A stretch of DNA of 64,000 bases from Paenibacillus sp. FSL R7-0204 (GTDB taxonomy: Bacteria; Bacillota; Bacilli; Paenibacillales; Paenibacillaceae): the NCBI RefSeq assembly GCF_038002225.1, contig NZ_JBBOCA010000001.1:1674001-1738000 (forward strand). The letters are read 5' to 3'. The notes beneath the pieces were generated by a model. That model saw only the letters and a list, made by a program, of their open reading frames with translations. It had not been told where the DNA came from and did no database searches. Made by a program: the position numbers and the translations under genes. Positions 1 through 64,000 of this stretch are shown here, in pieces; the first letter of the stretch is position 1; every line of letters starts with the position of its first letter.

Positions 1-441
1 GGTAGGCGGGAGATTGGGCTTGTCGTTCGCCGTGCCGATCATCGTACCTGAGGTCAGGGCAGCGGCGGCGGCAGTCCAGTCCTCCAGCAGTTTTTTTAGA
101 TCACTGACCTTGGTAGTCGTCACATCAAATGAAGCGAAGCACAGAAAATTCTGCGCAGGGGTAAGAACCCCCGCCTGGTGCTTGCCGTAGAAGGGGATCG
201 TATCCGCCTGTTCTTCATTCTGCCCGAAGGCGGCGGCCGGGACCGCCCGTTCTGCTGCCTGGCGTGCCGCCATAATGCCGCCCACACCGCCTCCGCCCAG
301 CAGCAGCCCGAGCCCTGAGGCACCGGTCAGCCGCAGCATATCGCGGCGGCTGAATTTGGTGTTGAACAGCTTGGTCTCCGGTGCAGGAATCCCGTGATCC
401 GCGTCAGCCTTATTCCGGGAATTCTTATCTTTCTTATTCAT
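1..441 (-). CDS. efeB: EfeB, Dyp-type haem peroxidase/deferrochelatase (partial, 3' end outside window)
   Basis: Reading from ATG at 441, the first 147 codons are present and the frame runs off the left edge. The N-terminus has a twin-arginine signal (residues about 30-37, SRRDMLRL) followed by a glycine/alanine-rich hydrophobic stretch. After it comes the sequence FYGKHQAGVLTPAQNFLCFASFD, broken here as FYGKHQAGVLTP then AQNFLCFASFD, which is typical of the start of the Dyp-peroxidase fold in EfeB. The family is exported folded with haem and works with EfeO and the EfeU permease in ferrous iron uptake. The gene starts 4 bp after the efeO stop, so the two are co-transcribed; efeU, if present, lies outside the window. 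The haem-ligand region cannot be checked. Confidence 0.9.
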   Translation of the reverse strand, partial: MNKKDKNSRNKADADHGIPAPETKLFNTKFSRRDMLRLTGASGLGLLLGGGGVGGIMAARQAAERAVPAAAFGQNEEQADTIPFYGKHQAGVLTPAQNFLCFASFDVTTTKVSDLKKLLEDWTAAAAALTSGTMIGTANDKPNLPPT

Positions 442-445
442 ATCG

Positions 446-1351
446 TCACACTCCCAGAATCGTTCCCATGTTGGATAGCGGCTCAGCCAAGGCATCGAGG
501 TTCTGGCTTAACCTGCGGACCTCCTCCGGTTTGAGCGTTTCGTAAGAGACGTAGCCCTCCCCCGATTTGAACGGCGCCAGCTCATTCAATAAGGCGGTGA
601 ACCGCTCGCCGATGGTTTGCTCAAGGGTCGGGTCTTTTTTGGCCAGCTCCGGCTTCAGCAGCTCATAGATCTTTTGGGCCCCCTCCACATTCGCCACAAA
701 ATCATACAAATCCGTATGGGAATAACGCTCCTCTTCCCCCGTTACTTTGGAGGAGGAGACCTCATTCAGCAGCTCAACAGCCCCGGTAACGAGCAGATTG
801 GCATCGATCCCGGCCGTCTCCACCTTGGCGCGCAGCAGCTGCGCATCCTTCAGCAGGCGGTCCGCGACATCCGTCATGCCCTCCGTTGTATTGTTCTGCC
901 AGAGAGCCTGTTCAATCTTATGGAAGCCGCGCCAGTCCGCAGCATCTACATCATTCTCACGGGCATCAATGTTCGGGTCCAGATCCCCAAGCGCTTCAGC
1001 GATCGGCTCGATCCGCTCATAATGCATGCGTGCCGGAGCATACAGCGCCTTGGCTTCATCCAGCTTGCCCGCCTTGACAGCATCCGTGAAGCCCTCGGTC
1101 TGCTTAACGAACGCATCGCATTGTTCAATGACGTATTTGCGGTATTCGTCGATGGCAGTGGTGAAATCTGCGTTCGTTTCACCTCCGGCCTTCGCTACAC
1201 TTTCTGTCCCGCTACCAGCCTGGGCTGCAGCATTATTTCCCGAATCATTGCTTTTATTACCACTGTTATTACTATTGTCCTTGCCCGCACATCCGGCGAA
1301 CAGGAGGGACGCTGCAAGCAGACCCGCAGGTACTGCATAACCTATTTTCAT
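446..1351 (-). CDS. efeO: EfeO/EfeM-type iron-uptake lipoprotein (M75 imelysin-like)
   Basis: Complete 301-aa protein with a lipoprotein signal peptide (lipobox LFAGC, Cys about residue 20), then a Ser/Asn/Gly-rich linker and one imelysin-like domain. The family's HxxE metal motif is visible as HKIEQALW near residue 144. The protein is shorter than E. coli EfeO and shows no N-terminal cupredoxin domain, so it is the single-domain EfeM form. It should bind iron on the outer membrane face and pass it to the permease. RBS AAAGGGG lies upstream of ATG 1351. It is the first gene of the operon, behind a promoter with a Fur box, and is followed by efeB. Confidence 0.9.
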   Translation of the reverse strand: MKIGYAVPAGLLAASLLFAGCAGKDNSNNSGNKSNDSGNNAAAQAGSGTESVAKAGGETNADFTTAIDEYRKYVIEQCDAFVKQTEGFTDAVKAGKLDEAKALYAPARMHYERIEPIAEALGDLDPNIDARENDVDAADWRGFHKIEQALWQNNTTEGMTDVADRLLKDAQLLRAKVETAGIDANLLVTGAVELLNEVSSSKVTGEEERYSHTDLYDFVANVEGAQKIYELLKPELAKKDPTLEQTIGERFTALLNELAPFKSGEGYVSYETLKPEEVRRLSQNLDALAEPLSNMGTILGV

Positions 1352-1381
1352 CCGGTGGATACCCCTTTTCGCTCATGAAAA

Positions 1382-1456
1382 TGATAATCGTTATCAATTA
1401 TGGACTTATCATAATTCCACATCTATTAGCTGTCAATAAAAATGTGATAATTATCA
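1382..1456 (-). promoter_or_regulatory. efe promoter with Fur box(es)
   Basis: On the minus strand TTGACA (1436-1431), a 17-bp spacer and TATGAT (1413-1408) form a strong sigma-A promoter. Just downstream, TGATAATCGTTATCA (1382-1396) matches the 7-1-7 Fur consensus with one mismatch. A second palindrome, TGATAATTATCA (1445-1456), lies upstream of the -35. The predicted start is near 1401, so Fur bound at the first site would block initiation or clearance. This fits iron repression of efeOB. Confidence 0.85.
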
Positions 1457-1472
1457 TATCCATGCAGAATCG

Positions 1473-1501
1473 CAAAAAAAGCCTTCCGACAAACGGAAGA
1501 C
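1473..1501 (-). terminator. Rho-independent terminator of the LacI-type gene
   Basis: Read on the minus strand, GTCTTCCG-TTTG-TCGGAAGGC is followed by TTTTTTT. It lies 87 bp after the stop of the minus-strand regulator at 1588 and upstream of the efe promoter, separating the two transcripts. Confidence 0.8.
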
Positions 1502-1587
1502 GCAGATCATATCTATATTCCTGCACAAAATGCAACTCTCTACTCATACCAACGGCCCAAATCATAGCTCAACCGCCTGATCTGTGA

Positions 1588-2565
1588 CTACACCGTAGAC
1601 CGCTCAATAATCCGGTAGTCCAGCTTGCGGTAGACCGGTTCGGGATGCTCCGAGTGAATCTGCTCATGGATAATGCGGAAGGCGGCGGCCCCCATCTCAT
1701 ACAGGTGGTTATCCATGGTGGTGATCTGAAGCAGCCGGCCGATCGGCTGGTTGTCGAAGCCCATAACTGCGAGGTCATGGGGGATGCTAAGGCCGGCTCT
1801 GCGCGCTTCAATAATCAGCCCGGCAGCTACATGGTCTCCCGTAATAATCATGGCTTCCGGCCGCTGTGGCATCTTCAGCAGGGACTGTGCAACGGCAGCG
1901 CCGTCTTCCTCCGTTGTACAGTCATAGATCATCCATTCCTCTTCAAAAGCCAGCTTATGCTCAGCAATGAATTCGCGGTAAGCAGCCTGACGGATCACGG
2001 CGCTGCTGCCGTTACTCCGTCCTTCGCAATATCCGATAGAGCGGTAACCTTTGCCGGTCAAGTACTCCAGACCTTCCTTGAAAGCCGCATAATGCTCAAT
2101 ATAGACAGAAGAAAAGCGCCGCGCCCCGCTGTCCTGGCAAGTGACAACCGGCCCGTAGGCCGTATACTCCTCGATGATGTCCGGCTTCAGCGCAGTAGAT
2201 ACAATCACGACACCGTCAATCTCTTTGTGGCGCAGCATCTCCAGCACTTTGATTTCTTCTTCCTCCAGATAATTGCTCTGGCAAAGAATCAGCCGGTATT
2301 GCGAGAGCAACGCCTCGTGGGCAAGGCCATTCATAATAATCGAGAAATAAAAAGCATGAATATACGGCAGAATCACCGCCACCGCACCGGTACGTCCGGT
2401 AATCAGATGAACGGCGTTCATATTGCGGGTATAGTCGAGCTGCTCAATCGTCTGCAGTACAGCGGCTCTTTTGTCCTTGCTGACATACGGATGATTATTC
2501 AGCACCCGTGAGACGGTCGTTACAGATACTCCGGCCATCCGGGCGATTTCTTTAATATTAGCCAC
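1588..2565 (-). CDS. LacI/PurR-family transcriptional regulator
   Basis: Complete 325-aa protein. An N-terminal LacI helix-turn-helix and hinge (IKEIARMAGVSVTTVSRVLN, residues 4-23) are followed by a periplasmic-binding-protein-like effector domain, including AVMGFDNQPIGRLL near the C-terminus. The start is GTG 2565, 11 bp after an AGGAGG. These proteins bind palindromic operators and usually sense a sugar or sugar phosphate. The gene stands alone between efeO and gerE with its own terminator, so its target is not evident here; it is not next to a sugar operon on its own strand. Confidence 0.88.
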   Translation of the reverse strand: MANIKEIARMAGVSVTTVSRVLNNHPYVSKDKRAAVLQTIEQLDYTRNMNAVHLITGRTGAVAVILPYIHAFYFSIIMNGLAHEALLSQYRLILCQSNYLEEEEIKVLEMLRHKEIDGVVIVSTALKPDIIEEYTAYGPVVTCQDSGARRFSSVYIEHYAAFKEGLEYLTGKGYRSIGYCEGRSNGSSAVIRQAAYREFIAEHKLAFEEEWMIYDCTTEEDGAAVAQSLLKMPQRPEAMIITGDHVAAGLIIEARRAGLSIPHDLAVMGFDNQPIGRLLQITTMDNHLYEMGAAAFRIIHEQIHSEHPEPVYRKLDYRIIERSTV

Positions 2566-2989
2566 GTTCGTCTGCGCCTCCTGTGTGAGACTGGTATGAC
2601 CTCATTCTAACATAGAAATGAACCGCTTTTCGGCCGATAAAAAATCTTGCTATGGAATCCATTTCATACATTACACTGGGGGTGCAACAACAACTCTACC
2701 GGAGAAACCGGCGTGACCGCAAGGGCGTGACGGACCGGTACAGCTTGCTGCTGTAACGTGAATTCGATAGCCTTTGCCCGCCGGCTGCCGCCCTTAACGC
2801 GTAAGGAGCTGCGGCCGGTTTTGCTGCGTCCTGGCTGCGATGTGCCGGGATTGTCCAGACTCCGCGCCTGCCCCCGCCCAATTTAATGCTGTGACAGCAC
2901 CATTAACTGCCCCCCCACATAGTATGTTTTGACTGTATCCCTTTACCTTGTTATACCAAACAAACCCAGGGCAAGGAGGGGTGACACCA
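2566..2989. other. Intergenic region between lacI-type gene and gerE
   Basis: 424 bp with no convincing gene. It should hold the divergent promoters of the regulator (minus) and gerE (plus). The middle part (about 2690-2885) is clearly richer in G+C than its flanks and contains only short frames without proper ribosome-binding sites, so it may be decayed coding sequence. I could not fix a sigma-K type promoter for gerE with confidence. Confidence 0.5.
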
Positions 2990-3214
2990 TTGAAGGGCAA
3001 CGAACATCATAGCAAATTTTTGTTGACGCATCGTGAACGCGAAGTATTCGAGCTTCTTGTGCAGGACAAAACTACACGGGACATTGCCGGACTGTTATTC
3101 ATCAGCGAAAAGACCGTCCGCAACCACATTTCCAACGTAATGCAAAAATTAAACGTAAAAGGCCGTTCGCAAGCGGTTGTCGAGCTGATCAAGCTTGGGG
3201 AGCTGAAAATCTAG
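2990..3214 (+). CDS. gerE: GerE, sporulation transcription regulator
   Basis: From TTG 2990, preceded by AAGGAGGGG, the gene encodes 74 residues, the same length as Bacillus GerE. The whole protein is a LuxR/GerE helix-turn-helix, with the characteristic LLTHREREVFELLVQDKTT near the start and ISEKTVRNHISNVMQKLNVK in the recognition-helix region. In Bacillus, GerE acts in the mother cell late in sporulation on sigma-K-dependent spore coat genes. A longer frame from 2948 would add residues unlike the family and ignores the SD, so TTG is preferred. The gene is intact, but its 3' half is repeated three more times downstream in decreasing states of preservation. Confidence 0.95.
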   Translation: MKGNEHHSKFLLTHREREVFELLVQDKTTRDIAGLLFISEKTVRNHISNVMQKLNVKGRSQAVVELIKLGELKI

Positions 3215-3284
3215 CTGCCATGCTTCAGAGGTGATGCGTTTAAGCCTTCTCTTGCCCTTTGGGGCGAGGGAAGGTTTTTTGTTT
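3113..3284 (+). repeat. gerE 3'-end repeat, copy 1 (in the intact gene)
   Basis: Reference copy: last about 100 bp of gerE plus 70 bp of downstream sequence including the terminator. It recurs at 4365-4527, 5234-5407 and, strongly eroded, at 16062-16165, always in the same orientation. Confidence 0.9.
3246..3280 (+). terminator. gerE terminator
   Basis: CCTTCTCTTGCCC-TTT-GGGGCGAGGGAAGG hairpin, followed by six T residues, 31 bp after the gerE stop. The same terminator is carried along in each downstream copy of the gerE 3' end. Confidence 0.85.
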
Positions 3285-3377
3285 GGAGGAAAAGACCGAC
3301 AGGTGATGTCGATTTTCTATTCCTTCTTATTTATGCCTCTGTACATATCAAATGAAATAAGAAACGCTCAACTTGTT

Positions 3378-3448
3378 CACATTTAATCACATTTAATCAC
3401 GTTCGTTAACGAAAGTATATTCACAAATGGTAAATTACGTTATATAAT
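3378..3448 (+). promoter_or_regulatory. Promoter and candidate operators of the DeoR-type gene
   Basis: TTCACA (3420-3425), a 17-bp spacer and TATAAT (3443-3448) form a good sigma-A promoter. Upstream are a direct repeat of CACATTTAAT (two units from about 3379) and a perfect 12-bp palindrome, TTCGTTAACGAA (3402-3413). Either could be the autoregulatory operator of the adjacent regulator. Confidence 0.65.
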
Positions 3449-3515
3449 GTGAGTAACAGTGAATGTGGTGCGCAACTCCTTTACTGAATAATACTTATGA
3501 AAGGTAAGTGATTGT

Positions 3516-4304
3516 ATGTTTATGGAGGAACGACATCAAGAAATTCTAAAGATATTGGAAAAGGAAGGAAGAATTAAGGCAAGTGAAATTGAAACACTAT
3601 TTGATATCGGCTTTGATACGGCAAGACGTGATTTACGTATTCTTGAAGAAAAAGGACTTCTAAGACGAACACATGGTGGAGCGATTCCTGCCTTGCAAAT
3701 AGGTTATACTACACCACCCAAATATACACCACGAGACATAACGGAAATAAAAGATAATTATTTAGCTATCGCGAGAAAAGCAGTTAGTTACATCAAGGCT
3801 AATGATGTAGTTTTTCTAAATGCCGCTTCAGTAGGTTATTTTATGGCACAAAATTTGCCTAAAAACATCCCTTTTACGGCTGTAACTAATTCAATTGTTA
3901 TTGCAGGTGAACTTAGAAATTATGATAATATCAATACCATTATGGTCGGTGGCGAGATGAGTCAGAAAGGTCAGTGTAGTGATTACTATGCTATCGAATT
4001 TGTTAAAAACATTCGTTTTGATATCAGCTTCTTAACAAGCGCTGGTCTTTCTGCTGCTTTTGGGATGTCCATTCAAAAATCCAAAGGGGTCGGTTTTACA
4101 CAAGCAGTTGTTGAAAGTTCTAAATGTAATATAGCTTTATATCCGTCTGAGAAAATTGGAGTAGAATCCATATTGAAAATTTGTTCTGCAGATAAAATTG
4201 ATAAGCTAATCACTGATTGGGATGCTGTTGAAGAACAGTTGGTCGAAATTGAAGAGTTGGGTGTAGAAGTAATTGTTGTAGAACAAGGAACGATAGTTGA
4301 ATAA
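3516..4304 (+). CDS. DeoR/GlpR-family transcriptional regulator
   Basis: Complete 262-aa protein: DeoR-type winged helix-turn-helix (residues 5-57, ending in the signature LRRTHGGAI), then a ribose-5-phosphate-isomerase-like sensor domain that in this family binds a sugar phosphate. AAAGGTAAG precedes ATG 3516; an in-frame ATG at 3522 is also possible. The gene is far richer in A+T than its neighbours, with AT-ending codons dominating, which points to recent acquisition. It has no metabolic gene beside it, is preceded by its own promoter, and is bracketed by copies 1 and 2 of the gerE 3'-end repeat. Its target cannot be inferred. Confidence 0.88.
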   Translation: MFMEERHQEILKILEKEGRIKASEIETLFDIGFDTARRDLRILEEKGLLRRTHGGAIPALQIGYTTPPKYTPRDITEIKDNYLAIARKAVSYIKANDVVFLNAASVGYFMAQNLPKNIPFTAVTNSIVIAGELRNYDNINTIMVGGEMSQKGQCSDYYAIEFVKNIRFDISFLTSAGLSAAFGMSIQKSKGVGFTQAVVESSKCNIALYPSEKIGVESILKICSADKIDKLITDWDAVEEQLVEIEELGVEVIVVEQGTIVE

Positions 4305-4364
4305 CACATAATGATGAGCATCAACAATCAAGTTAACATATGCCTTTATTATTTGTGTGTTTCA

Positions 4365-4457
4365 AACCACATTTCCAACGTAATGCAAAAATTAAACATA
4401 AAAGGCCGTTCGCAAGCGGTTGTCGAGCTGATTAAGCTTGGGGAGCTGAAAATCTAG
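4365..4457 (+). pseudogene. gerE 3' fragment (copy 2), reading frame still open
   Basis: Encodes the last 30 residues of GerE, from NHISNVMQKLN to GELKI, in an intact frame with one substitution (Val to Ile at the residue after KLN) and the same TAG stop. It has no start codon or 5' half and so cannot make a working regulator. The open frame suggests a younger copy than the next one downstream. Confidence 0.85.
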
Positions 4458-4527
4458 CTGCCATGCTTCAGAGGTGATGCGTTTAAGCCTTCTCTTATCT
4501 TTTGGGATGAGGGGAGGTTTTTTGTTG
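4365..4527 (+). repeat. gerE 3'-end repeat, copy 2
   Basis: Aligns without gaps to 3122-3284, with only about eight differences in 163 bp. Most differences lie in the terminator hairpin and partly preserve its pairing (GCCC/GGGC changed towards ATCT/GGAT). Confidence 0.9.
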
Positions 4528-4621
4528 TTGGCGTGCCAACTCTCAATTCGATTTCAAACTATGATAAAATGAATTCATTAAAACCACTTTTTATCGATGG
4601 CTACCCGGGAGGTGTGAAAGA

Positions 4622-4870
4622 ATGAAATGGCAGCAAGTAAGAGAATTGTTTCCTGACCAATTTGTTTTGCTTTCCATTCTTGACTATCGTGAGGAAGATG
4701 ACAAGAAAATTATAACGGAAGTAGCTCCTGTTCGTGCAGTATCTGAGAAGAACGCCAACCAGGAATTTTTCAGCGCCGAACCTGGAAATCTTGTCTATCA
4801 CACTGCCAATGAGGAGTGCGTCATTCATCTGCGCAGAGACCCATTGATGAGAGTGAGGCGGCGATCATGA
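4622..4870 (+). CDS. Small protein of unknown function, first gene of an aspartyl-protease pair
   Basis: 82-aa frame from ATG 4622, with GGGAGGTG upstream. It begins MKWQQVRELFPDQFVLLS and has acidic and basic patches, no signal peptide, no membrane segment and no domain I recognise. Its stop overlaps the next gene's start (ATGA at 4867-4870), so the two are translationally coupled and probably work together. The pair is bracketed by copies 2 and 3 of the gerE 3'-end repeat. No function can be assigned. Confidence 0.7.
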   Translation: MKWQQVRELFPDQFVLLSILDYREEDDKKIITEVAPVRAVSEKNANQEFFSAEPGNLVYHTANEECVIHLRRDPLMRVRRRS

Positions 4871-5262
4871 AGATAGCTTATGATGGACAACTTCTGACAA
4901 CAGATATTTCCGTATGCTATCAAGGGAGAACGCTGCAAATTAAAGATATCATTATTGATACGGGTTCCTCGCATACTGTGTTCAGTCCTGATGTACTCGA
5001 AGAGATAGGTGTTACGTATGAAAACGGAGACCCCGTATACGAGGCTTATGGCGTTGGTGGAACCGTACCTTTTTACACCAAGGTTATGGATCAGATAGAA
5101 ATTGATGCCTTAAAAATTGAAAATGTGGAGATTGATGTAGGAATATTGCCCAAGTCGCATAAAGGCTTGCTCGGCTTGGATATCTTGAAGACATATGGAT
5201 TTACCGTGGATATGGAAAAGTTGGAACTCAGACGACCGTCCGCAACCACATCTCCAACGTAA
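4867..5262 (+). CDS. Retropepsin-like aspartyl protease domain protein
   Basis: 131-aa protein from ATG 4867, overlapping the previous stop by 4 bp. It carries the single catalytic motif of clan AA proteases, IIDTGSSHTVF (about residues 37-47), and a later hydrophobic-hydrophobic-Gly pattern, KGLLGLDILKTYGF, as in retropepsin-like bacterial proteins, which act as homodimers. No signal peptide or membrane segment is seen, so it is probably cytoplasmic. The last nine residues (RPSATTSPT) and the stop codon are read out of frame from the inserted gerE repeat (copy 3), so the original C-terminus was replaced at the junction. The core domain appears complete. Substrate unknown. Confidence 0.8.
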   Translation: MKIAYDGQLLTTDISVCYQGRTLQIKDIIIDTGSSHTVFSPDVLEEIGVTYENGDPVYEAYGVGGTVPFYTKVMDQIEIDALKIENVEIDVGILPKSHKGLLGLDILKTYGFTVDMEKLELRRPSATTSPT

Positions 5263-5322
5263 TGCAAAAATTAAACGTAAAAGGCCGTTCGCAAGCGGTT
5301 GCCCTGACTGATCAAGCTTAGG
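5234..5322 (+). pseudogene. gerE 3' fragment (copy 3), frame destroyed
   Basis: Corresponds to GerE from about TVRNHISNV onward. After GRSQAV the frame is broken by an indel (GTTGCCCTGACTGATC against GTTGTCGAGCTGATC in gerE) and ends early at an in-frame TAG. The first part also supplies the last codons and stop of the protease gene in another frame. Confidence 0.8.
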
Positions 5323-5407
5323 GGGCTGAAAATATAGCTGCCCTGCTTCAGCTTGCGCCACGTTTAAGCCTTCCTTTACCCTTCACGGGTGAGGGGAGGT
5401 TTTTTTG
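5234..5407 (+). repeat. gerE 3'-end repeat, copy 3
   Basis: Starts about 10 bp further 5' within gerE than copy 2. The first 67 or so bases are nearly identical to gerE; the rest has substitutions and indels, but the terminator hairpin (CTTTACCCTTCACGGGTGAGG followed by seven T) is preserved. Confidence 0.88.
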
Positions 5408-5483
5408 CTCTTACTAGTCCCGGCGATCCAACCTCCCGGAATATTAAGCACGGCTGCATTTTATGGATTGACGGCCGGGGGAA

Positions 5484-5658
5484 TTGGTTGTAAAATTAGT
5501 GTAAAGTATAAACCTTTAAACTTTTGAGGTGGTTTTGATACTTTTAATAAATGCAAAGCTGACGTCCAATGTTCGATTTTTCAGTCAGGCTGTAAGTTAT
5601 GGCGTGCTGAGTAAATCTTTTTTATTACTTTTAAAGTTAAATCGTTTAAACTTTTGAG
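5484..5658 (+). promoter_or_regulatory. Promoter and paired operators of the glycan operon
   Basis: TTGGTT (5484-5489), 17 bp, TATAAA (5507-5512) gives a plausible promoter. Immediately downstream is TTTAAACTTTTGAG (5515-5528), repeated exactly at 5645-5658 just before the regulator gene; each contains the TTTAAA(C) core, extended to the palindrome GTTTAAAC in the second. Two sites 130 bp apart suit looping by the LacI-type regulator encoded next. Confidence 0.65.
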
Positions 5659-5679
5659 TGTGGAGGCGTAGATACTTAG

Positions 5680-6669
5680 ATGAATATTCATGATGTAGCC
5701 AAGAAGTCGGGGCTCTCTGTAGTGACCGTATCCAGAGTCCTTAACAATTCACCCTCTGTACGTGAAGGCAACCGCCAGAAAGTGCTGAATGCGATAGAGG
5801 AATTGAATTATCAGCCCAATTCAGCGGCGCGGAGTCTGGTGCGCGGCAAGACCGGAGTCATTGGGATGTCGATTAACAACTTTAACGATTCTTTCTATGA
5901 CCGGGTGATTCGCGTAGTGAACCGGAAGCTGGCAGAGCAGGGGTACTTCCTGGCCCTGTCCATCGCCGAGAATGACGATGATGGGGTGAACTTCCTGTTC
6001 CAGAAGGACCGTGTGGACGGGATTATCCTGCTGTCTCCGCTGGAGGAGAAGGAATATGTGGAGGAGCTGAAGCGAAAGAACATCCCGGTTGTCCTGCTGG
6101 ATAACCAGTTCGAGCATGAGGATGTTCCGAGTGTTGTCGTCGATAACTATCAGGGCGGGTATGAAGCAACAAGACACCTGATTAGTCTTGGACACACCCT
6201 GATTGCCTATATCGGCGGCCCTTCGGAGTTCCTGAGTGTAACGGAGCGCAAACGGGGTTATGTCCAGGCGCTGGATGAAGCGGGACTAACGCCCTTTGGC
6301 ACGGAATATTGCGGCTTTACGGTAAGCAGCGGTTATGAGGTGGCGAAGAGATGGGTCCGCGAGGATAAGCTGCCGACAGCATTTTTTTCGGGAGACGACT
6401 TTATTGCCCTCGGGGTTGTTCAAGCCCTGCGTGAGGAGGGGATTCTGGTGCCTCAGGATATCTCCGTGGTCGGCTTTGATGATCAGCAGTTCGTCGGTGA
6501 ATTCTACCCGCGGCTCACAACGGTCAGACAGCCAGAGGCGCAGATGGGCAATATCGGCGTTGACTTACTGCTGAAGCTGATCAATGGGGAGGTGATGCCC
6601 CCTGCGGTAACGAAGCTTGCTCCTCAGCTTCTCATCCGTGAATCTACCGCTTCTGTTCGATTAACTTGA
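5680..6669 (+). CDS. LacI-family regulator of the glycan operon
   Basis: Complete 329-aa protein: LacI helix-turn-helix and hinge (IHDVAKKSGLSVVTVSRVLN, residues 3-22, then YQPNSAARSL) and a sugar-binding effector domain (VVGFDDQQFVGEFYPRLTTV near the C-terminus). The ATG at 5680 follows GTGGAGGCG. It is the first gene of a co-directional series with a kinase, GH4 enzyme, ABC importer and glycosidases, and its upstream region holds two copies of a putative operator, so it most likely controls itself and these genes. The inducer is probably a sugar or phosphosugar from the pathway. Confidence 0.9.
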   Translation: MNIHDVAKKSGLSVVTVSRVLNNSPSVREGNRQKVLNAIEELNYQPNSAARSLVRGKTGVIGMSINNFNDSFYDRVIRVVNRKLAEQGYFLALSIAENDDDGVNFLFQKDRVDGIILLSPLEEKEYVEELKRKNIPVVLLDNQFEHEDVPSVVVDNYQGGYEATRHLISLGHTLIAYIGGPSEFLSVTERKRGYVQALDEAGLTPFGTEYCGFTVSSGYEVAKRWVREDKLPTAFFSGDDFIALGVVQALREEGILVPQDISVVGFDDQQFVGEFYPRLTTVRQPEAQMGNIGVDLLLKLINGEVMPPAVTKLAPQLLIRESTASVRLT

Positions 6670-6689
6670 AATTTAGGAGTGAATGATCT

Positions 6690-7679
6690 GTGAAGTATTT
6701 TTTGGGAGTGGATGCAGGGGGCAGTAAGACCTACGCAATGATTGCAGATGAACAAGGGAAGCTTCTCGGTGCAGGCAAGGGCGGGAACGGGAATCATCAG
6801 CTGAACCGTGAGCAGGCGGAGAACAGCTTGCAGCAGGCTGTATCGGAAGCCATTACAGCATCCGGGCTGACCAGGGAGCAACTGGATTATTCCTGGTTCG
6901 GATTGGCGGGAGCGGACAGAGAGGCTGATTTTAGGATTTTACGGCCCATCATCGGCCGCCTCGGCCTTCCCCGGACGGAGATTTCCTGCGATACCTGGAA
7001 TGCCTTGCGTTCAGGGACAGAGAAGAATTACGGGATCGTGCTGATTTGCGGATCAGGCGTGAACTGCAGCGGCAAAAATCCGGCGGGTGCTGCCTATCAA
7101 TGCGGCGGCTTCGGCTACCGGTTCGGGGATTTCGGCGGCGGCTATGACTTAAGTATGGAGGTTTTCCGCAGCGTCCTCAGGGCGGATGACGGAAGAGAAC
7201 AGAAGACGGTCCTAAGCGAACGCTTAACTCAGTTGCTGGGCTATTCCAATGTCCCGGAGCTACGAGAGGATTACCTCGATCATTTCAGAGATCTGCCTCC
7301 CCAAATTGCGGAGCTGCTGTTTCAGGCGGCAGAGGAAGGGGACCCGGTGGCCACCGGGCTGCTGGTCAAGCAAGGGGATGAGCTGGGTCTGGCGGCTGCC
7401 TCGGCTATTCGCCGGTTGGCCATGGAGGCGGAGTCCTTCGACATCGTGCTTGCAGGCAGCCTGCTGACCAAGGGAGACCGTGCGGGCATTATCCGCCGGG
7501 CCATTGAGCGAAGAGTGAAGCAGGTGGCCCCGGACGGCACATTAAGGATTTTAACCCGGGAGCCGGTTGTAGGATCGGTCGTTCTGGCGATGGAAAGCAG
7601 CGGGTTGCATGTGAATCAGGAGGTTCTTGATCATCTATCACAGGGTAAGGAGGAGCAATTATCATGGGGGAAACATTGA
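6690..7679 (+). CDS. BadF/BadG-type ATPase, N-acetylglucosamine kinase-like sugar kinase
   Basis: 329-aa protein from GTG 6690 (SD AGGAGTGA). It has the ASKHA-fold phosphate motifs: FLGVDAGGSKTYAMI at the N-terminus, ICGSGVNCSG in the middle, and FGGGYDLSMEVFRSVLR after the adenosine region. This family includes eukaryotic and bacterial GlcNAc/glucosamine kinases. It lies 20 bp after the regulator and overlaps the GH4 gene by 16 bp. Since the operon imports its sugar through an ABC transporter, which does not phosphorylate, this kinase is the likely source of the 6-phosphate needed by the GH4 enzyme. Whether it acts on a monosaccharide or a disaccharide is not visible. Confidence 0.82.
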   Translation: MKYFLGVDAGGSKTYAMIADEQGKLLGAGKGGNGNHQLNREQAENSLQQAVSEAITASGLTREQLDYSWFGLAGADREADFRILRPIIGRLGLPRTEISCDTWNALRSGTEKNYGIVLICGSGVNCSGKNPAGAAYQCGGFGYRFGDFGGGYDLSMEVFRSVLRADDGREQKTVLSERLTQLLGYSNVPELREDYLDHFRDLPPQIAELLFQAAEEGDPVATGLLVKQGDELGLAAASAIRRLAMEAESFDIVLAGSLLTKGDRAGIIRRAIERRVKQVAPDGTLRILTREPVVGSVVLAMESSGLHVNQEVLDHLSQGKEEQLSWGKH

Positions 7680-8962
7680 AGCTGGTTGTTATCGGAGCGG
7701 GGTCATCGTATACGCCTGAATTAATTGAAGGGATCATCCTGCACCACCAGGAGCTTCCTGTCCGCGAAATATGGCTGGTGGATATTGAAGAAGGAAGAGA
7801 GAAGCTACATACGATTACGGAACTGAGCAAGCGGATGATTGCCGAGTCCAGACTGCCGATTACCATTGCAGCGACGCTTGACCGCCGGGAGGCCATTGCC
7901 GGAGCGGACTTCGTCTGCACGCAGATCCGGGTAGGGATGCTTGAAGCACGCAAGTGGGACGAATTGATTCCGCTTGAGTACGGTGTCATCGGTCAGGAGA
8001 CTACAGGCCCTGGAGGAATGATGAAGGGCCTGCGGACCATCCCGGTTATTCTGGATATTTGCAAGGATATCGAGGAGCTGGCCCCGGATGCCTGGCTGCT
8101 GAATTTTACGAATCCGGCCGGGATGGTGACTGAAGCTGTTCACAAATATTCATCGGTTAGAAGCGTGGGCCTGTGCAACTCGCCGATCGGATTTCAGAAG
8201 TGGCTCTCCGAATTCTTCGGGCTTCCCGTGGAGAAGATCTATGCGGAGTTTGTCGGCATCAACCATCTGCACTGGGTATCCGATGTCGTGATTGACGGGA
8301 AGAGCAAGCTGCAGGAGCTTATTGATTACCCTGAGAGCTATAAGGCAAGCAATGTGCCGTTTGATTCCTGGGACCACCGGTTTCTGAACGGTCTGAAGGC
8401 TATCCCTTCCTATTATCTGAGCTATTACTATATGACGGACGCGATGCTGGCGGAACAGAAGGAAGCAGCGGCAACGGCCGGATCACGCGCTGAAGTTGTG
8501 AAGAAGGTGGAGGAGGAGCTATTCGAGCTGTACCGGAACGTGGAGCTGAAGGAGAAGCCGAAGCAGCTGGAACAGCGTGGCGGAGCCTATTACTCGGAGG
8601 CGGCAGTGCTGCTGATGCGCTCTATCCATAATGATTCCCGCGATATCCAGACGCTGAATGTAAGGAATAACGGGATTATTGATTTCCTGCCGGACGATGC
8701 CTCGATTGAGGTGAACTGTATGGTCACCAAGCAGGGGCCACTGCCGATTCCGCTGCGCAAGGTGCCCCAGTCTGTCAGAGGCCTGCTGGCTGCGGTCAAG
8801 CAATATGAGAGTCTTACGATCGAGGCGGCTGTGCACGGAGACCGGGATGTGGCCCTGCAGGCGATGGTTCATCATCCGCTCATGCCTTCGGTCACCGTAG
8901 CGGAACAGCTGCTGGATGAAATGCTGGAGAAGAACAAACCGTTTTTGCCGTTATTTCAATAG
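7664..8962 (+). CDS. GH4 family 6-phospho-beta-glucosidase-like glycosidase
   Basis: 432-aa protein with an N-terminal NAD-binding Rossmann motif (KLVVIGAGSSYTPELIEGII) and the GH4 metal-site residues: Cys and Asn in LCNSPIGF and His in GINHLHW. The pattern resembles 6-phospho-beta-glucosidases (LicH/CelF type), which use NAD+ and Mn2+ and an oxidation-elimination mechanism. It acts in the cytoplasm on phosphorylated disaccharides. SD AAGGAGGAG lies inside the kinase gene, whose end it overlaps. GH4 6-phosphoglucosidases usually follow a PTS; none is present here, so the upstream kinase probably makes the substrate. Confidence 0.88.
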   Translation: MGETLKLVVIGAGSSYTPELIEGIILHHQELPVREIWLVDIEEGREKLHTITELSKRMIAESRLPITIAATLDRREAIAGADFVCTQIRVGMLEARKWDELIPLEYGVIGQETTGPGGMMKGLRTIPVILDICKDIEELAPDAWLLNFTNPAGMVTEAVHKYSSVRSVGLCNSPIGFQKWLSEFFGLPVEKIYAEFVGINHLHWVSDVVIDGKSKLQELIDYPESYKASNVPFDSWDHRFLNGLKAIPSYYLSYYYMTDAMLAEQKEAAATAGSRAEVVKKVEEELFELYRNVELKEKPKQLEQRGGAYYSEAAVLLMRSIHNDSRDIQTLNVRNNGIIDFLPDDASIEVNCMVTKQGPLPIPLRKVPQSVRGLLAAVKQYESLTIEAAVHGDRDVALQAMVHHPLMPSVTVAEQLLDEMLEKNKPFLPLFQ

Positions 8963-8986
8963 AATCGTCCAGAGGAGGTCAAGCGG

Positions 8987-9913
8987 ATGAATACGGCCGG
9001 GAAACCGAGCAGGTGGAAGAAATTTAACAGTCAATTGGATTTGCAGTCTATGGTTTGGCCGGGAATTATCTTTGTATTCATTTTCAGTTACATTCCGATG
9101 TATGGCGTGGTTATGGCGTTCCAGCAATACGATATTTTCGGCGGCATGATGAATAGCCCCTGGGTGGGATGGATGCAATTCAGAATGTTCTTCGAAGCGC
9201 CGGAGTTCTGGAATGTGATGCGTAACACCCTTGTAATTAGCCTGTTAAAATTGATTATCTCTTTTCCTGCCCCGATACTGCTTGCGCTGATGCTGAATGA
9301 AGTCGGGCATATGGGCTTCAAGCGCGTGATCCAGACCGTCAGCTACTTACCTTATTTCCTGTCCTGGGTTATTGTATCCGGTTTCGTATTTTCGCTGTTA
9401 TCCGTTGATAACGGAACGGTGAACTATCTGCTGGAGCGGTTCAATCTGGTCCAGGAGCCGGTTAACTTCCTTGCGGTACCCAAATACTTCTGGTCTATTC
9501 TGGTAAGTGTAAATGTGTGGAAGGAAGTCGGATTCGGAAGTATTGTCTATCTGGCGGCGATTGCCGGCATTGATCCGACCCTGTATGAGGCTGCATCCAT
9601 AGACGGAGCAAGCCGGTTTAAGCAAATTCACCTGATTACACTCCCCAGCATTACCCCCATTATCGTCATCTTTATGATTCTTGCCATCGGCGGTCTGCTC
9701 AGTGCGGGCTTCGAGGATATTCTGCTGCTTGCAACCAATCCAATCCTCAGGCCCTACTCCGATGTTATCGATACCTATGTGTACCGCGTCGGGATATTAA
9801 ATGCCAGATTCTCTTATGCGACAGCGGTAGGGCTGTTCAAAGCGGTAATCAGTGTCATTCTGCTGGTAACGGCTAACAAAATCGCCCGCCGGGCAGATGT
9901 AAGTCTCTGGTAG
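8987..9913 (+). CDS. ABC sugar transporter permease (LplB/MalF type)
   Basis: 308-aa membrane protein with about six hydrophobic segments and the inner-membrane permease signature EAASIDGASRFKQIHLITLPSI, split here as EAASIDGASRFKQ then IHLITLPSI (about residues 203-224). It is of the LplB subgroup common in Paenibacillus for oligosaccharide uptake. SD AGAGGAGG precedes ATG 8987, 24 bp after the GH4 gene. It pairs with the next permease and the solute-binding lipoprotein. No ATPase is encoded in the operon; such systems commonly share an MsmX-type ATPase encoded elsewhere. Confidence 0.9.
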   Translation: MNTAGKPSRWKKFNSQLDLQSMVWPGIIFVFIFSYIPMYGVVMAFQQYDIFGGMMNSPWVGWMQFRMFFEAPEFWNVMRNTLVISLLKLIISFPAPILLALMLNEVGHMGFKRVIQTVSYLPYFLSWVIVSGFVFSLLSVDNGTVNYLLERFNLVQEPVNFLAVPKYFWSILVSVNVWKEVGFGSIVYLAAIAGIDPTLYEAASIDGASRFKQIHLITLPSITPIIVIFMILAIGGLLSAGFEDILLLATNPILRPYSDVIDTYVYRVGILNARFSYATAVGLFKAVISVILLVTANKIARRADVSLW

Positions 9914-9956
9914 ATACCACAACAATGCTCCATAAACCTTTTAGGAGGGCCGAACA

Positions 9957-10847
9957 ATGAGACTAAGCCTGGGCGACAAAATGATGCAGCGGAGTATTTA
10001 TATCCTTTTGGCATTGCTGGCGCTACTCATGCTGTACCCGTTTTGGAACGCGCTCGTCATTTCCTTTAATCTGGGGAGCGATACGGCGCTCGGCGGTGTA
10101 ACCTTGTGGCCGAGAGCCTTTACCCTGGAAAATTATTATATTGTGTTTCAGGATGACCGCCTGCTGAATTCGTTTCTGATCACCATTCTCAGAACGCTCT
10201 GCGGCACAGCATTATCCGTATTCTTTACGGCCTTGCTAGCTTACGGCATGTCCAAGAAGACCTTACTTTTCCGCAAGCAATACATGGTGTTTTTCATGAT
10301 TACGATGTTCTTCAGCGGAGGGCTTATCCCCAGTTATTTACTCATCCGTTCTTTGGGGATGCTGGATACCTTTTGGGTGCTGATTATCCCCGGCATCATC
10401 AGCGTCTGGAACATGATTGTCATCCGCACCTTCTTCAATGCTCTGCCTGAGGGACTGGAGGAATCCGCCAAAATCGACGGCTGCAGCAACTACGGCATTT
10501 TCTTCCGGATCGTGATTCCCGTCTCCGGCCCGGTGCTGGCTACGATAGCCTTATTCACCGCAGTCGGTTACTGGAATGACTGGTTTACGGGAGCGATCTA
10601 CATTACCGAGGATCGCCTGCTGCCTATACAGACGCTGCTGCGGCAGGTAATGAACTCCAACATCATGACCCAGATTGGCTCCTCGAATGCGATCGCGCTG
10701 GATCATATGAACCGGAATCGGACGATTACCACGAAGTCACTGACTATGGCTACGATGATGATCGCTACTATTCCGATTATCCTGACCTACCCTTTTCTCC
10801 AGAAGTACTTTGTGAAGGGCGTGATGGTCGGTTCATTGAAAGAATAG
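9957..10847 (+). CDS. ABC sugar transporter permease (YtcP/MalG type)
   Basis: 296-aa membrane protein, the second permease of the importer, with the conserved EAA loop GLEESAKIDGCSNYGIFFRI and about six membrane spans. SD TTAGGAGGG precedes ATG 9957. Its size and order (LplB-like, then YtcP-like, then binding protein) match the usual CUT1-subclass arrangement in Paenibacillus. Confidence 0.9.
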   Translation: MRLSLGDKMMQRSIYILLALLALLMLYPFWNALVISFNLGSDTALGGVTLWPRAFTLENYYIVFQDDRLLNSFLITILRTLCGTALSVFFTALLAYGMSKKTLLFRKQYMVFFMITMFFSGGLIPSYLLIRSLGMLDTFWVLIIPGIISVWNMIVIRTFFNALPEGLEESAKIDGCSNYGIFFRIVIPVSGPVLATIALFTAVGYWNDWFTGAIYITEDRLLPIQTLLRQVMNSNIMTQIGSSNAIALDHMNRNRTITTKSLTMATMMIATIPIILTYPFLQKYFVKGVMVGSLKE

Positions 10848-10881
10848 CAGTCCCCATCTTACGTAGAAAGAAGGAAAAAGA

Positions 10882-12516
10882 ATGCGCAAACGCCTAACAT
10901 GGATAGCTCTGTTGCTGACTTCGCTGGTGCTGCTGCTCGCTGCCTGTAGCGGAGGGGGGAATTCTGACACTTCACAGAACAATCTGAATACCGAGGCCGC
11001 TACAGATGACGGCAGCGGGATCAAGCCTGTCACCTTCAGCTTCTATGGCAACTACGACTGGCTCACGACATCACCATGGGGGGAGAATGAGGCGACGAAG
11101 TGGATTCAGGAGAACCGCAAGGTTACGGTTGAACCGATCCAATCCGGAGGAGCGGCCGGAGAAAAGCTGAATACGATGATCGTCGGCGGTGATTTGCCGG
11201 ATGTCATTTTTACGGACCGGGGGTCCTCGGTAGAACGGCTAGTGCAGGCAGGGCAGCTCGTTGCGCTGGATGATTACTATGAGAAATATCCGAACTTCAA
11301 GAAATATGTGAAGGAATCGACCCAGAATCTGCTCCGTTCAGAGGACGGGAAAATCTATCAAATCCCGAACTGGTATACCTCCGGGCAATTCGGCAACGGC
11401 GGATGGATGGTGAATAAGGATATCTATAACGCACTCGGCCGGCCAGCGCTGGAGACCTTTGATGACTTGTATCAATATTTGGTCCTTGTGCAAGACAAGT
11501 ATCCGGATGTAGTCCCTCTGGAGGTTGGGGAGAAGGGGGCAGGTCTGGAAATTATGTATGGCGGCTTCAGGGAGAACGCTACCAGCAAGTTCGTTACACT
11601 CATGGGTTATCCGGATGGCGACAAGCTGACCTCTATCCTGGACGATCCCGCTTACGAGGAGATGGTGCTGTATATCAATAAGCTGTACCGTGAGCGCCTG
11701 ATTACGCAGGATGCGCTGCAGCAAACCCAGGATGCGGTCAAGGAAAAGGTCAATACCGGCCGGGTAGCAGTCATGGTGGAATCCAATATCACTACGTATG
11801 GGGCCGAGGGACACCGGGCATTGACGGCAAGCCATCCGGACAGCGGTTATGAAATTATCTGGCCGGTACACAAAGCCGGTATAGACAAGACCAAAGTGTT
11901 TGTAAGCGGCTTTGAGACGCTGGGCTGGAACGTCAGTGTCATTACCAAACAAGCCAAGGACCCGGAGGCTATCTTCGCTTATTTTGACTGGATTACGGGT
12001 CCGGAGGGACAGAAGGTGCTGTTCTTCGGCCCTAAGGGCTTGTACTGGGATGAAGAGGATGCTGACGGAGCACCGATCCCGAATGAGAAATACAAGACAA
12101 CGCCTGCTAACGAGCGTACGGATACGATGCGGAAATTCGAGGATTTCAATTGGGCGGGAAATACAACCTTCATTGATACGGCCAAAATGAGCCTCGAGGC
12201 GCTGCTCTCCGCGAATCAGAAGTCATGGGAGACTGTGGCGCAGTCCACCGTGACCTGGAAAACTGCGCTGGACATTACACAATTCGTAAATACTGATCCT
12301 CTACCGGATACGGAGACCGGCATCATTGCACAGAATGTCGCGGATATCTATACCCTTGCTTATGCCCAGATGGTTCAGGCGAAGTCGGACGAAGAGGTGC
12401 TGGCAGCACTGGATACCGCCAGAAAGAACACCGCCAAAGCCGGGCTGGATAAGCTGCTGGAGTTCAGAACTGAAAAATGGCAGGAAAATGTTAAGAAAAT
12501 CAACGCTACGAAATAA
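10882..12516 (+). CDS. Extracellular solute-binding lipoprotein of the glycan importer
   Basis: 544-aa protein with a lipoprotein signal (LLAACSGGGN, Cys about residue 22) and the large family-1 solute-binding fold of the LipO/YtcQ group. It includes the typical PEAIFAYFDWITGPEGQKV stretch near residue 370, usual in binding proteins paired with LplB/YtcP permeases. It should capture the oligosaccharide outside the membrane. SD AGAAGGAAAAAG lies upstream of ATG 10882. It follows the two permeases and precedes two glycosidase genes. Confidence 0.9.
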   Translation: MRKRLTWIALLLTSLVLLLAACSGGGNSDTSQNNLNTEAATDDGSGIKPVTFSFYGNYDWLTTSPWGENEATKWIQENRKVTVEPIQSGGAAGEKLNTMIVGGDLPDVIFTDRGSSVERLVQAGQLVALDDYYEKYPNFKKYVKESTQNLLRSEDGKIYQIPNWYTSGQFGNGGWMVNKDIYNALGRPALETFDDLYQYLVLVQDKYPDVVPLEVGEKGAGLEIMYGGFRENATSKFVTLMGYPDGDKLTSILDDPAYEEMVLYINKLYRERLITQDALQQTQDAVKEKVNTGRVAVMVESNITTYGAEGHRALTASHPDSGYEIIWPVHKAGIDKTKVFVSGFETLGWNVSVITKQAKDPEAIFAYFDWITGPEGQKVLFFGPKGLYWDEEDADGAPIPNEKYKTTPANERTDTMRKFEDFNWAGNTTFIDTAKMSLEALLSANQKSWETVAQSTVTWKTALDITQFVNTDPLPDTETGIIAQNVADIYTLAYAQMVQAKSDEEVLAALDTARKNTAKAGLDKLLEFRTEKWQENVKKINATK

Positions 12517-12558
12517 CTCTTGTTAGAAGTTAAATAAGAATAAAGCGGAGGCGAGATT

Positions 12559-14298
12559 ATGACATTTGCACTGAGATCGAGGTTCATGGCAGTACTAGGT
12601 ATCGTGTTGGTTTCTTCGGTAGCGGGGGGTTCCCTTCCTCTGCCGGTCCAGGCCGAGGAGCAGAGTAACCCCCCTTTTGAAACGGAAGTGATTGTACGGA
12701 CGGTGAATCAGTTCAAGAACCTGGCGGATGTCCAGAATTTCATCAGTCTGTCCACCAGCTACGGGGTCGATGTCATCAGTATGAACGTGAAGCAGGATGA
12801 AGATGATGAGGTTCCGTCCGGCAGTGTATTTTATCAGAGTGATATCGCCCCCATTGCCCAGGGCTACCAGAATTTCGATGCCCTGCAGGCGGTCATTACG
12901 GCAGCCCATGCTGCAGGAATCAAGGTTCATGCCTGGATTCCCCAGTTCCATGACCAGCAGGCCTTCCTCGCGCATGATGAATGGCAGATGCAGGCGCTGG
13001 TTGACGGGGTTCAGACTCCGTTTACAGGGGCTAACGGTAACGAATATTTCGTCAATCCGATTCACCATGAAGTGCAGCAATATGAGCGTTCGATTATTCA
13101 GGAAGTGATCGAGAATTATGATGTTGACGGTGTTGTGCTGGACTGGATACGCTTCGACAATTACAACATGGACGTCAGTGACTACACGGTCGCGAAGTAT
13201 CAGGCGCAGTTCGGATATTCCCCGCTAAGCATTGACTTCGATACAGATTCGCCGCAGCGTCAGCAGTGGAATGAATGGAGAACCGAGCAAATTGGACAGT
13301 ATGTTGGCGATATCCGTGAGGATATTTCCGAATCTTCGAATCCGGATGTGCAGCTCGGTGTGTATATTTTGCCGCCGGAATTTACCGAGGTTGGACAGAA
13401 TGTAGCCAAGTTCAAGGATGAGATCGACTTCATCGCACCGATGGCGTATTTCGATGACTGGGAGTTCAACAGTGATTGGGTATACAGCACTTCCTACGGC
13501 ATCCTGAAGGATACGAGCGACCGGATTAGCGGCAGTAATGCGGACATCGTAGCCACCCTGGATAATGACTGGACCGATGATCAATATCAGGAGGTCTACA
13601 AAGGTATCCGCGAGAATTATCCGGACGTGAAGCGCCTGTCGTTCTTCGCCTATGGAGCCTGGCCGGAAGATGAGCTGGCGAATATCCATGAACGTGAGAC
13701 CTGGCCGGCGCCAGGCTGGACGCCTCCGGTCGAGCAGGACTATCCGGCCCAGCTTCCTGCGGTATGGAAAGCGCGGAATATTGGTTCCATGCCGGGGAAC
13801 GCCACCTACAATGCTTCCAACAAGCAATTTACACTCAGCAGCAGCTCTACGGATATTTGGGGCAATGGGGATCAGTTGAATTATATCTATCAGCCCGTGA
13901 GCGGCAATGCGGAGATTGTGGTTAAGGTGCAGTCCACCAGCTGGCTGGACGGCTGGGCCAAGGCCGGCATTATGATCCGGGAGTCCCTGAGCCATAATTC
14001 CAAGCACGCGGATATGATGCTTACCCCCTCGAATGGGGCCACCTTCCAGTATCGTTCAGAAACGGCGGGAACTATGGCCGATCATACGGCAACTGCCTCA
14101 GCTCCGAAATGGCTGAAGCTGACTAGAACCGGCAATACGTTCAAAGGGTCGATTTCGGCAAATGGGAGCAGCTGGCAGACGGTCGGAACCATTCAGATCC
14201 CGATGAAAAGCAAGGTGTATATCGGGATTGCCCTTAGCAATCCCGGGAATGACTCGCGGAACAAGGCTGTGTTTGGAAATGTGAAGGTTACGGATTAA
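12559..14298 (+). CDS. Secreted glycosidase-like protein (GHL10-type barrel plus beta-sandwich domain)
   Basis: 579-aa protein with a signal peptide (hydrophobic residues about 8-27, then PVQAEEQ). Residues about 35-400 look like a TIM-barrel glycosyl-hydrolase-like domain of the YngK/GHL10 kind (AAHAAGIKVHAWIPQFHD; YDVDGVVLDWIRFDNYN, whose Asp and Arg would sit at barrel strand ends). Residues about 415-579 form a laminin-G/DUF1349-like beta-sandwich (AGIMIRESLSHNSKHADMML), probably for carbohydrate binding. It is the only clearly exported enzyme of the operon and would trim polymer outside the cell before import. The exact activity is not predictable. Confidence 0.75.
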   Translation: MTFALRSRFMAVLGIVLVSSVAGGSLPLPVQAEEQSNPPFETEVIVRTVNQFKNLADVQNFISLSTSYGVDVISMNVKQDEDDEVPSGSVFYQSDIAPIAQGYQNFDALQAVITAAHAAGIKVHAWIPQFHDQQAFLAHDEWQMQALVDGVQTPFTGANGNEYFVNPIHHEVQQYERSIIQEVIENYDVDGVVLDWIRFDNYNMDVSDYTVAKYQAQFGYSPLSIDFDTDSPQRQQWNEWRTEQIGQYVGDIREDISESSNPDVQLGVYILPPEFTEVGQNVAKFKDEIDFIAPMAYFDDWEFNSDWVYSTSYGILKDTSDRISGSNADIVATLDNDWTDDQYQEVYKGIRENYPDVKRLSFFAYGAWPEDELANIHERETWPAPGWTPPVEQDYPAQLPAVWKARNIGSMPGNATYNASNKQFTLSSSSTDIWGNGDQLNYIYQPVSGNAEIVVKVQSTSWLDGWAKAGIMIRESLSHNSKHADMMLTPSNGATFQYRSETAGTMADHTATASAPKWLKLTRTGNTFKGSISANGSSWQTVGTIQIPMKSKVYIGIALSNPGNDSRNKAVFGNVKVTD

Positions 14299-14310
14299 GG
14301 AGGTATGCAT

Positions 14311-16032
14311 ATGAACATGCCGCTAAAAGAACGGCAGTATTACTTTCGGGACTATTACGATCAGGGTGAAGAGTTGGTGGTGGAAGGGCAGCAGTTGAGA
14401 ATCGAGCTGACTTCAAAGTTCTCCATGATCCAGAAGTGGGAGTGGCCGCTTGCCGCCGAAGGCCCGATTGTGATCCTTGAGCCGTGTGGAGAAAATGAGG
14501 AAGCACCTGATCCTGGCAATATCAAGCTGGAGCTGGAATACGAGGGATTGCTTAAGGCGGATGGCTATCTGCTGGATATCCGTAAGGACGGCACAGTTAC
14601 CATAGCTGCCTCCAATAAGAGGGGACTACGGTATGGAATGGATGCTCTGCACCGGCTGCTGAGCGTAGGTGAAGGCAAGTGCCGGTTGCCTGTGGCGACC
14701 ATTCACGATGAGCCTTCTTTTCCGGTCCGCGGCATTATTGAAGGCTTCTATGGCACGCCGTGGAGCTGGGAGGACCGGAAGGATGCGGTGCGCTATCTGG
14801 CAGCTCACCGGATGAATACCTTCATGCACGCTCCCAAGGATGATCCCTATCACCGCGAGCTATGGCGTGAGCCTTATCCTGAGAATCTGTTCGAGCAGAT
14901 TCGTGAGCTGAAGCAGGAATGTGATACGCAGCTGGTGGACTTCTATTATTGCATTAGTCCGGGGAAGGATCTGCAGTTTCGTAGTAGGGATGATTTTGCC
15001 AGTCTGGAGGCGAAGCTGAGCGCGATGATCGCTATTGGTGTCCGGCATTTCGCCCTGCTGATGGATGACATCGACTACGCCTTGTCCGGGGAGAACCTTC
15101 ATTACCTGGAGCGCTCCGGACTGGCGCATGCTTATGTGGCCAACCGTGTCTACGACTATTTAAGCCGTCAATTGCAGAAGGTTACGCTGGTGATGTGCCC
15201 CTCTGAGTACTGGTCCTTCTGGGATACCGAATATAAGCGGGATATCCGCGAGAAGCTGCATCCAGACATCAAGATCTTCTGGACCGGCTCTGCCGTCTTT
15301 GCCCGGCAGGTCGGCAGCAGGAATGCAGGAGATAACTACAGCTATTACGGACATGAGCTGTGGCTGTGGGACAACATCCCCGTCAATGATGCCGACTACG
15401 ACCGGCTGTTTCTGGACCCGGTTCGCGGCCGTTATTCGCGGCTGGGGCAGACCGGACATCAGGCCGTGGTAGCGAACCCGATGGTTCAGTGGGAATGCTC
15501 CAAGATTACACTGAACACCCTGGCCCACTATATGTGGAACAGTGAGCGTTATATGCCGGAGCTCTCCTGGGAGCTGTCGGTCCGGGAATTCGCCGGAGAG
15601 CTGGCTGAGGATATGATGTTCTTCTGCCGCCAGAATCTGAACAGCCAGCTCTATAGCGGCGGATATGAGGAATTGAAAGAGGCTGCGCACAGTAAGGATA
15701 TCTGCGGGCTAGACGCGTATTTCGACCGCCTGGAGAGCGTCTCCTGCCGGTTACTTGAAATGGAGAATTCCAAGTTCCAGACGGAAGCAGGACCCTGGCT
15801 GCAAAGAGCCCTGGCGGATGTAGCACTGTGGAGAGCCTTGCGGCGGAAGATTGCCGGGACGACGGAACCCGGAGCCGATGAAGAACTGAGTAAGCGGGCC
15901 GAAGCCGCTCAGGCCTTCAAGGTCCGGCTGGGGAGTGATCCGGCCTGGATGGCAGCCGAGGCCTGGGGACTTGCCTCCAGGGAGGGCAAGAACGGATACC
16001 GGCTGATTTTGGCGGATAAGGTGGTAATTTAA
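14311..16032 (+). CDS. GH84-family beta-N-acetylhexosaminidase (O-GlcNAcase/NagJ-like)
   Basis: 573 aa from ATG 14311, which is 7 bp after AGGAGG; ATG 14305 abuts the SD and is less likely. Residues about 25-120 are the GH20b/84-associated alpha/beta domain. The catalytic barrel starts with VRGIIEGFYGTPWSWEDR, a GH84 hallmark, and carries the paired catalytic aspartates in ALLMDDIDYAL, used in substrate-assisted cleavage of the 2-acetamido group. There is no signal peptide, so it acts in the cytoplasm on imported GlcNAc-containing glycosides. It is the last gene of the operon and links the pathway to GlcNAc chemistry, agreeing with the GlcNAc-kinase-like protein upstream. Confidence 0.9.
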   Translation: MNMPLKERQYYFRDYYDQGEELVVEGQQLRIELTSKFSMIQKWEWPLAAEGPIVILEPCGENEEAPDPGNIKLELEYEGLLKADGYLLDIRKDGTVTIAASNKRGLRYGMDALHRLLSVGEGKCRLPVATIHDEPSFPVRGIIEGFYGTPWSWEDRKDAVRYLAAHRMNTFMHAPKDDPYHRELWREPYPENLFEQIRELKQECDTQLVDFYYCISPGKDLQFRSRDDFASLEAKLSAMIAIGVRHFALLMDDIDYALSGENLHYLERSGLAHAYVANRVYDYLSRQLQKVTLVMCPSEYWSFWDTEYKRDIREKLHPDIKIFWTGSAVFARQVGSRNAGDNYSYYGHELWLWDNIPVNDADYDRLFLDPVRGRYSRLGQTGHQAVVANPMVQWECSKITLNTLAHYMWNSERYMPELSWELSVREFAGELAEDMMFFCRQNLNSQLYSGGYEELKEAAHSKDICGLDAYFDRLESVSCRLLEMENSKFQTEAGPWLQRALADVALWRALRRKIAGTTEPGADEELSKRAEAAQAFKVRLGSDPAWMAAEAWGLASREGKNGYRLILADKVVI

Positions 16033-16061
16033 GCGCTTATTGATCCTGATTAATGGATAGT

Positions 16062-16165
16062 ACCGTACAAAAATCAAACGTAATGCTGGAAATATTGCCG
16101 CCATACTCTAATGACAATACGTGTAAGCCTTCCATTCCCCTTCGGGGTAAGGGGAGGTTTTTTGT
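16062..16165 (+). repeat. gerE 3'-end repeat, copy 4 (eroded), with terminator
   Basis: TACAAAAATCAAACGTAA aligns with TGCAAAAATTAAACGTAA of gerE (16 of 18). After an internal deletion of about 53 bp, GCTGGAAATATTGCCGCCAT and the following bases to GTAAGCCTTCC align with the gerE end at roughly two thirds identity. The hairpin CCTTCCATTCCCC-TTC-GGGGTAAGGGGAGG with six T residues closes the copy and would terminate the glycan operon. Confidence 0.7.
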
Positions 16166-16261
16166 TTATGTGCGAAAACAACGGAAGAGTGAGCTAGATC
16201 ACCGTCTGAATTTTATCAAATGATAAATTATAGCTATTAAGGTAATCCGGGAGGAAATGTA

Positions 16262-17023
16262 ATGAGCAGATATGAACAACAACGAAATTTTCTGAAATCC
16301 AATTTTCATGAATTCAAGCAGATTAAAACAGACAAGATTAAGGGCATTGCACAACCGCCGATTGTGAAGTCATTTCATGCGGAATCACTAATTATTGATC
16401 TGCCAAAGGTTAGTAGAGATGCAGTGAGTAAAGAGAGTATATTTGACTGTATAGAGCAGAGAAGAAGTACACGCTTCTATTCTGCGGACACTTTGAGTCT
16501 GGAGGAGCTGTCTTATTTATTGTGGGCCACCCAGGGGATTACGGGAATGAACAAGAACGGGCTTACGCTGCGGACTGTGCCCTGCAGTGGCGCGACACAC
16601 ACCTTTGAGACCTACCTTATGATTATGCGGGTAGAAGGCATCCGGCAGGGGATTTACAGATACCTTCCTGTGGAGCATAAGCTCTTGTTTATGTTTGAAT
16701 TGGACGGGCTGGAGCAGAAGATTGATGCCATTACGCTGGATCAGCCGTTTGTCCCTAACTTTGCACGCAAGGCTTCTGTGCTGTTCGTCTGGAGTACCAC
16801 ACCGTACCGTTCTGAATGGAAGTATGATATTTCAGCCCACAAAAAAATCCTCATCGATGTTGGACATGTCTGCCAGAACCTGTACTTAGCCAGTGAATCG
16901 ATCGGAGCAGGCGCCTGCGCTATCGGGATCTATGACCAGAAGCTGATTGATGGGATTTTGGCGCTGGACGGGGATGAAGAATTTGTGATCTATCTTGGCG
17001 CAGTGGGGAAGAAGCGGGAATAG
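16262..17023 (+). CDS. SagB/ThcOx-type FMN-dependent oxidoreductase (nitroreductase fold)
   Basis: 253-aa protein with the nitroreductase-fold landmarks of the SagB/ThcOx group: IFDCIEQRRSTRFYSADTLS (flavin-binding arginines), LSYLLWATQGITG, LRTVPCSGATHTFETYLMI, and IDVGHVCQNLYLASESIGAGAC towards the C-terminus. Relatives include azoline oxidases of RiPP pathways, but many act alone and are uncharacterised. No YcaO cyclase or transporter lies nearby, so RiPP involvement is not supported. SD GGGAGGAAATG precedes ATG 16262. A short gene of 38 codons follows. Confidence 0.85.
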   Translation: MSRYEQQRNFLKSNFHEFKQIKTDKIKGIAQPPIVKSFHAESLIIDLPKVSRDAVSKESIFDCIEQRRSTRFYSADTLSLEELSYLLWATQGITGMNKNGLTLRTVPCSGATHTFETYLMIMRVEGIRQGIYRYLPVEHKLLFMFELDGLEQKIDAITLDQPFVPNFARKASVLFVWSTTPYRSEWKYDISAHKKILIDVGHVCQNLYLASESIGAGACAIGIYDQKLIDGILALDGDEEFVIYLGAVGKKRE

Positions 17024-17081
17024 CATACTTTATAGAGTCTCTATATAGTGAACGGAAAAATGTAACTTGCTGGGAGGTACT

Positions 17082-17198
17082 ATGTCAAATATCAAAAAAG
17101 TAGATCTGATCACCGCCAAAGTAAAGGACTTTACCGTTAATGATCTGAAGTTCATTACGGATTACAGATACTGGGTTGAGCTGGATACGGTACTATGA
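17082..17198 (+). CDS. 38-codon small ORF, unknown
   Basis: ATG 17082 follows a good SD (TGGGAGGTAC) and encodes MSNIKKVDLITAKVKDFT and then 20 more residues to a TGA. Charged and hydrophobic residues alternate, with no signal peptide or Cys/Ser/Thr-rich core as in azoline peptides. It could be a real small protein or the truncated start of a longer gene: the DNA switches right after the stop into a palindrome and then non-coding sequence. Too short to classify. Confidence 0.45.
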   Translation: MSNIKKVDLITAKVKDFTVNDLKFITDYRYWVELDTVL

Positions 17199-17203
17199 CC
17201 TGG

Positions 17204-17226
17204 AACTCTAGCAATTTGCTAGAGTT
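17204..17226 (+). terminator. Perfect 11-bp inverted repeat, possible terminator
   Basis: AACTCTAGCAA-T-TTGCTAGAGTT lies 5 bp after the stop of the 38-codon ORF, followed by GTTGTATAAAACAAC, another small inverted repeat. There is no clear T tract, so it may be a transcript 3'-end hairpin or a protein-binding palindrome. Confidence 0.4.
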
Positions 17227-17334
17227 GTTGTATAAAACAACACTTTGGGATTATGGCCGGGATGAGCAGGGGGATGTTGCATGTGGAGCATGATTTTCAG
17301 AAAAAGTATTATAGGGGGAGGTTTCTCCACTGCC

Positions 17335-17865
17335 CTAGCTATTCCCAATAATATACTCCAGATAATCCACGGCACTCTGATTAATAACATCGTCACTCGC
17401 CTGGAAGGAAGCGCCGAACACGGCGAAGTAAGGCAGGGCGGTTGCGCCGACATGGATGGCACTGGCCTGGAACGGGGCGATGATCTGATCTACTGTAAAA
17501 GAAACAGAGCCGGCAGGCAGGTAGTTTTCCTTTTTATCGCCGATGGTCATAGCTATGCCCAACTTCTTACCCTTCAGCTTGTTACCGCTCGAGCCATAAG
17601 CCCAGCCGTGAGTGAATACATCGTCCAGCCATTTTTTCAGTAGCGGGGGGTAGCTGTACCAGTATAAGGGGAATTGGAAAATAATCAGGTCGTGCGCCTC
17701 CAATAAACGTTGCTCCCGCGGAACATCGATGCTCCAGTCCGGGTACTCCTTGTAGAGCTCATGGACCGTAATGTCCTTCGGATGCAGCAGCAGCTCGTGT
17801 CTCCATCTCCGGTTCACTCTTGAAGCCTCTATATCGGGGTGCGCCAGGATTACCAGGGTTGTCAT
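17335..17865 (-). CDS. NAD(P)H-dependent quinone/flavin oxidoreductase (flavodoxin-like fold)
   Basis: 176-aa protein of the MdaB/YwrO/KefF-like family: TTLVILAHPD at the first strand, then the flavin-contact segment IIFQFPLYWYSYPPLLKKWLDDVF (in two parts: IIFQFPLYWYSYPP, LLKKWLDDVF), and WAYGSSGNKLKGKKLGI. Members reduce quinones or other electrophiles with two electrons, using NAD(P)H and FMN/FAD. The gene runs divergently from an HxlR-type regulator 200 bp away; this pairing is common for electrophile-stress reductases, so induction by quinones or aldehydes is likely. Confidence 0.88.
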   Translation of the reverse strand: MTTLVILAHPDIEASRVNRRWRHELLLHPKDITVHELYKEYPDWSIDVPREQRLLEAHDLIIFQFPLYWYSYPPLLKKWLDDVFTHGWAYGSSGNKLKGKKLGIAMTIGDKKENYLPAGSVSFTVDQIIAPFQASAIHVGATALPYFAVFGASFQASDDVINQSAVDYLEYIIGNS

Positions 17866-17954
17866 TATGGATCACCTTTCCGGTGTATAATTTGTGTTGT
17901 GCAGCTGTTTCTATTATTTTGTAAGTTCCTGAAAATGTAAATACACACAATGAA

Positions 17955-17967
17955 GTAACCAGGTTAC
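17955..17967. promoter_or_regulatory. Candidate HxlR operator in the divergent region
   Basis: GTAACC-A-GGTTAC is a perfect 6-1-6 palindrome between the divergent oxidoreductase and HxlR-type genes. Position and symmetry fit a dimeric winged-helix regulator; the link is inferred. Confidence 0.45.
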
Positions 17968-18065
17968 CTCCAGGTGTGCATGGGCCTTCTGCGGGATCTG
18001 TGGCATGATAGAAATCATGAGATGCGATAAGATAAAGTTAATTTGGTGTGAATGAGGTGGCAGGT

Positions 18066-18440
18066 ATGAAGCAATATCATTTAGGCATAGAAGCAACGCT
18101 TGAAATTCTCGGCGGCAAATGGAAATCGTTGATCATATGTAATTTAATGTCGGGCGAGAAAAGGACAAGCGAATTACAGCGCAATATCCCAGGTATCTCG
18201 CAAAAGGTCCTGATCCAGCAGCTTCGCGAGCTGGAACGGGACGGGATCATCGGCAGAGTGGTCTATAGCCAAATGCCGCCCAAAGTGGAATATTATATAA
18301 CGGAATATGGAATTACAGCCAATGAAATCATCGATGTCATGTGTTCATGGGGCAGGGCCAATATCAGAATGAGACAGCAGCAAGGTGAGGCTATAGTGCT
18401 TTTAGAGAATGCTGCGCCGGAATCAGCGTCTTACGAATAG
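18066..18440 (+). CDS. HxlR-family transcriptional regulator
   Basis: 124 aa from ATG 18066 (GAGGTGG upstream). Typical HxlR winged helix: YHLGIEATLEILGGKWKSLI, TSELQRNIPGISQKVLIQQL and LERDGIIGRVVY. The alternative ATG 18048 adds residues before the normal family start. A cysteine in LIICNLMSGEKR (near residue 25) sits where redox-sensing HxlR proteins such as YodB and HypR often carry one. It is divergent to the NAD(P)H oxidoreductase, its most likely target. Confidence 0.9.
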   Translation: MKQYHLGIEATLEILGGKWKSLIICNLMSGEKRTSELQRNIPGISQKVLIQQLRELERDGIIGRVVYSQMPPKVEYYITEYGITANEIIDVMCSWGRANIRMRQQQGEAIVLLENAAPESASYE

Positions 18441-18498
18441 CTAGGGTGATCTATCCCATATTTTTTATTTTTGACGGCTCCAATGGAGTTTCATGTGA

Positions 18499-18527
18499 TT
18501 GACAATGGTTTGATATCAAACTATAAT
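18499..18527 (+). promoter_or_regulatory. marR-type promoter with embedded operator
   Basis: TTGACA (18499-18504), 17 bp, TATAAT (18522-18527): consensus sigma-A elements. The perfect palindrome GTTTGATATCAAAC (18508-18521) fills the spacer, so a bound dimer would exclude RNA polymerase. The same palindrome, extended to TAGTTTGATATCAAACTA, precedes the next gene at 18971. Confidence 0.85.
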
Positions 18528-18533
18528 CCCTGT

Positions 18534-18956
18534 ATGGAAACCAGAGATGCTATTTCACTTATATCCAAGATCCGCGAGAAGGTTAACCGGTTCATCGTAC
18601 AAGAGATGGCTAAGCAGGGAGTAGACGGAATTGCCACCTCACACGGGGATATTCTGTATGCGCTGCTGTCTAAGCACAGACTCACCATGGCCGAGCTCTC
18701 GGCGCATATTCACAAGGACAAATCTACAGTTACAGCACTTGTGGATAAGCTGGTCCGGCTGGGGCTGGTTACGAAGGAGAGGGATCAGGAGGACACCCGG
18801 TACGTATACGTTACTCTAACCGGGAAAGGGAAGGAGCTGGAGCCGGTATTTGAATCGGTCTCTTCTGCGATACTGAAGCAGTTCTACCGCGATATCACGG
18901 AAGAAGAGCAGACGATTTTGCTGACGATTTTAATGAAAATCAATCATAATTTCTAA
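18534..18956 (+). CDS. MarR-family transcriptional regulator
   Basis: 140 aa from ATG 18534: ETRDAISLISKIREKVNRF, then a MarR winged helix (MAELSAHIHKDKSTVTALVD; LVTKERDQEDTRYVYVTLT). The longer frame from 18471 begins upstream of the promoter elements and would not be transcribed from them. The predicted transcription start, seven bases after TATAAT, falls on the A of this ATG and no SD precedes it, so the mRNA may be leaderless. It probably represses itself and the following hydrolase gene through the shared palindrome. The ligand is unknown. Confidence 0.88.
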   Translation: METRDAISLISKIREKVNRFIVQEMAKQGVDGIATSHGDILYALLSKHRLTMAELSAHIHKDKSTVTALVDKLVRLGLVTKERDQEDTRYVYVTLTGKGKELEPVFESVSSAILKQFYRDITEEEQTILLTILMKINHNF

Positions 18957-18962
18957 AAAAAA

Positions 18963-18992
18963 TTGTGTAATAGTTTGATATCAAACTAATTA
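18963..18992 (+). promoter_or_regulatory. Hydrolase promoter with MarR operator
   Basis: TTGTGT (18963-18968), 18 bp and TAATTA (18987-18992) make a modest promoter whose spacer holds TAGTTTGATATCAAACTA (18971-18988), the same palindrome as in front of the MarR-type gene. This ties the downstream gene to that regulator. Confidence 0.75.
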
Positions 18993-19008
18993 TGGAAAGG
19001 ACATTATA

Positions 19009-19845
19009 ATGAGAGACTACACTGATGAGTTACCGCCGCATACAGAGAGAGATGTCGGTGAGCACGATCTGTATCTGGAGATTTATAAGGGAGAAGAGGC
19101 GAGGGAAGGCCAGGAACAGGAGAAAAAGGTACCCTTGCTGTTTGTGCATGGTGCGTATACCGGAAGCTGGATGTGGAGCAAGTATATTCCCCATTTCATT
19201 AGCGAAGGCTGGACCTGTTATGTGATGAATCTGCGAAGTCATTACCGGAGCCGGGTGCTGGATATGACGCAGATTACCTTTGAAGATTATTTGGAGGATA
19301 TCCATGAAGTAGTGCAGGCGATCCAGGCTGAATGCGGAGTTACTCCTGCCCTGATCGGGTTCAGCATGGGCGGGATTCTTAGCCAGAAGGTGGCGGAGAC
19401 AGCCGGGCTGGCCGGACTTGTACTGATTGATTCAAGTCTATGCAGAGAGGTACATGAGGAGGTTCCTTATATGGATATCGTCAAGACATTACCGGGTAAC
19501 GTAGTACCCGCTCCGGTTCGCGAAGAGGAGACCAGCCTGGATGAGACGGCAGAAGACATAGCGTTTCAGCGTAAATACCTGACGATGGAGTCCGGCAAGG
19601 CATTTCAAACTTTTTCTTATCATTTCGGGGCAGCAGGGGTATCCGTTGACAGCGGGTCCATCACTTGCCCTTGTCTGGTGATTCATGCGGTTAACAGTGA
19701 TGATGATGAGCGTCGGGGCAGAGCCAATGCAGCGTATTTCCGCGCAGCCTACGCAGGTCTTTGGGGCACCACTCATACCGGACTTCTCGTAGGACAGCGC
19801 TATCAGGAAGCGGCACAGACGATCCTGCGGTGGTTTGCAAGATAA
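19009..19845 (+). CDS. Alpha/beta-hydrolase fold enzyme
   Basis: 278-aa protein: oxyanion-hole segment LLFVHGAYTGSWMWSKYI, nucleophile elbow GFSMGG (Ser about residue 119), and a C-terminal His in WGTTHTGLL. The Asp of the triad is probably in the VIHAVNSDDDERR region. No signal peptide. GGAAAGGA precedes ATG 19009. Its promoter shares an operator with the upstream MarR-type gene, so the enzyme is likely induced by a compound that the regulator senses, perhaps an ester or lactone it breaks down. Confidence 0.85.
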   Translation: MRDYTDELPPHTERDVGEHDLYLEIYKGEEAREGQEQEKKVPLLFVHGAYTGSWMWSKYIPHFISEGWTCYVMNLRSHYRSRVLDMTQITFEDYLEDIHEVVQAIQAECGVTPALIGFSMGGILSQKVAETAGLAGLVLIDSSLCREVHEEVPYMDIVKTLPGNVVPAPVREEETSLDETAEDIAFQRKYLTMESGKAFQTFSYHFGAAGVSVDSGSITCPCLVIHAVNSDDDERRGRANAAYFRAAYAGLWGTTHTGLLVGQRYQEAAQTILRWFAR

Positions 19846-19866
19846 TGAATCAAGTGCAACAAATAA

Positions 19867-19908
19867 AAGGCCGCCTGAACCGGGATGCTCCCGTTCCTTA
19901 GCGGCCTT
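19867..19908 (-). terminator. Terminator for the small minus-strand gene
   Basis: AAGGCCGC...GCGGCCTT outer stem with an inner CGGG/CCCG pairing. The T-rich tail (TTTTATTT) is on the minus strand, 46 bp after the stop of the gene ending at 19954. It may also slow transcription from the hydrolase side. Confidence 0.7.
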
Positions 19909-19953
19909 AACCTAATAGGTGAAGGGTATTCTATATATACATCTAATTGGAAA

Positions 19954-20139
19954 TTAGTGAAATTTGACAGTCTTGATGCGTGATTCCTGCTCGTAAGTTA
20001 GCGGGCTTGGCGTTGGCGGTGTGTGTAGATGGCGATGTGCGCTATATTCCATCTTCCGGTAATCTTCTTCTCCGGAAGGCATGCCCGGCTGCCACATCCC
20101 GGTTACCCAATTCTTCAGTTCCTTAATTCCTGCCAGCAT
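19954..20139 (-). CDS. Small hypothetical protein (61 aa)
   Basis: The frame has a strong SD (AAGGAGG) 9 bp before ATG 20139; ATG 20148 directly abuts the SD. The product starts MLAGIKELKNWVTGMWQPGM, has a Pro-rich centre (HTPPTPSPL) and a basic C-terminus. There is no signal peptide or recognised domain. A terminator follows on the same strand, which supports a real single-gene transcript. Function unknown. Confidence 0.6.
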   Translation of the reverse strand: MLAGIKELKNWVTGMWQPGMPSGEEDYRKMEYSAHRHLHTPPTPSPLTYEQESRIKTVKFH

Positions 20140-20389
20140 TGCATTCATCCTCCTTGGCGATGAAATACGGTAATGAACCTCTGGGACATCTCGTTTGGTT
20201 ACGCTTTCATTATAACATATATAATGAATAAAGCAATCAAATGTCCGCCTGTTAAAGACAAATAAATAAGGAATAATGTTGTCATAACTGGGATTGTATT
20301 TGTATAAGAGAACAATGTCCTTGTATGGTGGACTTTATGCAGGCAACAAAAAAGCGGCCGCCGGAGGGTGGTCGCTTGGGGGCAGGATT

Positions 20390-20893
20390 TTATGCAGAAG
20401 CAGCTAACCGTTTTAATTCAGCTTCCTGATCTATAGAACGCCGGGCCAGGATATCGAGCGTGGCGTCGTGTCCTCTTAGACTTCGGTCGATCCGCTCCAG
20501 AGAATCCCGGCCGGCAACGACTTCAGTATTGACTTCGGACACCGCCTGTTGAATAAGCGGGATTAGCTTCGTATCTTCCTTGATGCTTTCAATGTCAGCC
20601 TTGATGGTAAAAATGTCGGCCTTGATGTTTTCAATTTCATCCTTGATGATAACCAACTCGCCAACAATTTCAGACTTAAATGCAGCGAATTCTGACTTAA
20701 GATTGTTAACATCTGACTTGATACCTGAGATTTCGGTCTTCATTCCTGAGATTTCGGTCTTCATTCCTGAGATTTCGGTCTTCATTCCTGAAATTTCGGT
20801 CTTCATTCCTGAAATTTCGGTCTTCATTCCGTTAATTTCAGACTTTACTCCTTGCAGCTCGGCAAGAATCTGCTGGAGAATTACATCGCTCAT
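20390..20893 (-). CDS. Coiled-coil protein with seven-residue tandem repeats
   Basis: 167 aa from ATG 20893, with AAGGAGC upstream; a longer frame to 21034 is judged not translated. After a short head (MSDVILQQILAELQGVKSE) come five near-identical heptads of the type MKTEISG, then a long amphipathic helix (IKDEIENIKADIFTIKADIESIKED) broken here as IKDEIENIKADIF and TIKADIESIKED. The C-terminus is RRSIDQEAELKRLAASA. Ile/Met and Ile spaced at heptad intervals predict a parallel coiled coil. No membrane segment. It is a stand-alone gene; a scaffold role is possible but unproven. The repeat number may vary between strains. Confidence 0.75.
   Translation of the reverse strand: MSDVILQQILAELQGVKSEINGMKTEISGMKTEISGMKTEISGMKTEISGMKTEISGIKSDVNNLKSEFAAFKSEIVGELVIIKDEIENIKADIFTIKADIESIKEDTKLIPLIQQAVSEVNTEVVAGRDSLERIDRSLRGHDATLDILARRSIDQEAELKRLAASA
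20724..20828 (-). repeat. Five 21-bp tandem repeats inside the coiled-coil gene
   Basis: Five consecutive units of CCTGAGATTTCGGTCTTCAT plus T (plus strand), differing only at one G/A. Each encodes one heptad, so gain or loss of units keeps the frame and changes coiled-coil length. Confidence 0.92.
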
Positions 20894-21147
20894 AGGGCAC
20901 AGCTCCTTAGATAGGGTTGGAATAGGACTGCTGCTTGAGGGGGGATACCTGCGGAATAGGTACAGGTCATTATAGCATATTTGCGTCATTATTGGGTGCT
21001 GCTGTAAAAAGAATTCCATGAACATATTGGACATTAGAGAACTGATATTTAAATTTATAAATATACAAAATAGGACAATGGGTGTACTATGTATGTGAAT
21101 AAATTCGCATGAAGCGTAACCGATAAGAGATGGGGGAATTAAGATTC

Positions 21148-22140
21148 ATGAAGACAAGAAACTGGAAACACCTTATGAAGCTAGTCGTGCTGTCCGCTGC
21201 TGTCAGTGTGGTAGCGGCGGGATGCGGTAGCGTAAATCAGGCAGGAAATGCCAAGGATACTAATACAGGAGCTGCTGCACCTGCTGAGGCTGTTACGATA
21301 TCGTTGGGATTACTGCCATCCATCGATGCAATTCCTTTTATTATTGCCCATGAGCAGGGATTTGATCAGAAGCATCATGTGAACCTGGATATCCAGACCT
21401 TCAAGAGTGCGAAGGATCGTGATGTGGCTTTTCAAGCGGGTAAGGTAGATGGCCTCAGTGCGGATCTGGTGGCGATCTCGATCTATAATGAAGCAGGACT
21501 CGATGTCAAAATCACCAGCACCACCACAGGTGAATTCGACCTGCTGACCGGAAATGATGAAGTCAAAGAGGTAAAGGATCTGAAGGGAAAAACCGTCATT
21601 CTGTCCAAGAATACCTCTACCCAGTATACCGTCGCCATGATGCTGAAGCAGGCAGGCCTGACAGAAGCCGATATTACTGTAACGGAAGTGCCGCAGATTC
21701 CAACACGTCTGGAACTGCTTAAGAACAATAAGGCGGATGCGGCTGTTTTGCCGGAGCCTTTTGTAACCATGGGCCGTACTGCCGGTCTGCGCGTTCTCAG
21801 CTCCACCCATAGTGCGGGGATCAATCCGTTTGTGCTGGCTTTTCCGCAGAGTGCCATTGATGCCAAGGGTCAGGGAATCCGCGATATGTACGCCGCTTAT
21901 GATGAGGCAGTTGATTATATGAAGACGCATGACCAAGCGGAATATATCGACCTGATTATTAAGGAAGTGGGCTATCCGGATACGCTGAAGAATGAGATTA
22001 AGGTGCCGGAGTATCTGCCTGCGAACCAGGTGGATGTGAAGGAAGTGGAGGCTGCTTTTGCCTGGGCCCGTGAAAAAGGACTGCTGACCAAAACGCTATC
22101 GGCTGAAGATGTGATCTCCGATGTCCAGTTTAAAAAATAG
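21148..22140 (+). CDS. ABC transporter substrate-binding lipoprotein (NMT1/TauA/SsuA type)
   Basis: 330 aa from ATG 21148 (GGGGGAA nine bases upstream). Lipoprotein signal with lipobox VVAAGC (Cys about residue 26). The fold is recognisable from ISLGLLPSIDAIPFIIAHEQGF, a typical opening of NMT1/THI5-like binding proteins, and from VLPEPFVTMGRTAGLRVLSS. Relatives bind taurine, sulfonates, nitrate, pyrimidine precursors or aromatic acids, and the sequence alone does not decide. It overlaps the ATPase gene by 20 bp. Confidence 0.85.
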   Translation: MKTRNWKHLMKLVVLSAAVSVVAAGCGSVNQAGNAKDTNTGAAAPAEAVTISLGLLPSIDAIPFIIAHEQGFDQKHHVNLDIQTFKSAKDRDVAFQAGKVDGLSADLVAISIYNEAGLDVKITSTTTGEFDLLTGNDEVKEVKDLKGKTVILSKNTSTQYTVAMMLKQAGLTEADITVTEVPQIPTRLELLKNNKADAAVLPEPFVTMGRTAGLRVLSSTHSAGINPFVLAFPQSAIDAKGQGIRDMYAAYDEAVDYMKTHDQAEYIDLIIKEVGYPDTLKNEIKVPEYLPANQVDVKEVEAAFAWAREKGLLTKTLSAEDVISDVQFKK

Positions 22141-22903
22141 CGGTCTCCGCATTAATCAGCTCCATGTAGCTTATCAGAACGGGCAGCTGGCTCTGGGTGA
22201 GATGAGCCTGACCCTGCCGGAGCACGGGATTTATACGGTGATCGGCCCCTCGGGCAGCGGCAAATCCACGCTGCTGCGGGCGATTGCCGGCCTGCTGCCC
22301 GGTTATGAGGGGGAGCTGCTCTTCAATGGCAGATCTGTCCATGAGAAGGAGACCCTGATCGGGCTCGTGCCGCAGAATTATGGCCTGCTGCCCTGGAAGA
22401 CGGTCCGTGACAACATCCGGATTGCGATGCGGATCGCCCGTCCGGGCGGGGCAGGGCATAATCGCCGGGAGCAGGACCGGCAAATTTTGCACTGGCTTGA
22501 ATCCATGGGGATTGCCCAGCTCGCTGGCCGGTTTCCGCTCTCGCTGAGCGGCGGTCAGCAGCAGCGGGTAGCCATTGCCCGCGCCTTTGCCATTCTGCCG
22601 ACCCTTCTGCTGCTGGATGAGCCGTTCTCGGCGCTGGATGCCATTACGCGGGAAGGGCTGCAGCAGATTTTTATCGACAACTGGCAGGCGCATCCGGCGA
22701 CCACGCTGTTCGTCACCCACGATGTGGAGGAGGCGATTCTCCTGGGGCAGAAGATTATCATCATGCTGCCGGGACAGCAGGAGCCGCCGGAGATTCTTGA
22801 TAATGCTGCTGTATTTGCAATGAAGCATTCCGAGAAGCGGGAGAGCGATGAGTACTTTATGCAGTCCAAGAGAATCCGAAAGGTAATGATGGAGAAATGG
22901 TAA
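22121..22903 (+). CDS. ABC transporter ATP-binding protein (TauB/SsuB type)
   Basis: 260-aa ATPase: Walker A IGPSGSGKSTLLRA, Q-loop in LVPQNYGLLPWKTVRDNI, signature LSGGQQQRVAIARAF, Walker B LLLDEPFSALD, and switch His in FVTHDVEEAI. The LLPWKTV segment is typical of nitrate/sulfonate-type ATPases. It starts within the end of the binding-protein gene and overlaps the permease gene by 7 bp, a tightly coupled operon. Confidence 0.9.
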   Translation: MSSLKNSGLRINQLHVAYQNGQLALGEMSLTLPEHGIYTVIGPSGSGKSTLLRAIAGLLPGYEGELLFNGRSVHEKETLIGLVPQNYGLLPWKTVRDNIRIAMRIARPGGAGHNRREQDRQILHWLESMGIAQLAGRFPLSLSGGQQQRVAIARAFAILPTLLLLDEPFSALDAITREGLQQIFIDNWQAHPATTLFVTHDVEEAILLGQKIIIMLPGQQEPPEILDNAAVFAMKHSEKRESDEYFMQSKRIRKVMMEKW

Positions 22904-23649
22904 AACGACGGCATATTATTCACATTCTGCGCTTGCTGCTCGTTTTTGCCGGAATGAATGCGCTCTGGTATGTCGCATATCTGCTCATGAATCACGCGAT
23001 TCTGCCCAGCCCGGGTGCGGTCTATAAGGCAATGCTTCAGCTGGGGGCCCGTGATGTGGCGCTGAATGTCGGCTACAGTCTGATGCGGATCACTGAAGGT
23101 GTGCTGCTGGCTCTGCTGCTCGGTTTACTGGCCGGTCTGCTGATGGGCCGCTCTCCTTTCTGGAACCGGGTACTGGACCCGGTCGTTTATCTGACCTATC
23201 CGATTCCCAAAATTGCGCTCTTGCCGGTAGTCATGCTCTTCTTCGGCCTCGGAGAAACCTCCAAGGTGCTGATGATTATGCTGATCCTGCTGTTCCAGGT
23301 CATTATCTCGGTACGTGACGGTGTGAAGGCTATCCCTGAAAGTACTTATGATGTCCTGACGAGTATTGGTGCAAGCACGATGCAGAAATTCTGGAATGTG
23401 ACGCTTCCCGGCGCTTTATCGGTGATCCTCAGTACGATTCGTATTTCGCTGGGCACAGCGATATCCGTACTCTTTTTCACCGAAATCTACGGTACGGAGC
23501 ATGGTATGGGCTTCTTTATCATGGATGCCTGGCTGCGGCTGGACTACCCTGAGATGTATGCCGGAATTATGCTGTTCAGTCTGGTGGGGTTCGTGCTGTT
23601 CCTGCTGGTGGATGTGCTGGATTACAGATTCATGAAGTGGCGGAGATAG
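22897..23649 (+). CDS. ABC transporter permease (TauC/SsuC type)
   Basis: 250-aa membrane protein with about six spans and the family loop STYDVLTSIGASTMQKFWNV, followed by LPGALSVILSTIRISLGTA. Its ILPSPGAVYKAM near the N-terminus is also common in SsuC/TauC permeases. It is the last gene of the three-gene importer; a hairpin at 23852 follows. Confidence 0.9.
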   Translation: MVKRRHIIHILRLLLVFAGMNALWYVAYLLMNHAILPSPGAVYKAMLQLGARDVALNVGYSLMRITEGVLLALLLGLLAGLLMGRSPFWNRVLDPVVYLTYPIPKIALLPVVMLFFGLGETSKVLMIMLILLFQVIISVRDGVKAIPESTYDVLTSIGASTMQKFWNVTLPGALSVILSTIRISLGTAISVLFFTEIYGTEHGMGFFIMDAWLRLDYPEMYAGIMLFSLVGFVLFLLVDVLDYRFMKWRR

Positions 23650-23846
23650 TGTTTGAGTGGGAGCAACGTGAGCGCTTGGGTGGACGCTGCGCGAACGGAC
23701 CGTTGTTCCAATCGCTGTGGTCTCCAGATTTTTTTTATTCCCCTATGTGGTGAAAATCCGGAGACCAAGGCGACCGCTGCCGCTTCTACACAATCGTTCC
23801 GTCCTCTCCGCTGTTTAAGCGGTATACAATACATCTAAGTTTCAAA
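23650..23846. other. Non-coding segment with long imperfect inverted repeat
   Basis: No gene seen. GGTCTCC...GGAGACC (about 23720-23765) and flanking sequences (CCAATCGCTGT against AAGGCGACCGC) form an imperfect inverted repeat centred near 23742. It may be a relative of the hairpin elements found at 23947 and 36774. Confidence 0.45.
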
Positions 23847-23851
23847 AACTC

Positions 23852-23920
23852 AAAAAGAAATCGCCCTTTTGGTAAGATGGAAGATCGACCATCCATCCCA
23901 AAGGGGCGATTTCTTTTTTA
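23852..23920. terminator. Hairpin terminator after the ABC transporter
   Basis: AAAAAGAAATCGCCCTTTTGG pairs with CCAAAGGGGCGATTTC at the other arm; T runs exist on both strands, so it can work in either direction. It lies about 200 bp after the permease stop. Confidence 0.7.
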
Positions 23921-23946
23921 TGGACTATATAAGACGCACTAAAGAA

Positions 23947-24162
23947 TTAACAAAAAGCAAAAAGAAACGGAGGGGAAATTTGGAACTGTAGGAGCGGAAG
24001 CGACCGCCTGAAAGCTTTCCGAAGGAAAGCTCGCATCGTAAGCAAAAGCTGTATTTGGATTTCTACCGCGAGCAGCGGTTTCAATCAGGAAATTCAAATA
24101 CAATAGCGGCCGGAAGTCCAAATGTTCACCGCAGCGACGACCAAGCTTTGAGTTCTAATCTT
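23947..24162 (+). repeat. Interspersed hairpin element, copy A
   Basis: 216 bp sharing extended identity with 36774-36952, in the same orientation: both begin TTAACAAAAAGCAAAAAGAA (or GAAG) and end CAAGCTTTGAGTTCTAATCT. Contains a stem TACCGC-GAGCA-GCGGT within a longer arm pair TGTATTTGGATTTC/GAAATTCAAATACA. Copy A also has an extra hairpin, AGCTTTCC-GAA-GGAAAGCT, missing from copy B. Confidence 0.88.
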
Positions 24163-24198
24163 AAGGGCATCTTATAGAGCTTTTCTTTCTAATATAGA

Positions 24199-25026
24199 TT
24201 ATTTACCGAGCTGCTTATCGACTTCCTTGACCGGGTTCTCGCCGATATTCTCTTCGGTCTTGACACTGCTCATGAACCAGCCTGTAGCTGCAATGATGAT
24301 CAGAACTACATAGAAGGTCAGTTTCCACCAGGTGCTGTGTGCGAAGTCTTCGGACAATACACCCAGAGCAGGGTGGGCCAGAGTGATGACAGCGAGCTTA
24401 ACCCCTACCCAGCCGACGATAAAGAAGGCAGCCACCTCAAGACCCGGACGGGTGTGAAGAAGCTTAACGAAGAAGGAAGCAGCGAACCGCATAATGACGA
24501 GACCAATGAAGCCGCCTGCGAAGATTACAAGGAACTGTCCGCCGTCGAGTCCGCCGATGTTGCCGATACCACTTGCCGGAAGAGCGACGGCCAAGGCTAC
24601 GGCTGCGAGGATGGAGTCTACGGCAAAGGCAATATCAGCTACTTCGACCTTAAGTACGGTGAACCAGAAGCTGGCTTTCTTCTTATTTACAGCTCCAGGG
24701 CTTCCGCTTTCAGCGGCGTCTTCCGTGACCGGCTTAGCGAATAACACTTTTCGGAAGATGTGATTCCCCGCGATAAATAACAGATATAGCGCACCGATGG
24801 CTTGTACCTGCCAGATGTCTACCAGATAGGAGATGACGAACAGCGATCCGAACCGGAACACAAACGCTCCGGCCAATCCGTAGAACAATGCCTTCTTACG
24901 TTCCTCATCAGGAAGATGCTTAACCATAATTGCGAGTACAAGTGCGTTGTCTGCGGCAAGCAGCCCTTCCAGTGCTACGAGAACGAGCAATACCCATCCG
25001 TATTCTAATAGTAATCCCCAATCCAT
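24199..25026 (-). CDS. TerC-family membrane protein (manganese export type)
   Basis: 275-aa protein with about seven membrane spans and the TerC acidic motifs: EGLLAADNALVLAIMVKHLP near the N-terminus and EVADIAFAVDSILAAVALAV in the middle, whose Glu/Asp residues are thought to bind metal. Bacillus relatives MeeF/MeeY (YceF/YkoY) export Mn2+, in part to metallate secreted enzymes. AGGAGGAAA precedes ATG 25026. The leader carries a yybP-ykoY manganese riboswitch, which supports a manganese role over the older tellurite-resistance name. Confidence 0.88.
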   Translation of the reverse strand: MDWGLLLEYGWVLLVLVALEGLLAADNALVLAIMVKHLPDEERKKALFYGLAGAFVFRFGSLFVISYLVDIWQVQAIGALYLLFIAGNHIFRKVLFAKPVTEDAAESGSPGAVNKKKASFWFTVLKVEVADIAFAVDSILAAVALAVALPASGIGNIGGLDGGQFLVIFAGGFIGLVIMRFAASFFVKLLHTRPGLEVAAFFIVGWVGVKLAVITLAHPALGVLSEDFAHSTWWKLTFYVVLIIIAATGWFMSSVKTEENIGENPVKEVDKQLGK

Positions 25027-25105
25027 TGCTGTTTCCTCCTCAAGTGGGTTTAGCTGCTTTTTTGAGAAACTAACGGTGATACCATTAGTTTAACCAAAAA
25101 TATAT

Positions 25106-25171
25106 ATAAAAAAGACCTTTACCAAACAGATTAGCCTTTGGAATAAAGGTAACCTGGTTGGTAAAGGTCTC
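25106..25171 (-). terminator. Riboswitch-controlled terminator of terC
   Basis: AGACCTTTACCAA pairs with TTTGGTAAAGGTCT and is followed by TTTTTATATATA on the minus strand. Its 5' arm contains the CCTTTACC needed for aptamer P1, so aptamer and terminator are mutually exclusive. Confidence 0.88.
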
Positions 25172-25262
25172 GCTAACAATAATCTATTGCCGATAAAACC
25201 GGAGAACATCCTCACATTCTCGTATTGACGATTTTATCTAACAGCTACTCCCCTTTACGGGA
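25157..25262 (-). ncRNA. yybP-ykoY manganese riboswitch aptamer upstream of terC
   Basis: On the minus strand the leader begins CCGTAAAGGGGAGTAGC and closes with GCGAGACCTTTACC, the two conserved ends of the yybP-ykoY motif, with an internal GTCAATACGAGAATGTGAGG arm between them. Metal binding would stabilise P1 (GTAAAGG with CCTTTAC) and prevent the overlapping terminator, turning on terC at high Mn2+. Confidence 0.9.
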
Positions 25263-25394
25263 TTATATGAAATTTTAGGTGATTCGTTTCTGACTAAAAG
25301 TATCATATCCGAGTTAAGAGGCGTTGTCAATGTTTTTGTGAGAACAACTATCAATAGAAATGACAGGCCTGAAAACGGAAACATGATAAGTTTA

Positions 25395-25547
25395 AGTCAT
25401 ATAAGTTAACATATCATATGGCGAAACTGCAAACAAAAGGAAATAAAGGACGAAATAAACGTTGGACTAATTGACGATCCCCGGTAATGAAAATATGATG
25501 AGACTAATTAAAGCGGCCAAGTAAGTTAGATGTTAGATAAAATAACA
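25395..25547 (+). promoter_or_regulatory. nif promoter with two GlnR/TnrA-type boxes
   Basis: TTGACG (25471-25476), 17 bp and TATGAT (25494-25499) form a sigma-A promoter with a start near 25506. Downstream, TGTTAGATAAAATAACA (25531-25547) is a perfect match to TGTNA-N7-TNACA. Upstream, AGTCATATAAGTTAACA (25395-25411) matches with one mismatch. The same layout, one GlnR site upstream for activation and one downstream for repression, is described for Paenibacillus polymyxa nif. Confidence 0.82.
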
Positions 25548-25576
25548 TTAACCAAATCAAAGGCCATTTGAAACGC

Positions 25577-25838
25577 AAAACTTAAGTTAGTGCTTCCGAA
25601 GCGAGTTTTGTACGCAGAATGCGCAGAGAAGCCTAGCTTACAAAACTTAGCGTATGCTTTCGAAGCAAGTTTTACTGCGAAGTGGTTTCAAGGAGTAAAT
25701 ACTCCGTAAAACTTAAGTTAATGCTTCCGAAGCGAGTTTTGTACGCAGAATGTGCAGAGAAGCTTAGCTTACAAAACTTAGCGTATGCTTTCGAAGCAAG
25801 TTTTACTGCGAAGTGGTTTCAAGGAGCAAATGCTCCGT
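25577..25838 (+). repeat. Two 131-bp tandem repeats in the nif operon leader
   Basis: Unit 1 (25577-25707) and unit 2 (25708-25838) differ at only about six positions, and a third copy begins (AAAACTT at 25839). Each unit has two hairpins of the form AAAACTT...GCTTC-GAAGC...AAGTTTT. The end hairpin is GGAGT-AAAT-ACTCC in unit 1 and GGAGC-AAAT-GCTCC in unit 2, a paired change that keeps the stem. The array stops at the nifB SD. Confidence 0.92.
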
Positions 25839-25859
25839 AAAACTTTCAGGAGGTGGGAA

Positions 25860-27227
25860 ATGATGCAGCCGTCATGTCTATCAAGTGAAGTGGAGGAGGA
25901 GATTAGCCGCCACCCTTGCTACAGCGAGGAGGCCCACCGGTTTTATGCCCGGATGCACATCCCGGTTGCTCCCGCCTGTAACATCCAGTGCAATTACTGT
26001 AACCGCAAGTTCGACTGTGTGAATGAGAGCAGGCCGGGCGTGGTCAGTGAGGTGCTTACTCCGGAGCTGGCGGAACGCAAGGTGCGGGGAGTTGCCGCCC
26101 AGCTGATGCAGCTCTCAGTGGTGGGGGTGGCCGGACCCGGAGATCCGCTGGCGAACCCGGAGCAGACCTTCGATACCTTCGCCCGGGTCAGGAAGCATGT
26201 GCCTGATGTCTCCCTCTGTCTCAGCACTAACGGACTCACGCTGTACCGGCATGTGGATGAGATTATGGAGCTGGGCATCCGCCATGTCACGATCACCATC
26301 AACGCGATCGACCCTGATGTCGGCCAGGCGATTTATCCCTGGGTGTCCGATGAAGGGGTCCGGTACGAAGGCAGAGAGGCAGCCGAGCTGCTGATCAGCC
26401 GTCAATTACTGGGACTTGAAATGCTGGCGAAGCTGGGGATTCTGGTCAAAGTGAATTCCATTATGATTCCGGGGATTAACGATCATCATCTGACTGCAGT
26501 GTCAGCGCGGGTAAAAGAGCTCGGGGCTACGCTGCACAATGTAACACCTCTTATTATCGCGCCGGGCAGCCAGTATGAAGCGGATGGCCGTAAGGCACCC
26601 CGTCCTAAGGAATTGCTTAATTTGCAGGAGCAGCTGGGCCGCGGGGGGATGAAGGTGATGCGTCACTGCCGGCAATGCCGGGCCGATGCGATCGGGCTGC
26701 TGGGCCAGGACCGCAATCCCGATTTCCCGCTGGAGGCGATGGAGGCTGAGCCGGTCATTAATGAAGAAGCCCGGGCGATGTTCCAGAGTGAGCTGGACAT
26801 CAAGATCCGCGAGCGTGTCTTAGCCAAACAGGCCAGACGCATTCAGACCGGAGTGCCGAAGGCACGGGTCGCGGTTGCCACCAGAGGCGGCGACAAGGTG
26901 AATCAGCATTTCGGTCATGCCACTGAGTTCCTGGTCTACGACACCGACGGAACGGATGTACAGCTCCTGGGTGTCCGCAGAATTCAAGCCTATTGCCATG
27001 GCAAGGCCGATTGTAACGGTGACAAAGCAGCTACGCTGCAAGAAATTATAACGATTCTAAGTGACTGCCGCATTCTTCTCTGCTCCGGCATCGGCGAGGC
27101 CCCAAGAGCCAGCCTGAACAAAATCGGTGTCCTGCCTCTTGTCCGCAAAGGCGGCATTCAGGAAGCCATTCTCGAAAGTGTGAAGTACAGCTCTTATTTT
27201 GAAAATATAAACATTTCGAAGGGATGA
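25860..27227 (+). CDS. nifB: NifB, FeMo-cofactor (NifB-co) synthesis radical SAM protein
   Basis: 455 aa from ATG 25860, six bases after AGGAGG; the frame upstream runs into the repeat array and is not expected to be translated. The radical-SAM site is ACNIQCNYCNRKFDC (about residues 40-54), and further FeS-ligand cysteines lie in MRHCRQCRADAIG. The last roughly 110 residues form a NifX-like domain (VAVATRGGDKVNQHFGHA). NifB fuses two [4Fe-4S] clusters with a carbide into NifB-co, the core of FeMo-co. It is the first gene of the nif operon. Confidence 0.96.
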   Translation: MMQPSCLSSEVEEEISRHPCYSEEAHRFYARMHIPVAPACNIQCNYCNRKFDCVNESRPGVVSEVLTPELAERKVRGVAAQLMQLSVVGVAGPGDPLANPEQTFDTFARVRKHVPDVSLCLSTNGLTLYRHVDEIMELGIRHVTITINAIDPDVGQAIYPWVSDEGVRYEGREAAELLISRQLLGLEMLAKLGILVKVNSIMIPGINDHHLTAVSARVKELGATLHNVTPLIIAPGSQYEADGRKAPRPKELLNLQEQLGRGGMKVMRHCRQCRADAIGLLGQDRNPDFPLEAMEAEPVINEEARAMFQSELDIKIRERVLAKQARRIQTGVPKARVAVATRGGDKVNQHFGHATEFLVYDTDGTDVQLLGVRRIQAYCHGKADCNGDKAATLQEIITILSDCRILLCSGIGEAPRASLNKIGVLPLVRKGGIQEAILESVKYSSYFENINISKG

Positions 27228-27230
27228 TGA

Positions 27231-28100
<870 letters not shown>

Positions 28101-28133
28101 GCTCTGAGGCGAAGAGAAAAGGAGGGTCAAACC

Positions 28134-29591
28134 ATGGGACTGAGTATTGAAGAGAATCAGAAGCTGGTTGAGGAGATTCTGGAAGCCTATCCCAAAAAGG
28201 CGCGGAAGGACCGCGAGAAGCATTTTCAGGTGGCGGATGAAAAGGCCATTGATTGCAGCACCTGTGCGGTAAAGTCCAATATCAAATCCCGTCCGGGTGT
28301 CATGACCCCGCGCGGCTGCGCCTATGCCGGCTCCAAAGGGGTGGTCTGGGGTCCGATCAAGGATATGGTCCATATCAGTCACGGGCCGGTGGGCTGCGGA
28401 CAGTATAGCTGGGGCTCACGCCGTAACTTTGCGAATGGGACGCTTGGCATCGATAACTTTACGGCGATGCAGATTACCAGTGATTTTCAGGAGACGGATA
28501 TCGTGTTCGGCGGGGATAAGAAGCTGGCCGTCATTATGCGTGAAATTACCGAGATGTTCCCGCTGGCTAAGGGGATCTCTGTCCAGTCGGAATGTCCGGT
28601 CGGCCTGATCGGCGATGATATCGAAGCGGTGTCGAAGAAGATGTCCAAGGAGCTGGAAATGCCGATTGTTCCGGTACGCTGCGAGGGCTTCCGCGGGGTC
28701 AGCCAGTCGCTGGGCCATCATATTGCGAACGACGCAATCCGTGACTTCGTGATGGGCCGTGCCGAGCTGGCGGAGACCGGTCCCTATGATGTGAATATCA
28801 TCGGCGACTATAACATTGGCGGCGACGCCTGGGCCTCCCGTATCCTGCTGGAAGAGATGGGCCTGCGCGTTATTGCCCAGTGGTCCGGTGACGGCTCTCT
28901 GAACGAGCTGGAGGTAGCCCACAAAGCGAAGCTGAACCTGATCCACTGCCACCGCTCAATGAACTATATGGTGGACCATATGGAGAAGGCCTATGGCATC
29001 CCTTGGCTGGAATACAATTTCTTCGGGCCTACGAAGACGTATGAGAGCCTGCGGGCGATTGCAGCACTTTTCGATGCTACGATTCAGGAGAACTGCGAGC
29101 AGATGATCGCCAGATACAAGCCGGTTATGGATGCAGTGATCCGCAAATACAGACCGCGCCTGGAAAATAAAACCGTCATGCTGATGATCGGGGGCCTGCG
29201 TTCCCGCCACACCATCGGAGCTTATGAAGATCTGGGGATGGATATCGTGGCCTCCGGTTATGAATTCGCCCACAAGGATGACTATGAGAAGATGCTTCCG
29301 ATGCTTGCCGAGGGAACCATTGTCATGGATGATCCTACGGCTTATGAGCTGGAAGAGCTCACGAAAAAGATGAACATTGATCTGGTAGGCTCAGGCGTGA
29401 AGGAGAAATATGTCTATCACAAGATGGGTGTGCCGTTCCGTCAGATGCACTCGTGGGATTACAGCGGCCCGTATCACGGCTTCGACGGCTTTAAGGTGTT
29501 TGCGAAGGATATGGATATGACTGTGAACAGCCCGGTATGGGATCTCGTGAGCAGAAAAGGCAAAATGGAGCCGGAGGAGGCGGGCGTATGA
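28134..29591 (+). CDS. nifD: NifD, nitrogenase MoFe protein alpha chain
   Basis: 485 aa. P-cluster cysteines are in [23 protein letters not shown] and [11 protein letters not shown]; the FeMo-co Cys ligand is in [11 protein letters not shown] and the His ligand in [18 protein letters not shown] (broken: [18 protein letters not shown]). All are present, so the molybdenum enzyme is expected to be active. AAAGGAGGGTC precedes ATG 28134. The stop overlaps nifK's start (ATGA). Confidence 0.98.
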
Positions 29592-31147
29592 GCAGGGATG
29601 AACTGAACATTAAAGATAATACCAGCTTGTTCAAAGAAGAGCGTTATGTGCAGCAGCGGGAGAACAAGAAGCAGTTCGAAGCGCCCTGCAGCGAGCAGGA
29701 GACCGCCGAAGCACTCGCTTACTCCAAGTCCGCCGAATATATGGAGAAGAATTTCAACCGCCAGAATGTGGTGATCAATCCGCATAAAGCGTGCCAGCCG
29801 CTGGGGTCGGTCATGGCCGCACTCGGATTCGAGAAGACGCTGCCGTTCGTTCACGGGTCGCAGGGCTGCAACGCCTACTTCCGCAGTCATCTCAGCCGCC
29901 ACTTCAAGGAGCCCACGCCGTCCGTGTCCACGTCCATGACAGAGGATGCAGCCGTATTCGGCGGGATGAACAACCTGATTGACGGTCTGGAGAACAGTGT
30001 CGCCTTGTACAAACCGGAGATGGTTGCGATCTGTACTACCTGTATGGCTGAGGTCATCGGGGATGACCTGAACTCTTTTATCGGCAATGCCCGCATTAAA
30101 GGGGTGATCAGTGAGGAATATCCGGTGGCCTACTGCAACACGCCGAGCTTCGTCGGCTCACATATCACTGGCTACGACGCCATGATCAAGGGTATCCTGA
30201 GCTACCTCTACACCCGTTCGGGTATAGAGAGCAAGCCGGGAAGCGGCGCGGAGAGCGGAGAGAAGCTGAATGTGATGCTGGGCTTCGAGCCGTACACCGG
30301 GAACTTCGCGGAGCTGCGCAAGATTCTGGGAGCCTTTGATACCAAGTACACCATACTTGGAGATCACAGCGGGAACTACGATTCACCGGCAACCGGAGAG
30401 TATGAATACTACTACGGAGGCACGAAGCTGGCGGATGTTCCGCAGGCTGCCAATGCGCTTGCAACCCTGTCCCTGCAAAAGTATACGCTGAAGAAGACCC
30501 AGGAATATATCAGCGGTACCTGGAACCAGCAGCTGGCAGCATTATCCACACCGCTGGGCATTAAGGGCACGGATACGCTGCTGGCTACGATCAGCGAGCT
30601 GACCGGTCTCCCGATTCCAGCAATACTCACGGAAGAACGCGGCCGTGTCGTGGATGCGCTGATGGACAGTCACCCTTATCTGCATGGCAAGCGGGTAGCG
30701 CTGGTAGGCGACCCGGACCTGCTCATCGGCCTGATCGGGTTCTGCCTCGAGACCGGGATGGAGCCGGTGCACATTATCTGCTCGAACGGTGATGTGGATT
30801 TCAATGAAGTGAAGTTCAAGGACGAAGCTGAAGCGCTGCTGGCAGCAAGCCCGTATGGCACCGAAGCTACTGTACATGTAGGCAAAGACCTGTGGCATAT
30901 GCGCTCGCTGCTGCTGAATGACAAGGTGGATCTGGCGATTGGCAGCTCCCATCTGAAATTTGCCGCCAAGGATGCGGAGGTGCCGCTGGTGCGGGTCGGC
31001 TTCCCGATCTTCGACCGCCATCACATGCACCGTTATCCGATTATCGGGTATCAGGGAACACTCAATCTGCTCAGCCTGATCGTGAACACGATTCTGCAGC
31101 AGCTTGATGATCATAACTCCGGCTTTAATTTTGAGCTGGTGCGCTAA
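29588..31147 (+). CDS. nifK: NifK, nitrogenase MoFe protein beta chain
   Basis: 519 aa from ATG 29588, with GGAGGAGGCG upstream and a 4-bp overlap with nifD. P-cluster ligands lie in [26 protein letters not shown] and [14 protein letters not shown]. It pairs with NifD in the alpha2-beta2 MoFe protein. A frame opening at 29537 lies inside nifD and is disregarded. Confidence 0.98.
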
Positions 31148-31203
31148 CTGCGCGTAAGCCTGGCGTGAATTCCAGCATCTTAAGCGAAGGAGATGAAGAG
31201 CTA

Positions 31204-32568
31204 ATGGACCCTTTACGGCAAGATGAATTTGATTCCCAGGCTTGCGGGAGTATAGCGCCTAAGGCGAAGCCCTGTCCAAGGCCCAAGCCGGGCGAAGCTG
31301 CTGGAGGCTGCTCCTTCGACGGAGCCCAGATCACGCTGCTGCCGATTATGGATGCTGCACATCTGGTTCATGGACCGATTGCCTGCGCCGGAAACAGCTG
31401 GGAGAGCAGAGGCACGTTATCCAGCGGCCCCTCCCTGTCCCAATACGGCTTCGCTACGGATCTTACGGATTCTGATATTATTTTTGGCGGCGAGAAGAAA
31501 TTGAAGGACAGCATTGATTATATTGCCGGGCGCTTTGCGCCTCCGGCAATATTTGTATATTCAACCTGCGTGACCGCGCTGATCGGCCAAGATATGGACG
31601 CGGTCTGCAAGGAGGCGGCGGACCGGATCGGGATTCCTGTCATCCCGGTGAACAGTCCCGGCTTCGTCGGGAGCAAGAATCTCGGGAACCGGCTGGCGGG
31701 GGATGCGTTGCTGCAGTATGTCATCGGCACGGGGGAGCCTGAGCCGGAGACGGATCTCGGGGTTAATCTGATCGGGGAGTACAATATCGCCGGTGAGATG
31801 TGGGATATTGAGAAGCTGATGAACAGCGCCGGGATTGCCGTAACCTCGCGGATTACGGGAGATGCCCGCTATAAGGAGATTACGTGGGCGCACCGGGCGA
31901 GAGTGAATATGGTGGTCTGCAGCCGGGCGCTGCTGGGCCTTGCCAAGGAGATGGAGTCGAGATACGGCATCCCGTATTTCGAAGGCTCGTTCTATGGTGC
32001 GAAGGAGACGACCTATTCGCTGCGCCAGATGGCCTATCTGATGAATGACAGGGAGATGGAGCGGCGCGTGGACCGGCTGACCGAGCGGGAGGAAGCCCGC
32101 TTAAGCCAGGAGCTGCGGCCTTACCGCAAGCTGCTGAGGGGGAAGCGGGCTGTACTCTATACGGGCGGCGTCAAAAGCTGGTCTGTCATCTCGGCTCTGA
32201 AGGAGCTGGGCGTTCAGGTCGTCGGGGTAGGCACGAACAAAAGCACGGAGGATGATGTGCGGCGGATTGCCGACCGCGTGGGTGATGATACAGAATACAT
32301 TCCCGAGGGCGGGGCCAGCCGGATTATCAAGACGGTAAGAGAGCGCAAGGCGGATATTATGATTGCCGGCGGCCGCAATATGTATGTAGCAATGAAAGAG
32401 CAGATTCCCTTCATTGATATTAATCAGGAGCGCCACAAAGCGTATGCCGGATATGAAGGGCTGCTGCGGCTGGCCAAAGAGCTGACCTATTCACTTGCGA
32501 ACCCGATCTGGAAGCTGGCGGCAAGCCCCGCTCCCTGGGATAAGGAGGCTCCGCCCTATGACCGTTAA
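31204..32568 (+). CDS. nifE: NifE, FeMo-co assembly scaffold subunit
   Basis: 454 aa from ATG 31204 (AAGGAG 11 bases upstream); a GTG at 31165 is possible but has no SD. NifD-like cysteines are seen in GGCSFDGAQITLLP, GPIACAGNSWESRG and STCVTALIGQD. NifEN accepts NifB-co and matures it to FeMo-co. The gene overlaps nifN by 11 bp. Confidence 0.95.
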   Translation: MDPLRQDEFDSQACGSIAPKAKPCPRPKPGEAAGGCSFDGAQITLLPIMDAAHLVHGPIACAGNSWESRGTLSSGPSLSQYGFATDLTDSDIIFGGEKKLKDSIDYIAGRFAPPAIFVYSTCVTALIGQDMDAVCKEAADRIGIPVIPVNSPGFVGSKNLGNRLAGDALLQYVIGTGEPEPETDLGVNLIGEYNIAGEMWDIEKLMNSAGIAVTSRITGDARYKEITWAHRARVNMVVCSRALLGLAKEMESRYGIPYFEGSFYGAKETTYSLRQMAYLMNDREMERRVDRLTEREEARLSQELRPYRKLLRGKRAVLYTGGVKSWSVISALKELGVQVVGVGTNKSTEDDVRRIADRVGDDTEYIPEGGASRIIKTVRERKADIMIAGGRNMYVAMKEQIPFIDINQERHKAYAGYEGLLRLAKELTYSLANPIWKLAASPAPWDKEAPPYDR

Positions 32569-33886
32569 CCGGAGAAAAAAGCCCGCATCGGTCAACCCGA
32601 TGAAGATCGGGCAGTCACTGGGTGCCGTACTGGCATTGCAAGGCTGCTACCGGGCTATGCCGCTGATTCACGGCTCCCAGGGCTGCTCCGCTTTTCCGAA
32701 GGCGCTCCTGACCCGTCATTTCCGGGAACCGATTGCCGTGCAGACCTCGGCGCTGCAGGAGATGGATGTTATCTTCGATGCCAACCGCAATCTGGAGGAG
32801 GCGCTGAATCTGGTGCTCAGCAAGCACCGCCCGGACATCATCGGCATTATTGGGACGGAATTGACGGATGTAGCCGGTGTGGATTATCAGAACATGCTTA
32901 AGACGTATAAAAGAGAGCGGAATATGCGCGGTGGTCTCGCCTTCTCCGTGGTGCTGCCTGATTTTCGCGGATCGCTGGAATCGGGCTTCAGCTCTACGGT
33001 GGAGTCTATGATTGACGAGATGATCCAGCAGGTAGGACACCGGGGGCAAAGAAGCATGAATACCCGGCAGATTACCCTGCTGCCGGGCTCATTCTTAACC
33101 CCGGCCGATGTGATGGAGCTGAAGGAGCTCATCTCCTCATTCGGCTTCGAGGTGATTGCGCTGCCGGATATATCGACCTCCTTGTCCGGCCATCTGCTGA
33201 CCGGCTTCTCGCCGCTGACGCGCGGCGGGGTTCCGCTGGACTCTATGCTCCAGAGCTTGCAGTCCGGGCTGACGATTGCCGTGGGCGGCAGCATGGAGCG
33301 TCCGGCCAGACGGCTGCATAACGCCATAGGCACCCCGTATAAGGTATTCGAGGGGGCAATGGGGCTTAAAGCAACCGATGAACTGCTGCATTTCCTGCAT
33401 CAGATCAGCGGGGAGCCGGTGCCGCTGCGGTATTGCTGGCAGCGGGAGAATCTGCTCGACAGCATGCTGGACGCCCATTTTCAATTTGCCGGAATGTCGG
33501 TGCTTGCCGCACTGGAACCGGATCATCTGTATTCGGTCTCGGGGTGGCTGGAGGAGCTGGGCGTAGAGCAGAAGGCGCTGATCACTTCGTTCGAGACCCC
33601 GCTCATTGCCGGAATGGAGCGCGAGGTGTGGGTGGGCGATCTGGATGATGCCGAGGTGCTGGGCAAGGGAGCGGATCTCTGGATCAGTAATTCCCACGGG
33701 ATCGCCGGGGCACAGCGGATCGGTGCCGCGTTCATGCCGGCCGGGTTCCCGGTCTGGAATGAGCTTGGCGCTTACATGTCTGTCTCGGTCGGGTACCGGG
33801 GAGCAATGGAATGGAGTAATAAAGCAGGGAATCTGTTAATGCAAAGGGAGGCAGACAGCCGTGAAAGTAGCGTTCGCCACAGATGA
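32558..33886 (+). CDS. nifN: NifN, FeMo-co assembly scaffold subunit
   Basis: 442 aa from ATG 32558, with AAGGAGG 8 bases upstream inside nifE. It is NifK-like at the N-terminus (NPMKIGQSLGAVLALQGC; LIHGSQGCSAFPKALLTRHF) and has IIGTELTDVAGVD where NifK has its third cysteine motif, as usual for NifN. It forms the NifE2N2 scaffold. The last 26 bp overlap nifX. Confidence 0.93.
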   Translation: MTVNRRKKPASVNPMKIGQSLGAVLALQGCYRAMPLIHGSQGCSAFPKALLTRHFREPIAVQTSALQEMDVIFDANRNLEEALNLVLSKHRPDIIGIIGTELTDVAGVDYQNMLKTYKRERNMRGGLAFSVVLPDFRGSLESGFSSTVESMIDEMIQQVGHRGQRSMNTRQITLLPGSFLTPADVMELKELISSFGFEVIALPDISTSLSGHLLTGFSPLTRGGVPLDSMLQSLQSGLTIAVGGSMERPARRLHNAIGTPYKVFEGAMGLKATDELLHFLHQISGEPVPLRYCWQRENLLDSMLDAHFQFAGMSVLAALEPDHLYSVSGWLEELGVEQKALITSFETPLIAGMEREVWVGDLDDAEVLGKGADLWISNSHGIAGAQRIGAAFMPAGFPVWNELGAYMSVSVGYRGAMEWSNKAGNLLMQREADSRESSVRHR

Positions 33887-34271
33887 TGGAAGCCGTGTGA
33901 ATGCGCATTTCGGACAGAGTCCGATGTTCGCTGTATATAATGTAACGAAAGCCGGGGCCGAGCTGGTGGAGCTGCGCAGACTGTCTGCCGTACCGCACCA
34001 GGATGAAGCTGGCAAAATCGAAAGCCGCCTGGATTCCGTAGGCGATTGTACCCTGATCTTCATCATGCAGATCGGCGCATCGGCCGCTGCGCGGGTAACA
34101 CGCCGGAAGATTATGCCGGTGAAGGTTCCGCTGGGCAGCCCTATTGAGGAGCAGCTGAAGCGGCTGGTCGAGATGCTTCAGGGCAAGCCGCCGATGTGGC
34201 TGGCCAAGGTGCTGCGGGCAGAGGAAGCGGAAGAGAGTGAAGGAGGAGAAGCGGATGGAACCCATGGCTAA
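33861..34271 (+). CDS. nifX: NifX, FeMo-co precursor carrier
   Basis: 136 aa from GTG 33861 (GGGAGGC upstream). NifX/NafY fold: KVAFATDDGSRVNAHFGQSP near the start and an IFIMQIGASAAARVTRRKI core. NifX binds NifB-co and later precursors between NifB and NifEN. It overlaps nifN and the next gene, a strongly coupled arrangement. The start resembles the C-terminal domain of NifB encoded in the same operon. Confidence 0.92.
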   Translation: MKVAFATDDGSRVNAHFGQSPMFAVYNVTKAGAELVELRRLSAVPHQDEAGKIESRLDSVGDCTLIFIMQIGASAAARVTRRKIMPVKVPLGSPIEEQLKRLVEMLQGKPPMWLAKVLRAEEAEESEGGEADGTHG

Positions 34272-34818
34272 TGAGAGTGCGGCGCTGCAGGGTACGGTGA
34301 TTCCGGGAGCTGCGGCGAGACAGCGCAGTCCCAGAGCGCGCAAGGAGCTGAATCCGGAGACCGCAGATGCCCTGATCCGGCGTCTGTGTCATCTTCTGGA
34401 TGCCGGAGACTTTTTCGGACGGAACAGCAGCCTTCCTCCGCTGGAGAAGATCGCGAAGCTGTTCCTGGCGTCTGCCGGGGATAAGGATCAATCGGAATTT
34501 AATTGTGCGGTGTCGCCGAAGGTCCGCCAGCAGGTGCCGCTGCTGTTCCAGGCCATGGCAGGCGTTATGGAGGAGAGAACCGGCCTTATGATCCAGAGTA
34601 CGGCGGAGATTAACGGCGAGGGCTTCGGACGGGGGCTGCTCTACAGCGGCAGAGTCATTGTGGTGCTTAAAAGCCTGCGGGCAGGCTTCCCCTTCCCGTT
34701 CACTTCGGCAGAGAAGACGATTTCGTACGGGGTGGAGTGCATTGAAGAAGGAATGGCTTGGCTGGAGAAATATAAGGAGATGACTTCAGCGCATGGCCTG
34801 CTCAGCCTGGAGGGCTAG
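34255..34818 (+). CDS. NifX-associated nitrogen fixation protein (DUF269)
   Basis: 187 aa from ATG 34255, with AAGGAGG 8 bases upstream. The segment LNPETADALIRRLCHLLDAGDFFGR, shown here as LNPETADALIRR and LCHLLDAGDFFGR, and the later VIVVLKSLRAGFPFPF identify the NifX-associated (DUF269) family, which occurs only with nif genes. Its biochemical role is not known. It is the gene called orf or orf1 in Paenibacillus nif clusters. Confidence 0.88.
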   Translation: MEPMANESAALQGTVIPGAAARQRSPRARKELNPETADALIRRLCHLLDAGDFFGRNSSLPPLEKIAKLFLASAGDKDQSEFNCAVSPKVRQQVPLLFQAMAGVMEERTGLMIQSTAEINGEGFGRGLLYSGRVIVVLKSLRAGFPFPFTSAEKTISYGVECIEEGMAWLEKYKEMTSAHGLLSLEG

Positions 34819-34865
34819 ATTAAGAAAGGAATATCTAATATAACTGGTCACAGGGGGAGTCAGTG

Positions 34866-35618
34866 ATGGAGCAGCTTGCCGGTGGTTTGGAGCTGGAACG
34901 GTACACCCGGCAGCTGAAGCTGCTCGGGGAAGACGGGCAAAAAGCGCTGAAGGAAGCGACAGTTATGGTAGCCGGAATCGGCGGGCTAGGCGGAACGGCT
35001 GCCCTCTATTTGGCCGCAGCTGGCGTGGGCCGGCTTATTCTGGCTCATGAGGGGGTGATTGTGGCCCCGGATCTGAACCGGCAGATTCTGATGGACAGTG
35101 AGCATCTCGGCCAGGAGCGGATCAGTACAGCGATTGCCAGGCTGAAGCAGCTGAATCCGCATGTAGAGATTGAAGGCTATAACTCCAGAATTGAATATCC
35201 TGCGGCATGGCCTTGGGTGGAAGCAGCCGATATTGTAATCGATGCCCGCTACGACTTCCCGGAGCGTTATGCGCTGAACCGGCTGTGTGTGGATACGAAT
35301 ACACCGATGGTGGAGGCGGCCATGTATGGCTTTGAAATATCGCTCACTACAGTGATTCCCGGGCTTACACCTTGCCTCGAATGCCTGTATCCGGGGTTGC
35401 CGCCGCAGTGGGAGCCGCTCGGCTTCCCGGTTCTGGGCGCCACCTCCGGGATTGCCGGTTGTCTGGCAGCGCTGGAGGCCGTAAAATGGATTACAGGGGT
35501 AGGGACAACTTACGCGGGCGTAATGCATCGCTTCAGCTCACTCGACTTCGCCTGTTATAGCGTCCGTATTGCCCGTAATCCGAATTGCGCTTGCTGCGGA
35601 GAGGGAGGTAAACCGTGA
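34866..35618 (+). CDS. hesA: HesA, ThiF/MoeB-like adenylyltransferase
   Basis: 250 aa from ATG 34866 (GTG at 34863 is also possible; GGGGGAG upstream). E1-like nucleotide-binding motif VMVAGIGGLGGTAALYLAAAG, the conserved LNRQIL arginine, and zinc-site pairs in CLECL and CACC near the C-terminus. HesA belongs to nif loci of cyanobacteria, Frankia and Paenibacillus and is thought to help supply metal or sulfur, possibly molybdenum, for the cofactor. It overlaps nifV by 4 bp (GTGA). Confidence 0.92.
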   Translation: MEQLAGGLELERYTRQLKLLGEDGQKALKEATVMVAGIGGLGGTAALYLAAAGVGRLILAHEGVIVAPDLNRQILMDSEHLGQERISTAIARLKQLNPHVEIEGYNSRIEYPAAWPWVEAADIVIDARYDFPERYALNRLCVDTNTPMVEAAMYGFEISLTTVIPGLTPCLECLYPGLPPQWEPLGFPVLGATSGIAGCLAALEAVKWITGVGTTYAGVMHRFSSLDFACYSVRIARNPNCACCGEGGKP

Positions 35619-36757
35619 AACGTCTCAAGCTATGTGACACGACACTCAGGGATGGTGAACAGGCGGCTGGAGTTTCATTCACGAGGGCGGAAAAGCTGGA
35701 AATCGCAAAGTTGCTGTCGGAGAGCGGAGTAGAGCAGGCAGAGGTAGGCATTCCTGCCATGGGCAAGCGGGAGCAAGAGGATATTGCCGCTGTTGCTGAG
35801 CTGGGATTGCCCATGAAACTAATGACATGGAACCGTTCAGTCCCCGGGGATATTGACAAGGCCAAGGCTACCGGCGTGAACTGGAGCCATATCTCCATCC
35901 CGGTGTCGGAGATTCAGCTGCAGGGAAAGCTGGGGCTGACGCCCCGGGAAGGTCTGAACAAGCTGCTGCGTACCGTGGAGTACGGGCTGCGGCAGGGCAT
36001 GACCGTATCGGCAGGCATGGAGGATTCCTCAAGGGCGGATATGAGCTTCCTGATTGAAGTGGTGAATACCTTATACAAGGAAGGCATCCGCCGGTTCCGG
36101 TATGCAGATACTGTCTCGGCCCATCATCCGGGCCAGATGGCAGAGCGGGTAAGCCTGCTGCTGGGAGAAGTGCCTGAGGATGTGGAGCTGGAGGTACACT
36201 GCCACAATGACTTCGGGCTGGCCTGTGCGAACACGCTCAGCGGCGTAGCTGCCGGAGCGGTGTGGGCTAGTACTACGGTGGCCGGGATCGGCGAGAGGAC
36301 CGGCAATGCGGCCATGGAGGAAGTAGCCATGGCCTGGCGCTATTTGTACGGCGGCGAATGTACGGTCCGGCTGGAGGGGCTCCAGAGCCTCGCGGACAAG
36401 GTCATTGCCGCATCCGGCCGCAGTGTCGGCGATGGGAAGCCGGTCGTAGGGCAGCTCGCCTTCACCCATGAATCCGGGATTCATGTGGACGGGCTGATGA
36501 AGGAGCAGGAAACGTATCAGTTCTTCGATCCGGCGGTGGTCGGCCGGGCGCACCGCTTCGTGCTGGGCAAGCATTCCGGCAGCGGCGGCGTGGCTCATGT
36601 GCTGGAGCAGCAGGGACTTGCGGTCAGCGCCGAGACGGCCGGCCGTCTGCTGGAGAAGGTCCGGGCATATGCGGAGGCCCGGAAGGGCACTGTGCCGGAA
36701 GTCATGCTGCTGCAGTGGCTGATGGAAGAGCAGCAGCGCGCGCAGAATGCGGTGTAG
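35615..36757 (+). CDS. nifV: NifV, homocitrate synthase
   Basis: 380 aa from GTG 35615 with GGGAGG upstream. Claisen-condensing TIM barrel: LCDTTLRDGEQAAGVSFT at the start (catalytic Arg and metal-binding Asp), VHCHNDFGLACANTLSG (metal-binding His residues), then FTHESGIHVDG. It condenses acetyl-CoA with 2-oxoglutarate to homocitrate, the organic ligand of FeMo-co. It ends the nif operon. The nearest leucine-pathway relative would be longer, and context settles the assignment. Confidence 0.94.
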   Translation: MKRLKLCDTTLRDGEQAAGVSFTRAEKLEIAKLLSESGVEQAEVGIPAMGKREQEDIAAVAELGLPMKLMTWNRSVPGDIDKAKATGVNWSHISIPVSEIQLQGKLGLTPREGLNKLLRTVEYGLRQGMTVSAGMEDSSRADMSFLIEVVNTLYKEGIRRFRYADTVSAHHPGQMAERVSLLLGEVPEDVELEVHCHNDFGLACANTLSGVAAGAVWASTTVAGIGERTGNAAMEEVAMAWRYLYGGECTVRLEGLQSLADKVIAASGRSVGDGKPVVGQLAFTHESGIHVDGLMKEQETYQFFDPAVVGRAHRFVLGKHSGSGGVAHVLEQQGLAVSAETAGRLLEKVRAYAEARKGTVPEVMLLQWLMEEQQRAQNAV

Positions 36758-36773
36758 GCAACGCGCTAAGATT

Positions 36774-36952
36774 TTAACAAAAAGCAAAAAGAAGCGGAGG
36801 GGAAATTTGGAACTGGAGGAGCGATAGGGACCGCCTTTGTGTTTGGATTTCTACCACGAGGAGTGGTTGCAATTAGGAAATCCAAAATACAACAGCGGCC
36901 GGAAGTCCAAATGTTCACCGCAGTGACGATCAAGCTTTGAGTTCTAATCTAA
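36774..36952 (+). repeat. Interspersed hairpin element, copy B
   Basis: Starts 17 bp after nifV. Matches 23947-24162 in the same orientation, with an internal deletion of roughly 40 bp. The central hairpin is TACCAC-GAGGA-GTGGT where copy A has TACCGC-GAGCA-GCGGT, i.e. both arms changed together, and the outer arm TTTGGATTTC/GGAAATCCAAA pairs better than in A. Confidence 0.88.
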
Positions 36953-36977
36953 GTGCGTTTTAAATATGCGGATGCAT

Positions 36978-37020
36978 AAGCTGGGCTGTCCTCCATGTGG
37001 AGTGCGGCGCAGCTTTTTTT
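36978..37020 (+). terminator. Probable nif operon terminator
   Basis: AAGCTG...CAGCTT outer stem with an inner CTCC-ATGT-GGAG pairing, then TTTTTTT. It is the first hairpin with a T tract after nifV, beyond repeat copy B. The stem has an internal loop, so efficiency is uncertain. Confidence 0.65.
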
Positions 37021-37153
37021 GGAATACAACGGCTGATGATACACGGGGCTGGCAGGGCGGCGGGGAGAATAGACTCTACTTTGACGGAGGATTTTGTTAC
37101 AATTTGAGCAGGCTGTAAATAGGCAGAGCGTATGGAGAAGGGAAGGCATCACT

Positions 37154-37924
37154 TTGAAGAAAACGATTTTTTTCGATATTGACGGTACGATCTATGATGA
37201 AGACAAGAATATTCCGGCTTCCACCAGAGAAGCGATAGCGGAGCTGAAGAGACGCGGGCACCATGTAGCAATTGCTACCGGAAGAGCGGATTATATGTTC
37301 GAGGGGCTGCGCGAGGAACTGGGGATTGACTCGTATGTCTCGCTGAACGGGCAGTATGTGGTCTATGAAGGGAAGCCGGTGTACAAGAACCCGATTGCGA
37401 CCAGTGTGCTGGAAGAGCTGACCTTGTTCGCGGAGAAGCTGGATCACCCTGTTGCGTATACAGATACGGCGGGCATGAGAGTGAATGTGGCCGATCATGA
37501 GTACATCAATACGAGCGTCGGTTCGCTGAAGCTGGTATTTCCGACGCATGATGCGGGATATTTCCTGAAGAATGATATCTACCAGGCGATGATCTTCTGT
37601 CCGCAGGAGAGTCAAGTGGTCTACGCCGAGCGGTACCCGGAGCTGAATTTCATCCGCTGGCACCCGCTGTGTATGGATGTGCTGCCCGGCAACGGCTCCA
37701 AAGCGAACGGGATCGCGGAGATGCTGAAGGTGATCGGGGTGGAGAAGGAAGAGGTTTATGCTTTTGGTGATGGGCTGAATGATGTGGAGATGCTGGGGTA
37801 TGTAGGGTATGGCATTGCCATGGGCAACGGCGAGAAGGAAGCGAAGGCGGCCGCCTCCTTCATTACGAAGTCTGTCCGTGAGGACGGCATCTTTGAAGGC
37901 CTGAAGATGGTCGGACTGCTGTAG
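37154..37924 (+). CDS. Cof-type HAD-IIB family phosphatase
   Basis: 256 aa from TTG 37154, with GAAGGGAAGG upstream; this gives the usual family length and start (KKTIFFDIDGTIYDED, with the nucleophile Asp and acid/base Asp). Later motifs are the HAD IV region YAFGDGLNDVEMLGYVGYGI and, before it, LPGNGSKANGI. The inserted cap is of the IIB type. Substrates in this family are sugar phosphates or flavin/pyridoxal phosphates. It is a single gene between the nif terminator and the collagen-like gene. Confidence 0.88.
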   Translation: MKKTIFFDIDGTIYDEDKNIPASTREAIAELKRRGHHVAIATGRADYMFEGLREELGIDSYVSLNGQYVVYEGKPVYKNPIATSVLEELTLFAEKLDHPVAYTDTAGMRVNVADHEYINTSVGSLKLVFPTHDAGYFLKNDIYQAMIFCPQESQVVYAERYPELNFIRWHPLCMDVLPGNGSKANGIAEMLKVIGVEKEEVYAFGDGLNDVEMLGYVGYGIAMGNGEKEAKAAASFITKSVREDGIFEGLKMVGLL

Positions 37925-38303
37925 GCAGGAGAGCTCGGTTGCTACGGTCTCACTTCATTGAACCCTTGAGGGGGATATTCTTACTCCCGGATTTAGCATG
38001 GTGCTTTACTGGACGAGTATTCGATTGCAGTTTATGCAATGGAATACTCTTTTTTTTGCATTGCAATCAAATATGATCAACGGGGCAATGAAAGCTATTT
38101 ATCCGGCAATAGTATATGTTTTTGGTGGACGGGTGGTGAGCGGGTATGAGAACAAATTCCGGCGTGACGGGGTGAATTGAGCTTGTCCATCCTGTACAAT
38201 TAACCACTTTTCCATAAAATAATTATTTGCCTACAGGATGAATGTCCATGCCCTTTCTGGGTGAACGGAGTAGGATACATAGAGTCTATAGGAGGTGTCG
38301 AAT
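37925..38303. other. Intergenic region upstream of the collagen-like gene
   Basis: 379 bp without a supported gene. GATTGCAGTTTATGCAATGG and TTTTTTTTGCATTGCAATC (38029-38072) can fold into a nested stem-loop, possibly the end of the HAD transcript. The promoter of the collagen-like gene should lie near 38250-38290; ACATAGAGTCTATAG there could be part of a sporulation-type promoter, but I cannot assign it. Confidence 0.4.
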
Positions 38304-39578
38304 ATGGGGCGTACGGAACATAAGAAGAAAAAGCGGAGCTGCACAGAGGAGCTTACGGGATGCCCTTTGCCGAGAGCGAAACGTCCCGTGAGAAAACGGA
38401 AGGACAACAATTGCAGCTGCAAGAAAAATATTATCGTCAAAAAGCAAATTGTCCGCGTCAATATTCCATTAGGTGCTTTGGGTGCAGCCGGAGCCGCAGG
38501 AGCCTTGAATGCGGCTGGAGCTGTAGAAGCACTGGGAACAGCTGGAGCAGCCGGAGCCGCAGGAGCGCTGGGAGCTGCAGGAGCAGCGGGTGCGCTCGGA
38601 GCCGCAGGAGCGGCTGGTGCGCTCGGGGCGGTTGGAGCAGCGGGTGCACTTGGAGCCGCAGGAGCGGCTGGTGCGCTCGGAGCAGCCGGAGCAGGCGGGG
38701 CAGCTGGTGCCCGTGGAGCAGCCGGGGCTGCCGGGCTTCTGGGTGCAGCGGGAGCCGCCGGAGCATTGGGTGCAGCCGGAGCTCAGGGTGCACTCGGAGC
38801 AGCCGGAGCAGCCGGTGCGTTAGGTGCAGCGGGAGCAGCTGGGATAGCCGGAGCGCTGGGAGGGATTGGCCCGGCAGGGCCAGCGGGCGCACCAGGACCC
38901 GCAGGACCTGCGGGAGCAGTAGGACCTGTGGGAGCAGTAGGCCCTGCAGGACCCGCAGGAGCGGGCGGAGCGGCAGGCCCTGTAGGCCCGGCAGGTCCCG
39001 CCGGAGCAGCCGGAGCAGCCGGACCCGCCGGGGCCACAGGCGCTACAGGTGTAGCAGGGCCAGCTGGGGCCACAGGCGGTACAGGTGCAGCAGGGCCCGC
39101 TGGAGCCACAGGGGCCACAGGAGTTGCCGGTCCAGCGGGTGCAACCGGGGCCACAGGAGCGGCTGGAGGAATCGCCCAGTTCGCTTATGTATATAACCTC
39201 GGAGCACAGGTAGTGCCGATTGAGGCAGATGTGTCTTTTGATACGAATGGGCTGATTACCCCGGGAATTACACATGCCCCTGGGACAACTACAATTTCGG
39301 TTGCCAATGCCGGAAGCTATGAGGTTAATTTCTCGGTATCCGGTGTAGAGCCCAGCCAGTTCGCCCTATTCGTGAATGGGGCACAGGTTCCGGGAACGGT
39401 CTATGGATCGGGCGCAGGCACTCAGCAGAACACCGGGCAGGCGATCATCGCTTTATCCTCAGGTGATGTGCTGACGCTCCGGAATCACAGCTCGTCTGCC
39501 GCCGTCACACTGCAGACGCTGGCTGGCGGCACACAAGCCAATGTCAATGCTTCGATTGTAATTAAGCAGCTGGCCTAG
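38304..39578 (+). CDS. Collagen-like Gly-X-Y repeat protein with BclA-type C-terminal domain
   Basis: 424 aa from ATG 38304 (AGGAGGT 7 bases upstream). Residues 1-52 are very basic with several Cys ([22 protein letters not shown]). Residues about 53-290 are uninterrupted Gly-X-Y triplets in two blocks: a long [10 protein letters not shown] type with almost no proline, then GPAGPAG and GATGATG types like normal bacterial collagens. Residues about 290-424 form a TNF/C1q-like beta domain ([40 protein letters not shown]), as in BclA and other exosporium or spore-surface proteins, which trimerise. It is probably a spore surface fibre. Confidence 0.88.
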
Positions 39579-39628
39579 TAATATAAGCAGACCATATTGC
39601 TGGATAGAGAGCGGGTGTATATCAAGGG

Positions 39629-39659
39629 CGGGGTACCGGAGCAGGTATCCCGTATTTTT
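39629..39659 (+). terminator. Terminator of the collagen-like gene
   Basis: CGGGGTACC-GGAGCA-GGTATCCCG followed by TATTTTT, 51 bp after the stop. Confidence 0.75.
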
Positions 39660-39836
39660 GTGCAACAACAATCCAAAAGGTGGGAAATGCCTTAGTATAG
39701 GCGGCTGTTTATCGTTTGAAGGCTGAGGAGCAGGTATACACTTTTTAGATAAATTGTTATTCAGTTCAGCCAGTGTGGTTAAGATATATTATTATATCTA
39801 GCACCACAGGAATCGAGAGAAGCGGAGGTATCTGAA

Positions 39837-41543
39837 GTGAACCCTAAATGGTGGAAAGAGAGTGTTGTCTACCAGATCTATCCGATTAGCTTCATGGACA
39901 GTAACGGTGACGGCATTGGAGATCTGCGCGGGATCTTATCGAAGCTTGATTACTTGCAGGACCTCGGGGTGGATGTGATCTGGGTCTGCCCGATTTATAA
40001 ATCCCCGAACCATGACAATGGCTATGATATCAGCGACTACTGCGATATTATGAAGGAATTCGGCACGATGGGTGACTTCGACCTGCTGCTGCGCGAGATG
40101 CATTCCCGCGGCATGAAGCTGATGATGGACCTGGTGCTGAACCATACCTCGCATGAGCATCCGTGGTTCGTGGAATCCAGAAGCTCGAAGAACAATCCCA
40201 AGCGGGACTATTATATCTGGCGCAAAGGTAAAAACGGCGGTCCGCCGAACAACTGGGAATCCTACTTCAGCGGCTCGGTCTGGGAGCTGGACCCCCGGAC
40301 GGATGAATATTATCTGCACTTGTACTCCAGGTTCCAGCCCGATCTCAACTGGGAGAATCCGGCGGTCATCGATAAGCTGCATGAGATGGTGCAGTGGTGG
40401 CTGAAAAAGGGAGTGGACGGCTTCCGCTTCGATGCCATTGCCCATATTGTGAAGGCGGAGGGCTACCCGGACGCCCTGAATCCCGGCGGTACTCCGACGG
40501 TCCGCGCCTATGACATGTTCTCGAACCTGAATCATGTGCATACCCTGCTGCAGAATCTGCACGATCAGGTGCTCTATTACTACGACATCATGACGGTAGG
40601 GGAGACCTCGGGACTTGGGCCGGAGCAGGCGCTGGATTATGTCGGTGACGGACGCCGTGAGCTGAATATGACCTTTCAGTTCGAGCATATGAATCTGGAT
40701 GCGGCTTCGCCGGGTAGCGGGAAATGGGATGTCGTGCCCTGGAAGCTGACGGACCTGAAGACCATCATCAGCGATTGGCAGACCGTCCTGCATAACCGGG
40801 GCTGGAACGCCAACTATCTGTGCAACCATGATCAGCCGCGCTCGGTCTCGCGGTTCGGCGATGACCTGTACTACCGGGTTCCGTCGGCCAAGATGCTCGC
40901 CACCTTCATTCATATGCTTGAAGGCACGCCGTATATCTATCAGGGTGAGGAGATTGGTATGACCAATGTAGCCTTCGAGTCGATCGATGATTACCGGGAT
41001 GTGGAGACCTTGAACTATTATGAGGAAAAGCGCAACGCCGGTGTTCCGGAAGCCGACATCATGGCTGCTATTCATACCAAAAGCCGCGACAACGCCCGTA
41101 CTCCGATGCAATGGGATGATGGCGAGGAAGGCGGGTTCACCACAGGTACGCCCTGGATCAGGGTCAACTCGAACTCCCGGGAGATTAACGCGGCCAGCAG
41201 TGTCAGGGACCCGGACTCCATTTACAACTATTATAAGAAGCTGATCCAGCTCCGCAAAAAACATCAGGTCATCGTCTATGGTGAATACGGACTCTTGCTG
41301 GAGGAGCATCCCGAAATCTATGCTTATACCCGGACGCTGGAGGACGAGCGCCTGCTCGTGATCCTGAATTTCTTCGGACATGAGCCGGTATTCGAGCTGC
41401 CGGAGGAATTCCAGCCGGCCGCAAAGCTGGAGCTGCTGATTTCCAATTATGAGTCTGCCAAAGAGGAGAATCTCCAGCAGTTGAAGCTTCGCCCTTATGA
41501 AGCGCGCGTGTATCTGCAGCGGTTGGATAAGGGCTCTGCTTAA
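39837..41543 (+). CDS. GH13 alpha-glucosidase / oligo-1,6-glucosidase
   Basis: 568 aa from GTG 39837 (GCGGAGG upstream). Alpha-amylase-family regions are clear: MMDLVLNHTSHEHPWF (region I), GVDGFRFDAIAHI with the nucleophile Asp, MTVGETSG with the acid/base Glu, and YLCNHDQPRSVSRF. Length and the opening WWKESVVYQIYPISFMDSNG match intracellular oligo-1,6-glucosidases and trehalose-6-phosphate hydrolases. No signal peptide. It would release glucose from short alpha-glucosides such as isomaltose or sucrose isomers. It has its own terminator and no transporter nearby. Confidence 0.92.
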   Translation: MNPKWWKESVVYQIYPISFMDSNGDGIGDLRGILSKLDYLQDLGVDVIWVCPIYKSPNHDNGYDISDYCDIMKEFGTMGDFDLLLREMHSRGMKLMMDLVLNHTSHEHPWFVESRSSKNNPKRDYYIWRKGKNGGPPNNWESYFSGSVWELDPRTDEYYLHLYSRFQPDLNWENPAVIDKLHEMVQWWLKKGVDGFRFDAIAHIVKAEGYPDALNPGGTPTVRAYDMFSNLNHVHTLLQNLHDQVLYYYDIMTVGETSGLGPEQALDYVGDGRRELNMTFQFEHMNLDAASPGSGKWDVVPWKLTDLKTIISDWQTVLHNRGWNANYLCNHDQPRSVSRFGDDLYYRVPSAKMLATFIHMLEGTPYIYQGEEIGMTNVAFESIDDYRDVETLNYYEEKRNAGVPEADIMAAIHTKSRDNARTPMQWDDGEEGGFTTGTPWIRVNSNSREINAASSVRDPDSIYNYYKKLIQLRKKHQVIVYGEYGLLLEEHPEIYAYTRTLEDERLLVILNFFGHEPVFELPEEFQPAAKLELLISNYESAKEENLQQLKLRPYEARVYLQRLDKGSA

Positions 41544-41604
41544 GCGAAGTGAAGCGATAACTCAGGATCCCATAACTTACTTCATAACCAAACGTATAGA
41601 TGTG

Positions 41605-41637
41605 CAGCAGCCCCGGCGGTACCGGGGCTGCTGTTTG
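41605..41637 (+). terminator. Terminator of the alpha-glucosidase gene
   Basis: Perfect 12-bp stem CAGCAGCCCCGG-CGGTA-CCGGGGCTGCTG with a short T tract, 62 bp after the stop. Confidence 0.8.
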
Positions 41638-41840
41638 TGCTTGTTCAGGAAATACGCCGCGAGGTCATACGTTTTTAACCCGCACTGTGATCCTATTTCT
41701 TTAATTATAAATAAATGATTATGTGTTGCAGGTCTGTGACTTCGCTGGGCTTCTACAGTAAAAGGCGGTACAATAGGCGTTATTAGAGACAGGGATAAGC
41801 CCGTGCGGTGAAGCGGGGTGTGGAGGGAGCTAGGAGAGAG

Positions 41841-42578
41841 ATGAGTGAGTGGTATGAGAAATGTTTTGGCGAGGACTATCTGATTGTATACAGACACAGG
41901 GATTTCAGCGGTGCGCGTCATGAGGTGGAGAGCATGATCCAGTGGCTTGGCCTGCCCCGGGGCGCGAAGGTGCTGGACCTCTGCTGCGGCATGGGCCGCC
42001 ATTCACTGGCTCTGTCGCAGGCTGGCTATGAGGTGACGGGCGTGGATCTGTCGAAGGTGCTGCTGCGTGAGGCGCGTGCGCAGGCTGGGGCGGAGCAGGT
42101 AACCTGGCTGCAATCGGATATGCGGGAGCTTCCGCTTGCGGGCGGCTTCGATGCTGTGGTCAATTTGTTCACTTCCTTCGGGTATTTTGAAGAGGATGAG
42201 GAGCAGATTAAGGTGCTTCAAGAGATTTGCCGGATGCTGAAGCCGGGGGGCCGGTTCATCATTGATTTCCTGAACCCGGCTTACGTCATCCGCCATCTGG
42301 TGCCCCATTCGGTCCGGGAGGACGGAGATGTGCGGATTGACGAGACCCGCCGGATCGAGGAAGGGTATGTGAAAAAGGATATCCTGCTGACCTCGAAGGC
42401 TGCGAGCGCTCCGGCCCGCAAGTGCCAGGAACGGGTGAAGCTCTACACACTGGAGGATTTCCGCAGAATGCTTGACGCTGCCGGGCTGCAGCTGGATACC
42501 GTTCATGGCGGCTACGATGAAGAGGAATATGACGCTGAATCCTCGGCCCGCATGATCTTTATGGGAGGTAGACCTTAG
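41841..42578 (+). CDS. Class I SAM-dependent methyltransferase
   Basis: 245 aa from ATG 41841 (AGGAGAG upstream). SAM motif I is VLDLCCGMGRHSLALSQAGYEV, here cut to VLDLCCGMGRHSLALSQ; motif II is VTGVDLSKVLL; the acidic loop is QSDMRELPLAGGFDAVV. The C-terminal part (MLDAAGLQLDTVHGGYDEEEY) is typical of small-molecule methyltransferases of the Methyltransf_25 type. No membrane segment. It ends 2 bp before the MBL-fold gene, so the two are co-expressed; the substrate is unknown. Confidence 0.85.
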   Translation: MSEWYEKCFGEDYLIVYRHRDFSGARHEVESMIQWLGLPRGAKVLDLCCGMGRHSLALSQAGYEVTGVDLSKVLLREARAQAGAEQVTWLQSDMRELPLAGGFDAVVNLFTSFGYFEEDEEQIKVLQEICRMLKPGGRFIIDFLNPAYVIRHLVPHSVREDGDVRIDETRRIEEGYVKKDILLTSKAASAPARKCQERVKLYTLEDFRRMLDAAGLQLDTVHGGYDEEEYDAESSARMIFMGGRP

Positions 42579-42580
42579 AG

Positions 42581-43615
42581 ATGGCATCAGGGAGAGGGCT
42601 TAGAGGAGGCGAAGGAAGGTTGAACAAGGAGAGCATTCAAGCTTGGGACGGCGGAGTTCTTCAGGTATCGGTGCCGATGGGGCTACCGCTGCGCCAGGTT
42701 AACAGCTATCTGCTGCCGGACAAGGACGGCAGGGTTACGGTCATAGATCCAGGCCCGCATACACCGGCTGCCGAGCTTGCCTGGCAGGAGGTGCTCGAGG
42801 CGCTGAGCCTTACCTGGACGCAGGTGCGGGATATCGTGGTGACCCACCATCATCCCGACCACTACGGGCTGGCAGGCTGGATGCAGTCCCGCAGCGGAGC
42901 GCGGGTATGGATGAGCGAGCGGGCGCATGCCGAGGCCGGTCTGGCCTGGGGGGGCGAGGCGATTCTGAATGAGGCGCTGCCGCTCTTTTTCCGGCGGCAT
43001 GGCATGCCGGAGGAGTGGCTTGCGGGTATCCGGGAGCATCTGGATAGCTTCCTGCCTGAGGTGACCCCGCAGCCGGAGGTCACCTATATCCATGCCGCGG
43101 AGCCGTTTGTGATGGGCAGCCGGAAATGGCAGCCCATGATCACAGGCGGGCATGCGCCGGGGCATGTATCGTTCTACCATGGCGGCAGCGGGCAGATCCT
43201 CTGCGGCGATGCTGTGCTGCCGCAGATTTCGCCCAATGTCGGCCTGCAGCCGGGCAGCGATCCGCAGCCGCTGCTGACGTTCCTGGAGGGGCTGCGGGAG
43301 TTGCGCAGCCTGCGGGTTACGCTGGCGTTCCCGGGCCACCGGGAACCGTTCCCGGGGTTCACGGCGCGGGCGGACAGCCTGCTCCGGCATCATGAGGAGC
43401 GGCTGGATACAACAGCCGCGCTGCTCGCAGGCGGACCGCAGAGCGGGTTCGCGGTCTGCGAGGGGCTGTTCCGCAGCCGGGTCGCGACAGCGCACCAGAT
43501 GCGGTTCGCCATGAGCGAGGCGCTGGCTCACCTGGCCGAGCTGGTGCGCCGGGGGCGGGCGGCCGAGACGGAGGCCGGGCCCGGCGGCGGCCTGTTTTTC
43601 ACGGCTGTTGAGTAG
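42581..43615 (+). CDS. Metallo-beta-lactamase-fold hydrolase
   Basis: 344 aa from ATG 42581 (GGGAGGT 11 bases upstream; TTG 42620 is an alternative). The metal-binding motif THHHPDHYGLAGW is clear, followed by the later His in HAPGHVSFYHG and Asp in ILCGDAVLP, and the last His in FPGHREPF. The opening SVPMGLPLRQVNSYLLPDKDGRVTVIDPG, shown here in parts (SVPMGLPLRQVNSYL, TVIDPG), resembles the glyoxalase-II/LACTB2-like branch. The C-terminal winged-helix-like tail contains LAHLAELVRRGRA. The gene is notably G+C-rich compared with its neighbours. Likely a hydrolase of a thioester or lactone; substrate unknown. Confidence 0.85.
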   Translation: MASGRGLRGGEGRLNKESIQAWDGGVLQVSVPMGLPLRQVNSYLLPDKDGRVTVIDPGPHTPAAELAWQEVLEALSLTWTQVRDIVVTHHHPDHYGLAGWMQSRSGARVWMSERAHAEAGLAWGGEAILNEALPLFFRRHGMPEEWLAGIREHLDSFLPEVTPQPEVTYIHAAEPFVMGSRKWQPMITGGHAPGHVSFYHGGSGQILCGDAVLPQISPNVGLQPGSDPQPLLTFLEGLRELRSLRVTLAFPGHREPFPGFTARADSLLRHHEERLDTTAALLAGGPQSGFAVCEGLFRSRVATAHQMRFAMSEALAHLAELVRRGRAAETEAGPGGGLFFTAVE

Positions 43616-44133
43616 GCCGGCGCGCGAGGAAGCGGTGCCGACTGCTGGCAGCAGATTACAAGATACTGTAATTTGCTGCCGCTAACCCGCAGTTCATGAC
43701 ATGTAGTAGCACATCATACATAGCTCATCACACGCAACTCAAGACACGTAGCCCATAACACGCCCTCACAGCTCAAAACACGTAGCCCATAACACGCCCT
43801 CACAGCTCAAAACACGTAGCCCATAACTCGCTGTAATGCCCCACTGCACACAACCCGCTGACCGAAAACCGCTCATTAGCCTGTTGCTACCCTCACACTA
43901 TTCTGGAAACCTCGACTACTGGAATACCTGAAAGAAATAACTAATCTGTAATCAACAATACATCCAGCCCGGTTGCAGGCGGGTGATGTGTGATATTCAA
44001 AGGGAAAAATCCCATTGAGCAATCTGAATGAAGAGCACAAGCGTCTCTCAATTCTGCACACCTGTTGATTTTTTCACAACTGTTAAATATAATGAACCCA
44101 ACTAAGAGCTGAGGGGAAGGAGATGTAAGAGGG
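43616..44133. other. Non-coding region with 34-bp tandem repeats
   Basis: 518 bp without a supported gene. It contains a short tandem array (43745-43830) and, at the end, the promoter region of the TetR-type gene (TTGATTTTTTCACAACTGTT and TATAAT around 44065-44095). Confidence 0.5.
43745..43830 (+). repeat. 34-bp tandem repeat, 2.5 units
   Basis: CACGTAGCCCATAACACGCC plus CTCACAGCTCAAAA occurs at 43745-43778 and again, identical, at 43779-43812; a third unit is partial. Degenerate earlier versions (CATAGCTCATCACACGCAAC) precede it from about 43715. Confidence 0.9.
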
Positions 44134-44718
44134 ATGGTGGTGGACAGGCGGATCAGGAAGACGCGTGATGCTATTTTTAAGGCGTTTCTTAGTCTGATGG
44201 AAGAGAAGAGCTTTGAGCAGATTACGGTCCATGAGATTGCGGAGCGGGCTAATGTCAGCAGAGGGACTATCTATCTGCATTTTGTGGACAAATATGATCT
44301 GCTGGATCAGTGTGTGGAGAAGGAAATGACGGAGCTGCGCGACCGCTGTATGGGCGTCCAGGAGAATCTGGATTTCACCTCCTCCGGTCCCCTGCTGCGT
44401 ACGGCTGAATATGTGGAGCAGCATGCTACCGTCTTCATTACACTGATTAATAACAGCGGCATTCCTGCCTTCAGAAGCCGTCTGCATGCCATGCTGATGG
44501 AGGGACTGGCGGAGCAGATCGATATGGATGGTGTGAACCGGGGGATGAACAAGGAGATGCTGCTGCATTTTATGGCCTCGGCTGCTGTGGGAGTCATGGA
44601 ATGGTGGATTACACACTCGCTGCCGATTTCGGCCAAAAAGCTGATGGAGGATATCAGTATCCTCCTCGAACGCAATCAGATGGGACCGCAGCCGCTGGAC
44701 GCTCTGCCCAGACAATGA
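44134..44718 (+). CDS. TetR/AcrR-family transcriptional regulator
   Basis: 194 aa from ATG 44134 (AAGGAGATG upstream). TetR helix-turn-helix near the N-terminus: TRDAIFKAFLSLMEEKSFEQ then ITVHEIAERANVSRGTIYLHF. The remainder is the all-helical ligand domain, with a C-terminal TetR_C-type segment containing LHFMASAAVGVMEWWITHSLP. No efflux or enzyme gene is adjacent on the same strand, so the target is not evident; autoregulation is likely. Confidence 0.9.
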   Translation: MVVDRRIRKTRDAIFKAFLSLMEEKSFEQITVHEIAERANVSRGTIYLHFVDKYDLLDQCVEKEMTELRDRCMGVQENLDFTSSGPLLRTAEYVEQHATVFITLINNSGIPAFRSRLHAMLMEGLAEQIDMDGVNRGMNKEMLLHFMASAAVGVMEWWITHSLPISAKKLMEDISILLERNQMGPQPLDALPRQ

Positions 44719-44758
44719 GCTGCCGGTGTCTTCCAGCGGCCTGCGGTTATCCCCATTC

Positions 44759-45601
44759 CTAAGAATCAGGCTGGATCACCTTCATTTTGGACGGGTTGTT
44801 GATTTTGTATTTGACCGGATGCTGGGAGAGCTTCTTGGCTACAATCTTCGCTTCAAAAGAAACGGGGTCCCCCTCCTTCAGCTCCAGCTTCTTCAGCGTG
44901 GCACTGTGGCTTGACCAGACTTCGTCAATGGCCAGCTCATGCCCTTCTATCACTACATTTTCATAGATAATCACTTCATCATCGTTATCCGAAAAGTGGT
45001 TGGGAACAGTCGTGAATTCTTTGACAGCCGCTGTAACCTTGAGCTTGTCTTCCGGCAGCTGCAGGGCGGGCTTCTTTTTGGAGGCTGGCTTACGCGGCTT
45101 CTCTGCAGGAGCCGCTGTCTCCGCAGCACTCATGCCCCCTGCAGCACTCCCACTCACTGAACGCTCCGCAGTATCGCCCCCTGCAGCACCAGCACTCCGC
45201 GCGCCTTCCGCAGCATCAGCACTTCCCGCACCCTCCGCATCAACCTCAACCGGCTGGTTCTCCAGCAACTCGGCCTCTGTGGCAGCTTCTGACGGGTCCT
45301 CGGACCGTGCATCCGCAGCTGCTTGCGCGCGCTGTCCGAAGCTTACGGTCTGCATTTCTTTGAGGTAGGCCGGGTGGATACAATGCTGCTGCTTATTCTC
45401 GAACTGGACCACCACCGTCTGATTATCCACAAACCCTATAATTTCACAAGGCAGGGTCAGGCCCTGCCGCTTGTACAGATAAGTCTTGACCCGGGTGGCT
45501 GAACCGGGCAGAAGATTCCATTCCTTACACCGCTCAATCCGCTCATCCTCACTATCGAAATCCTGGACAGCCAGCGGCTCCACTACGAACGAATAGGTCA
45601 T
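44759..45601 (-). CDS. Unknown protein with a long Ala/Glu/Ser-rich linker
   Basis: 280 aa from ATG 45601; a GTG at 45607 is closer to the SD AAAGGTG and may be the true start. Residues 1-90 (SFVVEPLAVQDFDSEDERIE; TYLYKRQGLTLPCEIIGFVD) and 175-280 (AVKEFTTVPNHFSDNDDEVI; LELKEGDPVSFEAKIV) look like small beta-rich folds, the second with OB-fold character. They are joined by about 80 residues of low complexity, ending in a basic KPRKPASKKKPAL. No signal peptide. It lies 42 bp after the pgpA-like gene and is probably co-transcribed. I do not recognise the family. Confidence 0.72.
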   Translation of the reverse strand: MTYSFVVEPLAVQDFDSEDERIERCKEWNLLPGSATRVKTYLYKRQGLTLPCEIIGFVDNQTVVVQFENKQQHCIHPAYLKEMQTVSFGQRAQAAADARSEDPSEAATEAELLENQPVEVDAEGAGSADAAEGARSAGAAGGDTAERSVSGSAAGGMSAAETAAPAEKPRKPASKKKPALQLPEDKLKVTAAVKEFTTVPNHFSDNDDEVIIYENVVIEGHELAIDEVWSSHSATLKKLELKEGDPVSFEAKIVAKKLSQHPVKYKINNPSKMKVIQPDS

Positions 45602-45643
45602 GCACACTTCGCACCTTTCCTTTTATAAATAATAGCTCCCGTC

Positions 45644-46243
45644 TTATTCCGGCAACGTCTCCTCCAGCCGGCTGCGCCGTGCAGCCTCTTCCGCGTCCTC
45701 CGGGGCATGGGGCAGGCCCAGCTCCTCCTCGCGTTCCGCCTGCTTGCGGTGGGCGATCCGGCTACTGGCCGCTGCGGCTACTGCACCGACGATATCATCC
45801 AGATAGGTATGGATCTGGCCGGTGGTTTTGTCATTCAGCCTCTCCAGTACACCCGGCTTGAGCTTGTCCACATAACCATAGTTAGTGAAGCCGATACTGC
45901 CATATACATTAACGATCGAGAAGGCGAGTATCTCGTCTACCCCGTACAATCCTTCATCATTCTCAATCATATCCTGGAGCGGTGAGAACAGCTTGCCCTC
46001 CTCCGCCAGTACATCGAGCTGAATGCCGGTTAGCACCGCATTCTGCACCTCACGCTTGCTGAGTACCATCTCAACGTTATGAATACATTCCTCCATGGTC
46101 AGGCCCGGATAGTATTTCTTCTGCAGCATCATGACAAGCTCGGCAATCTCCTCCAGGGTGACTCCTCGCTTGTGCAGCCAGTACCGGGTCGCTTCGGCAA
46201 CGGCTTTGCTGTTGAGGCTGTAAGGAATTTTGGCATCAGTCAT
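45644..46243 (-). CDS. Phosphatidylglycerophosphatase A-like protein (YutG type)
   Basis: 199 aa from ATG 46243 (GGAGGAC upstream). The region GVTLEEIAELVMMLQKKYYPGLT and the core ILAFSIVNVYGSIGFTNYGYVD (shown as separate 13- and 9-residue parts in the family: ILAFSIVNVYGSI, GFTNYGYVD) with TYLDDIVGAVAAA identify the Bacillus YutG/PgpA family, cytoplasmic enzymes that form phosphatidylglycerol from its phosphate. Conserved Asp residues (DKTTG, DDIVGA) may bind Mg2+. The C-terminus is charged and extended compared with the core. Confidence 0.82.
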   Translation of the reverse strand: MTDAKIPYSLNSKAVAEATRYWLHKRGVTLEEIAELVMMLQKKYYPGLTMEECIHNVEMVLSKREVQNAVLTGIQLDVLAEEGKLFSPLQDMIENDEGLYGVDEILAFSIVNVYGSIGFTNYGYVDKLKPGVLERLNDKTTGQIHTYLDDIVGAVAAAASSRIAHRKQAEREEELGLPHAPEDAEEAARRSRLEETLPE

Positions 46244-46436
46244 AGGAAGTCCTCCATTCGTGAGTCGGGTGTGATTTGGGTATGTACTAAATTGTACGCA
46301 AGCGGCAGACCGATGTCCAGAAACGTCCGGAATAGAACATCTGTAATTTAGGATAAGCTGTTGTTATTTTTTGGACACGGGGCTCGTATACATAGCAGTA
46401 CAAACTGATCTTAGCGCTAGAAAGGGGTAATGAAGA

Positions 46437-47561
46437 TTGATGAAACCTGTGAAACACCTCCGCGGGGCGTCTGCGGCTTGCCTGCTGGCCGTTCCGCTTG
46501 TGCTCTCCGGCTGCAGTCTGTTCGGTTCAGAATCCGCTGCTGTGGACCCGCCTCCCGCCGCCGTAGAAGCGCAAATGCTGCAAGTGAGCGGGGAAGATAC
46601 GCTGGATACCGGTGTATTCGGACCGGCCTCCCTGGATGAGACGGATCTGTCCGCCGGGATGAAGGATACCGGAGCACCCGCTGTAGCCGGTGAGCGGACT
46701 ACTGTGTATCTGGAGGATCAGAACGGTCTGCTGGCTCCGGTGGCTCTGTCTTTTCCGAAAAGCGAGGATACGGTCATGCTGAAGAATTCCCTCACGGCAC
46801 TGGTCAGCAAGGGGGCTTACGCCTCTGCACTGCCTAAGGGCTTCCAGGGCGTACTGCCCGCAGGGACGAAAGTGAACAGTGTATCTGTCGGCCAGGATCA
46901 TGTTGCAATTGTTGAATTCAACTCGGCGTTTAACGACTACGATCCTGCGGATGAACGCAAGATCCTAGAGGCGCTGACCTGGACGCTGACCGGGCAGGAT
47001 GACATCAAGGGAGTACAGCTCTGGGTTGATGGCAAAGAGCTGACTGAAATGCCGCTGCAAGGCACACCGCTGGACCGCCCGCTGGCCCGTACGATGGGCA
47101 TTAACCTGCCGAAGCATAACGCACTGATGATGAATTCCAGCGCAGTCACGGTCTATTTCGCAGCAGCTTCACCGGATGGGGGCCACCAGTATTATGTTCC
47201 GGTTACCCGCTTTGTACCCGCTGGCGGGGATACGGTGAAGGCGGCTCTGAGCGAGCTGATTGCCGGACCGCAGTCCGAGAACGGTCTGGAGATGGTCATG
47301 ACGCAGGGAACGGCAGTTGATTCTGTAAAAGCAGGGCAGAACGGAGTGGTCACCGTATCGCTGACCGATGATATGTTCGATGGCAGCACAAGCATTCCCG
47401 AGGAGATGCTGGAGTCGGTTGTGCTGACGGTGGCCCAGAATACAGATGATTCGCTGGTGCAGATCCGCCTGAACGGCAAGGATACCGTTACGGGCACCAA
47501 TAACGTCGATTACGGACAGCCGGTCTCCGCGCCGGAATATGTGAACGAGCTGCCGCTTTAG
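46437..47561 (+). CDS. gerM: GerM, sporulation/germination lipoprotein with two GerMN domains
   Basis: 374 aa with a lipoprotein signal (LVLSGCSLFG, Cys about residue 25) and two GerMN repeats, about residues 90-215 (TTVYLEDQNGLLAPVALSFP) and 230-360 (AVTVYFAAASPDGGHQYYVP). In Bacillus, GerM stabilises the SpoIIIA-SpoIIQ channel between mother cell and forespore. As in Bacillus, it is followed by rph and the ITP pyrophosphatase gene, so this block keeps the ancestral order. gerE, a near neighbour in B. subtilis, is about 43 kb away here. Confidence 0.92.
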   Translation: MMKPVKHLRGASAACLLAVPLVLSGCSLFGSESAAVDPPPAAVEAQMLQVSGEDTLDTGVFGPASLDETDLSAGMKDTGAPAVAGERTTVYLEDQNGLLAPVALSFPKSEDTVMLKNSLTALVSKGAYASALPKGFQGVLPAGTKVNSVSVGQDHVAIVEFNSAFNDYDPADERKILEALTWTLTGQDDIKGVQLWVDGKELTEMPLQGTPLDRPLARTMGINLPKHNALMMNSSAVTVYFAAASPDGGHQYYVPVTRFVPAGGDTVKAALSELIAGPQSENGLEMVMTQGTAVDSVKAGQNGVVTVSLTDDMFDGSTSIPEEMLESVVLTVAQNTDDSLVQIRLNGKDTVTGTNNVDYGQPVSAPEYVNELPL

Positions 47562-47753
47562 AGCGGGTCCTCCCGGCTTAAAAAGATGCTTTTGTGCCTA
47601 CTCTTTGATAGAATAAAGTATTGTTCATCCGAATAACGGGTCAGGAGCAGCGGTGCCGTTCTCTTCCATAGGGGGCGGCCCCCGTTTCTGCGTATAAGAT
47701 ACGGATGAATGTATACCCAAACTTTGCGCTATACGATGCAGGAGGCAGAAAAG

Positions 47754-48512
47754 ATGAGATCAAACGGACGCAACGAAGATCAGCTCCGGCCAATAACGAT
47801 AACGACCCAGACCAACAAATATGCAGAAGGCTCCGTCATCATTGAGATGGGAGATACCAAGGTCATCTGTACGGCAACCGTGGATGAGAAGGTCCCGCCG
47901 TTTCTGAAGGGACAAGGCAAGGGCTGGGTAACCGCCGAATATTCGATGCTTCCCCGCGCGACCCAGACCCGCAACCAGCGTGAAGCCGCGCGCGGCAAGC
48001 TGACCGGGCGGACCATGGAAATCCAGCGCCTGATCGGACGGGCCCTGCGTTCGGTGGTGAATTTGCAGGCGCTCGGCGAACGCAGTATTACGCTGGACTG
48101 CGATGTAATTCAGGCAGACGGGGGAACGCGGACGGCTTCGATCACGGGTGCTTTTGTAGCGATGGCCTTTGCCATGAACAAGCTTGCCCTCCAGAATAAG
48201 CTGACGGTCTTCCCGATTACAGACTACCTGGCAGCCATTAGTGTGGGTGTCGTTGGCGACAAGACGCTGCTCGACCTGAATTATGAAGAGGATTCCAAGG
48301 CGAAGGTGGATATGAATGTGGTCATGACGGGCAGCGGCGCTTTCGTTGAGGTTCAGGGCACGGGCGAAGAGCGCCCGTTCACCCGCCAGGAGCTGGACCA
48401 GCTGCTGGGTCTCGGAGAGAAGGGGATCTATGAGCTGATCGCTGTGCAAAAAGAAGTCCTCGGCGCCATCGCGCTCAAAATCCCTGTCGGCCAGCCCGGT
48501 CAAGAGGTGTAG
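47754..48512 (+). CDS. rph: Ribonuclease PH
   Basis: 252 aa from ATG 47754, with AGGAGG ten bases upstream; a frame from 47709 ignores this site. Conserved features: [20 protein letters not shown] near the start, [20 protein letters not shown] with the phosphate-binding arginines, and [18 protein letters not shown] with the catalytic Asp. It trims 3' ends of tRNA precursors using phosphate. It ends 1 bp before rdgB. Confidence 0.96.
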
Positions 48513-48513
48513 G

Positions 48514-49155
48514 ATGAAGTCCGGCAGCGGAATTCTGATTGTCGCGACGAAGAACAAAGGCAAGGTGCGGGAGTTCCAGCATGCCTTTGCTCCCTTGGGA
48601 CTTACGGTCAAAAGCATGTATGACTACCCGGATCTGCCGGATGTGGTCGAGGACGGGGCCACTTTTGCCGAGAATGCCTTCAAGAAATCCCGCGCTGTAG
48701 GGGACGCTCTTGGACTGCCGGTGCTGGCAGACGATTCCGGTCTCTGTGTAGAGGCGCTGGACGGAAGCCCCGGCGTATACTCGGCCCGTTATGCCGGCGA
48801 GGCGGCGGATGATGAGGCGAATAACCTGAAGCTGATGAGCGAGCTGGAGCGGCTGAAGCAGGGTGAGGATACCGGACAGCCGCTGCTGAGTCCTGCCCGG
48901 TTCGTCTGTGCCCTGTCGCTCTATGATCCGGCGGACGGCCGGGAATGGACGGCTGAGGGTACGGTCGAAGGCTGGATTACCTCGGAGCCTGCGGGTGCCG
49001 GCGGTTTCGGTTATGACCCGCTGTTCTATCTCCCGGAATACGAGAAGACGATGGCTGAGCTGACGCTTGAGGAGAAGCAGTCGATCAGCCACCGCGGGAC
49101 GGCGCTGCGGCGTCTGACCGAGAAGCTTGCTGCTGCGCAGAGCGGCGGTAAATAG
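48514..49155 (+). CDS. rdgB: RdgB/Ham1 dITP/XTP pyrophosphatase
   Basis: 213 aa. Opening IVATKNKGKVREFQHAF, active-site PVLADDSGLCVEALDG and C-terminal FGYDPLFYLPEYEKTMAEL followed by SHRGTALRRL. It removes ITP, dITP and XTP from the nucleotide pool. AAGAGGTGTAGG overlaps the end of rph and precedes ATG 48514; the two are translated from one mRNA, as in B. subtilis (ysnA). Confidence 0.95.
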   Translation: MKSGSGILIVATKNKGKVREFQHAFAPLGLTVKSMYDYPDLPDVVEDGATFAENAFKKSRAVGDALGLPVLADDSGLCVEALDGSPGVYSARYAGEAADDEANNLKLMSELERLKQGEDTGQPLLSPARFVCALSLYDPADGREWTAEGTVEGWITSEPAGAGGFGYDPLFYLPEYEKTMAELTLEEKQSISHRGTALRRLTEKLAAAQSGGK

Positions 49156-49171
49156 AAGAGTTGGAATCTTG

Positions 49172-49219
49172 GAAGCAGCCCGTAAGCAGAATATGCTCGG
49201 GGCTGCTTCTGTTTTTTTT
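49172..49219 (+). terminator. Terminator of the gerM-rph-rdgB operon
   Basis: GAAGCAGCC...GGCTGCTTC stem, with an inner GAATATGCTC region, followed by TGTTTTTTTT, 16 bp after rdgB. Confidence 0.85.
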
Positions 49220-49737
49220 AGATAATAATCCCCCCTGATTATGGAAATTTATCCCTAGCATATCCTCCGGCTTTGTATGAGAATAAGAGTTGACTTCACC
49301 CCTTCGCAGATCCTGCATCCTTCCGCAAATCGCCGCAATCCACCCACCCTGCCCTGTACCAAACAACAACGTAGGCCGTAGCGGAGCGAGTGATCCGTAT
49401 GCTGCTGAACTGCGCTTTTTTTGAAAATATAAGAATGTATATGTTTCACGCTAATCATTATCCTTCTATTTCTCGCTGAAACGGTACCGTCCTTTAAAAG
49501 GACGGCGAAGCCGTTTCCACTTGGCTGTATTTCCCTAGTCTACCAGTCACACTGCCAGGAATTTAATAGTTTTACAGGGTGAAGGTCAAGGCCAATCGGG
49601 TCCGGGAGGTGAACGCTGAGCTTTCTCATTCGCAGCAAGGGAAGAACGGTCACTTAATATCCTTGATGGCAGAGGCGCATGGATGTCCATGAAGCAGGCT
49701 TACAGGTTACGCATTGAACCGGGGAGGTAATCACGAA
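49220..49737. other. Intergenic region with a long palindrome
   Basis: No gene supported. CCGTCCTTT-TA-AAAGGACGG (about 49488-49507), flanked by AACGG and CCGTT arms, forms a long hairpin. A degenerate relative (TTTCGCTGAAACGCTGTCCT) recurs near 51937, suggesting a dispersed intergenic repeat. The chitinase promoter must lie in the right half. Confidence 0.55.
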
Positions 49738-51672
49738 ATGGCCTTTATCAAAAGCAAATCCTTTGTGCTTGGCTTGGCGGCAGTCCTTTTCCTTACTCTT
49801 TTTTCGGCTTTTGGTGCAAATAGCAGAACTGTTCAGGCAGCAGGTGACTACAAGATTGTCGGCTACTATGCTTCATGGGCCGCCTACGGGCGGGCTTATA
49901 ATGTAACGGATATCGATCCCGGCAAAATGAATGTCATCAACTATGCCTTTGCCGACATCTGCTGGAACGGAATACACGGCAATCCCGACCCGACCGGGCC
50001 GAATCCGGTCACCTGGTCCTGCCAGAACGAGCAGGGGCAGGCGATCAGCGTGCCCAATGGCACCGTAGTGCTGGGCGATCCCTGGATCGATGCCCAGAAA
50101 AGCTTTGGCGATGACAAATGGGATGACCCGATCAAAGGGAATCTGAAGCAGCTCTGGAAGCTGAAGGAGAAGAATCCGAATCTGAAGACGATGATCTCTG
50201 TCGGGGGCTGGACCTGGTCCAACCGCTTCTCGGATGTAGCTGCCACAGCGGCAACCCGTGAGGTGTTCGCGAGCTCCTCCGTGGATTTCATCCGCAAATA
50301 CAAGATGGACGGTGTCGATTTGGACTGGGAGTACCCGGTCAGCGGCGGGCTTGCGGGCAATAGCTACCGCCCTGAGGATAAGCAGAACTACATCCTGCTG
50401 CTCCAAAAGATCCGGGAAAAGCTGAATGCAGCCGGGGCTGCCGACGGCAAAACGTATCTCCTGACCATTGCCTCGGGTGCAGGTCCCACTTACATCCAGA
50501 ATAACAATCTCAGCGGAATCGCTTCTGTGGTGGACTGGATCAACATTATGACCTATGACTTCAACGGCAGCTGGAATCCCACTACCGGTCACAATGCGCC
50601 GCTGTATTATGATCCGGCAGCCGCTTCATCAGGGTTGACTGAGCCGGCAAACTATAACATCGACAAGGCGGTGACCAGCTATCTGAGTGCAGGCGTACCG
50701 GCTAATAAGCTGGTGCTCGGCATGCCGTTCTACGGCCGTGGCTGGGGAGGTGCCCCTGCTGCGGGCAACGGGCAATATCAGGTGTCTGCCGGGATCTCCC
50801 AGACCGGAACCTGGGAGAAGGGCAACTACGATTTCAGTGATCTGGAAGCCAATTATATCAATAAGAACGGGTACACCCGCTACTGGAACAACACCTCCAA
50901 GGTCCCTTATCTCTACAACCCGTCCAACCAGACCTTCATCAGCTATGATGATACCGAATCCATCGGGTACAAGGCCAGCTATCTCAAGAGCAAAGGCCTC
51001 GCCGGGGCCATGTTCTGGGAGACCAGCGGAGACCGCAACAAGACGCTGCAGACCAAGCTCAGTTCAGAGCTGGGCGGCGGGGTGGTGACACCAACAGCTA
51101 CGCCGGTGCCGACCGCGACGGTACAGCCATCGGCCACGCCAACAGCAACAGTCGCACCGACAGCAACGGTGAAGCCATCCGCCACGCCGACCGCGACAGT
51201 GAAGCCGTCAGCAACACCTACGGCAACAGTGGCACCGACGGCCACACCAGGTCAATGCACGGCTGCCGCGTGGAGTTCCACCGCTGTCTACACACAGGGT
51301 CAGCAAGTCTCCTATGGCGGGCTGATCTATCAGGCCCAGTGGTGGACGCAGGGAGACCGGCCGGATCTCAGCGGTGCCTTCGGGGTGTGGCGGGTGACCG
51401 GTACCTGCGGTAACGCTACTCCGCAGCCGACAGCTACGCCACTCCCGACAGTAAGCCCTTCGGCTACGCCGACAGTAGCGCCAACGTCTACGCCGGCAGT
51501 GACACCAGCGCCTTCAGCTACCCCAGGCGCTGCTGCCTGGAAAGCAGGCACTGCTTATAGTGTCGGCAGTATCGTAACTTACAGCGGGCAATCCTACACC
51601 TGCTTGCAGGCGCATACCTCACTAGCCGGCTGGGAGCCGAATGTCACTCCTGCGCTCTGGAAGCTGAACTAA
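49738..51672 (+). CDS. Secreted GH18 chitinase with two CBM5/12 chitin-binding modules
   Basis: 644 aa from ATG 49738 (GGGGAGGT nine bases upstream). Signal peptide to about residue 35 (FGANSRTVQAA). The GH18 barrel covers about residues 38-440, with SVGGWTWSNRF and the catalytic DGVDLDWEYP (the last Glu is the acid), and MTYDFNGSWN. Pro/Thr/Ala linkers (PTATVKPSATPT repeats) separate two modules of the CBM5/12 type: CTAAAWSSTAVYTQGQQVSY and AAWKAGTAYSVGSIVTYSGQ. It degrades chitin outside the cell; the products would suit the GlcNAc-linked operon at 5.7-16 kb. It has its own terminator. Confidence 0.94.
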   Translation: MAFIKSKSFVLGLAAVLFLTLFSAFGANSRTVQAAGDYKIVGYYASWAAYGRAYNVTDIDPGKMNVINYAFADICWNGIHGNPDPTGPNPVTWSCQNEQGQAISVPNGTVVLGDPWIDAQKSFGDDKWDDPIKGNLKQLWKLKEKNPNLKTMISVGGWTWSNRFSDVAATAATREVFASSSVDFIRKYKMDGVDLDWEYPVSGGLAGNSYRPEDKQNYILLLQKIREKLNAAGAADGKTYLLTIASGAGPTYIQNNNLSGIASVVDWINIMTYDFNGSWNPTTGHNAPLYYDPAAASSGLTEPANYNIDKAVTSYLSAGVPANKLVLGMPFYGRGWGGAPAAGNGQYQVSAGISQTGTWEKGNYDFSDLEANYINKNGYTRYWNNTSKVPYLYNPSNQTFISYDDTESIGYKASYLKSKGLAGAMFWETSGDRNKTLQTKLSSELGGGVVTPTATPVPTATVQPSATPTATVAPTATVKPSATPTATVKPSATPTATVAPTATPGQCTAAAWSSTAVYTQGQQVSYGGLIYQAQWWTQGDRPDLSGAFGVWRVTGTCGNATPQPTATPLPTVSPSATPTVAPTSTPAVTPAPSATPGAAAWKAGTAYSVGSIVTYSGQSYTCLQAHTSLAGWEPNVTPALWKLN

Positions 51673-51800
51673 AGGCGGAGCGGACAGCGCCCTTCAGGAG
51701 GAGGACTAGGAAGAAGCTGACTATAGGGTGATACAGCGATAACGTTCATCCGTAGGAATCCAGCGATAGGGCATGAGTATGCCTAAGTATAGAAGAAGGA

Positions 51801-51833
51801 ACGGTGCCGACTTTAAGCTGGCACCGTTTTTTA
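51801..51833 (+). terminator. Chitinase terminator
   Basis: ACGGTGCC-GACTTTAAGCT-GGCACCGT followed by TTTTTT, about 130 bp after the chitinase stop. Confidence 0.8.
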
Positions 51834-52549
51834 GTGCTTTTTAGAATGATACGTTGCTACAAGCGAACCTGTTTGTTTAGTCTGCTTGCTATTATGAATA
51901 GTGAGCGGACACAGTTGGAAAAAAGGCATTTAATTTCGCTGAAACGCTGTCCTTGAAGGAAGCAGTTGGAAAAAGAACAGTTAATCCGCCGTACTCTCTC
52001 GATTCACGGGAAAAAGGACTGGTTAAGTGTTGTTTTTCCAACTATTTTCTATATGTGCCACAATGACCCCGAATTAGATGTACAATATCCACTTGCTTCA
52101 TCCGCTGCGCTCGAAACCGAACAGATAAGTACTTCAAGTTGTCGCAACGACCATTGAACAATTACGCTGGACAATAATACCGGGTCATTCAGCCGAAACT
52201 ATTCTCCCACCCGTCAAGCCCCTCACCGACCACTCCCCGCAGAATCTCAGATTCCTGCCCCGGCATGGTGGCTGGCACCGTATTTATAGCACATTCCGTG
52301 CCTTGGAGGTTTTGGAAGCAGGATTTCGCGGTACGGAAATTGAATCAGTGAGTTTTTTGCGCTTCGATTGGATATATTTATGTTTAAATACAATTTAGCC
52401 GTCCTGTATCCCGCTTAAGGTTCATAAGCTTCCACAGGCTGAAATATAATGAACAGACAGACGGCTGTCCCGGCCTCCAAAAATTTTGTGAAACGTGATG
52501 CCGATTATTTCGTTATAGTAGTATATAGCGGAAGGTGGTGGGTTCACCA
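51834..52549. other. Long non-coding region before nfeD
   Basis: About 715 bp. I see no gene. It holds the degenerate repeat relative near 51937 (CGCTGAAACGCTGTCCTTGA) and short frames without ribosome-binding sites. The promoter for the NfeD/SPFH operon should be at about 52490-52530; TTTCGTTATAGTAGTATATA is present there. Confidence 0.5.
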
Positions 52550-52984
52550 ATGAGTATGTGGGTATTGTGGTTGATTGCCGCTGGCGTCTTGTTTGTTGTA
52601 GAGATGTTTACGTTTACATTCTATTTGTTATGGCTTAGCCTGGGAGCCTTGGCTGCCGGACTGGTTGCGCTTGTGCTGCCGGATGCATGGCTGCTGCAGG
52701 TCGTAGCGGGTTCGCTGTTAGCTCTGGCCCTGACGTTCTTCACCAAGCCATTGTCTGAGCGGTTGCGCAATGCGCGGGGCTTCAAGGATACGGGTACCGA
52801 GATTATCGGCAGGCAAGGTCTGGTCGTTGAACCGATTGAGCCTGGCCGTTACGGGCAGGTCAAGATTGGCGGCGATACATGGAGTGCAACCTCAACAGTG
52901 GCACTGGGTAAGGGTCAGCAGGTAATTGTAGTAAGAAGAAGCACTACCATTATTGAAGTAGAACGATGGGGGGATATGTACTAA
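52550..52984 (+). CDS. NfeD-like membrane protein
   Basis: 144 aa from ATG 52550 (GGAAGGTGG upstream). Two or three membrane spans at the N-terminus (residues about 3-75), then a C-terminal OB-fold (IIGRQGLVVEPIEPGRYGQV) as in NfeD/YbbK proteins. NfeD and SPFH proteins are encoded together across bacteria and act in membrane-domain organisation. The stop shares one base with the next start (TAATG). Confidence 0.88.
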   Translation: MSMWVLWLIAAGVLFVVEMFTFTFYLLWLSLGALAAGLVALVLPDAWLLQVVAGSLLALALTFFTKPLSERLRNARGFKDTGTEIIGRQGLVVEPIEPGRYGQVKIGGDTWSATSTVALGKGQQVIVVRRSTTIIEVERWGDMY

Positions 52985-53919
52985 TGGAATTGATAATTAT
53001 CGGAATTATTATTGTTGTTGTCGTAGTATTTATCGCAATGACGATCAAGATTGTCCCGCAGCAAAGAGTTGGGGTTGTAGAGCGTCTGGGTAAATTCCAC
53101 CGGCTGCTCACACCAGGTCTGAATATTCTCATTCCGGTCATTGATCAGGTGCGGGTCTATCATGACCTGCGGATTCAACAGGCGAATGTACCGCCGCAGA
53201 CGGTAATCACGAAGGATAACGTACAGGTGCAGATCGATACGATTATCTTCTATCAGGTAGTGGGTCCGGAAGAAGCAACGTACGGAATCTCCGATTATGT
53301 GTATGGGGTACGGAATATCTCCACAGCCACCATGCGTCAGATTATCGGTAAGCTGGAGCTGGATGAAACTTTGTCCGGCCGTGAAAAAATCTCCTCCGAC
53401 ATCCGTCTCGCGCTGGATGAAGCGACAGAGAAGTGGGGCGTGCGCATTGAGCGTGTTGAAGTGATCGACATCAAGCCGCCGCTTGATATTCAGGAGGCCA
53501 TGGACAAACAGATGAAGGCAGAACGCAGCAAGCGTGCGATTGTCCTGGAGGCGGAAGCCGCCAAGCAGGATATGATCCTCCGTGCCGAAGGGGATAAGCA
53601 GAGTAAAATCCTGAAGGCTGAAGGGGATAAGGAAGCACGTATCCGTCAGGCGGAAGGTCTCGGTCAGGCGCAGGAGCTGGAAGCCCTCGGCCAGGCCAAG
53701 GCGATCGAAGCAGTGGCGATGGCGGAGAAGGCCCGGATTGCCATGATTGCCAGCGCAGGACTGGATGAAAGAGTGCTGGCTTATCAATCCTTTGAAGCCT
53801 TGACTGACATCTCTAAGGGACCAGCGAACAAGATATTCCTGCCAACCAGTGCGGTGGAGACGCTGGGCAGCCTGGGCGCAATTGCCGAAGTATTCAAGGC
53901 CAGCAAAGAAGGCAAATAA
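52984..53919 (+). CDS. SPFH/Band 7 (stomatin, QmcA-like) membrane protein
   Basis: 311 aa from ATG 52984. One N-terminal membrane anchor (IIIGIIIVVVVVFIAMTI), then the Band 7 domain (QRVGVVERLGKFHRLLTPGL; VIDIKPPLDIQEAMDKQMKA), then a helical coil rich in Ala/Glu/Gly (ILRAEGDKQSKILKAEGDKE). It oligomerises at the inner membrane and forms a complex with the NfeD partner. A longer frame from 52966 lies in the NfeD gene. Resembles E. coli QmcA-YbbK more than the FloA-YqeZ pair. Confidence 0.9.
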   Translation: MELIIIGIIIVVVVVFIAMTIKIVPQQRVGVVERLGKFHRLLTPGLNILIPVIDQVRVYHDLRIQQANVPPQTVITKDNVQVQIDTIIFYQVVGPEEATYGISDYVYGVRNISTATMRQIIGKLELDETLSGREKISSDIRLALDEATEKWGVRIERVEVIDIKPPLDIQEAMDKQMKAERSKRAIVLEAEAAKQDMILRAEGDKQSKILKAEGDKEARIRQAEGLGQAQELEALGQAKAIEAVAMAEKARIAMIASAGLDERVLAYQSFEALTDISKGPANKIFLPTSAVETLGSLGAIAEVFKASKEGK

Positions 53920-53977
53920 GCGGAAGACAATTTACAATTGCTGAAGATTCCGTTACAGTTAATAGCACAATCAGGCC

Positions 53978-54012
53978 GAGGCTTAGCAGGTACTTTTGTA
54001 CCTCTTAAGCCT
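53978..54012 (+). terminator. Possible terminator after the SPFH gene
   Basis: AGGCTTA-GC-AGGTAC-TTTT-GTACCT-C-TTAAGCCT forms a strong hairpin; the following bases (TTGCTTATG) are only weakly T-rich. Confidence 0.5.
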
Positions 54013-54064
54013 TTGCTTATGAAGACTGTTTTGCCGCTGTGCAGAACTTGAAGGAGAAGATACC

Positions 54065-54523
54065 GTGACGCAAAAAGAGATTTCCCCGCTCGTAGAGACC
54101 CTGGGGCTGCAGCCCCACGTGGAAGGCGGATGGTACAAGAGACTGTGGAATTCTCCCTTTGAGATTCCTCAGGACACGCTGGGCGAGGCTTATTCGGGCC
54201 CGCGTGCGTCAGCTTCATCGATTTATTTCCTGCTTCATGCTGACGAGAGTTCGGATTGGCACACTGTGCTGTCCTCCGAAATCTGGCTGTATCATTCCGG
54301 CAGCCCGATCGTGCTTAGTCTGGGAGGCAACGGCGCAGAGCCGGAGAACGTAACGGAGGTTATCCTGGGTCTGGATATCGCTGCGGGCCAGCAGCCGCAG
54401 GTAGTGATTCCTCCAGGCGTATGGCAGGCCGCCCGCCCGCTGGGTGAAGAACCGGCACTCGTCTCCTGCATCGTATCGCCGGAGTTCCACTTTGACGATT
54501 TCAAGCTGATTGACAAGAAATAA
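54065..54523 (+). CDS. Cupin-fold protein of the DUF985 family
   Basis: 152 aa from GTG 54065 (GAAGGAGAAG upstream). The start LGLQPHVEGGWYKRLWNS and the core SIYFLLHADESSDWHTVLSSEIWLYHSGSP (parts: SIYFLLHADESSDWH, EIWLYHSGSP) are typical of the DUF985/YML079w cupin group, and VIPPGVWQAARPL is the second cupin motif. The family folds as a cupin dimer; ligand and function are not established. It lies alone between the SPFH and AKR genes. Confidence 0.85.
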   Translation: MTQKEISPLVETLGLQPHVEGGWYKRLWNSPFEIPQDTLGEAYSGPRASASSIYFLLHADESSDWHTVLSSEIWLYHSGSPIVLSLGGNGAEPENVTEVILGLDIAAGQQPQVVIPPGVWQAARPLGEEPALVSCIVSPEFHFDDFKLIDKK

Positions 54524-54711
54524 GCAGGTATGTAATGGAGTACGGCCGGGAAGGGGCTGTGCTCCATTTTTGTGCAAAGAGGCATACAATCTTCACGATT
54601 TGGCAACCTATTCGCTAGAACGGGAACGGATTTCGCAATTGGATGATTATGAGAGCGGTAATACGGTTAAGGAAGCTTGTTGAATTCAAATTAGGCTTGG
54701 AGGGTATCCAT

Positions 54712-55548
54712 ATGAGTGAAATGAACGCACCATTTACAGGCGGGCCTACCTTGAACGATGGAGTAACTATGCCGTGGCTGGGTCTTGGCGTATGGCAGAC
54801 CAAGGATGGCGATGAGGTTATCCGCGCGGTGAAGTCTGCGGTGGAGACGGGGTATCGCAGTATTGATACGGCTGCCGGCTATAACAATGAAGAGGGTGTG
54901 GGGCAGGCGATCCGTGAATGCGGAGTCCCCCGGGAAGAGCTGTTTATTACCACCAAGGTCCGCAACCCGGATCAGGGGTATGAATCGACATTGAAGGCCT
55001 TTGAAGTCAGCCGCAAGAAGCTGGGTCTGGAGCAGGTAGATTTGTACTTGATTCACTGGCCGGTGGCCGGCAAATATAAAGAAACCTGGAAAGCGCTGAT
55101 CCATCTGCAAAAGGAAGGGCTGGTCAAATCCATCGGGGTGAGCAACTTCCAGCCGCATCATCTGGAGGATATCATCGAGGACAGCGGCGTGGTGCCGGTG
55201 GTGGACCAGGTGGAATTCCATCCGCTGCTGACCCAGCGTGAATTACTGAAGTATGCAAGGGAGCATGATATCCAGCTGGAAGCCTGGAGTCCGCTTATGC
55301 AGGGTAATCTGGATCTGCCGCTGCTCAAGGAACTGGCAGAGCGGTACGGCAAGACAGTTGCACAGATTGTTCTGCGCTGGGATCTGCAGCAGGGCGTCAT
55401 CACCATTCCGAAGTCGGTCCATCCGGAGCGGATCATCGAGAACGCCGGATTCTTCGACTTCACACTCAGCGATGAGGATGTTAAAGCCATCGAGGAGCTG
55501 AATCAGAACCACCGCTTCGGCCCGGACCCGGATAATTTCAATTTCTAA
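54712..55548 (+). CDS. Aldo/keto reductase
   Basis: 278 aa from ATG 54712 (TTGGAGGG upstream). Family features: YRSIDTAAGYNNEEGVGQAI (catalytic Asp and Tyr), LFITTKVRN (catalytic Lys), LYLIHWPV (His), SIGVSNFQPHHLEDI, and the NADPH-binding ITIPKSVHPERIIENAGFFD, shortened here to ITIPKSVHPER. Closest to bacterial 2,5-diketo-gluconate reductase/glyoxal reductase types (YvgN-like). It reduces aldehydes such as methylglyoxal. It is transcribed alone with its own terminator. Confidence 0.92.
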   Translation: MSEMNAPFTGGPTLNDGVTMPWLGLGVWQTKDGDEVIRAVKSAVETGYRSIDTAAGYNNEEGVGQAIRECGVPREELFITTKVRNPDQGYESTLKAFEVSRKKLGLEQVDLYLIHWPVAGKYKETWKALIHLQKEGLVKSIGVSNFQPHHLEDIIEDSGVVPVVDQVEFHPLLTQRELLKYAREHDIQLEAWSPLMQGNLDLPLLKELAERYGKTVAQIVLRWDLQQGVITIPKSVHPERIIENAGFFDFTLSDEDVKAIEELNQNHRFGPDPDNFNF

Positions 55549-55584
55549 GCTACAGTTAGAGCATTATAAGCTGTAGATGCAAAG

Positions 55585-55613
55585 AGCGGCCTCCTCAAGG
55601 GGGCTGCTTTTTT
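55585..55613 (+). terminator. Terminator of the aldo/keto reductase gene
   Basis: AGCGGCCTCC-TCAA-GGGGGCTGCT followed by TTTTT, 36 bp after the stop. Confidence 0.82.
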
Positions 55614-55669
55614 GCATTTGGCGGCAGTGTGGCATTTTTTTTAGGACTATTCATTTAAAATTTTTATGT

Positions 55670-55691
55670 TATAATCGTAATTATTACGATT
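55670..55691 (+). promoter_or_regulatory. Zur box over the -10 of the Nik/Opp-like operon
   Basis: AATCGTAATTATTACGATT (55673-55691) is a perfect 9-1-9 palindrome and contains the exact Bacillus Zur consensus TCGTAATNATTACGA. It overlaps TATAAT (55670-55675), so Zur with zinc would block RNA polymerase. The -35 is weak. The first gene starts 7 bp further on. Confidence 0.88.
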
Positions 55692-55697
55692 AAATAA

Positions 55698-56642
55698 GTG
55701 GAGTTGAATGCCATTATACGAACTTTGTTGCAACGCTTATTGCAGCTCATTCCTGTGCTGCTAGGCATCTCCGTCATAACCTTTGCGCTGATGCACCTGA
55801 CCCCAGGTGATCCTGCAGAGATTATGCTGCGTGCTGACGGTATTAAGCCTACATATGAAGCTATTGAGGCGACCAGACATGCACTGGGTCTGGATGGACC
55901 TGTATATATGCAGTATGTTCATTGGTTGTACCGTGTGCTCCACCTCGATTTGGGCATATCCTACAGCAGCAATCGTCCGGTATTCACAGAGCTGATGAAT
56001 CGTTTCCCGGCTACTGCGCTATTGAGCGGCTGTTCCTTATTGGCTGCTATTCTTATAGCTCTGCCTATGGGTGTAGGCTCTGCATTATATCCGGGGAAAT
56101 GGTTTGACCGGCTGGGAAGAGTATGTGCTCTGTTTAGCGTATCCATGCCAGGCTACTGGCTGGGTCTGCTCCTGATTTATTATGTTTCAGTGAAGCTGAA
56201 GCTATTACCTGTAACAGGAATGGATGGGGTCTCCAGTGTCATTTTGCCTGCATTTACACTTGGGTTTGGCATGGCGGGGGTGTACATCCGTTTGATTCGT
56301 TCCAGTCTGCTGGAGGTTCTGGGTACGCTCTACATCAAGGCGGCGAGGGCCAAGGGGCTGCAGGAATGGAGAGTCATCACCAGACATGCGCTTCGTAATG
56401 CACTTCTTCCGAGTCTTACCTTACTTGGGGTTAACATAGCAGGGCTTCTCGGCGGTTCTGTGGTCGTAGAGACTATATTTTCCTGGCCGGGGATCGGAAA
56501 GTATGTGATTGAGGCGATTTTTGCAAAAGACTATATTGTTATTCAGGGTTATGTATTATGGATGGCTGTCGTCGTTGTTCTGATTAACCTGGCAGTAGAT
56601 GCACTGCATCTGATGCTGGACCCGCGAATCAGGCTGCGGTGA
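55698..56642 (+). CDS. ABC permease, Nik/Opp/Cnt B-type
   Basis: 314 aa from GTG 55698 (TTG 55704 is also possible, with GTGGAG as SD). Hydrophobic opening LLQLIPVLLGISVITFALMH, then LTPGDPAEIML and the permease loop YIKAARAKGLQEWRVITRHA with LRNALLPSLTLLG. It is the B-type permease of the peptide/nickel importer family. With the Zur box upstream, its cargo is probably a zinc or other transition-metal chelate rather than a peptide. First gene of a six-gene operon. Confidence 0.88.
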   Translation: MELNAIIRTLLQRLLQLIPVLLGISVITFALMHLTPGDPAEIMLRADGIKPTYEAIEATRHALGLDGPVYMQYVHWLYRVLHLDLGISYSSNRPVFTELMNRFPATALLSGCSLLAAILIALPMGVGSALYPGKWFDRLGRVCALFSVSMPGYWLGLLLIYYVSVKLKLLPVTGMDGVSSVILPAFTLGFGMAGVYIRLIRSSLLEVLGTLYIKAARAKGLQEWRVITRHALRNALLPSLTLLGVNIAGLLGGSVVVETIFSWPGIGKYVIEAIFAKDYIVIQGYVLWMAVVVVLINLAVDALHLMLDPRIRLR

Positions 56643-56665
56643 CGCTGTAAAAGGAGTAAGGTATT

Positions 56666-57505
56666 ATGTTTCGAAGTAGCTTATTTAAGAATACCGGAGC
56701 GAAGCTGGGGGCAGGGATTATTTTTTTGTTCATTGGCGCCGGACTCTTTGCCCCCTGGCTCACCCCCTCTGACCCGCTGCAGATTCACATGGAGCATAAG
56801 CTGAGCATGCCTTCCTGGGATTATCCGCTGGGTACGGATCATCTGGGGCGCTGTGTGCTATCCCGTTTAATCTATGGGACAAGAACCACGCTTTACTATT
56901 CATTTGCCGTTTTGACTGTAGTTTTTGCCATCAGCATCCCCGTTGGTTTACTGGCTGGTTACGCTGGCGGCAAGATTGATCAATTGATTATGCGGATCAT
57001 CGATATCTTACTTGCTTTTCCCAGCTTAATTCTATCGCTCGCAATTACAGCCATGTTGGGTGCCAGTATGAAGAATCTGTTAATCGCCTTTGCAGCCGTC
57101 TGGTGGACGGGATATGCCAGAGTGATCCGCAGCCTGGTGCTTCAGAGCAAGGAAGGCGGATATATCGCAGCCGCCACAGCGTCGGGTACTTCCCATTTGC
57201 AAATTGTGCTCAGGCATATCCTGCCGGTTGCGGCGCGCCCCATTCTGGTTCTGGCTTCTATGGAGACCGGTACAATTATGCTCTCGATTGCGGGCTTGTC
57301 CTTCCTTGGTCTGGGAGCCCAGCCGCCTACACCGGAATGGGGGATGATGCTGAACGACAGCCGGGCTTATATTCAGACTGAGCCGCGGCTCATGCTCTTC
57401 CCGGGAATGGCCATCCTGCTGGCAGTTCTGGGCTTCAATCTGTTGGGGGAAGGCTTGCGCAGCTCAGCGCGTGATTACGATACCCGGGAGGTGAGTGTCC
57501 GGTAA
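56666..57505 (+). CDS. ABC permease, Nik/Opp/Cnt C-type
   Basis: 279 aa from ATG 56666 (AAAGGAGTAAG upstream). Landmarks: LFAPWLTPSDPLQIHMEHKL, PLGTDHLGRCVLSRLIYGTR and the loop in YIAAATASGTSHLQIVLRHI followed by LPVAARPILVLAS. The C-type partner of the preceding permease; it abuts the next ATPase gene exactly. Confidence 0.9.
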   Translation: MFRSSLFKNTGAKLGAGIIFLFIGAGLFAPWLTPSDPLQIHMEHKLSMPSWDYPLGTDHLGRCVLSRLIYGTRTTLYYSFAVLTVVFAISIPVGLLAGYAGGKIDQLIMRIIDILLAFPSLILSLAITAMLGASMKNLLIAFAAVWWTGYARVIRSLVLQSKEGGYIAAATASGTSHLQIVLRHILPVAARPILVLASMETGTIMLSIAGLSFLGLGAQPPTPEWGMMLNDSRAYIQTEPRLMLFPGMAILLAVLGFNLLGEGLRSSARDYDTREVSVR

Positions 57506-58291
57506 ATGAACAATGAATCCACCCTGCTGAAGGTTAGTCACTTATCGACCAGCTTCCATACCGGAAGTCAGCAAGTCAGGGCTGTAGCGGATGTCAGTCT
57601 CGAAGTGAGGTCCGGGCAGATTGTTGCTCTGGTTGGCGAGAGCGGCAGCGGGAAAAGTGTTACGGCGATGTCTATTCTCGGACTGGTAGATCCTCCAGGC
57701 TGCATTGACAGCGGAGAGATCTGGCTTCGCGGCCACAACCTCCGGGAGTGCTCTACCCGCCAGCTAAGGAAGCTCCGGGGAACAGAAATGGCGGTTATTT
57801 TTCAAGATCCCATGAACGCGCTGAACCCGGTGCTTCCGGTTGGAAGGCAGATTATGGAGACGATTACCATGCACCGGCAAGTCACTAGACAAGAAGCCAA
57901 GCAGCTGGCCATGCAGCAAATGCAGCAAGCGGGCCTTAACGATCCGGCGCAGCTATTCAATAAATATCCTTTTCAAATTAGCGGCGGGATGTGCCAACGG
58001 GTTATGATCGCTATCGCGCTGGCTTCCGGGACAAGCTTACTTATTGCAGATGAACCTACAACGGCTCTGGATGTAACCATCCAGGCACAGATACTTACGG
58101 AGCTGGACCGGATCAGATGGGCGAATCGGATGGGCATCCTGCTTATTACGCATGATCTCGGCGTTGTCGCCGAGCTTGCGGATTATGTATATGTGATGAA
58201 ATCCGGAAGGATTGTGGAATCAGGAAATGTCTTTGACATCTTTACACGTCCAATGCATTCCTACACTAAGTACTTAATGGAGTGCAGATAA
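57506..58291 (+). CDS. ABC ATPase, NikD/CntD-like
   Basis: 261 aa: Walker [18 protein letters not shown]-loop [20 protein letters not shown], signature in [17 protein letters not shown], Walker [13 protein letters not shown], switch His in [16 protein letters not shown]. It is shorter than oligopeptide ATPases and lacks their C-terminal oligo-HPY extension, matching the size of NikD and CntD, which supports metal or metallophore transport. Confidence 0.88.
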
Positions 58292-58332
58292 CAACTATAG
58301 AATTATATGTTCTAAGGGGGAGGTGGTGATCC

Positions 58333-59160
58333 ATGAAGCTGCTGGAGGCGGTAAGCCTGAATAAGAAGTATGGAATGAAAAGGGGGTGGTTCACATCTGA
58401 TATCAGGAGTGTGCATGCCGTGAAGAATCTGTCCTTCAGTCTGGAGAGCGGAGAAACCCTTGGACTGGTGGGTGAAAGCGGCTGCGGGAAGAGTACCTTA
58501 GCCAGACTCTTGCTGGGACTGGAGAAACCCTCCTCTGGTAGAGTGCTGTACCGAAGTGCGGATTATACAGACTGGAGCTTCAGCGAGATGCGTAAGATCC
58601 GCAGCAGGATGCAGATGGTGTTCCAGAACAGTCTGGCTTCCTTTAATCCACTGTTCACAGTAGAGCAAATTATCGGAGAGCCTCTGCGGAACTACGGGGA
58701 GAGGAAGGCCGGCGCGCGGAGAATTCTGGTAGCTGACACGCTTGAGCTTGTTGGACTTGAGCAGAAGCACATTCATAGCTATCCGCATGAACTCAGCGGC
58801 GGCCAGCAGCAAAGGGTCGGAATTGCCAGAGCTATTGCACTGCGCCCGGAGCTGATCATCTGTGATGAACCGTTCTCCAGTCTAGATGTCACCCTGCGCA
58901 AGCAGATGATGGATCTGTTGCAGGAGTTGAAGCGTGAGCTGGGATTATCCTACGTGTTCATTACACATGACTTGTCGGTCGTGAACCGTTTTTGCGACAG
59001 TGTGGCGGTTATGTATCAAGGGGGAATTGTGGAGAAGCAATCAGGTGCGCATATCATGCAGCAGGCAGACCACCCGTATACAAGAAGATTGCTCTCCTCG
59101 GTACCGGTGCAAGACCCCCGCTTAAGGAGAAAAGATAGAGAAAAGGAGTACAGAGAATGA
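58333..59160 (+). CDS. ABC ATPase, NikE/CntF-like
   Basis: 275 aa from ATG 58333 (GGGGGAGGTGG upstream). Walker A GLVGESGCGKSTLARLLLGL, MVFQNSLASFNPLFTVEQII, signature in ELSGGQQQRVGIARAIAL, Walker B LIICDEPFSSLDVTL, and FITHDLSVVNRFCD. It is the second ATPase of the heterodimer and also lacks the oligo-HPY tail. It overlaps the next gene by 4 bp. Confidence 0.88.
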   Translation: MKLLEAVSLNKKYGMKRGWFTSDIRSVHAVKNLSFSLESGETLGLVGESGCGKSTLARLLLGLEKPSSGRVLYRSADYTDWSFSEMRKIRSRMQMVFQNSLASFNPLFTVEQIIGEPLRNYGERKAGARRILVADTLELVGLEQKHIHSYPHELSGGQQQRVGIARAIALRPELIICDEPFSSLDVTLRKQMMDLLQELKRELGLSYVFITHDLSVVNRFCDSVAVMYQGGIVEKQSGAHIMQQADHPYTRRLLSSVPVQDPRLRRKDREKEYRE

Positions 59161-60833
59161 GAGCCAGCTCAAAGTCAAAAAGTGTATTAACAACGTCGCT
59201 ATTCTTCCTGCTTCTTGTGCTAATTATAGGAATGTCAGGTTGCAGTAGTTCGGATAACAGAATCAATTCATCAACTCATTCCAATTCTGCTGCAGGCAAT
59301 GGAACGGTACAAGCCTCTGACTCCGGGGACAAGGTGATTACTGTTGCCATAGCGGCTGATACCGGTCTTGACCGGCTGGACGCCGGGGCCTATGAGGGTT
59401 CGATGAATGTACATGCGATGATATATGACGGATTAGTGGAGTACGGCGAGAAGGGCGAAATCCTGCCTTCGCTTGCGGAGTCATGGGACATCTCTGAGGA
59501 TGGGAAGGTCTATACCTTCCATCTTCGTCAGGGTGTCAAATTCTCGGACGGTACGGAATTTAATGCGGATGCAGTCAAGTTCTCCTTCGAACGCTGGGTT
59601 AAAGATCCGGCCAATTCGCTGAATGTAGCTACCGCCTTGGAATCTCTTGAGGTCGTAGACAAGCATACTATTACTATGACATTCAACAAAGCCTATTATC
59701 CTTTTTTGACCGAGCTATCCTTTGCAAGACCGGTACGGATTATCAGCCCCACCGCAGTGGAGCCGGCAGGTGATATTAACGGTACATTCGTCCGGGCGAT
59801 TGGAACTGGTCCTTGGATGGCAGAGAGCTATAAGACGGATCAGGAAGCCATACTGGTCAGCAATCCTAATTATTGGGGAGACATGCCGAAGCTGTCCAAA
59901 ATTATTATGAAGGTCATTCCTGATCCACAGTCCAGAGTACTGGCGCTGCAAAGCGGGGATGTAGATATTGCCGGGGGACAAATGGGGAAGCTTCCAGTCG
60001 AAAGTGTACCCGTGATCGAAGCAGATGCATCACTAACTCTGCAAAAATCACCAGGAACAAGCTCGCATTTCATGATTTTTAATTATAATACACCTGCTCT
60101 GCAAGACCTGAATGTCCGCAAAGCAATTAATTTGGCGATGAACAAAAAAAGCATTGTGACCGATCTCATGAACGGTATTGGACAGGAGGCAAAAGGGCTA
60201 TTCCCGTTGACTGTTCCTTATGTCACAGAGTCAAATAACACATGGTACGGCTTCGATCCCGGGGAAGCGAAGCAACTGCTGGCAGCTGCCGGCTATAAGG
60301 ATTCGGACGGAGATGGGATTGCCGAGAAGGACGGAAACCCGCTTGAATTCAATTTCGTACTTCAGCAGGCGGAATATCCTGAATGGAAGACCATCAGTGA
60401 GCTGATTCAATCGGAGCTTAAGGAGATTGGCATTGCGGTAAATCTTCAGGTGCTGGAGCCGAATGCCTATTATGATGCCTTATGGACAAGCAAAGCCTAC
60501 GATCTCATCCTGTACCGGACCTATGATGATGCCTATAACCCTCATTCATTCCTGTTGTCCCTGTTCCACCGGTCAGCTGAAGCCTCTGCTGTGGTATGGT
60601 CTGATGCGGAGCTGGAAGCACAGATTGATACCGCAGTCGGAGCCATGGATCTTCAGGAACGTCAGAGTGCTTATGATTCCATATTTTTAAGTATGTATAA
60701 GGAAGCAATGTTTGCAGCTGTGTATTTCCCTGATGACATATTGGCTGTAAATCATAGAGTGACCGGATTTAAGCCGGGGTACACCACGTTCACCCCTGTC
60801 TTTTGGAACCAGCTGGATGTAGACAGTAAATGA
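59157..60833 (+). CDS. Substrate-binding lipoprotein, NikA/CntA/DppA-like (SBP family 5)
   Basis: 558 aa from ATG 59157 (AAAGGAGTACAG upstream). Lipobox IGMSGC (Cys about residue 29), then a Ser/Asn linker. Family-5 features: LPSLAESWDISEDGKVYTFH, LRQGVKFSDGTEFNADAVKF and the later FNYNTPALQDLNVRKAINLA. It is the only binding protein of the operon. Its placement after the ATPases, rather than first, differs from nik and cnt operons. Zur control suggests it binds a zinc- or metallophore-metal complex. Confidence 0.88.
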   Translation: MRASSKSKSVLTTSLFFLLLVLIIGMSGCSSSDNRINSSTHSNSAAGNGTVQASDSGDKVITVAIAADTGLDRLDAGAYEGSMNVHAMIYDGLVEYGEKGEILPSLAESWDISEDGKVYTFHLRQGVKFSDGTEFNADAVKFSFERWVKDPANSLNVATALESLEVVDKHTITMTFNKAYYPFLTELSFARPVRIISPTAVEPAGDINGTFVRAIGTGPWMAESYKTDQEAILVSNPNYWGDMPKLSKIIMKVIPDPQSRVLALQSGDVDIAGGQMGKLPVESVPVIEADASLTLQKSPGTSSHFMIFNYNTPALQDLNVRKAINLAMNKKSIVTDLMNGIGQEAKGLFPLTVPYVTESNNTWYGFDPGEAKQLLAAAGYKDSDGDGIAEKDGNPLEFNFVLQQAEYPEWKTISELIQSELKEIGIAVNLQVLEPNAYYDALWTSKAYDLILYRTYDDAYNPHSFLLSLFHRSAEASAVVWSDAELEAQIDTAVGAMDLQERQSAYDSIFLSMYKEAMFAAVYFPDDILAVNHRVTGFKPGYTTFTPVFWNQLDVDSK

Positions 60834-60863
60834 TAGGATACAGTACTTGCCAAGAAGGAGTGA

Positions 60864-61619
60864 ATGATATTGAGTATACAACAAGAGGTAGAACAGTATT
60901 GGGAAGGCGAAGCAGAGCTGTACAGTGAAGGCATTCAAAAGGAACTGAACGGTTTCCAGCGGGAGGCCTGGCTGAAGCTTATCCTGGATCATGCTCCGCA
61001 GAAGGAGAGCCTGCATGTTCTGGATATTGGCTGTGGTCCCGGCTTCTTCTCGGTCATTCTTTCAAGTGCGGGGCATTTGGTTACGGCCATTGATTGTACA
61101 GACAATATGCTGGAAGAGGCGCGTCTGCACTCCAGCCGGGAGGGTGTTAACGTAACCTTCCGTAAGATGGACTCGCATAAGCTGGATTTTGCTGCGGAGA
61201 GCTTTGAACTAATCGTGTGCCGCAATGTCACTTGGAGTCTTACCGATCCGCAGTCAGCCTACAAGGAGTGGGGAAGAGTACTCAAGCCCGGGGGACGGCT
61301 GCTGGTCTTCGATGCCAACTGGAATCGTCATCTATGGGATGAAGAGATGGCGCGGAAGCATAGGGAGGATCAGCAGGCCTATATCGACAGGGGCTATGGT
61401 GAGCTTCCGCATCATAAGAACATCGAAGAGACTGACCGTCTGAGCCTTGCCTTACCGCTGACCAGAGAGTGGCGGCCGGAGTGGGATGTACGGACACTCA
61501 CAGAGCTGGGCTTCTCTACTGTCTATACGGAAGAGAAGCTTAACGGTAAGGTGTTGGATGAGAAACAGCAAGTCTTATACCGGTCCACACCTGTGTTCAT
61601 GATTTGCGCTGAGAAATGA
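60864..61619 (+). CDS. Class I SAM-dependent methyltransferase of the Zur-boxed operon
   Basis: 251 aa from ATG 60864; TTG 60870 has better spacing to AAGGAG and may be the true start. Motif I is VLDIGCGPGFFSVILSSAGH, then VTAIDCTDNMLEEAR, an acidic loop with FRKMDSHKLDFAAESFELIV, and VCRNVTWSLTDPQSAYKEWG, LKPGGRLLVFDANW. This is the UbiE/Methyltransf_11 kind. It lies 31 bp after the binding protein and before the terminator. A methyltransferase next to a metallophore-type importer could modify a chelator, but nicotianamine-synthase-like or opine-dehydrogenase genes (cntL, cntM) are absent. Confidence 0.85.
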   Translation: MILSIQQEVEQYWEGEAELYSEGIQKELNGFQREAWLKLILDHAPQKESLHVLDIGCGPGFFSVILSSAGHLVTAIDCTDNMLEEARLHSSREGVNVTFRKMDSHKLDFAAESFELIVCRNVTWSLTDPQSAYKEWGRVLKPGGRLLVFDANWNRHLWDEEMARKHREDQQAYIDRGYGELPHHKNIEETDRLSLALPLTREWRPEWDVRTLTELGFSTVYTEEKLNGKVLDEKQQVLYRSTPVFMICAEK

Positions 61620-61651
61620 GGCAGACCGGCTTTTACCGATAAAATAGAAAT

Positions 61652-61683
61652 AGCGGCTCTCTTTAATGAGAGCCGCTGTTTTT
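61652..61683. terminator. Terminator between the methyltransferase and asnB genes
   Basis: AGCGGCTCTC-TTTAAT-GAGAGCCGCT followed by GTTTTT on the plus strand; on the minus strand the tail is ATTTCTATTTT, so it may serve both converging genes. Confidence 0.82.
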
Positions 61684-61697
61684 GGCTTGACGCGGCA

Positions 61698-63542
61698 TCA
61701 GCCGATCGACACATTGTATGTCTTCAGCCACAGGTTGACCTGGGCCAGATAAGCGAATAATTGCGGGCCGGACATCAGCTGGCCGAACCATGGCAGATTG
61801 GTCGAGGACTCTGGCGATGCGGCGATTTCTCTGATTTTGGCCGGATCAATAAGCGGGAGAATGGGGGAGGATGGATCGTCCAGAATGCTTAGTACCTGTG
61901 AGCGCACCTTGTTCAGATAGGAAGGGTTATGCGTTTTGGGGTACGGGCTTTTTTTGCGGTAGAGTACATCGTCCGGCAGTACGCCTTCCAGCGCCTTGCG
62001 CAGGATGCCTTTTTCCCGGTTGCCTACCATCTTAATCTCCCATGGAATGTTAAAAACATATTGCACCAGCCGGTGGTCACAATACGGAACGCGTACCTCC
62101 AGTCCCACGCCCATGCTCATCCTGTCCTTGCGGTCCAGCAGGGTCGGCATAAACCGGGTAATGTTGAGATAGGACATCACACGCATCTGTGCCTGTTTGC
62201 CGGTCTCGCCGTCAAGCCTCGGTACCTCAGCCACCGCATCGCTGTATCTGTCTCCTAAATATTCCAGCGGACGTATCCACTCCCGGATTTCCGGCGATAA
62301 TAATCCGGCACGCATATTGGGGGCCACTGACCAGGGGAAGGTACCGGAAGATAACATCTCCTCACGGTGGAACCAGGGATAGCCGCCGAAGATTTCGTCT
62401 GCTGCTTCGCCTGAAATGGCTACGGTTGCCTTCTTTTTGATCTCCTGGCAGAACAAATAGAGTGAGGAATCCACGTCAGTCATCCCTGGCAAATCGCGCG
62501 AGTACAATGCATTATCAAGTGCGGCTACAAGCTCCGGTGTGTCAAAAGTGATAAAGTGATGGTTCGTGTCCAGCTCGTCAATCATCCGCTGAATCCAGGG
62601 ACCGTCGGCTCCGGGCTGGAAGGAATGGCTTTTGAAATGCTTGTCGTTGTCTACATAATCCACAGAGAAGGTATCGACCCGGCCCTGGCCGGTCCGGTTG
62701 TAATAATCTACGGCGAGCGCCGTCAAGGCGCTGGAGTCCAGTCCGCCCGAGAGCAGCGAGCAGACCGGGACATCGGAGACAAGCTGGCGCTCAAGCGTAT
62801 CCTGAAGTAACTCGCGTACCCGTGCTGCCGTCTCATCCACGTTATCGGTATGCTGGACGCTCTCCAGCTTCCAGTAAGCATAGCTGCGGATTCCGCTGCG
62901 GCTGTAAATCATGGCAGACCCAGGGCGAAGCTCGAATATATCTTTGTATACCCCTTGTCCCGGAGTCCGTGCCGGACCGATAATGAAAATCTCGGCCAGG
63001 CCCTCCGGCCCGACCTTCGGCTGGACGAGGGGATGCTGCAGCAGCGCCTTGGGCTCGGACCCGAAGACGAAGACGTCATCGACCTGGCTGTAGAACAGAG
63101 GCTTCACGCCCAGGCGGTCACGGGCCAGAAATACCTGATCACGCAAGCTGTCCCAGACGGCAAAGGCGAAGATGCCATTGAGCTTCTCCGTGCAATCCGG
63201 CCCCCATTCGATGTAGGCATGCAGCAGAACCTCGGTATCGCATTCCGTGAGAAAATGATGCCCGCGCTGCTTCAGCTCTTTTTTCAGCTCAGGGGCATTA
63301 TATAGCTCGCCGTTATATACTATTGCGTACACCTTATCGTCATGGCGGGCAATCATCGGCTGTGCGCCGTTCTCGGGATCGATGACGCTGAGTCGGCGGT
63401 GTCCGAAGGCAATGGGTCCTGAAATCCATGTTCCGGCTGCATCCGGTCCGCGGTTGGCTAACGTTTCGGTCATTCTGACGAGCAGTTGCGAGTGCCCTGT
63501 AAGATCACCGCGCCACTGGACAAATCCGGTTATTCCGCACAT
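61698..63542 (-). CDS. asnB: Asparagine synthase (glutamine-hydrolysing)
   Basis: 614 aa. N-terminal Ntn amidotransferase domain with catalytic Cys at residue 2 (MCGITGFVQWRGDL), then RGPDAAGTW and YNGELYNAPEL. The C-terminal synthetase carries the PP-loop CSLLSGGLDSSALTALA and VAISGEAADEIFGGYPWF. It makes asparagine from aspartate, glutamine and ATP in the cytoplasm. AGAGGATG precedes ATG 63542. It is similar to B. subtilis AsnO/AsnB and stands alone, converging on the methyltransferase gene. Confidence 0.93.
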   Translation of the reverse strand: MCGITGFVQWRGDLTGHSQLLVRMTETLANRGPDAAGTWISGPIAFGHRRLSVIDPENGAQPMIARHDDKVYAIVYNGELYNAPELKKELKQRGHHFLTECDTEVLLHAYIEWGPDCTEKLNGIFAFAVWDSLRDQVFLARDRLGVKPLFYSQVDDVFVFGSEPKALLQHPLVQPKVGPEGLAEIFIIGPARTPGQGVYKDIFELRPGSAMIYSRSGIRSYAYWKLESVQHTDNVDETAARVRELLQDTLERQLVSDVPVCSLLSGGLDSSALTALAVDYYNRTGQGRVDTFSVDYVDNDKHFKSHSFQPGADGPWIQRMIDELDTNHHFITFDTPELVAALDNALYSRDLPGMTDVDSSLYLFCQEIKKKATVAISGEAADEIFGGYPWFHREEMLSSGTFPWSVAPNMRAGLLSPEIREWIRPLEYLGDRYSDAVAEVPRLDGETGKQAQMRVMSYLNITRFMPTLLDRKDRMSMGVGLEVRVPYCDHRLVQYVFNIPWEIKMVGNREKGILRKALEGVLPDDVLYRKKSPYPKTHNPSYLNKVRSQVLSILDDPSSPILPLIDPAKIREIAASPESSTNLPWFGQLMSGPQLFAYLAQVNLWLKTYNVSIG

Positions 63543-63690
63543 GTCTGATTCATCCTCTCTTTTGTGCGATTGTTGTCTGTCCTTTCTTTTTTGCCAAGTA
63601 ATACAGATATATGCCGATTGAAGGGATAAAATGTATGTCCTTATCCGAACACTAGGGGAGAGGGAAATTTGCCAGGAGGGATGATGACAA

Positions 63691-64000
63691 GTGTATTACA
63701 TTAAAGACGCCAAAATCCGCAGAATGACTGACTATGACGGCGCGCCTTGCGCAGAGGTTGGCGTATTGCCTGGAGCTGTGGGCGATTCCGCGCTGCTGGT
63801 GTATATTGTTGAGGATCAGCGCGAGGAGGGCTATGAAATTGTCCGGATTCTGACGAATGATGCGGATACGGCCACCGACTGGTTCGACAATAATCTGCAT
63901 GATGCCTTCCAGGACGTTACGGTCAGCGGCTTCACCGGCAGTACGGTCATGACCCCGGAGGATGAACGCTCCAAGTTCCAGCGCGAGCTGCTGATCTTCG
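63691..64000 (+). CDS. Unidentified protein (partial, 3' end outside window)
   Basis: From GTG 63691, ten bases after GGAGGG, 103 codons continue to the right edge. It begins VYYIKDAKIRRMTDYDGAP and contains VYIVEDQREEGYEIVRILTN, an acidic, soluble sequence without signal peptide. The minus-strand frame over the same stretch is a shadow. I do not recognise the family. Confidence 0.6.
   Translation, partial: MYYIKDAKIRRMTDYDGAPCAEVGVLPGAVGDSALLVYIVEDQREEGYEIVRILTNDADTATDWFDNNLHDAFQDVTVSGFTGSTVMTPEDERSKFQRELLIF

Follow-up and report, generated by a model that had tools for sequence, protein, structure and literature searches.

A probable integrase-less cassette array behind gerE in a Paenibacillus genome

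Why does the 3′ end of gerE, a gene needed for sporulation, recur three times downstream of the gene itself? We asked this of a window of 64,000 nucleotides, the whole stretch of DNA analysed here, from Paenibacillus sp. FSL R7-0204 (contig NZ_JBBOCA010000001.1, positions 1,674,001 to 1,738,000 of the forward strand). An intact gerE stands at the head of the region on the + strand, at 2990..3214 (225 nt, 74 aa, with a TTG start in the list of open reading frames, which also gives a longer form from a TTG at 2948), and is followed by an intrinsic terminator hairpin (3236..3280, +) that recurs in every copy. As a sequence-only reading of the same DNA had claimed, the gerE 3′ end and its terminator are found three more times, downstream and on the same strand as gerE: copy 2, an attR-type scar and former gerE 3′ end, at 4365..4527 (95% identity); copy 3, a scar with indels, at 5234..5405 (86% identity); and copy 4, the oldest scar, reduced to gerE tail and terminator with the core lost, at 16085..16167 (75% identity). 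When searched against the 7.7-Mb genome of the strain, the gerE 3′ part matched at four places only (E values of 2e-95, 6e-69, 2e-49 and 2e-8), and the four hairpins out-folded 200, 200, 200 and 195 of 200 shuffled sequences. The recurrence of the gerE 3′ part behind gerE is real.

Because the whole genome matches at these four places only, the copies are not a dispersed repeat unrelated to gerE, which the earlier reading had named as an outcome that would overturn it; chance similarity is rejected by the same search. A related view is that the copies are merely similar terminators, and copy 4 does consist mostly of tail and hairpin, as do 19 of the 69 extra matches counted over the fetched loci (same-strand matches that begin past query position 262). 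However, about 93 nt of gerE coding sequence are kept in copy 2 and about 103 nt in copy 3, which refutes this view for both copies. At the place of copy 4, the scars of relatives extend into coding sequence, with the glycan-operon scars of G084, G113 and G115 beginning at query positions 222–231, within gerE; judged by these alignments, copy 4 does not merely resemble the gerE terminator. We give almost no credence to the reading of the copies as mere terminators or as a dispersed repeat.

The modules between the copies are those that the earlier reading had described from open reading frames, and Pfam agrees. Cassette 1, the newest (3122..4364, +), comprises a gerE 3′ half, a DeoR-type regulator (3516-4304; PF00455/PF08220) and an attP-like right end. 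Cassette 2 (4365..5243, +) comprises a gerE 3′ half, an 82-aa protein with no Pfam match (4622-4870) and an aspartyl protease (4867-5262; PF13650) whose stop codon falls inside copy 3. The cargo of cassette 3 (5680..16032, +), delimited from the open reading frames, Pfam and relatives, is a glycan operon of eight genes: a LacI regulator, a BadF/BadG-type ATPase/kinase, a GH4 protein, two permeases, a binding protein, a GHL10 protein and a NAGidase. To the left of gerE, in the window as in many relatives, lies a gene for a LacI-type regulator (1588..2565, −; PF00356/PF13377), and the right flank of the oldest insertion is a nitroreductase-family gene (16262..17023, +; PF00881). In several relatives this nitroreductase-family gene itself ends in a gerE-like terminator. 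The reported absence of an integrase was borne out: none of the 11 array proteins is a recombinase by Pfam, and a model of the large serine recombinases (LSRs) described below matched none of the called open reading frames of at least 60 aa in the first 22 kb of the window.

We then turned to relatives. The gerE query matched in 100 of 100 same-genus genomes, 49 of which had at least two matches among the matches listed, pieces of split genes included. In a wider draw from the family it matched in 176 of 197 genomes; outside the genus, 12 of 154 matching genomes had two matches and the rest one. The DNA around gerE was then fetched for 55 relatives, all from the same genus except one (G048), which belongs to another family, so that 54 are congeneric; shares among these fetched loci are biased, because relatives were picked partly for having extra copies. 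With the strain's own genome included, gerE was split in 7 genomes and intact in 49 of the 56. Of the 49 genomes with intact gerE, 25 carried one or more copies on the same strand that still held coding sequence of the gene, and 16 of the 56 had no extra gerE match at 45 bits or more.

The flank behind each copy was compared with 60 fetched loci. In relatives, the DNA that follows copies 2, 3 and 4 lies at the end of an intact gerE or no more than 24 nt from it. The flank after copy 2 adjoins intact gerE in G087 (98.8% identity), G088 and G114; that after copy 3 adjoins gerE in G113 (86.7%) and lies 24 nt beyond it in G115; and that after copy 4 lies 6–9 nt past the matched gerE end in G001, G015, G118, G007 and G083. 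The flank after the window's own gerE sits behind the gerE 3′ half of G101 (96.5%). When 3122-4364 was removed in silico, the window aligned through the joint to G087, which lacks cassette 1, over 2384 bp (94.6%, 3 gap positions) and to G114 over 2098 bp (96.1%). Removal of 3122-5243 gave alignments through the joint of 2479 bp to G115 (91.0%, 14 gap positions) and 2130 bp to G113 (92.2%), and removal of 3202-16084 gave alignments of 1.2–1.8 kb to G015, G001, G063 and G064 (79.7–84.5%; four of four tried). These comparisons show three insertions nested at gerE, the newest closest to it, and by the same alignments the order of insertion is the glycan operon first, then the protease pair, then the DeoR regulator.

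The same modules are arranged differently elsewhere. G113 has the order gerE, glycan operon, scar, 82-aa protein and protease, which is opposite to that of the window, and because the two orders differ the modules seem to have entered independently, each beside gerE. The proposal that repeated insertion pushes old junctions outward while an intact gerE is kept, for which empty sites and differing cargo were to be sought in relatives, is borne out by the nested empty sites and the swapped module orders. Other modules are placed in the same way: a pair of genes for proteins of 129–132 and 89 aa, for example, is found between gerE or a gerE 3′ copy and the next copy or gene in G025, G084, G119, G092, G095 and G117. 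Different cassettes have a right end of about 45 bp in common. The earlier reading would have been contradicted by relatives holding the same modules without gerE copies. In part this is the case: some relatives hold modules without a detectable scar, namely the protease pair followed by the nitroreductase gene in G087, the glycan operon behind a LacI gene in G022, and the 129–132/89-aa pair in G119. Two further loci have unusual structures: G101 is without scar 2 and has a 5-bp repeat, ATGAT, at the joint, as read from alignment ends and sequence, and in G108 one set of seven genes stands in duplicate between scars, each scar being preceded by an identical 200 bp.

Where in gerE does insertion take place? 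The sequence-only reading had placed it at the 3′ end of the gene. This was rejected: the split gerE genes of relatives end instead at the crossover core AACCACATTTCCAA (attB; 3122..3135, +), in the middle of the gene at nt 133-146 of the 225, and the core is also the commonest edge of the copies. Left edges fall exactly on the core start in 18 of 48 copies and at query positions 187-199 in 26 of 48; for intact-gerE loci alone the counts are 12 and 19 of 34. Within the core, window positions 3127-3135 equal gerE nt 138-146, the position of the Bacillus cereus gin site. The exchange itself is most likely at the AA at 3134-3135, because the two junctions of G101 share little beyond it; the constancy of this AA in 42 junctions is weak evidence, because it belongs to a conserved Asn codon. 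Cleavage of gin is likewise predicted at AA (PMC5595907).

Copy 2 is preceded by a P arm, GTGTTTCA and then AACC (4357..4364, +), which is half of an LSR attP palindrome. It matches the attP of phage Xenia and the reverse complement of the arms found where gerE is split; inverted, such an arm (for example ATGTGGTTTGAAATAC) gives the GTRYTTCA plus AACC that precedes many copies. The split genes supplied an 8-mer, which we looked for at precisely the position predicted for it. It was there in 20 of 37 core-bearing copies, as compared with 0 of 49 intact gerE genes and 0.15% of random places. Loci with intact gerE account for 11 of 27; the 9 of 10 at split loci are no independent test, since the motif itself comes from these. 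The exact test failed in 17 of the 37 copies, 16 of these being among the 27 intact-locus copies (14 of 27 with a 6-nt shift), and five of the failures (G013, G033, G071, G072 and G090) are one scar by descent, with flanks 90–99% alike.

In the window, the full attR structure of P arm, core and gerE 3′ half is present at copy 2, absent at copy 3 and lost in copy 4. The left edge of copy 3 lies 10 nt deeper into gerE than the core, so that about 10 nt of gerE stand where the P arm is expected, and the homology of the protease cassette to G108 ends about 15 nt short of the core. Copy 3 may be an illegitimate junction with gerE, or the product of later repair, and may have arisen otherwise than copy 2. 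Its missing P arm and its edge outside the core would suit RecA-dependent or illegitimate recombination of incoming gerE-homologous DNA at the gerE 3′ repeats, with no site-specific enzyme, as would the seven-gene duplication of G108, which resembles the outcome of unequal crossing-over, and the G101 joint with its ATGAT repeat. As an account of the array this is quite improbable, given that left edges gather at one nucleotide (18/48) and that the attP arm stands before so many copies (20/37 against 0.15%).

A site-specific enzyme is found in relatives. In all seven fetched loci with a split gene, gerE is split at the core and the insert holds an LSR of 525-535 aa, which bears on the earlier proposal to look for integrase genes next to gerE in some strains: such genes do occur. 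The seven LSRs are 46-93% identical to the first, and PF00239, PF07508 and PF13408 were present in the two that were scanned. LSR remnants were found in four intact-gerE loci (G079, G048, G012 and G121). A scan of 84,980 species genomes yielded 51 LSR loci, at least four of them from the fetched set (G117, G011, G021 and G079), in Paenibacillus, Cohnella, Bacillus, Mesobacillus and other genera. A gerE half was present in the flank (up to 9 kb) at 45 of the 51 and no more than 110 bp from the LSR at 31; none was found within the flank at six, namely L118, L141, L142, L148 and the distant L154 and L155. The peptides behind these counts were also run, as a control, over 1.21 Mb of the gerE loci, where they gave 144 hits, every one within a gerE match. 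As judged from the junctions of the split genes, relatives are shown to hold LSR elements inserted at this very core. The strain's own 7.7-Mb genome yielded no member of this gerE-targeting family; its two LSR matches were weak (38.7 and 26.2 bits, in frames of 284 and 157 aa), as were its two Pfam PF07508 matches. A tyrosine recombinase as driver of the array received no support, since a model seeded with the one at L054 found only itself. One tyrosine-recombinase prophage uses a different site, at the gerE start.

The sequence-only reading knew of no description of gerE as an insertion site, but the gene is a published target of the gin element (PMC5595907) and of a P. larvae phage (PMC12453123). 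As described, gin of B. cereus inserts in gerE at nt 138-146, has the core CATCTCAAA, and is organized as a girA-girB operon with girC apart (PMC5595907). Copy 2 of the window and the split genes of relatives have their core at this same place, the window core is CATTTCCAA where that of gin is CATCTCAAA, and both have an inverted-repeat element site. In contrast to gin, which splits gerE and is excised in sporulation, when GirC/GirX rejoin the gene, the window has an unsplit gerE, behind which small cassettes are stacked, each with its gerE 3′ scar. The three serine recombinases of gin, two of them in one operon, have no counterpart in the window array or, as regards this LSR family, in the strain's genome. 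Elements with three serine recombinases, two adjacent and a third, do occur in G094 (by Pfam) and in G095 and G117 (by protein kinship); these elements are therefore gin-like, whereas the array of the window is no gin. The first two recombinase frames of G094 overlap, next to a gene for a large helicase-nuclease (PADLOC PDC-S37), and the second of the two recombinases has counterparts of 81-82% identity in G095 and G117. The layout is similar to that of gin. From the common site and recombinase layout we argue that the LSRs of relatives are probably akin to GirC. A defence-type reverse transcriptase is carried by the element in G011.

The LSR encoded by phage Xenia of Paenibacillus larvae and the G101 enzyme are 51% identical. 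Behind the phage LSR lies the palindrome GTATTTCAAACCACATCTCCAATATAACATGTTTTGAAACAC, whose CATCTCCAA begins at record base 38,417, and the Xenia attP has its P arm in common with copy 2. Phage Xeni_IDv2 is reported to insert in gerE with a nine-base duplication, the phage genome being opened at base 38,418 (PMC12453123); we infer that Xenia and Xeni_IDv2 share coordinates. Xenia and its kin differ from the window modules in being phages rather than cassettes and in disrupting gerE.

Overall, the earlier reading is supported, and the region is probably an integrase-less cassette array that arose by repeated LSR insertion into gerE at the gin/GirC spot. One part of that reading did not survive: an insert would not by itself restore gerE, as LSR elements in place split the gene in all seven split loci. 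Splitting of gerE is the standard result of LSR insertion, so a further step is required to make the gene whole again. The simplest route to an intact gerE, we infer, would be entry of a vehicle together with a cassette, followed by exit of the vehicle via the near attR. Each cassette would begin with the core, continue with the gerE 3′ half and its terminator and then the cargo, and end in the P arm. An LSR element, the vehicle, would sit in gerE ahead of older scars; its excision would run from attL to an attR lying farther out, and so include the adjacent cassette; the composite of vehicle and cassette would enter another gerE; and the vehicle would then leave alone by attL × proximal attR. 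This exit would restore gerE with the cassette-borne 3′ half and leave the cargo and an attR scar bearing the host's old 3′ half. Only attP × attB and attL × attR reactions would be needed. The terminator in each scar would then work for the cargo just upstream, a possible reason for the hairpin being preserved longer than the coding part.

Several loci are consistent with this route. In G101, a 61-kb LSR element lies directly ahead of the window's cassette 1 (96.5-97.3%). With the vehicle and one cassette taken out, G095 aligns over 2656 bp to G084 (95.7%) and G094 over 4169 bp to G082 (93.2%); relative to these sisters, G095 and G094 gained a vehicle and one cassette at the core. A contiguous sister was obtained in two of four such removals: G117 has no close sister, and the alignment of G062 to G079 reaches only about 100 bp past the joint. 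Behind the vehicle, G062 has two 3′ copies, and G117 has one clear copy and a weak terminator-only match. The composite route predicts such pictures, although two successive events may also have produced them. The composite route also predicts a gerE with a foreign 3′ half; when the distances of the two gerE halves were compared, their correlation was 0.69 for coding sequence and 0.81 with the terminator included, versus 0.67 inside the 5′ half.

For the restoration of gerE, the main rival is gene conversion from a donor. Whole LSR elements might have inserted in turn, each decaying to cargo and scar, with gene conversion or transformation repairing gerE after every insertion from a donor that carried the gene, and with no cassette ever moving. 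The LSR remnants in G079, G048, G012 and G121 fit such a history, as does the cargo of G079, which is the same as in split G062 but with a shortened LSR frame, and the ~45-bp right end common to different cassettes looks as if all were element ends. However, the opposite module orders in near relatives are more easily explained by moving cassettes, and the difference between sisters, in G095/G084 and G094/G082, is a vehicle with one cassette. We regard this serial burial of whole elements as unlikely.

Two familiar systems resemble this array. Integron cassettes are small cargo units with the newest nearest the head and the order shuffled, and the gerE array is alike in all three respects. It differs in being tied to an LSR family rather than to a tyrosine integrase; Pfam found none of the IntI type among the 11 array proteins. 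SCC elements are LSR-made islands that stand in tandem behind one conserved gene, some without a recombinase, and their target is the 3′ end of rlmH. The gerE array shares the tandem arrangement behind one conserved gene and the recombinase-free islands, whereas SCC has rlmH as target and Ccr recombinases, and here the target is gerE and the array is without a recombinase. Because the target is the middle of gerE, a cassette has to bring along 79 nt of the gene's coding sequence together with the terminator. In the discussion of the gin report, gin is itself compared with SCC composites (PMC5595907).

We found no description of nested scars or of a cassette array at gerE in the titles and abstract beginnings that searches of an open-licence library listed. 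What is known is gerE as a target of gin and of phage; the cassette array behind it is, as far as we found, new. We tentatively propose, as a possibility that we hold with less than even confidence, that gerE is the head of a new Paenibacillus cassette platform. Its 3′ half would act as half-site, as cassette start and as terminator of the preceding cassette, and integrase-less cassettes would travel between species on gin-like or phage LSR elements, to be unloaded when the vehicle leaves gerE, perhaps in sporulation.

The array links the prophage-type splitting of a gene to the accumulation of cassettes, and the proposed unloading step can be tested with plasmids. It also brings to light a family of LSRs whose strong tie to a single host gene spans several genera and whose attP arms can be read from the scars. 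In these soil bacteria, gerE has probably been a repeated landing site for mobile DNA, and the region behind it reads as a dated stack of gene cassettes. Inside a gene needed for sporulation, the gerE site keeps a readable insertion history across the genus, with cargo that includes an operon for sugar use.

Cassettes that differed in cargo shared a right end of ~45 bp, situated before the P arm, which is the half of the large serine recombinase (LSR) attP palindrome that precedes many of the gerE 3' scars (window 4316–4364; loci L078, L072 and L070). This right end was 95.6% identical between the window and genome G094, with identities of 78–86% for the others. In the array of G108 (L071), seven genes were present twice (oriented positions ~2000–8400 and ~10600–17000), and the 200 bp preceding the scar were identical for both sets. 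Between them lay scars and the protease pair, an 82-aa protein and an aspartyl protease also found in the window.

The split gerE genes of G094 (L077), G095 (L075) and G117 (L079) held elements similar to gin, the published gerE-splitting element of B. cereus, with three serine recombinases each. All three carried a large helicase-nuclease gene, that of G094 being identified by PADLOC as PDC-S37, and AbiC-like and Mrr-like genes were found behind the LSR in G094. The gerE-splitting element of P. auburnensis contained a defence-type reverse transcriptase (L054:3834–5177; best match, RT_UG17). At four loci (L108, L110, L126 and L153), split gerE held very small LSR elements of ~2.6–3.3 kb, consisting of scarcely more than the recombinase gene.

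A second insertion site was seen at the start of gerE in G105 (L097 and L098), equivalent to window position 2986–2997. The sequence accattgaaggg was present there twice, ~52 kb apart and flanking phage-like genes, and a tyrosine integrase (L097:1709–2878; phrog_1) adjoined one end of this interval. Upstream pieces of gerE were likewise far apart in G121 and G032.

A mirror arrangement was observed in G048, which belongs to a different family from the window genome: at L091, behind an intact gerE lay two copies of its 5' side (oriented positions 1867–1910 and 3288–3377), at least one of them joined, attL-like, to an arm resembling P', the opposite palindrome half. A broken LSR and then a gerE 3' copy came next.

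Two gerE 3' halves were found behind the LSR in both Bacillus sp. FJAT-26390 and P. terrae, at distances of 27 and 1655 bp (L119) and 25 and 1893 bp (L138). Judging from these sequences, gerE arrays may therefore also extend beyond the genus of the window.
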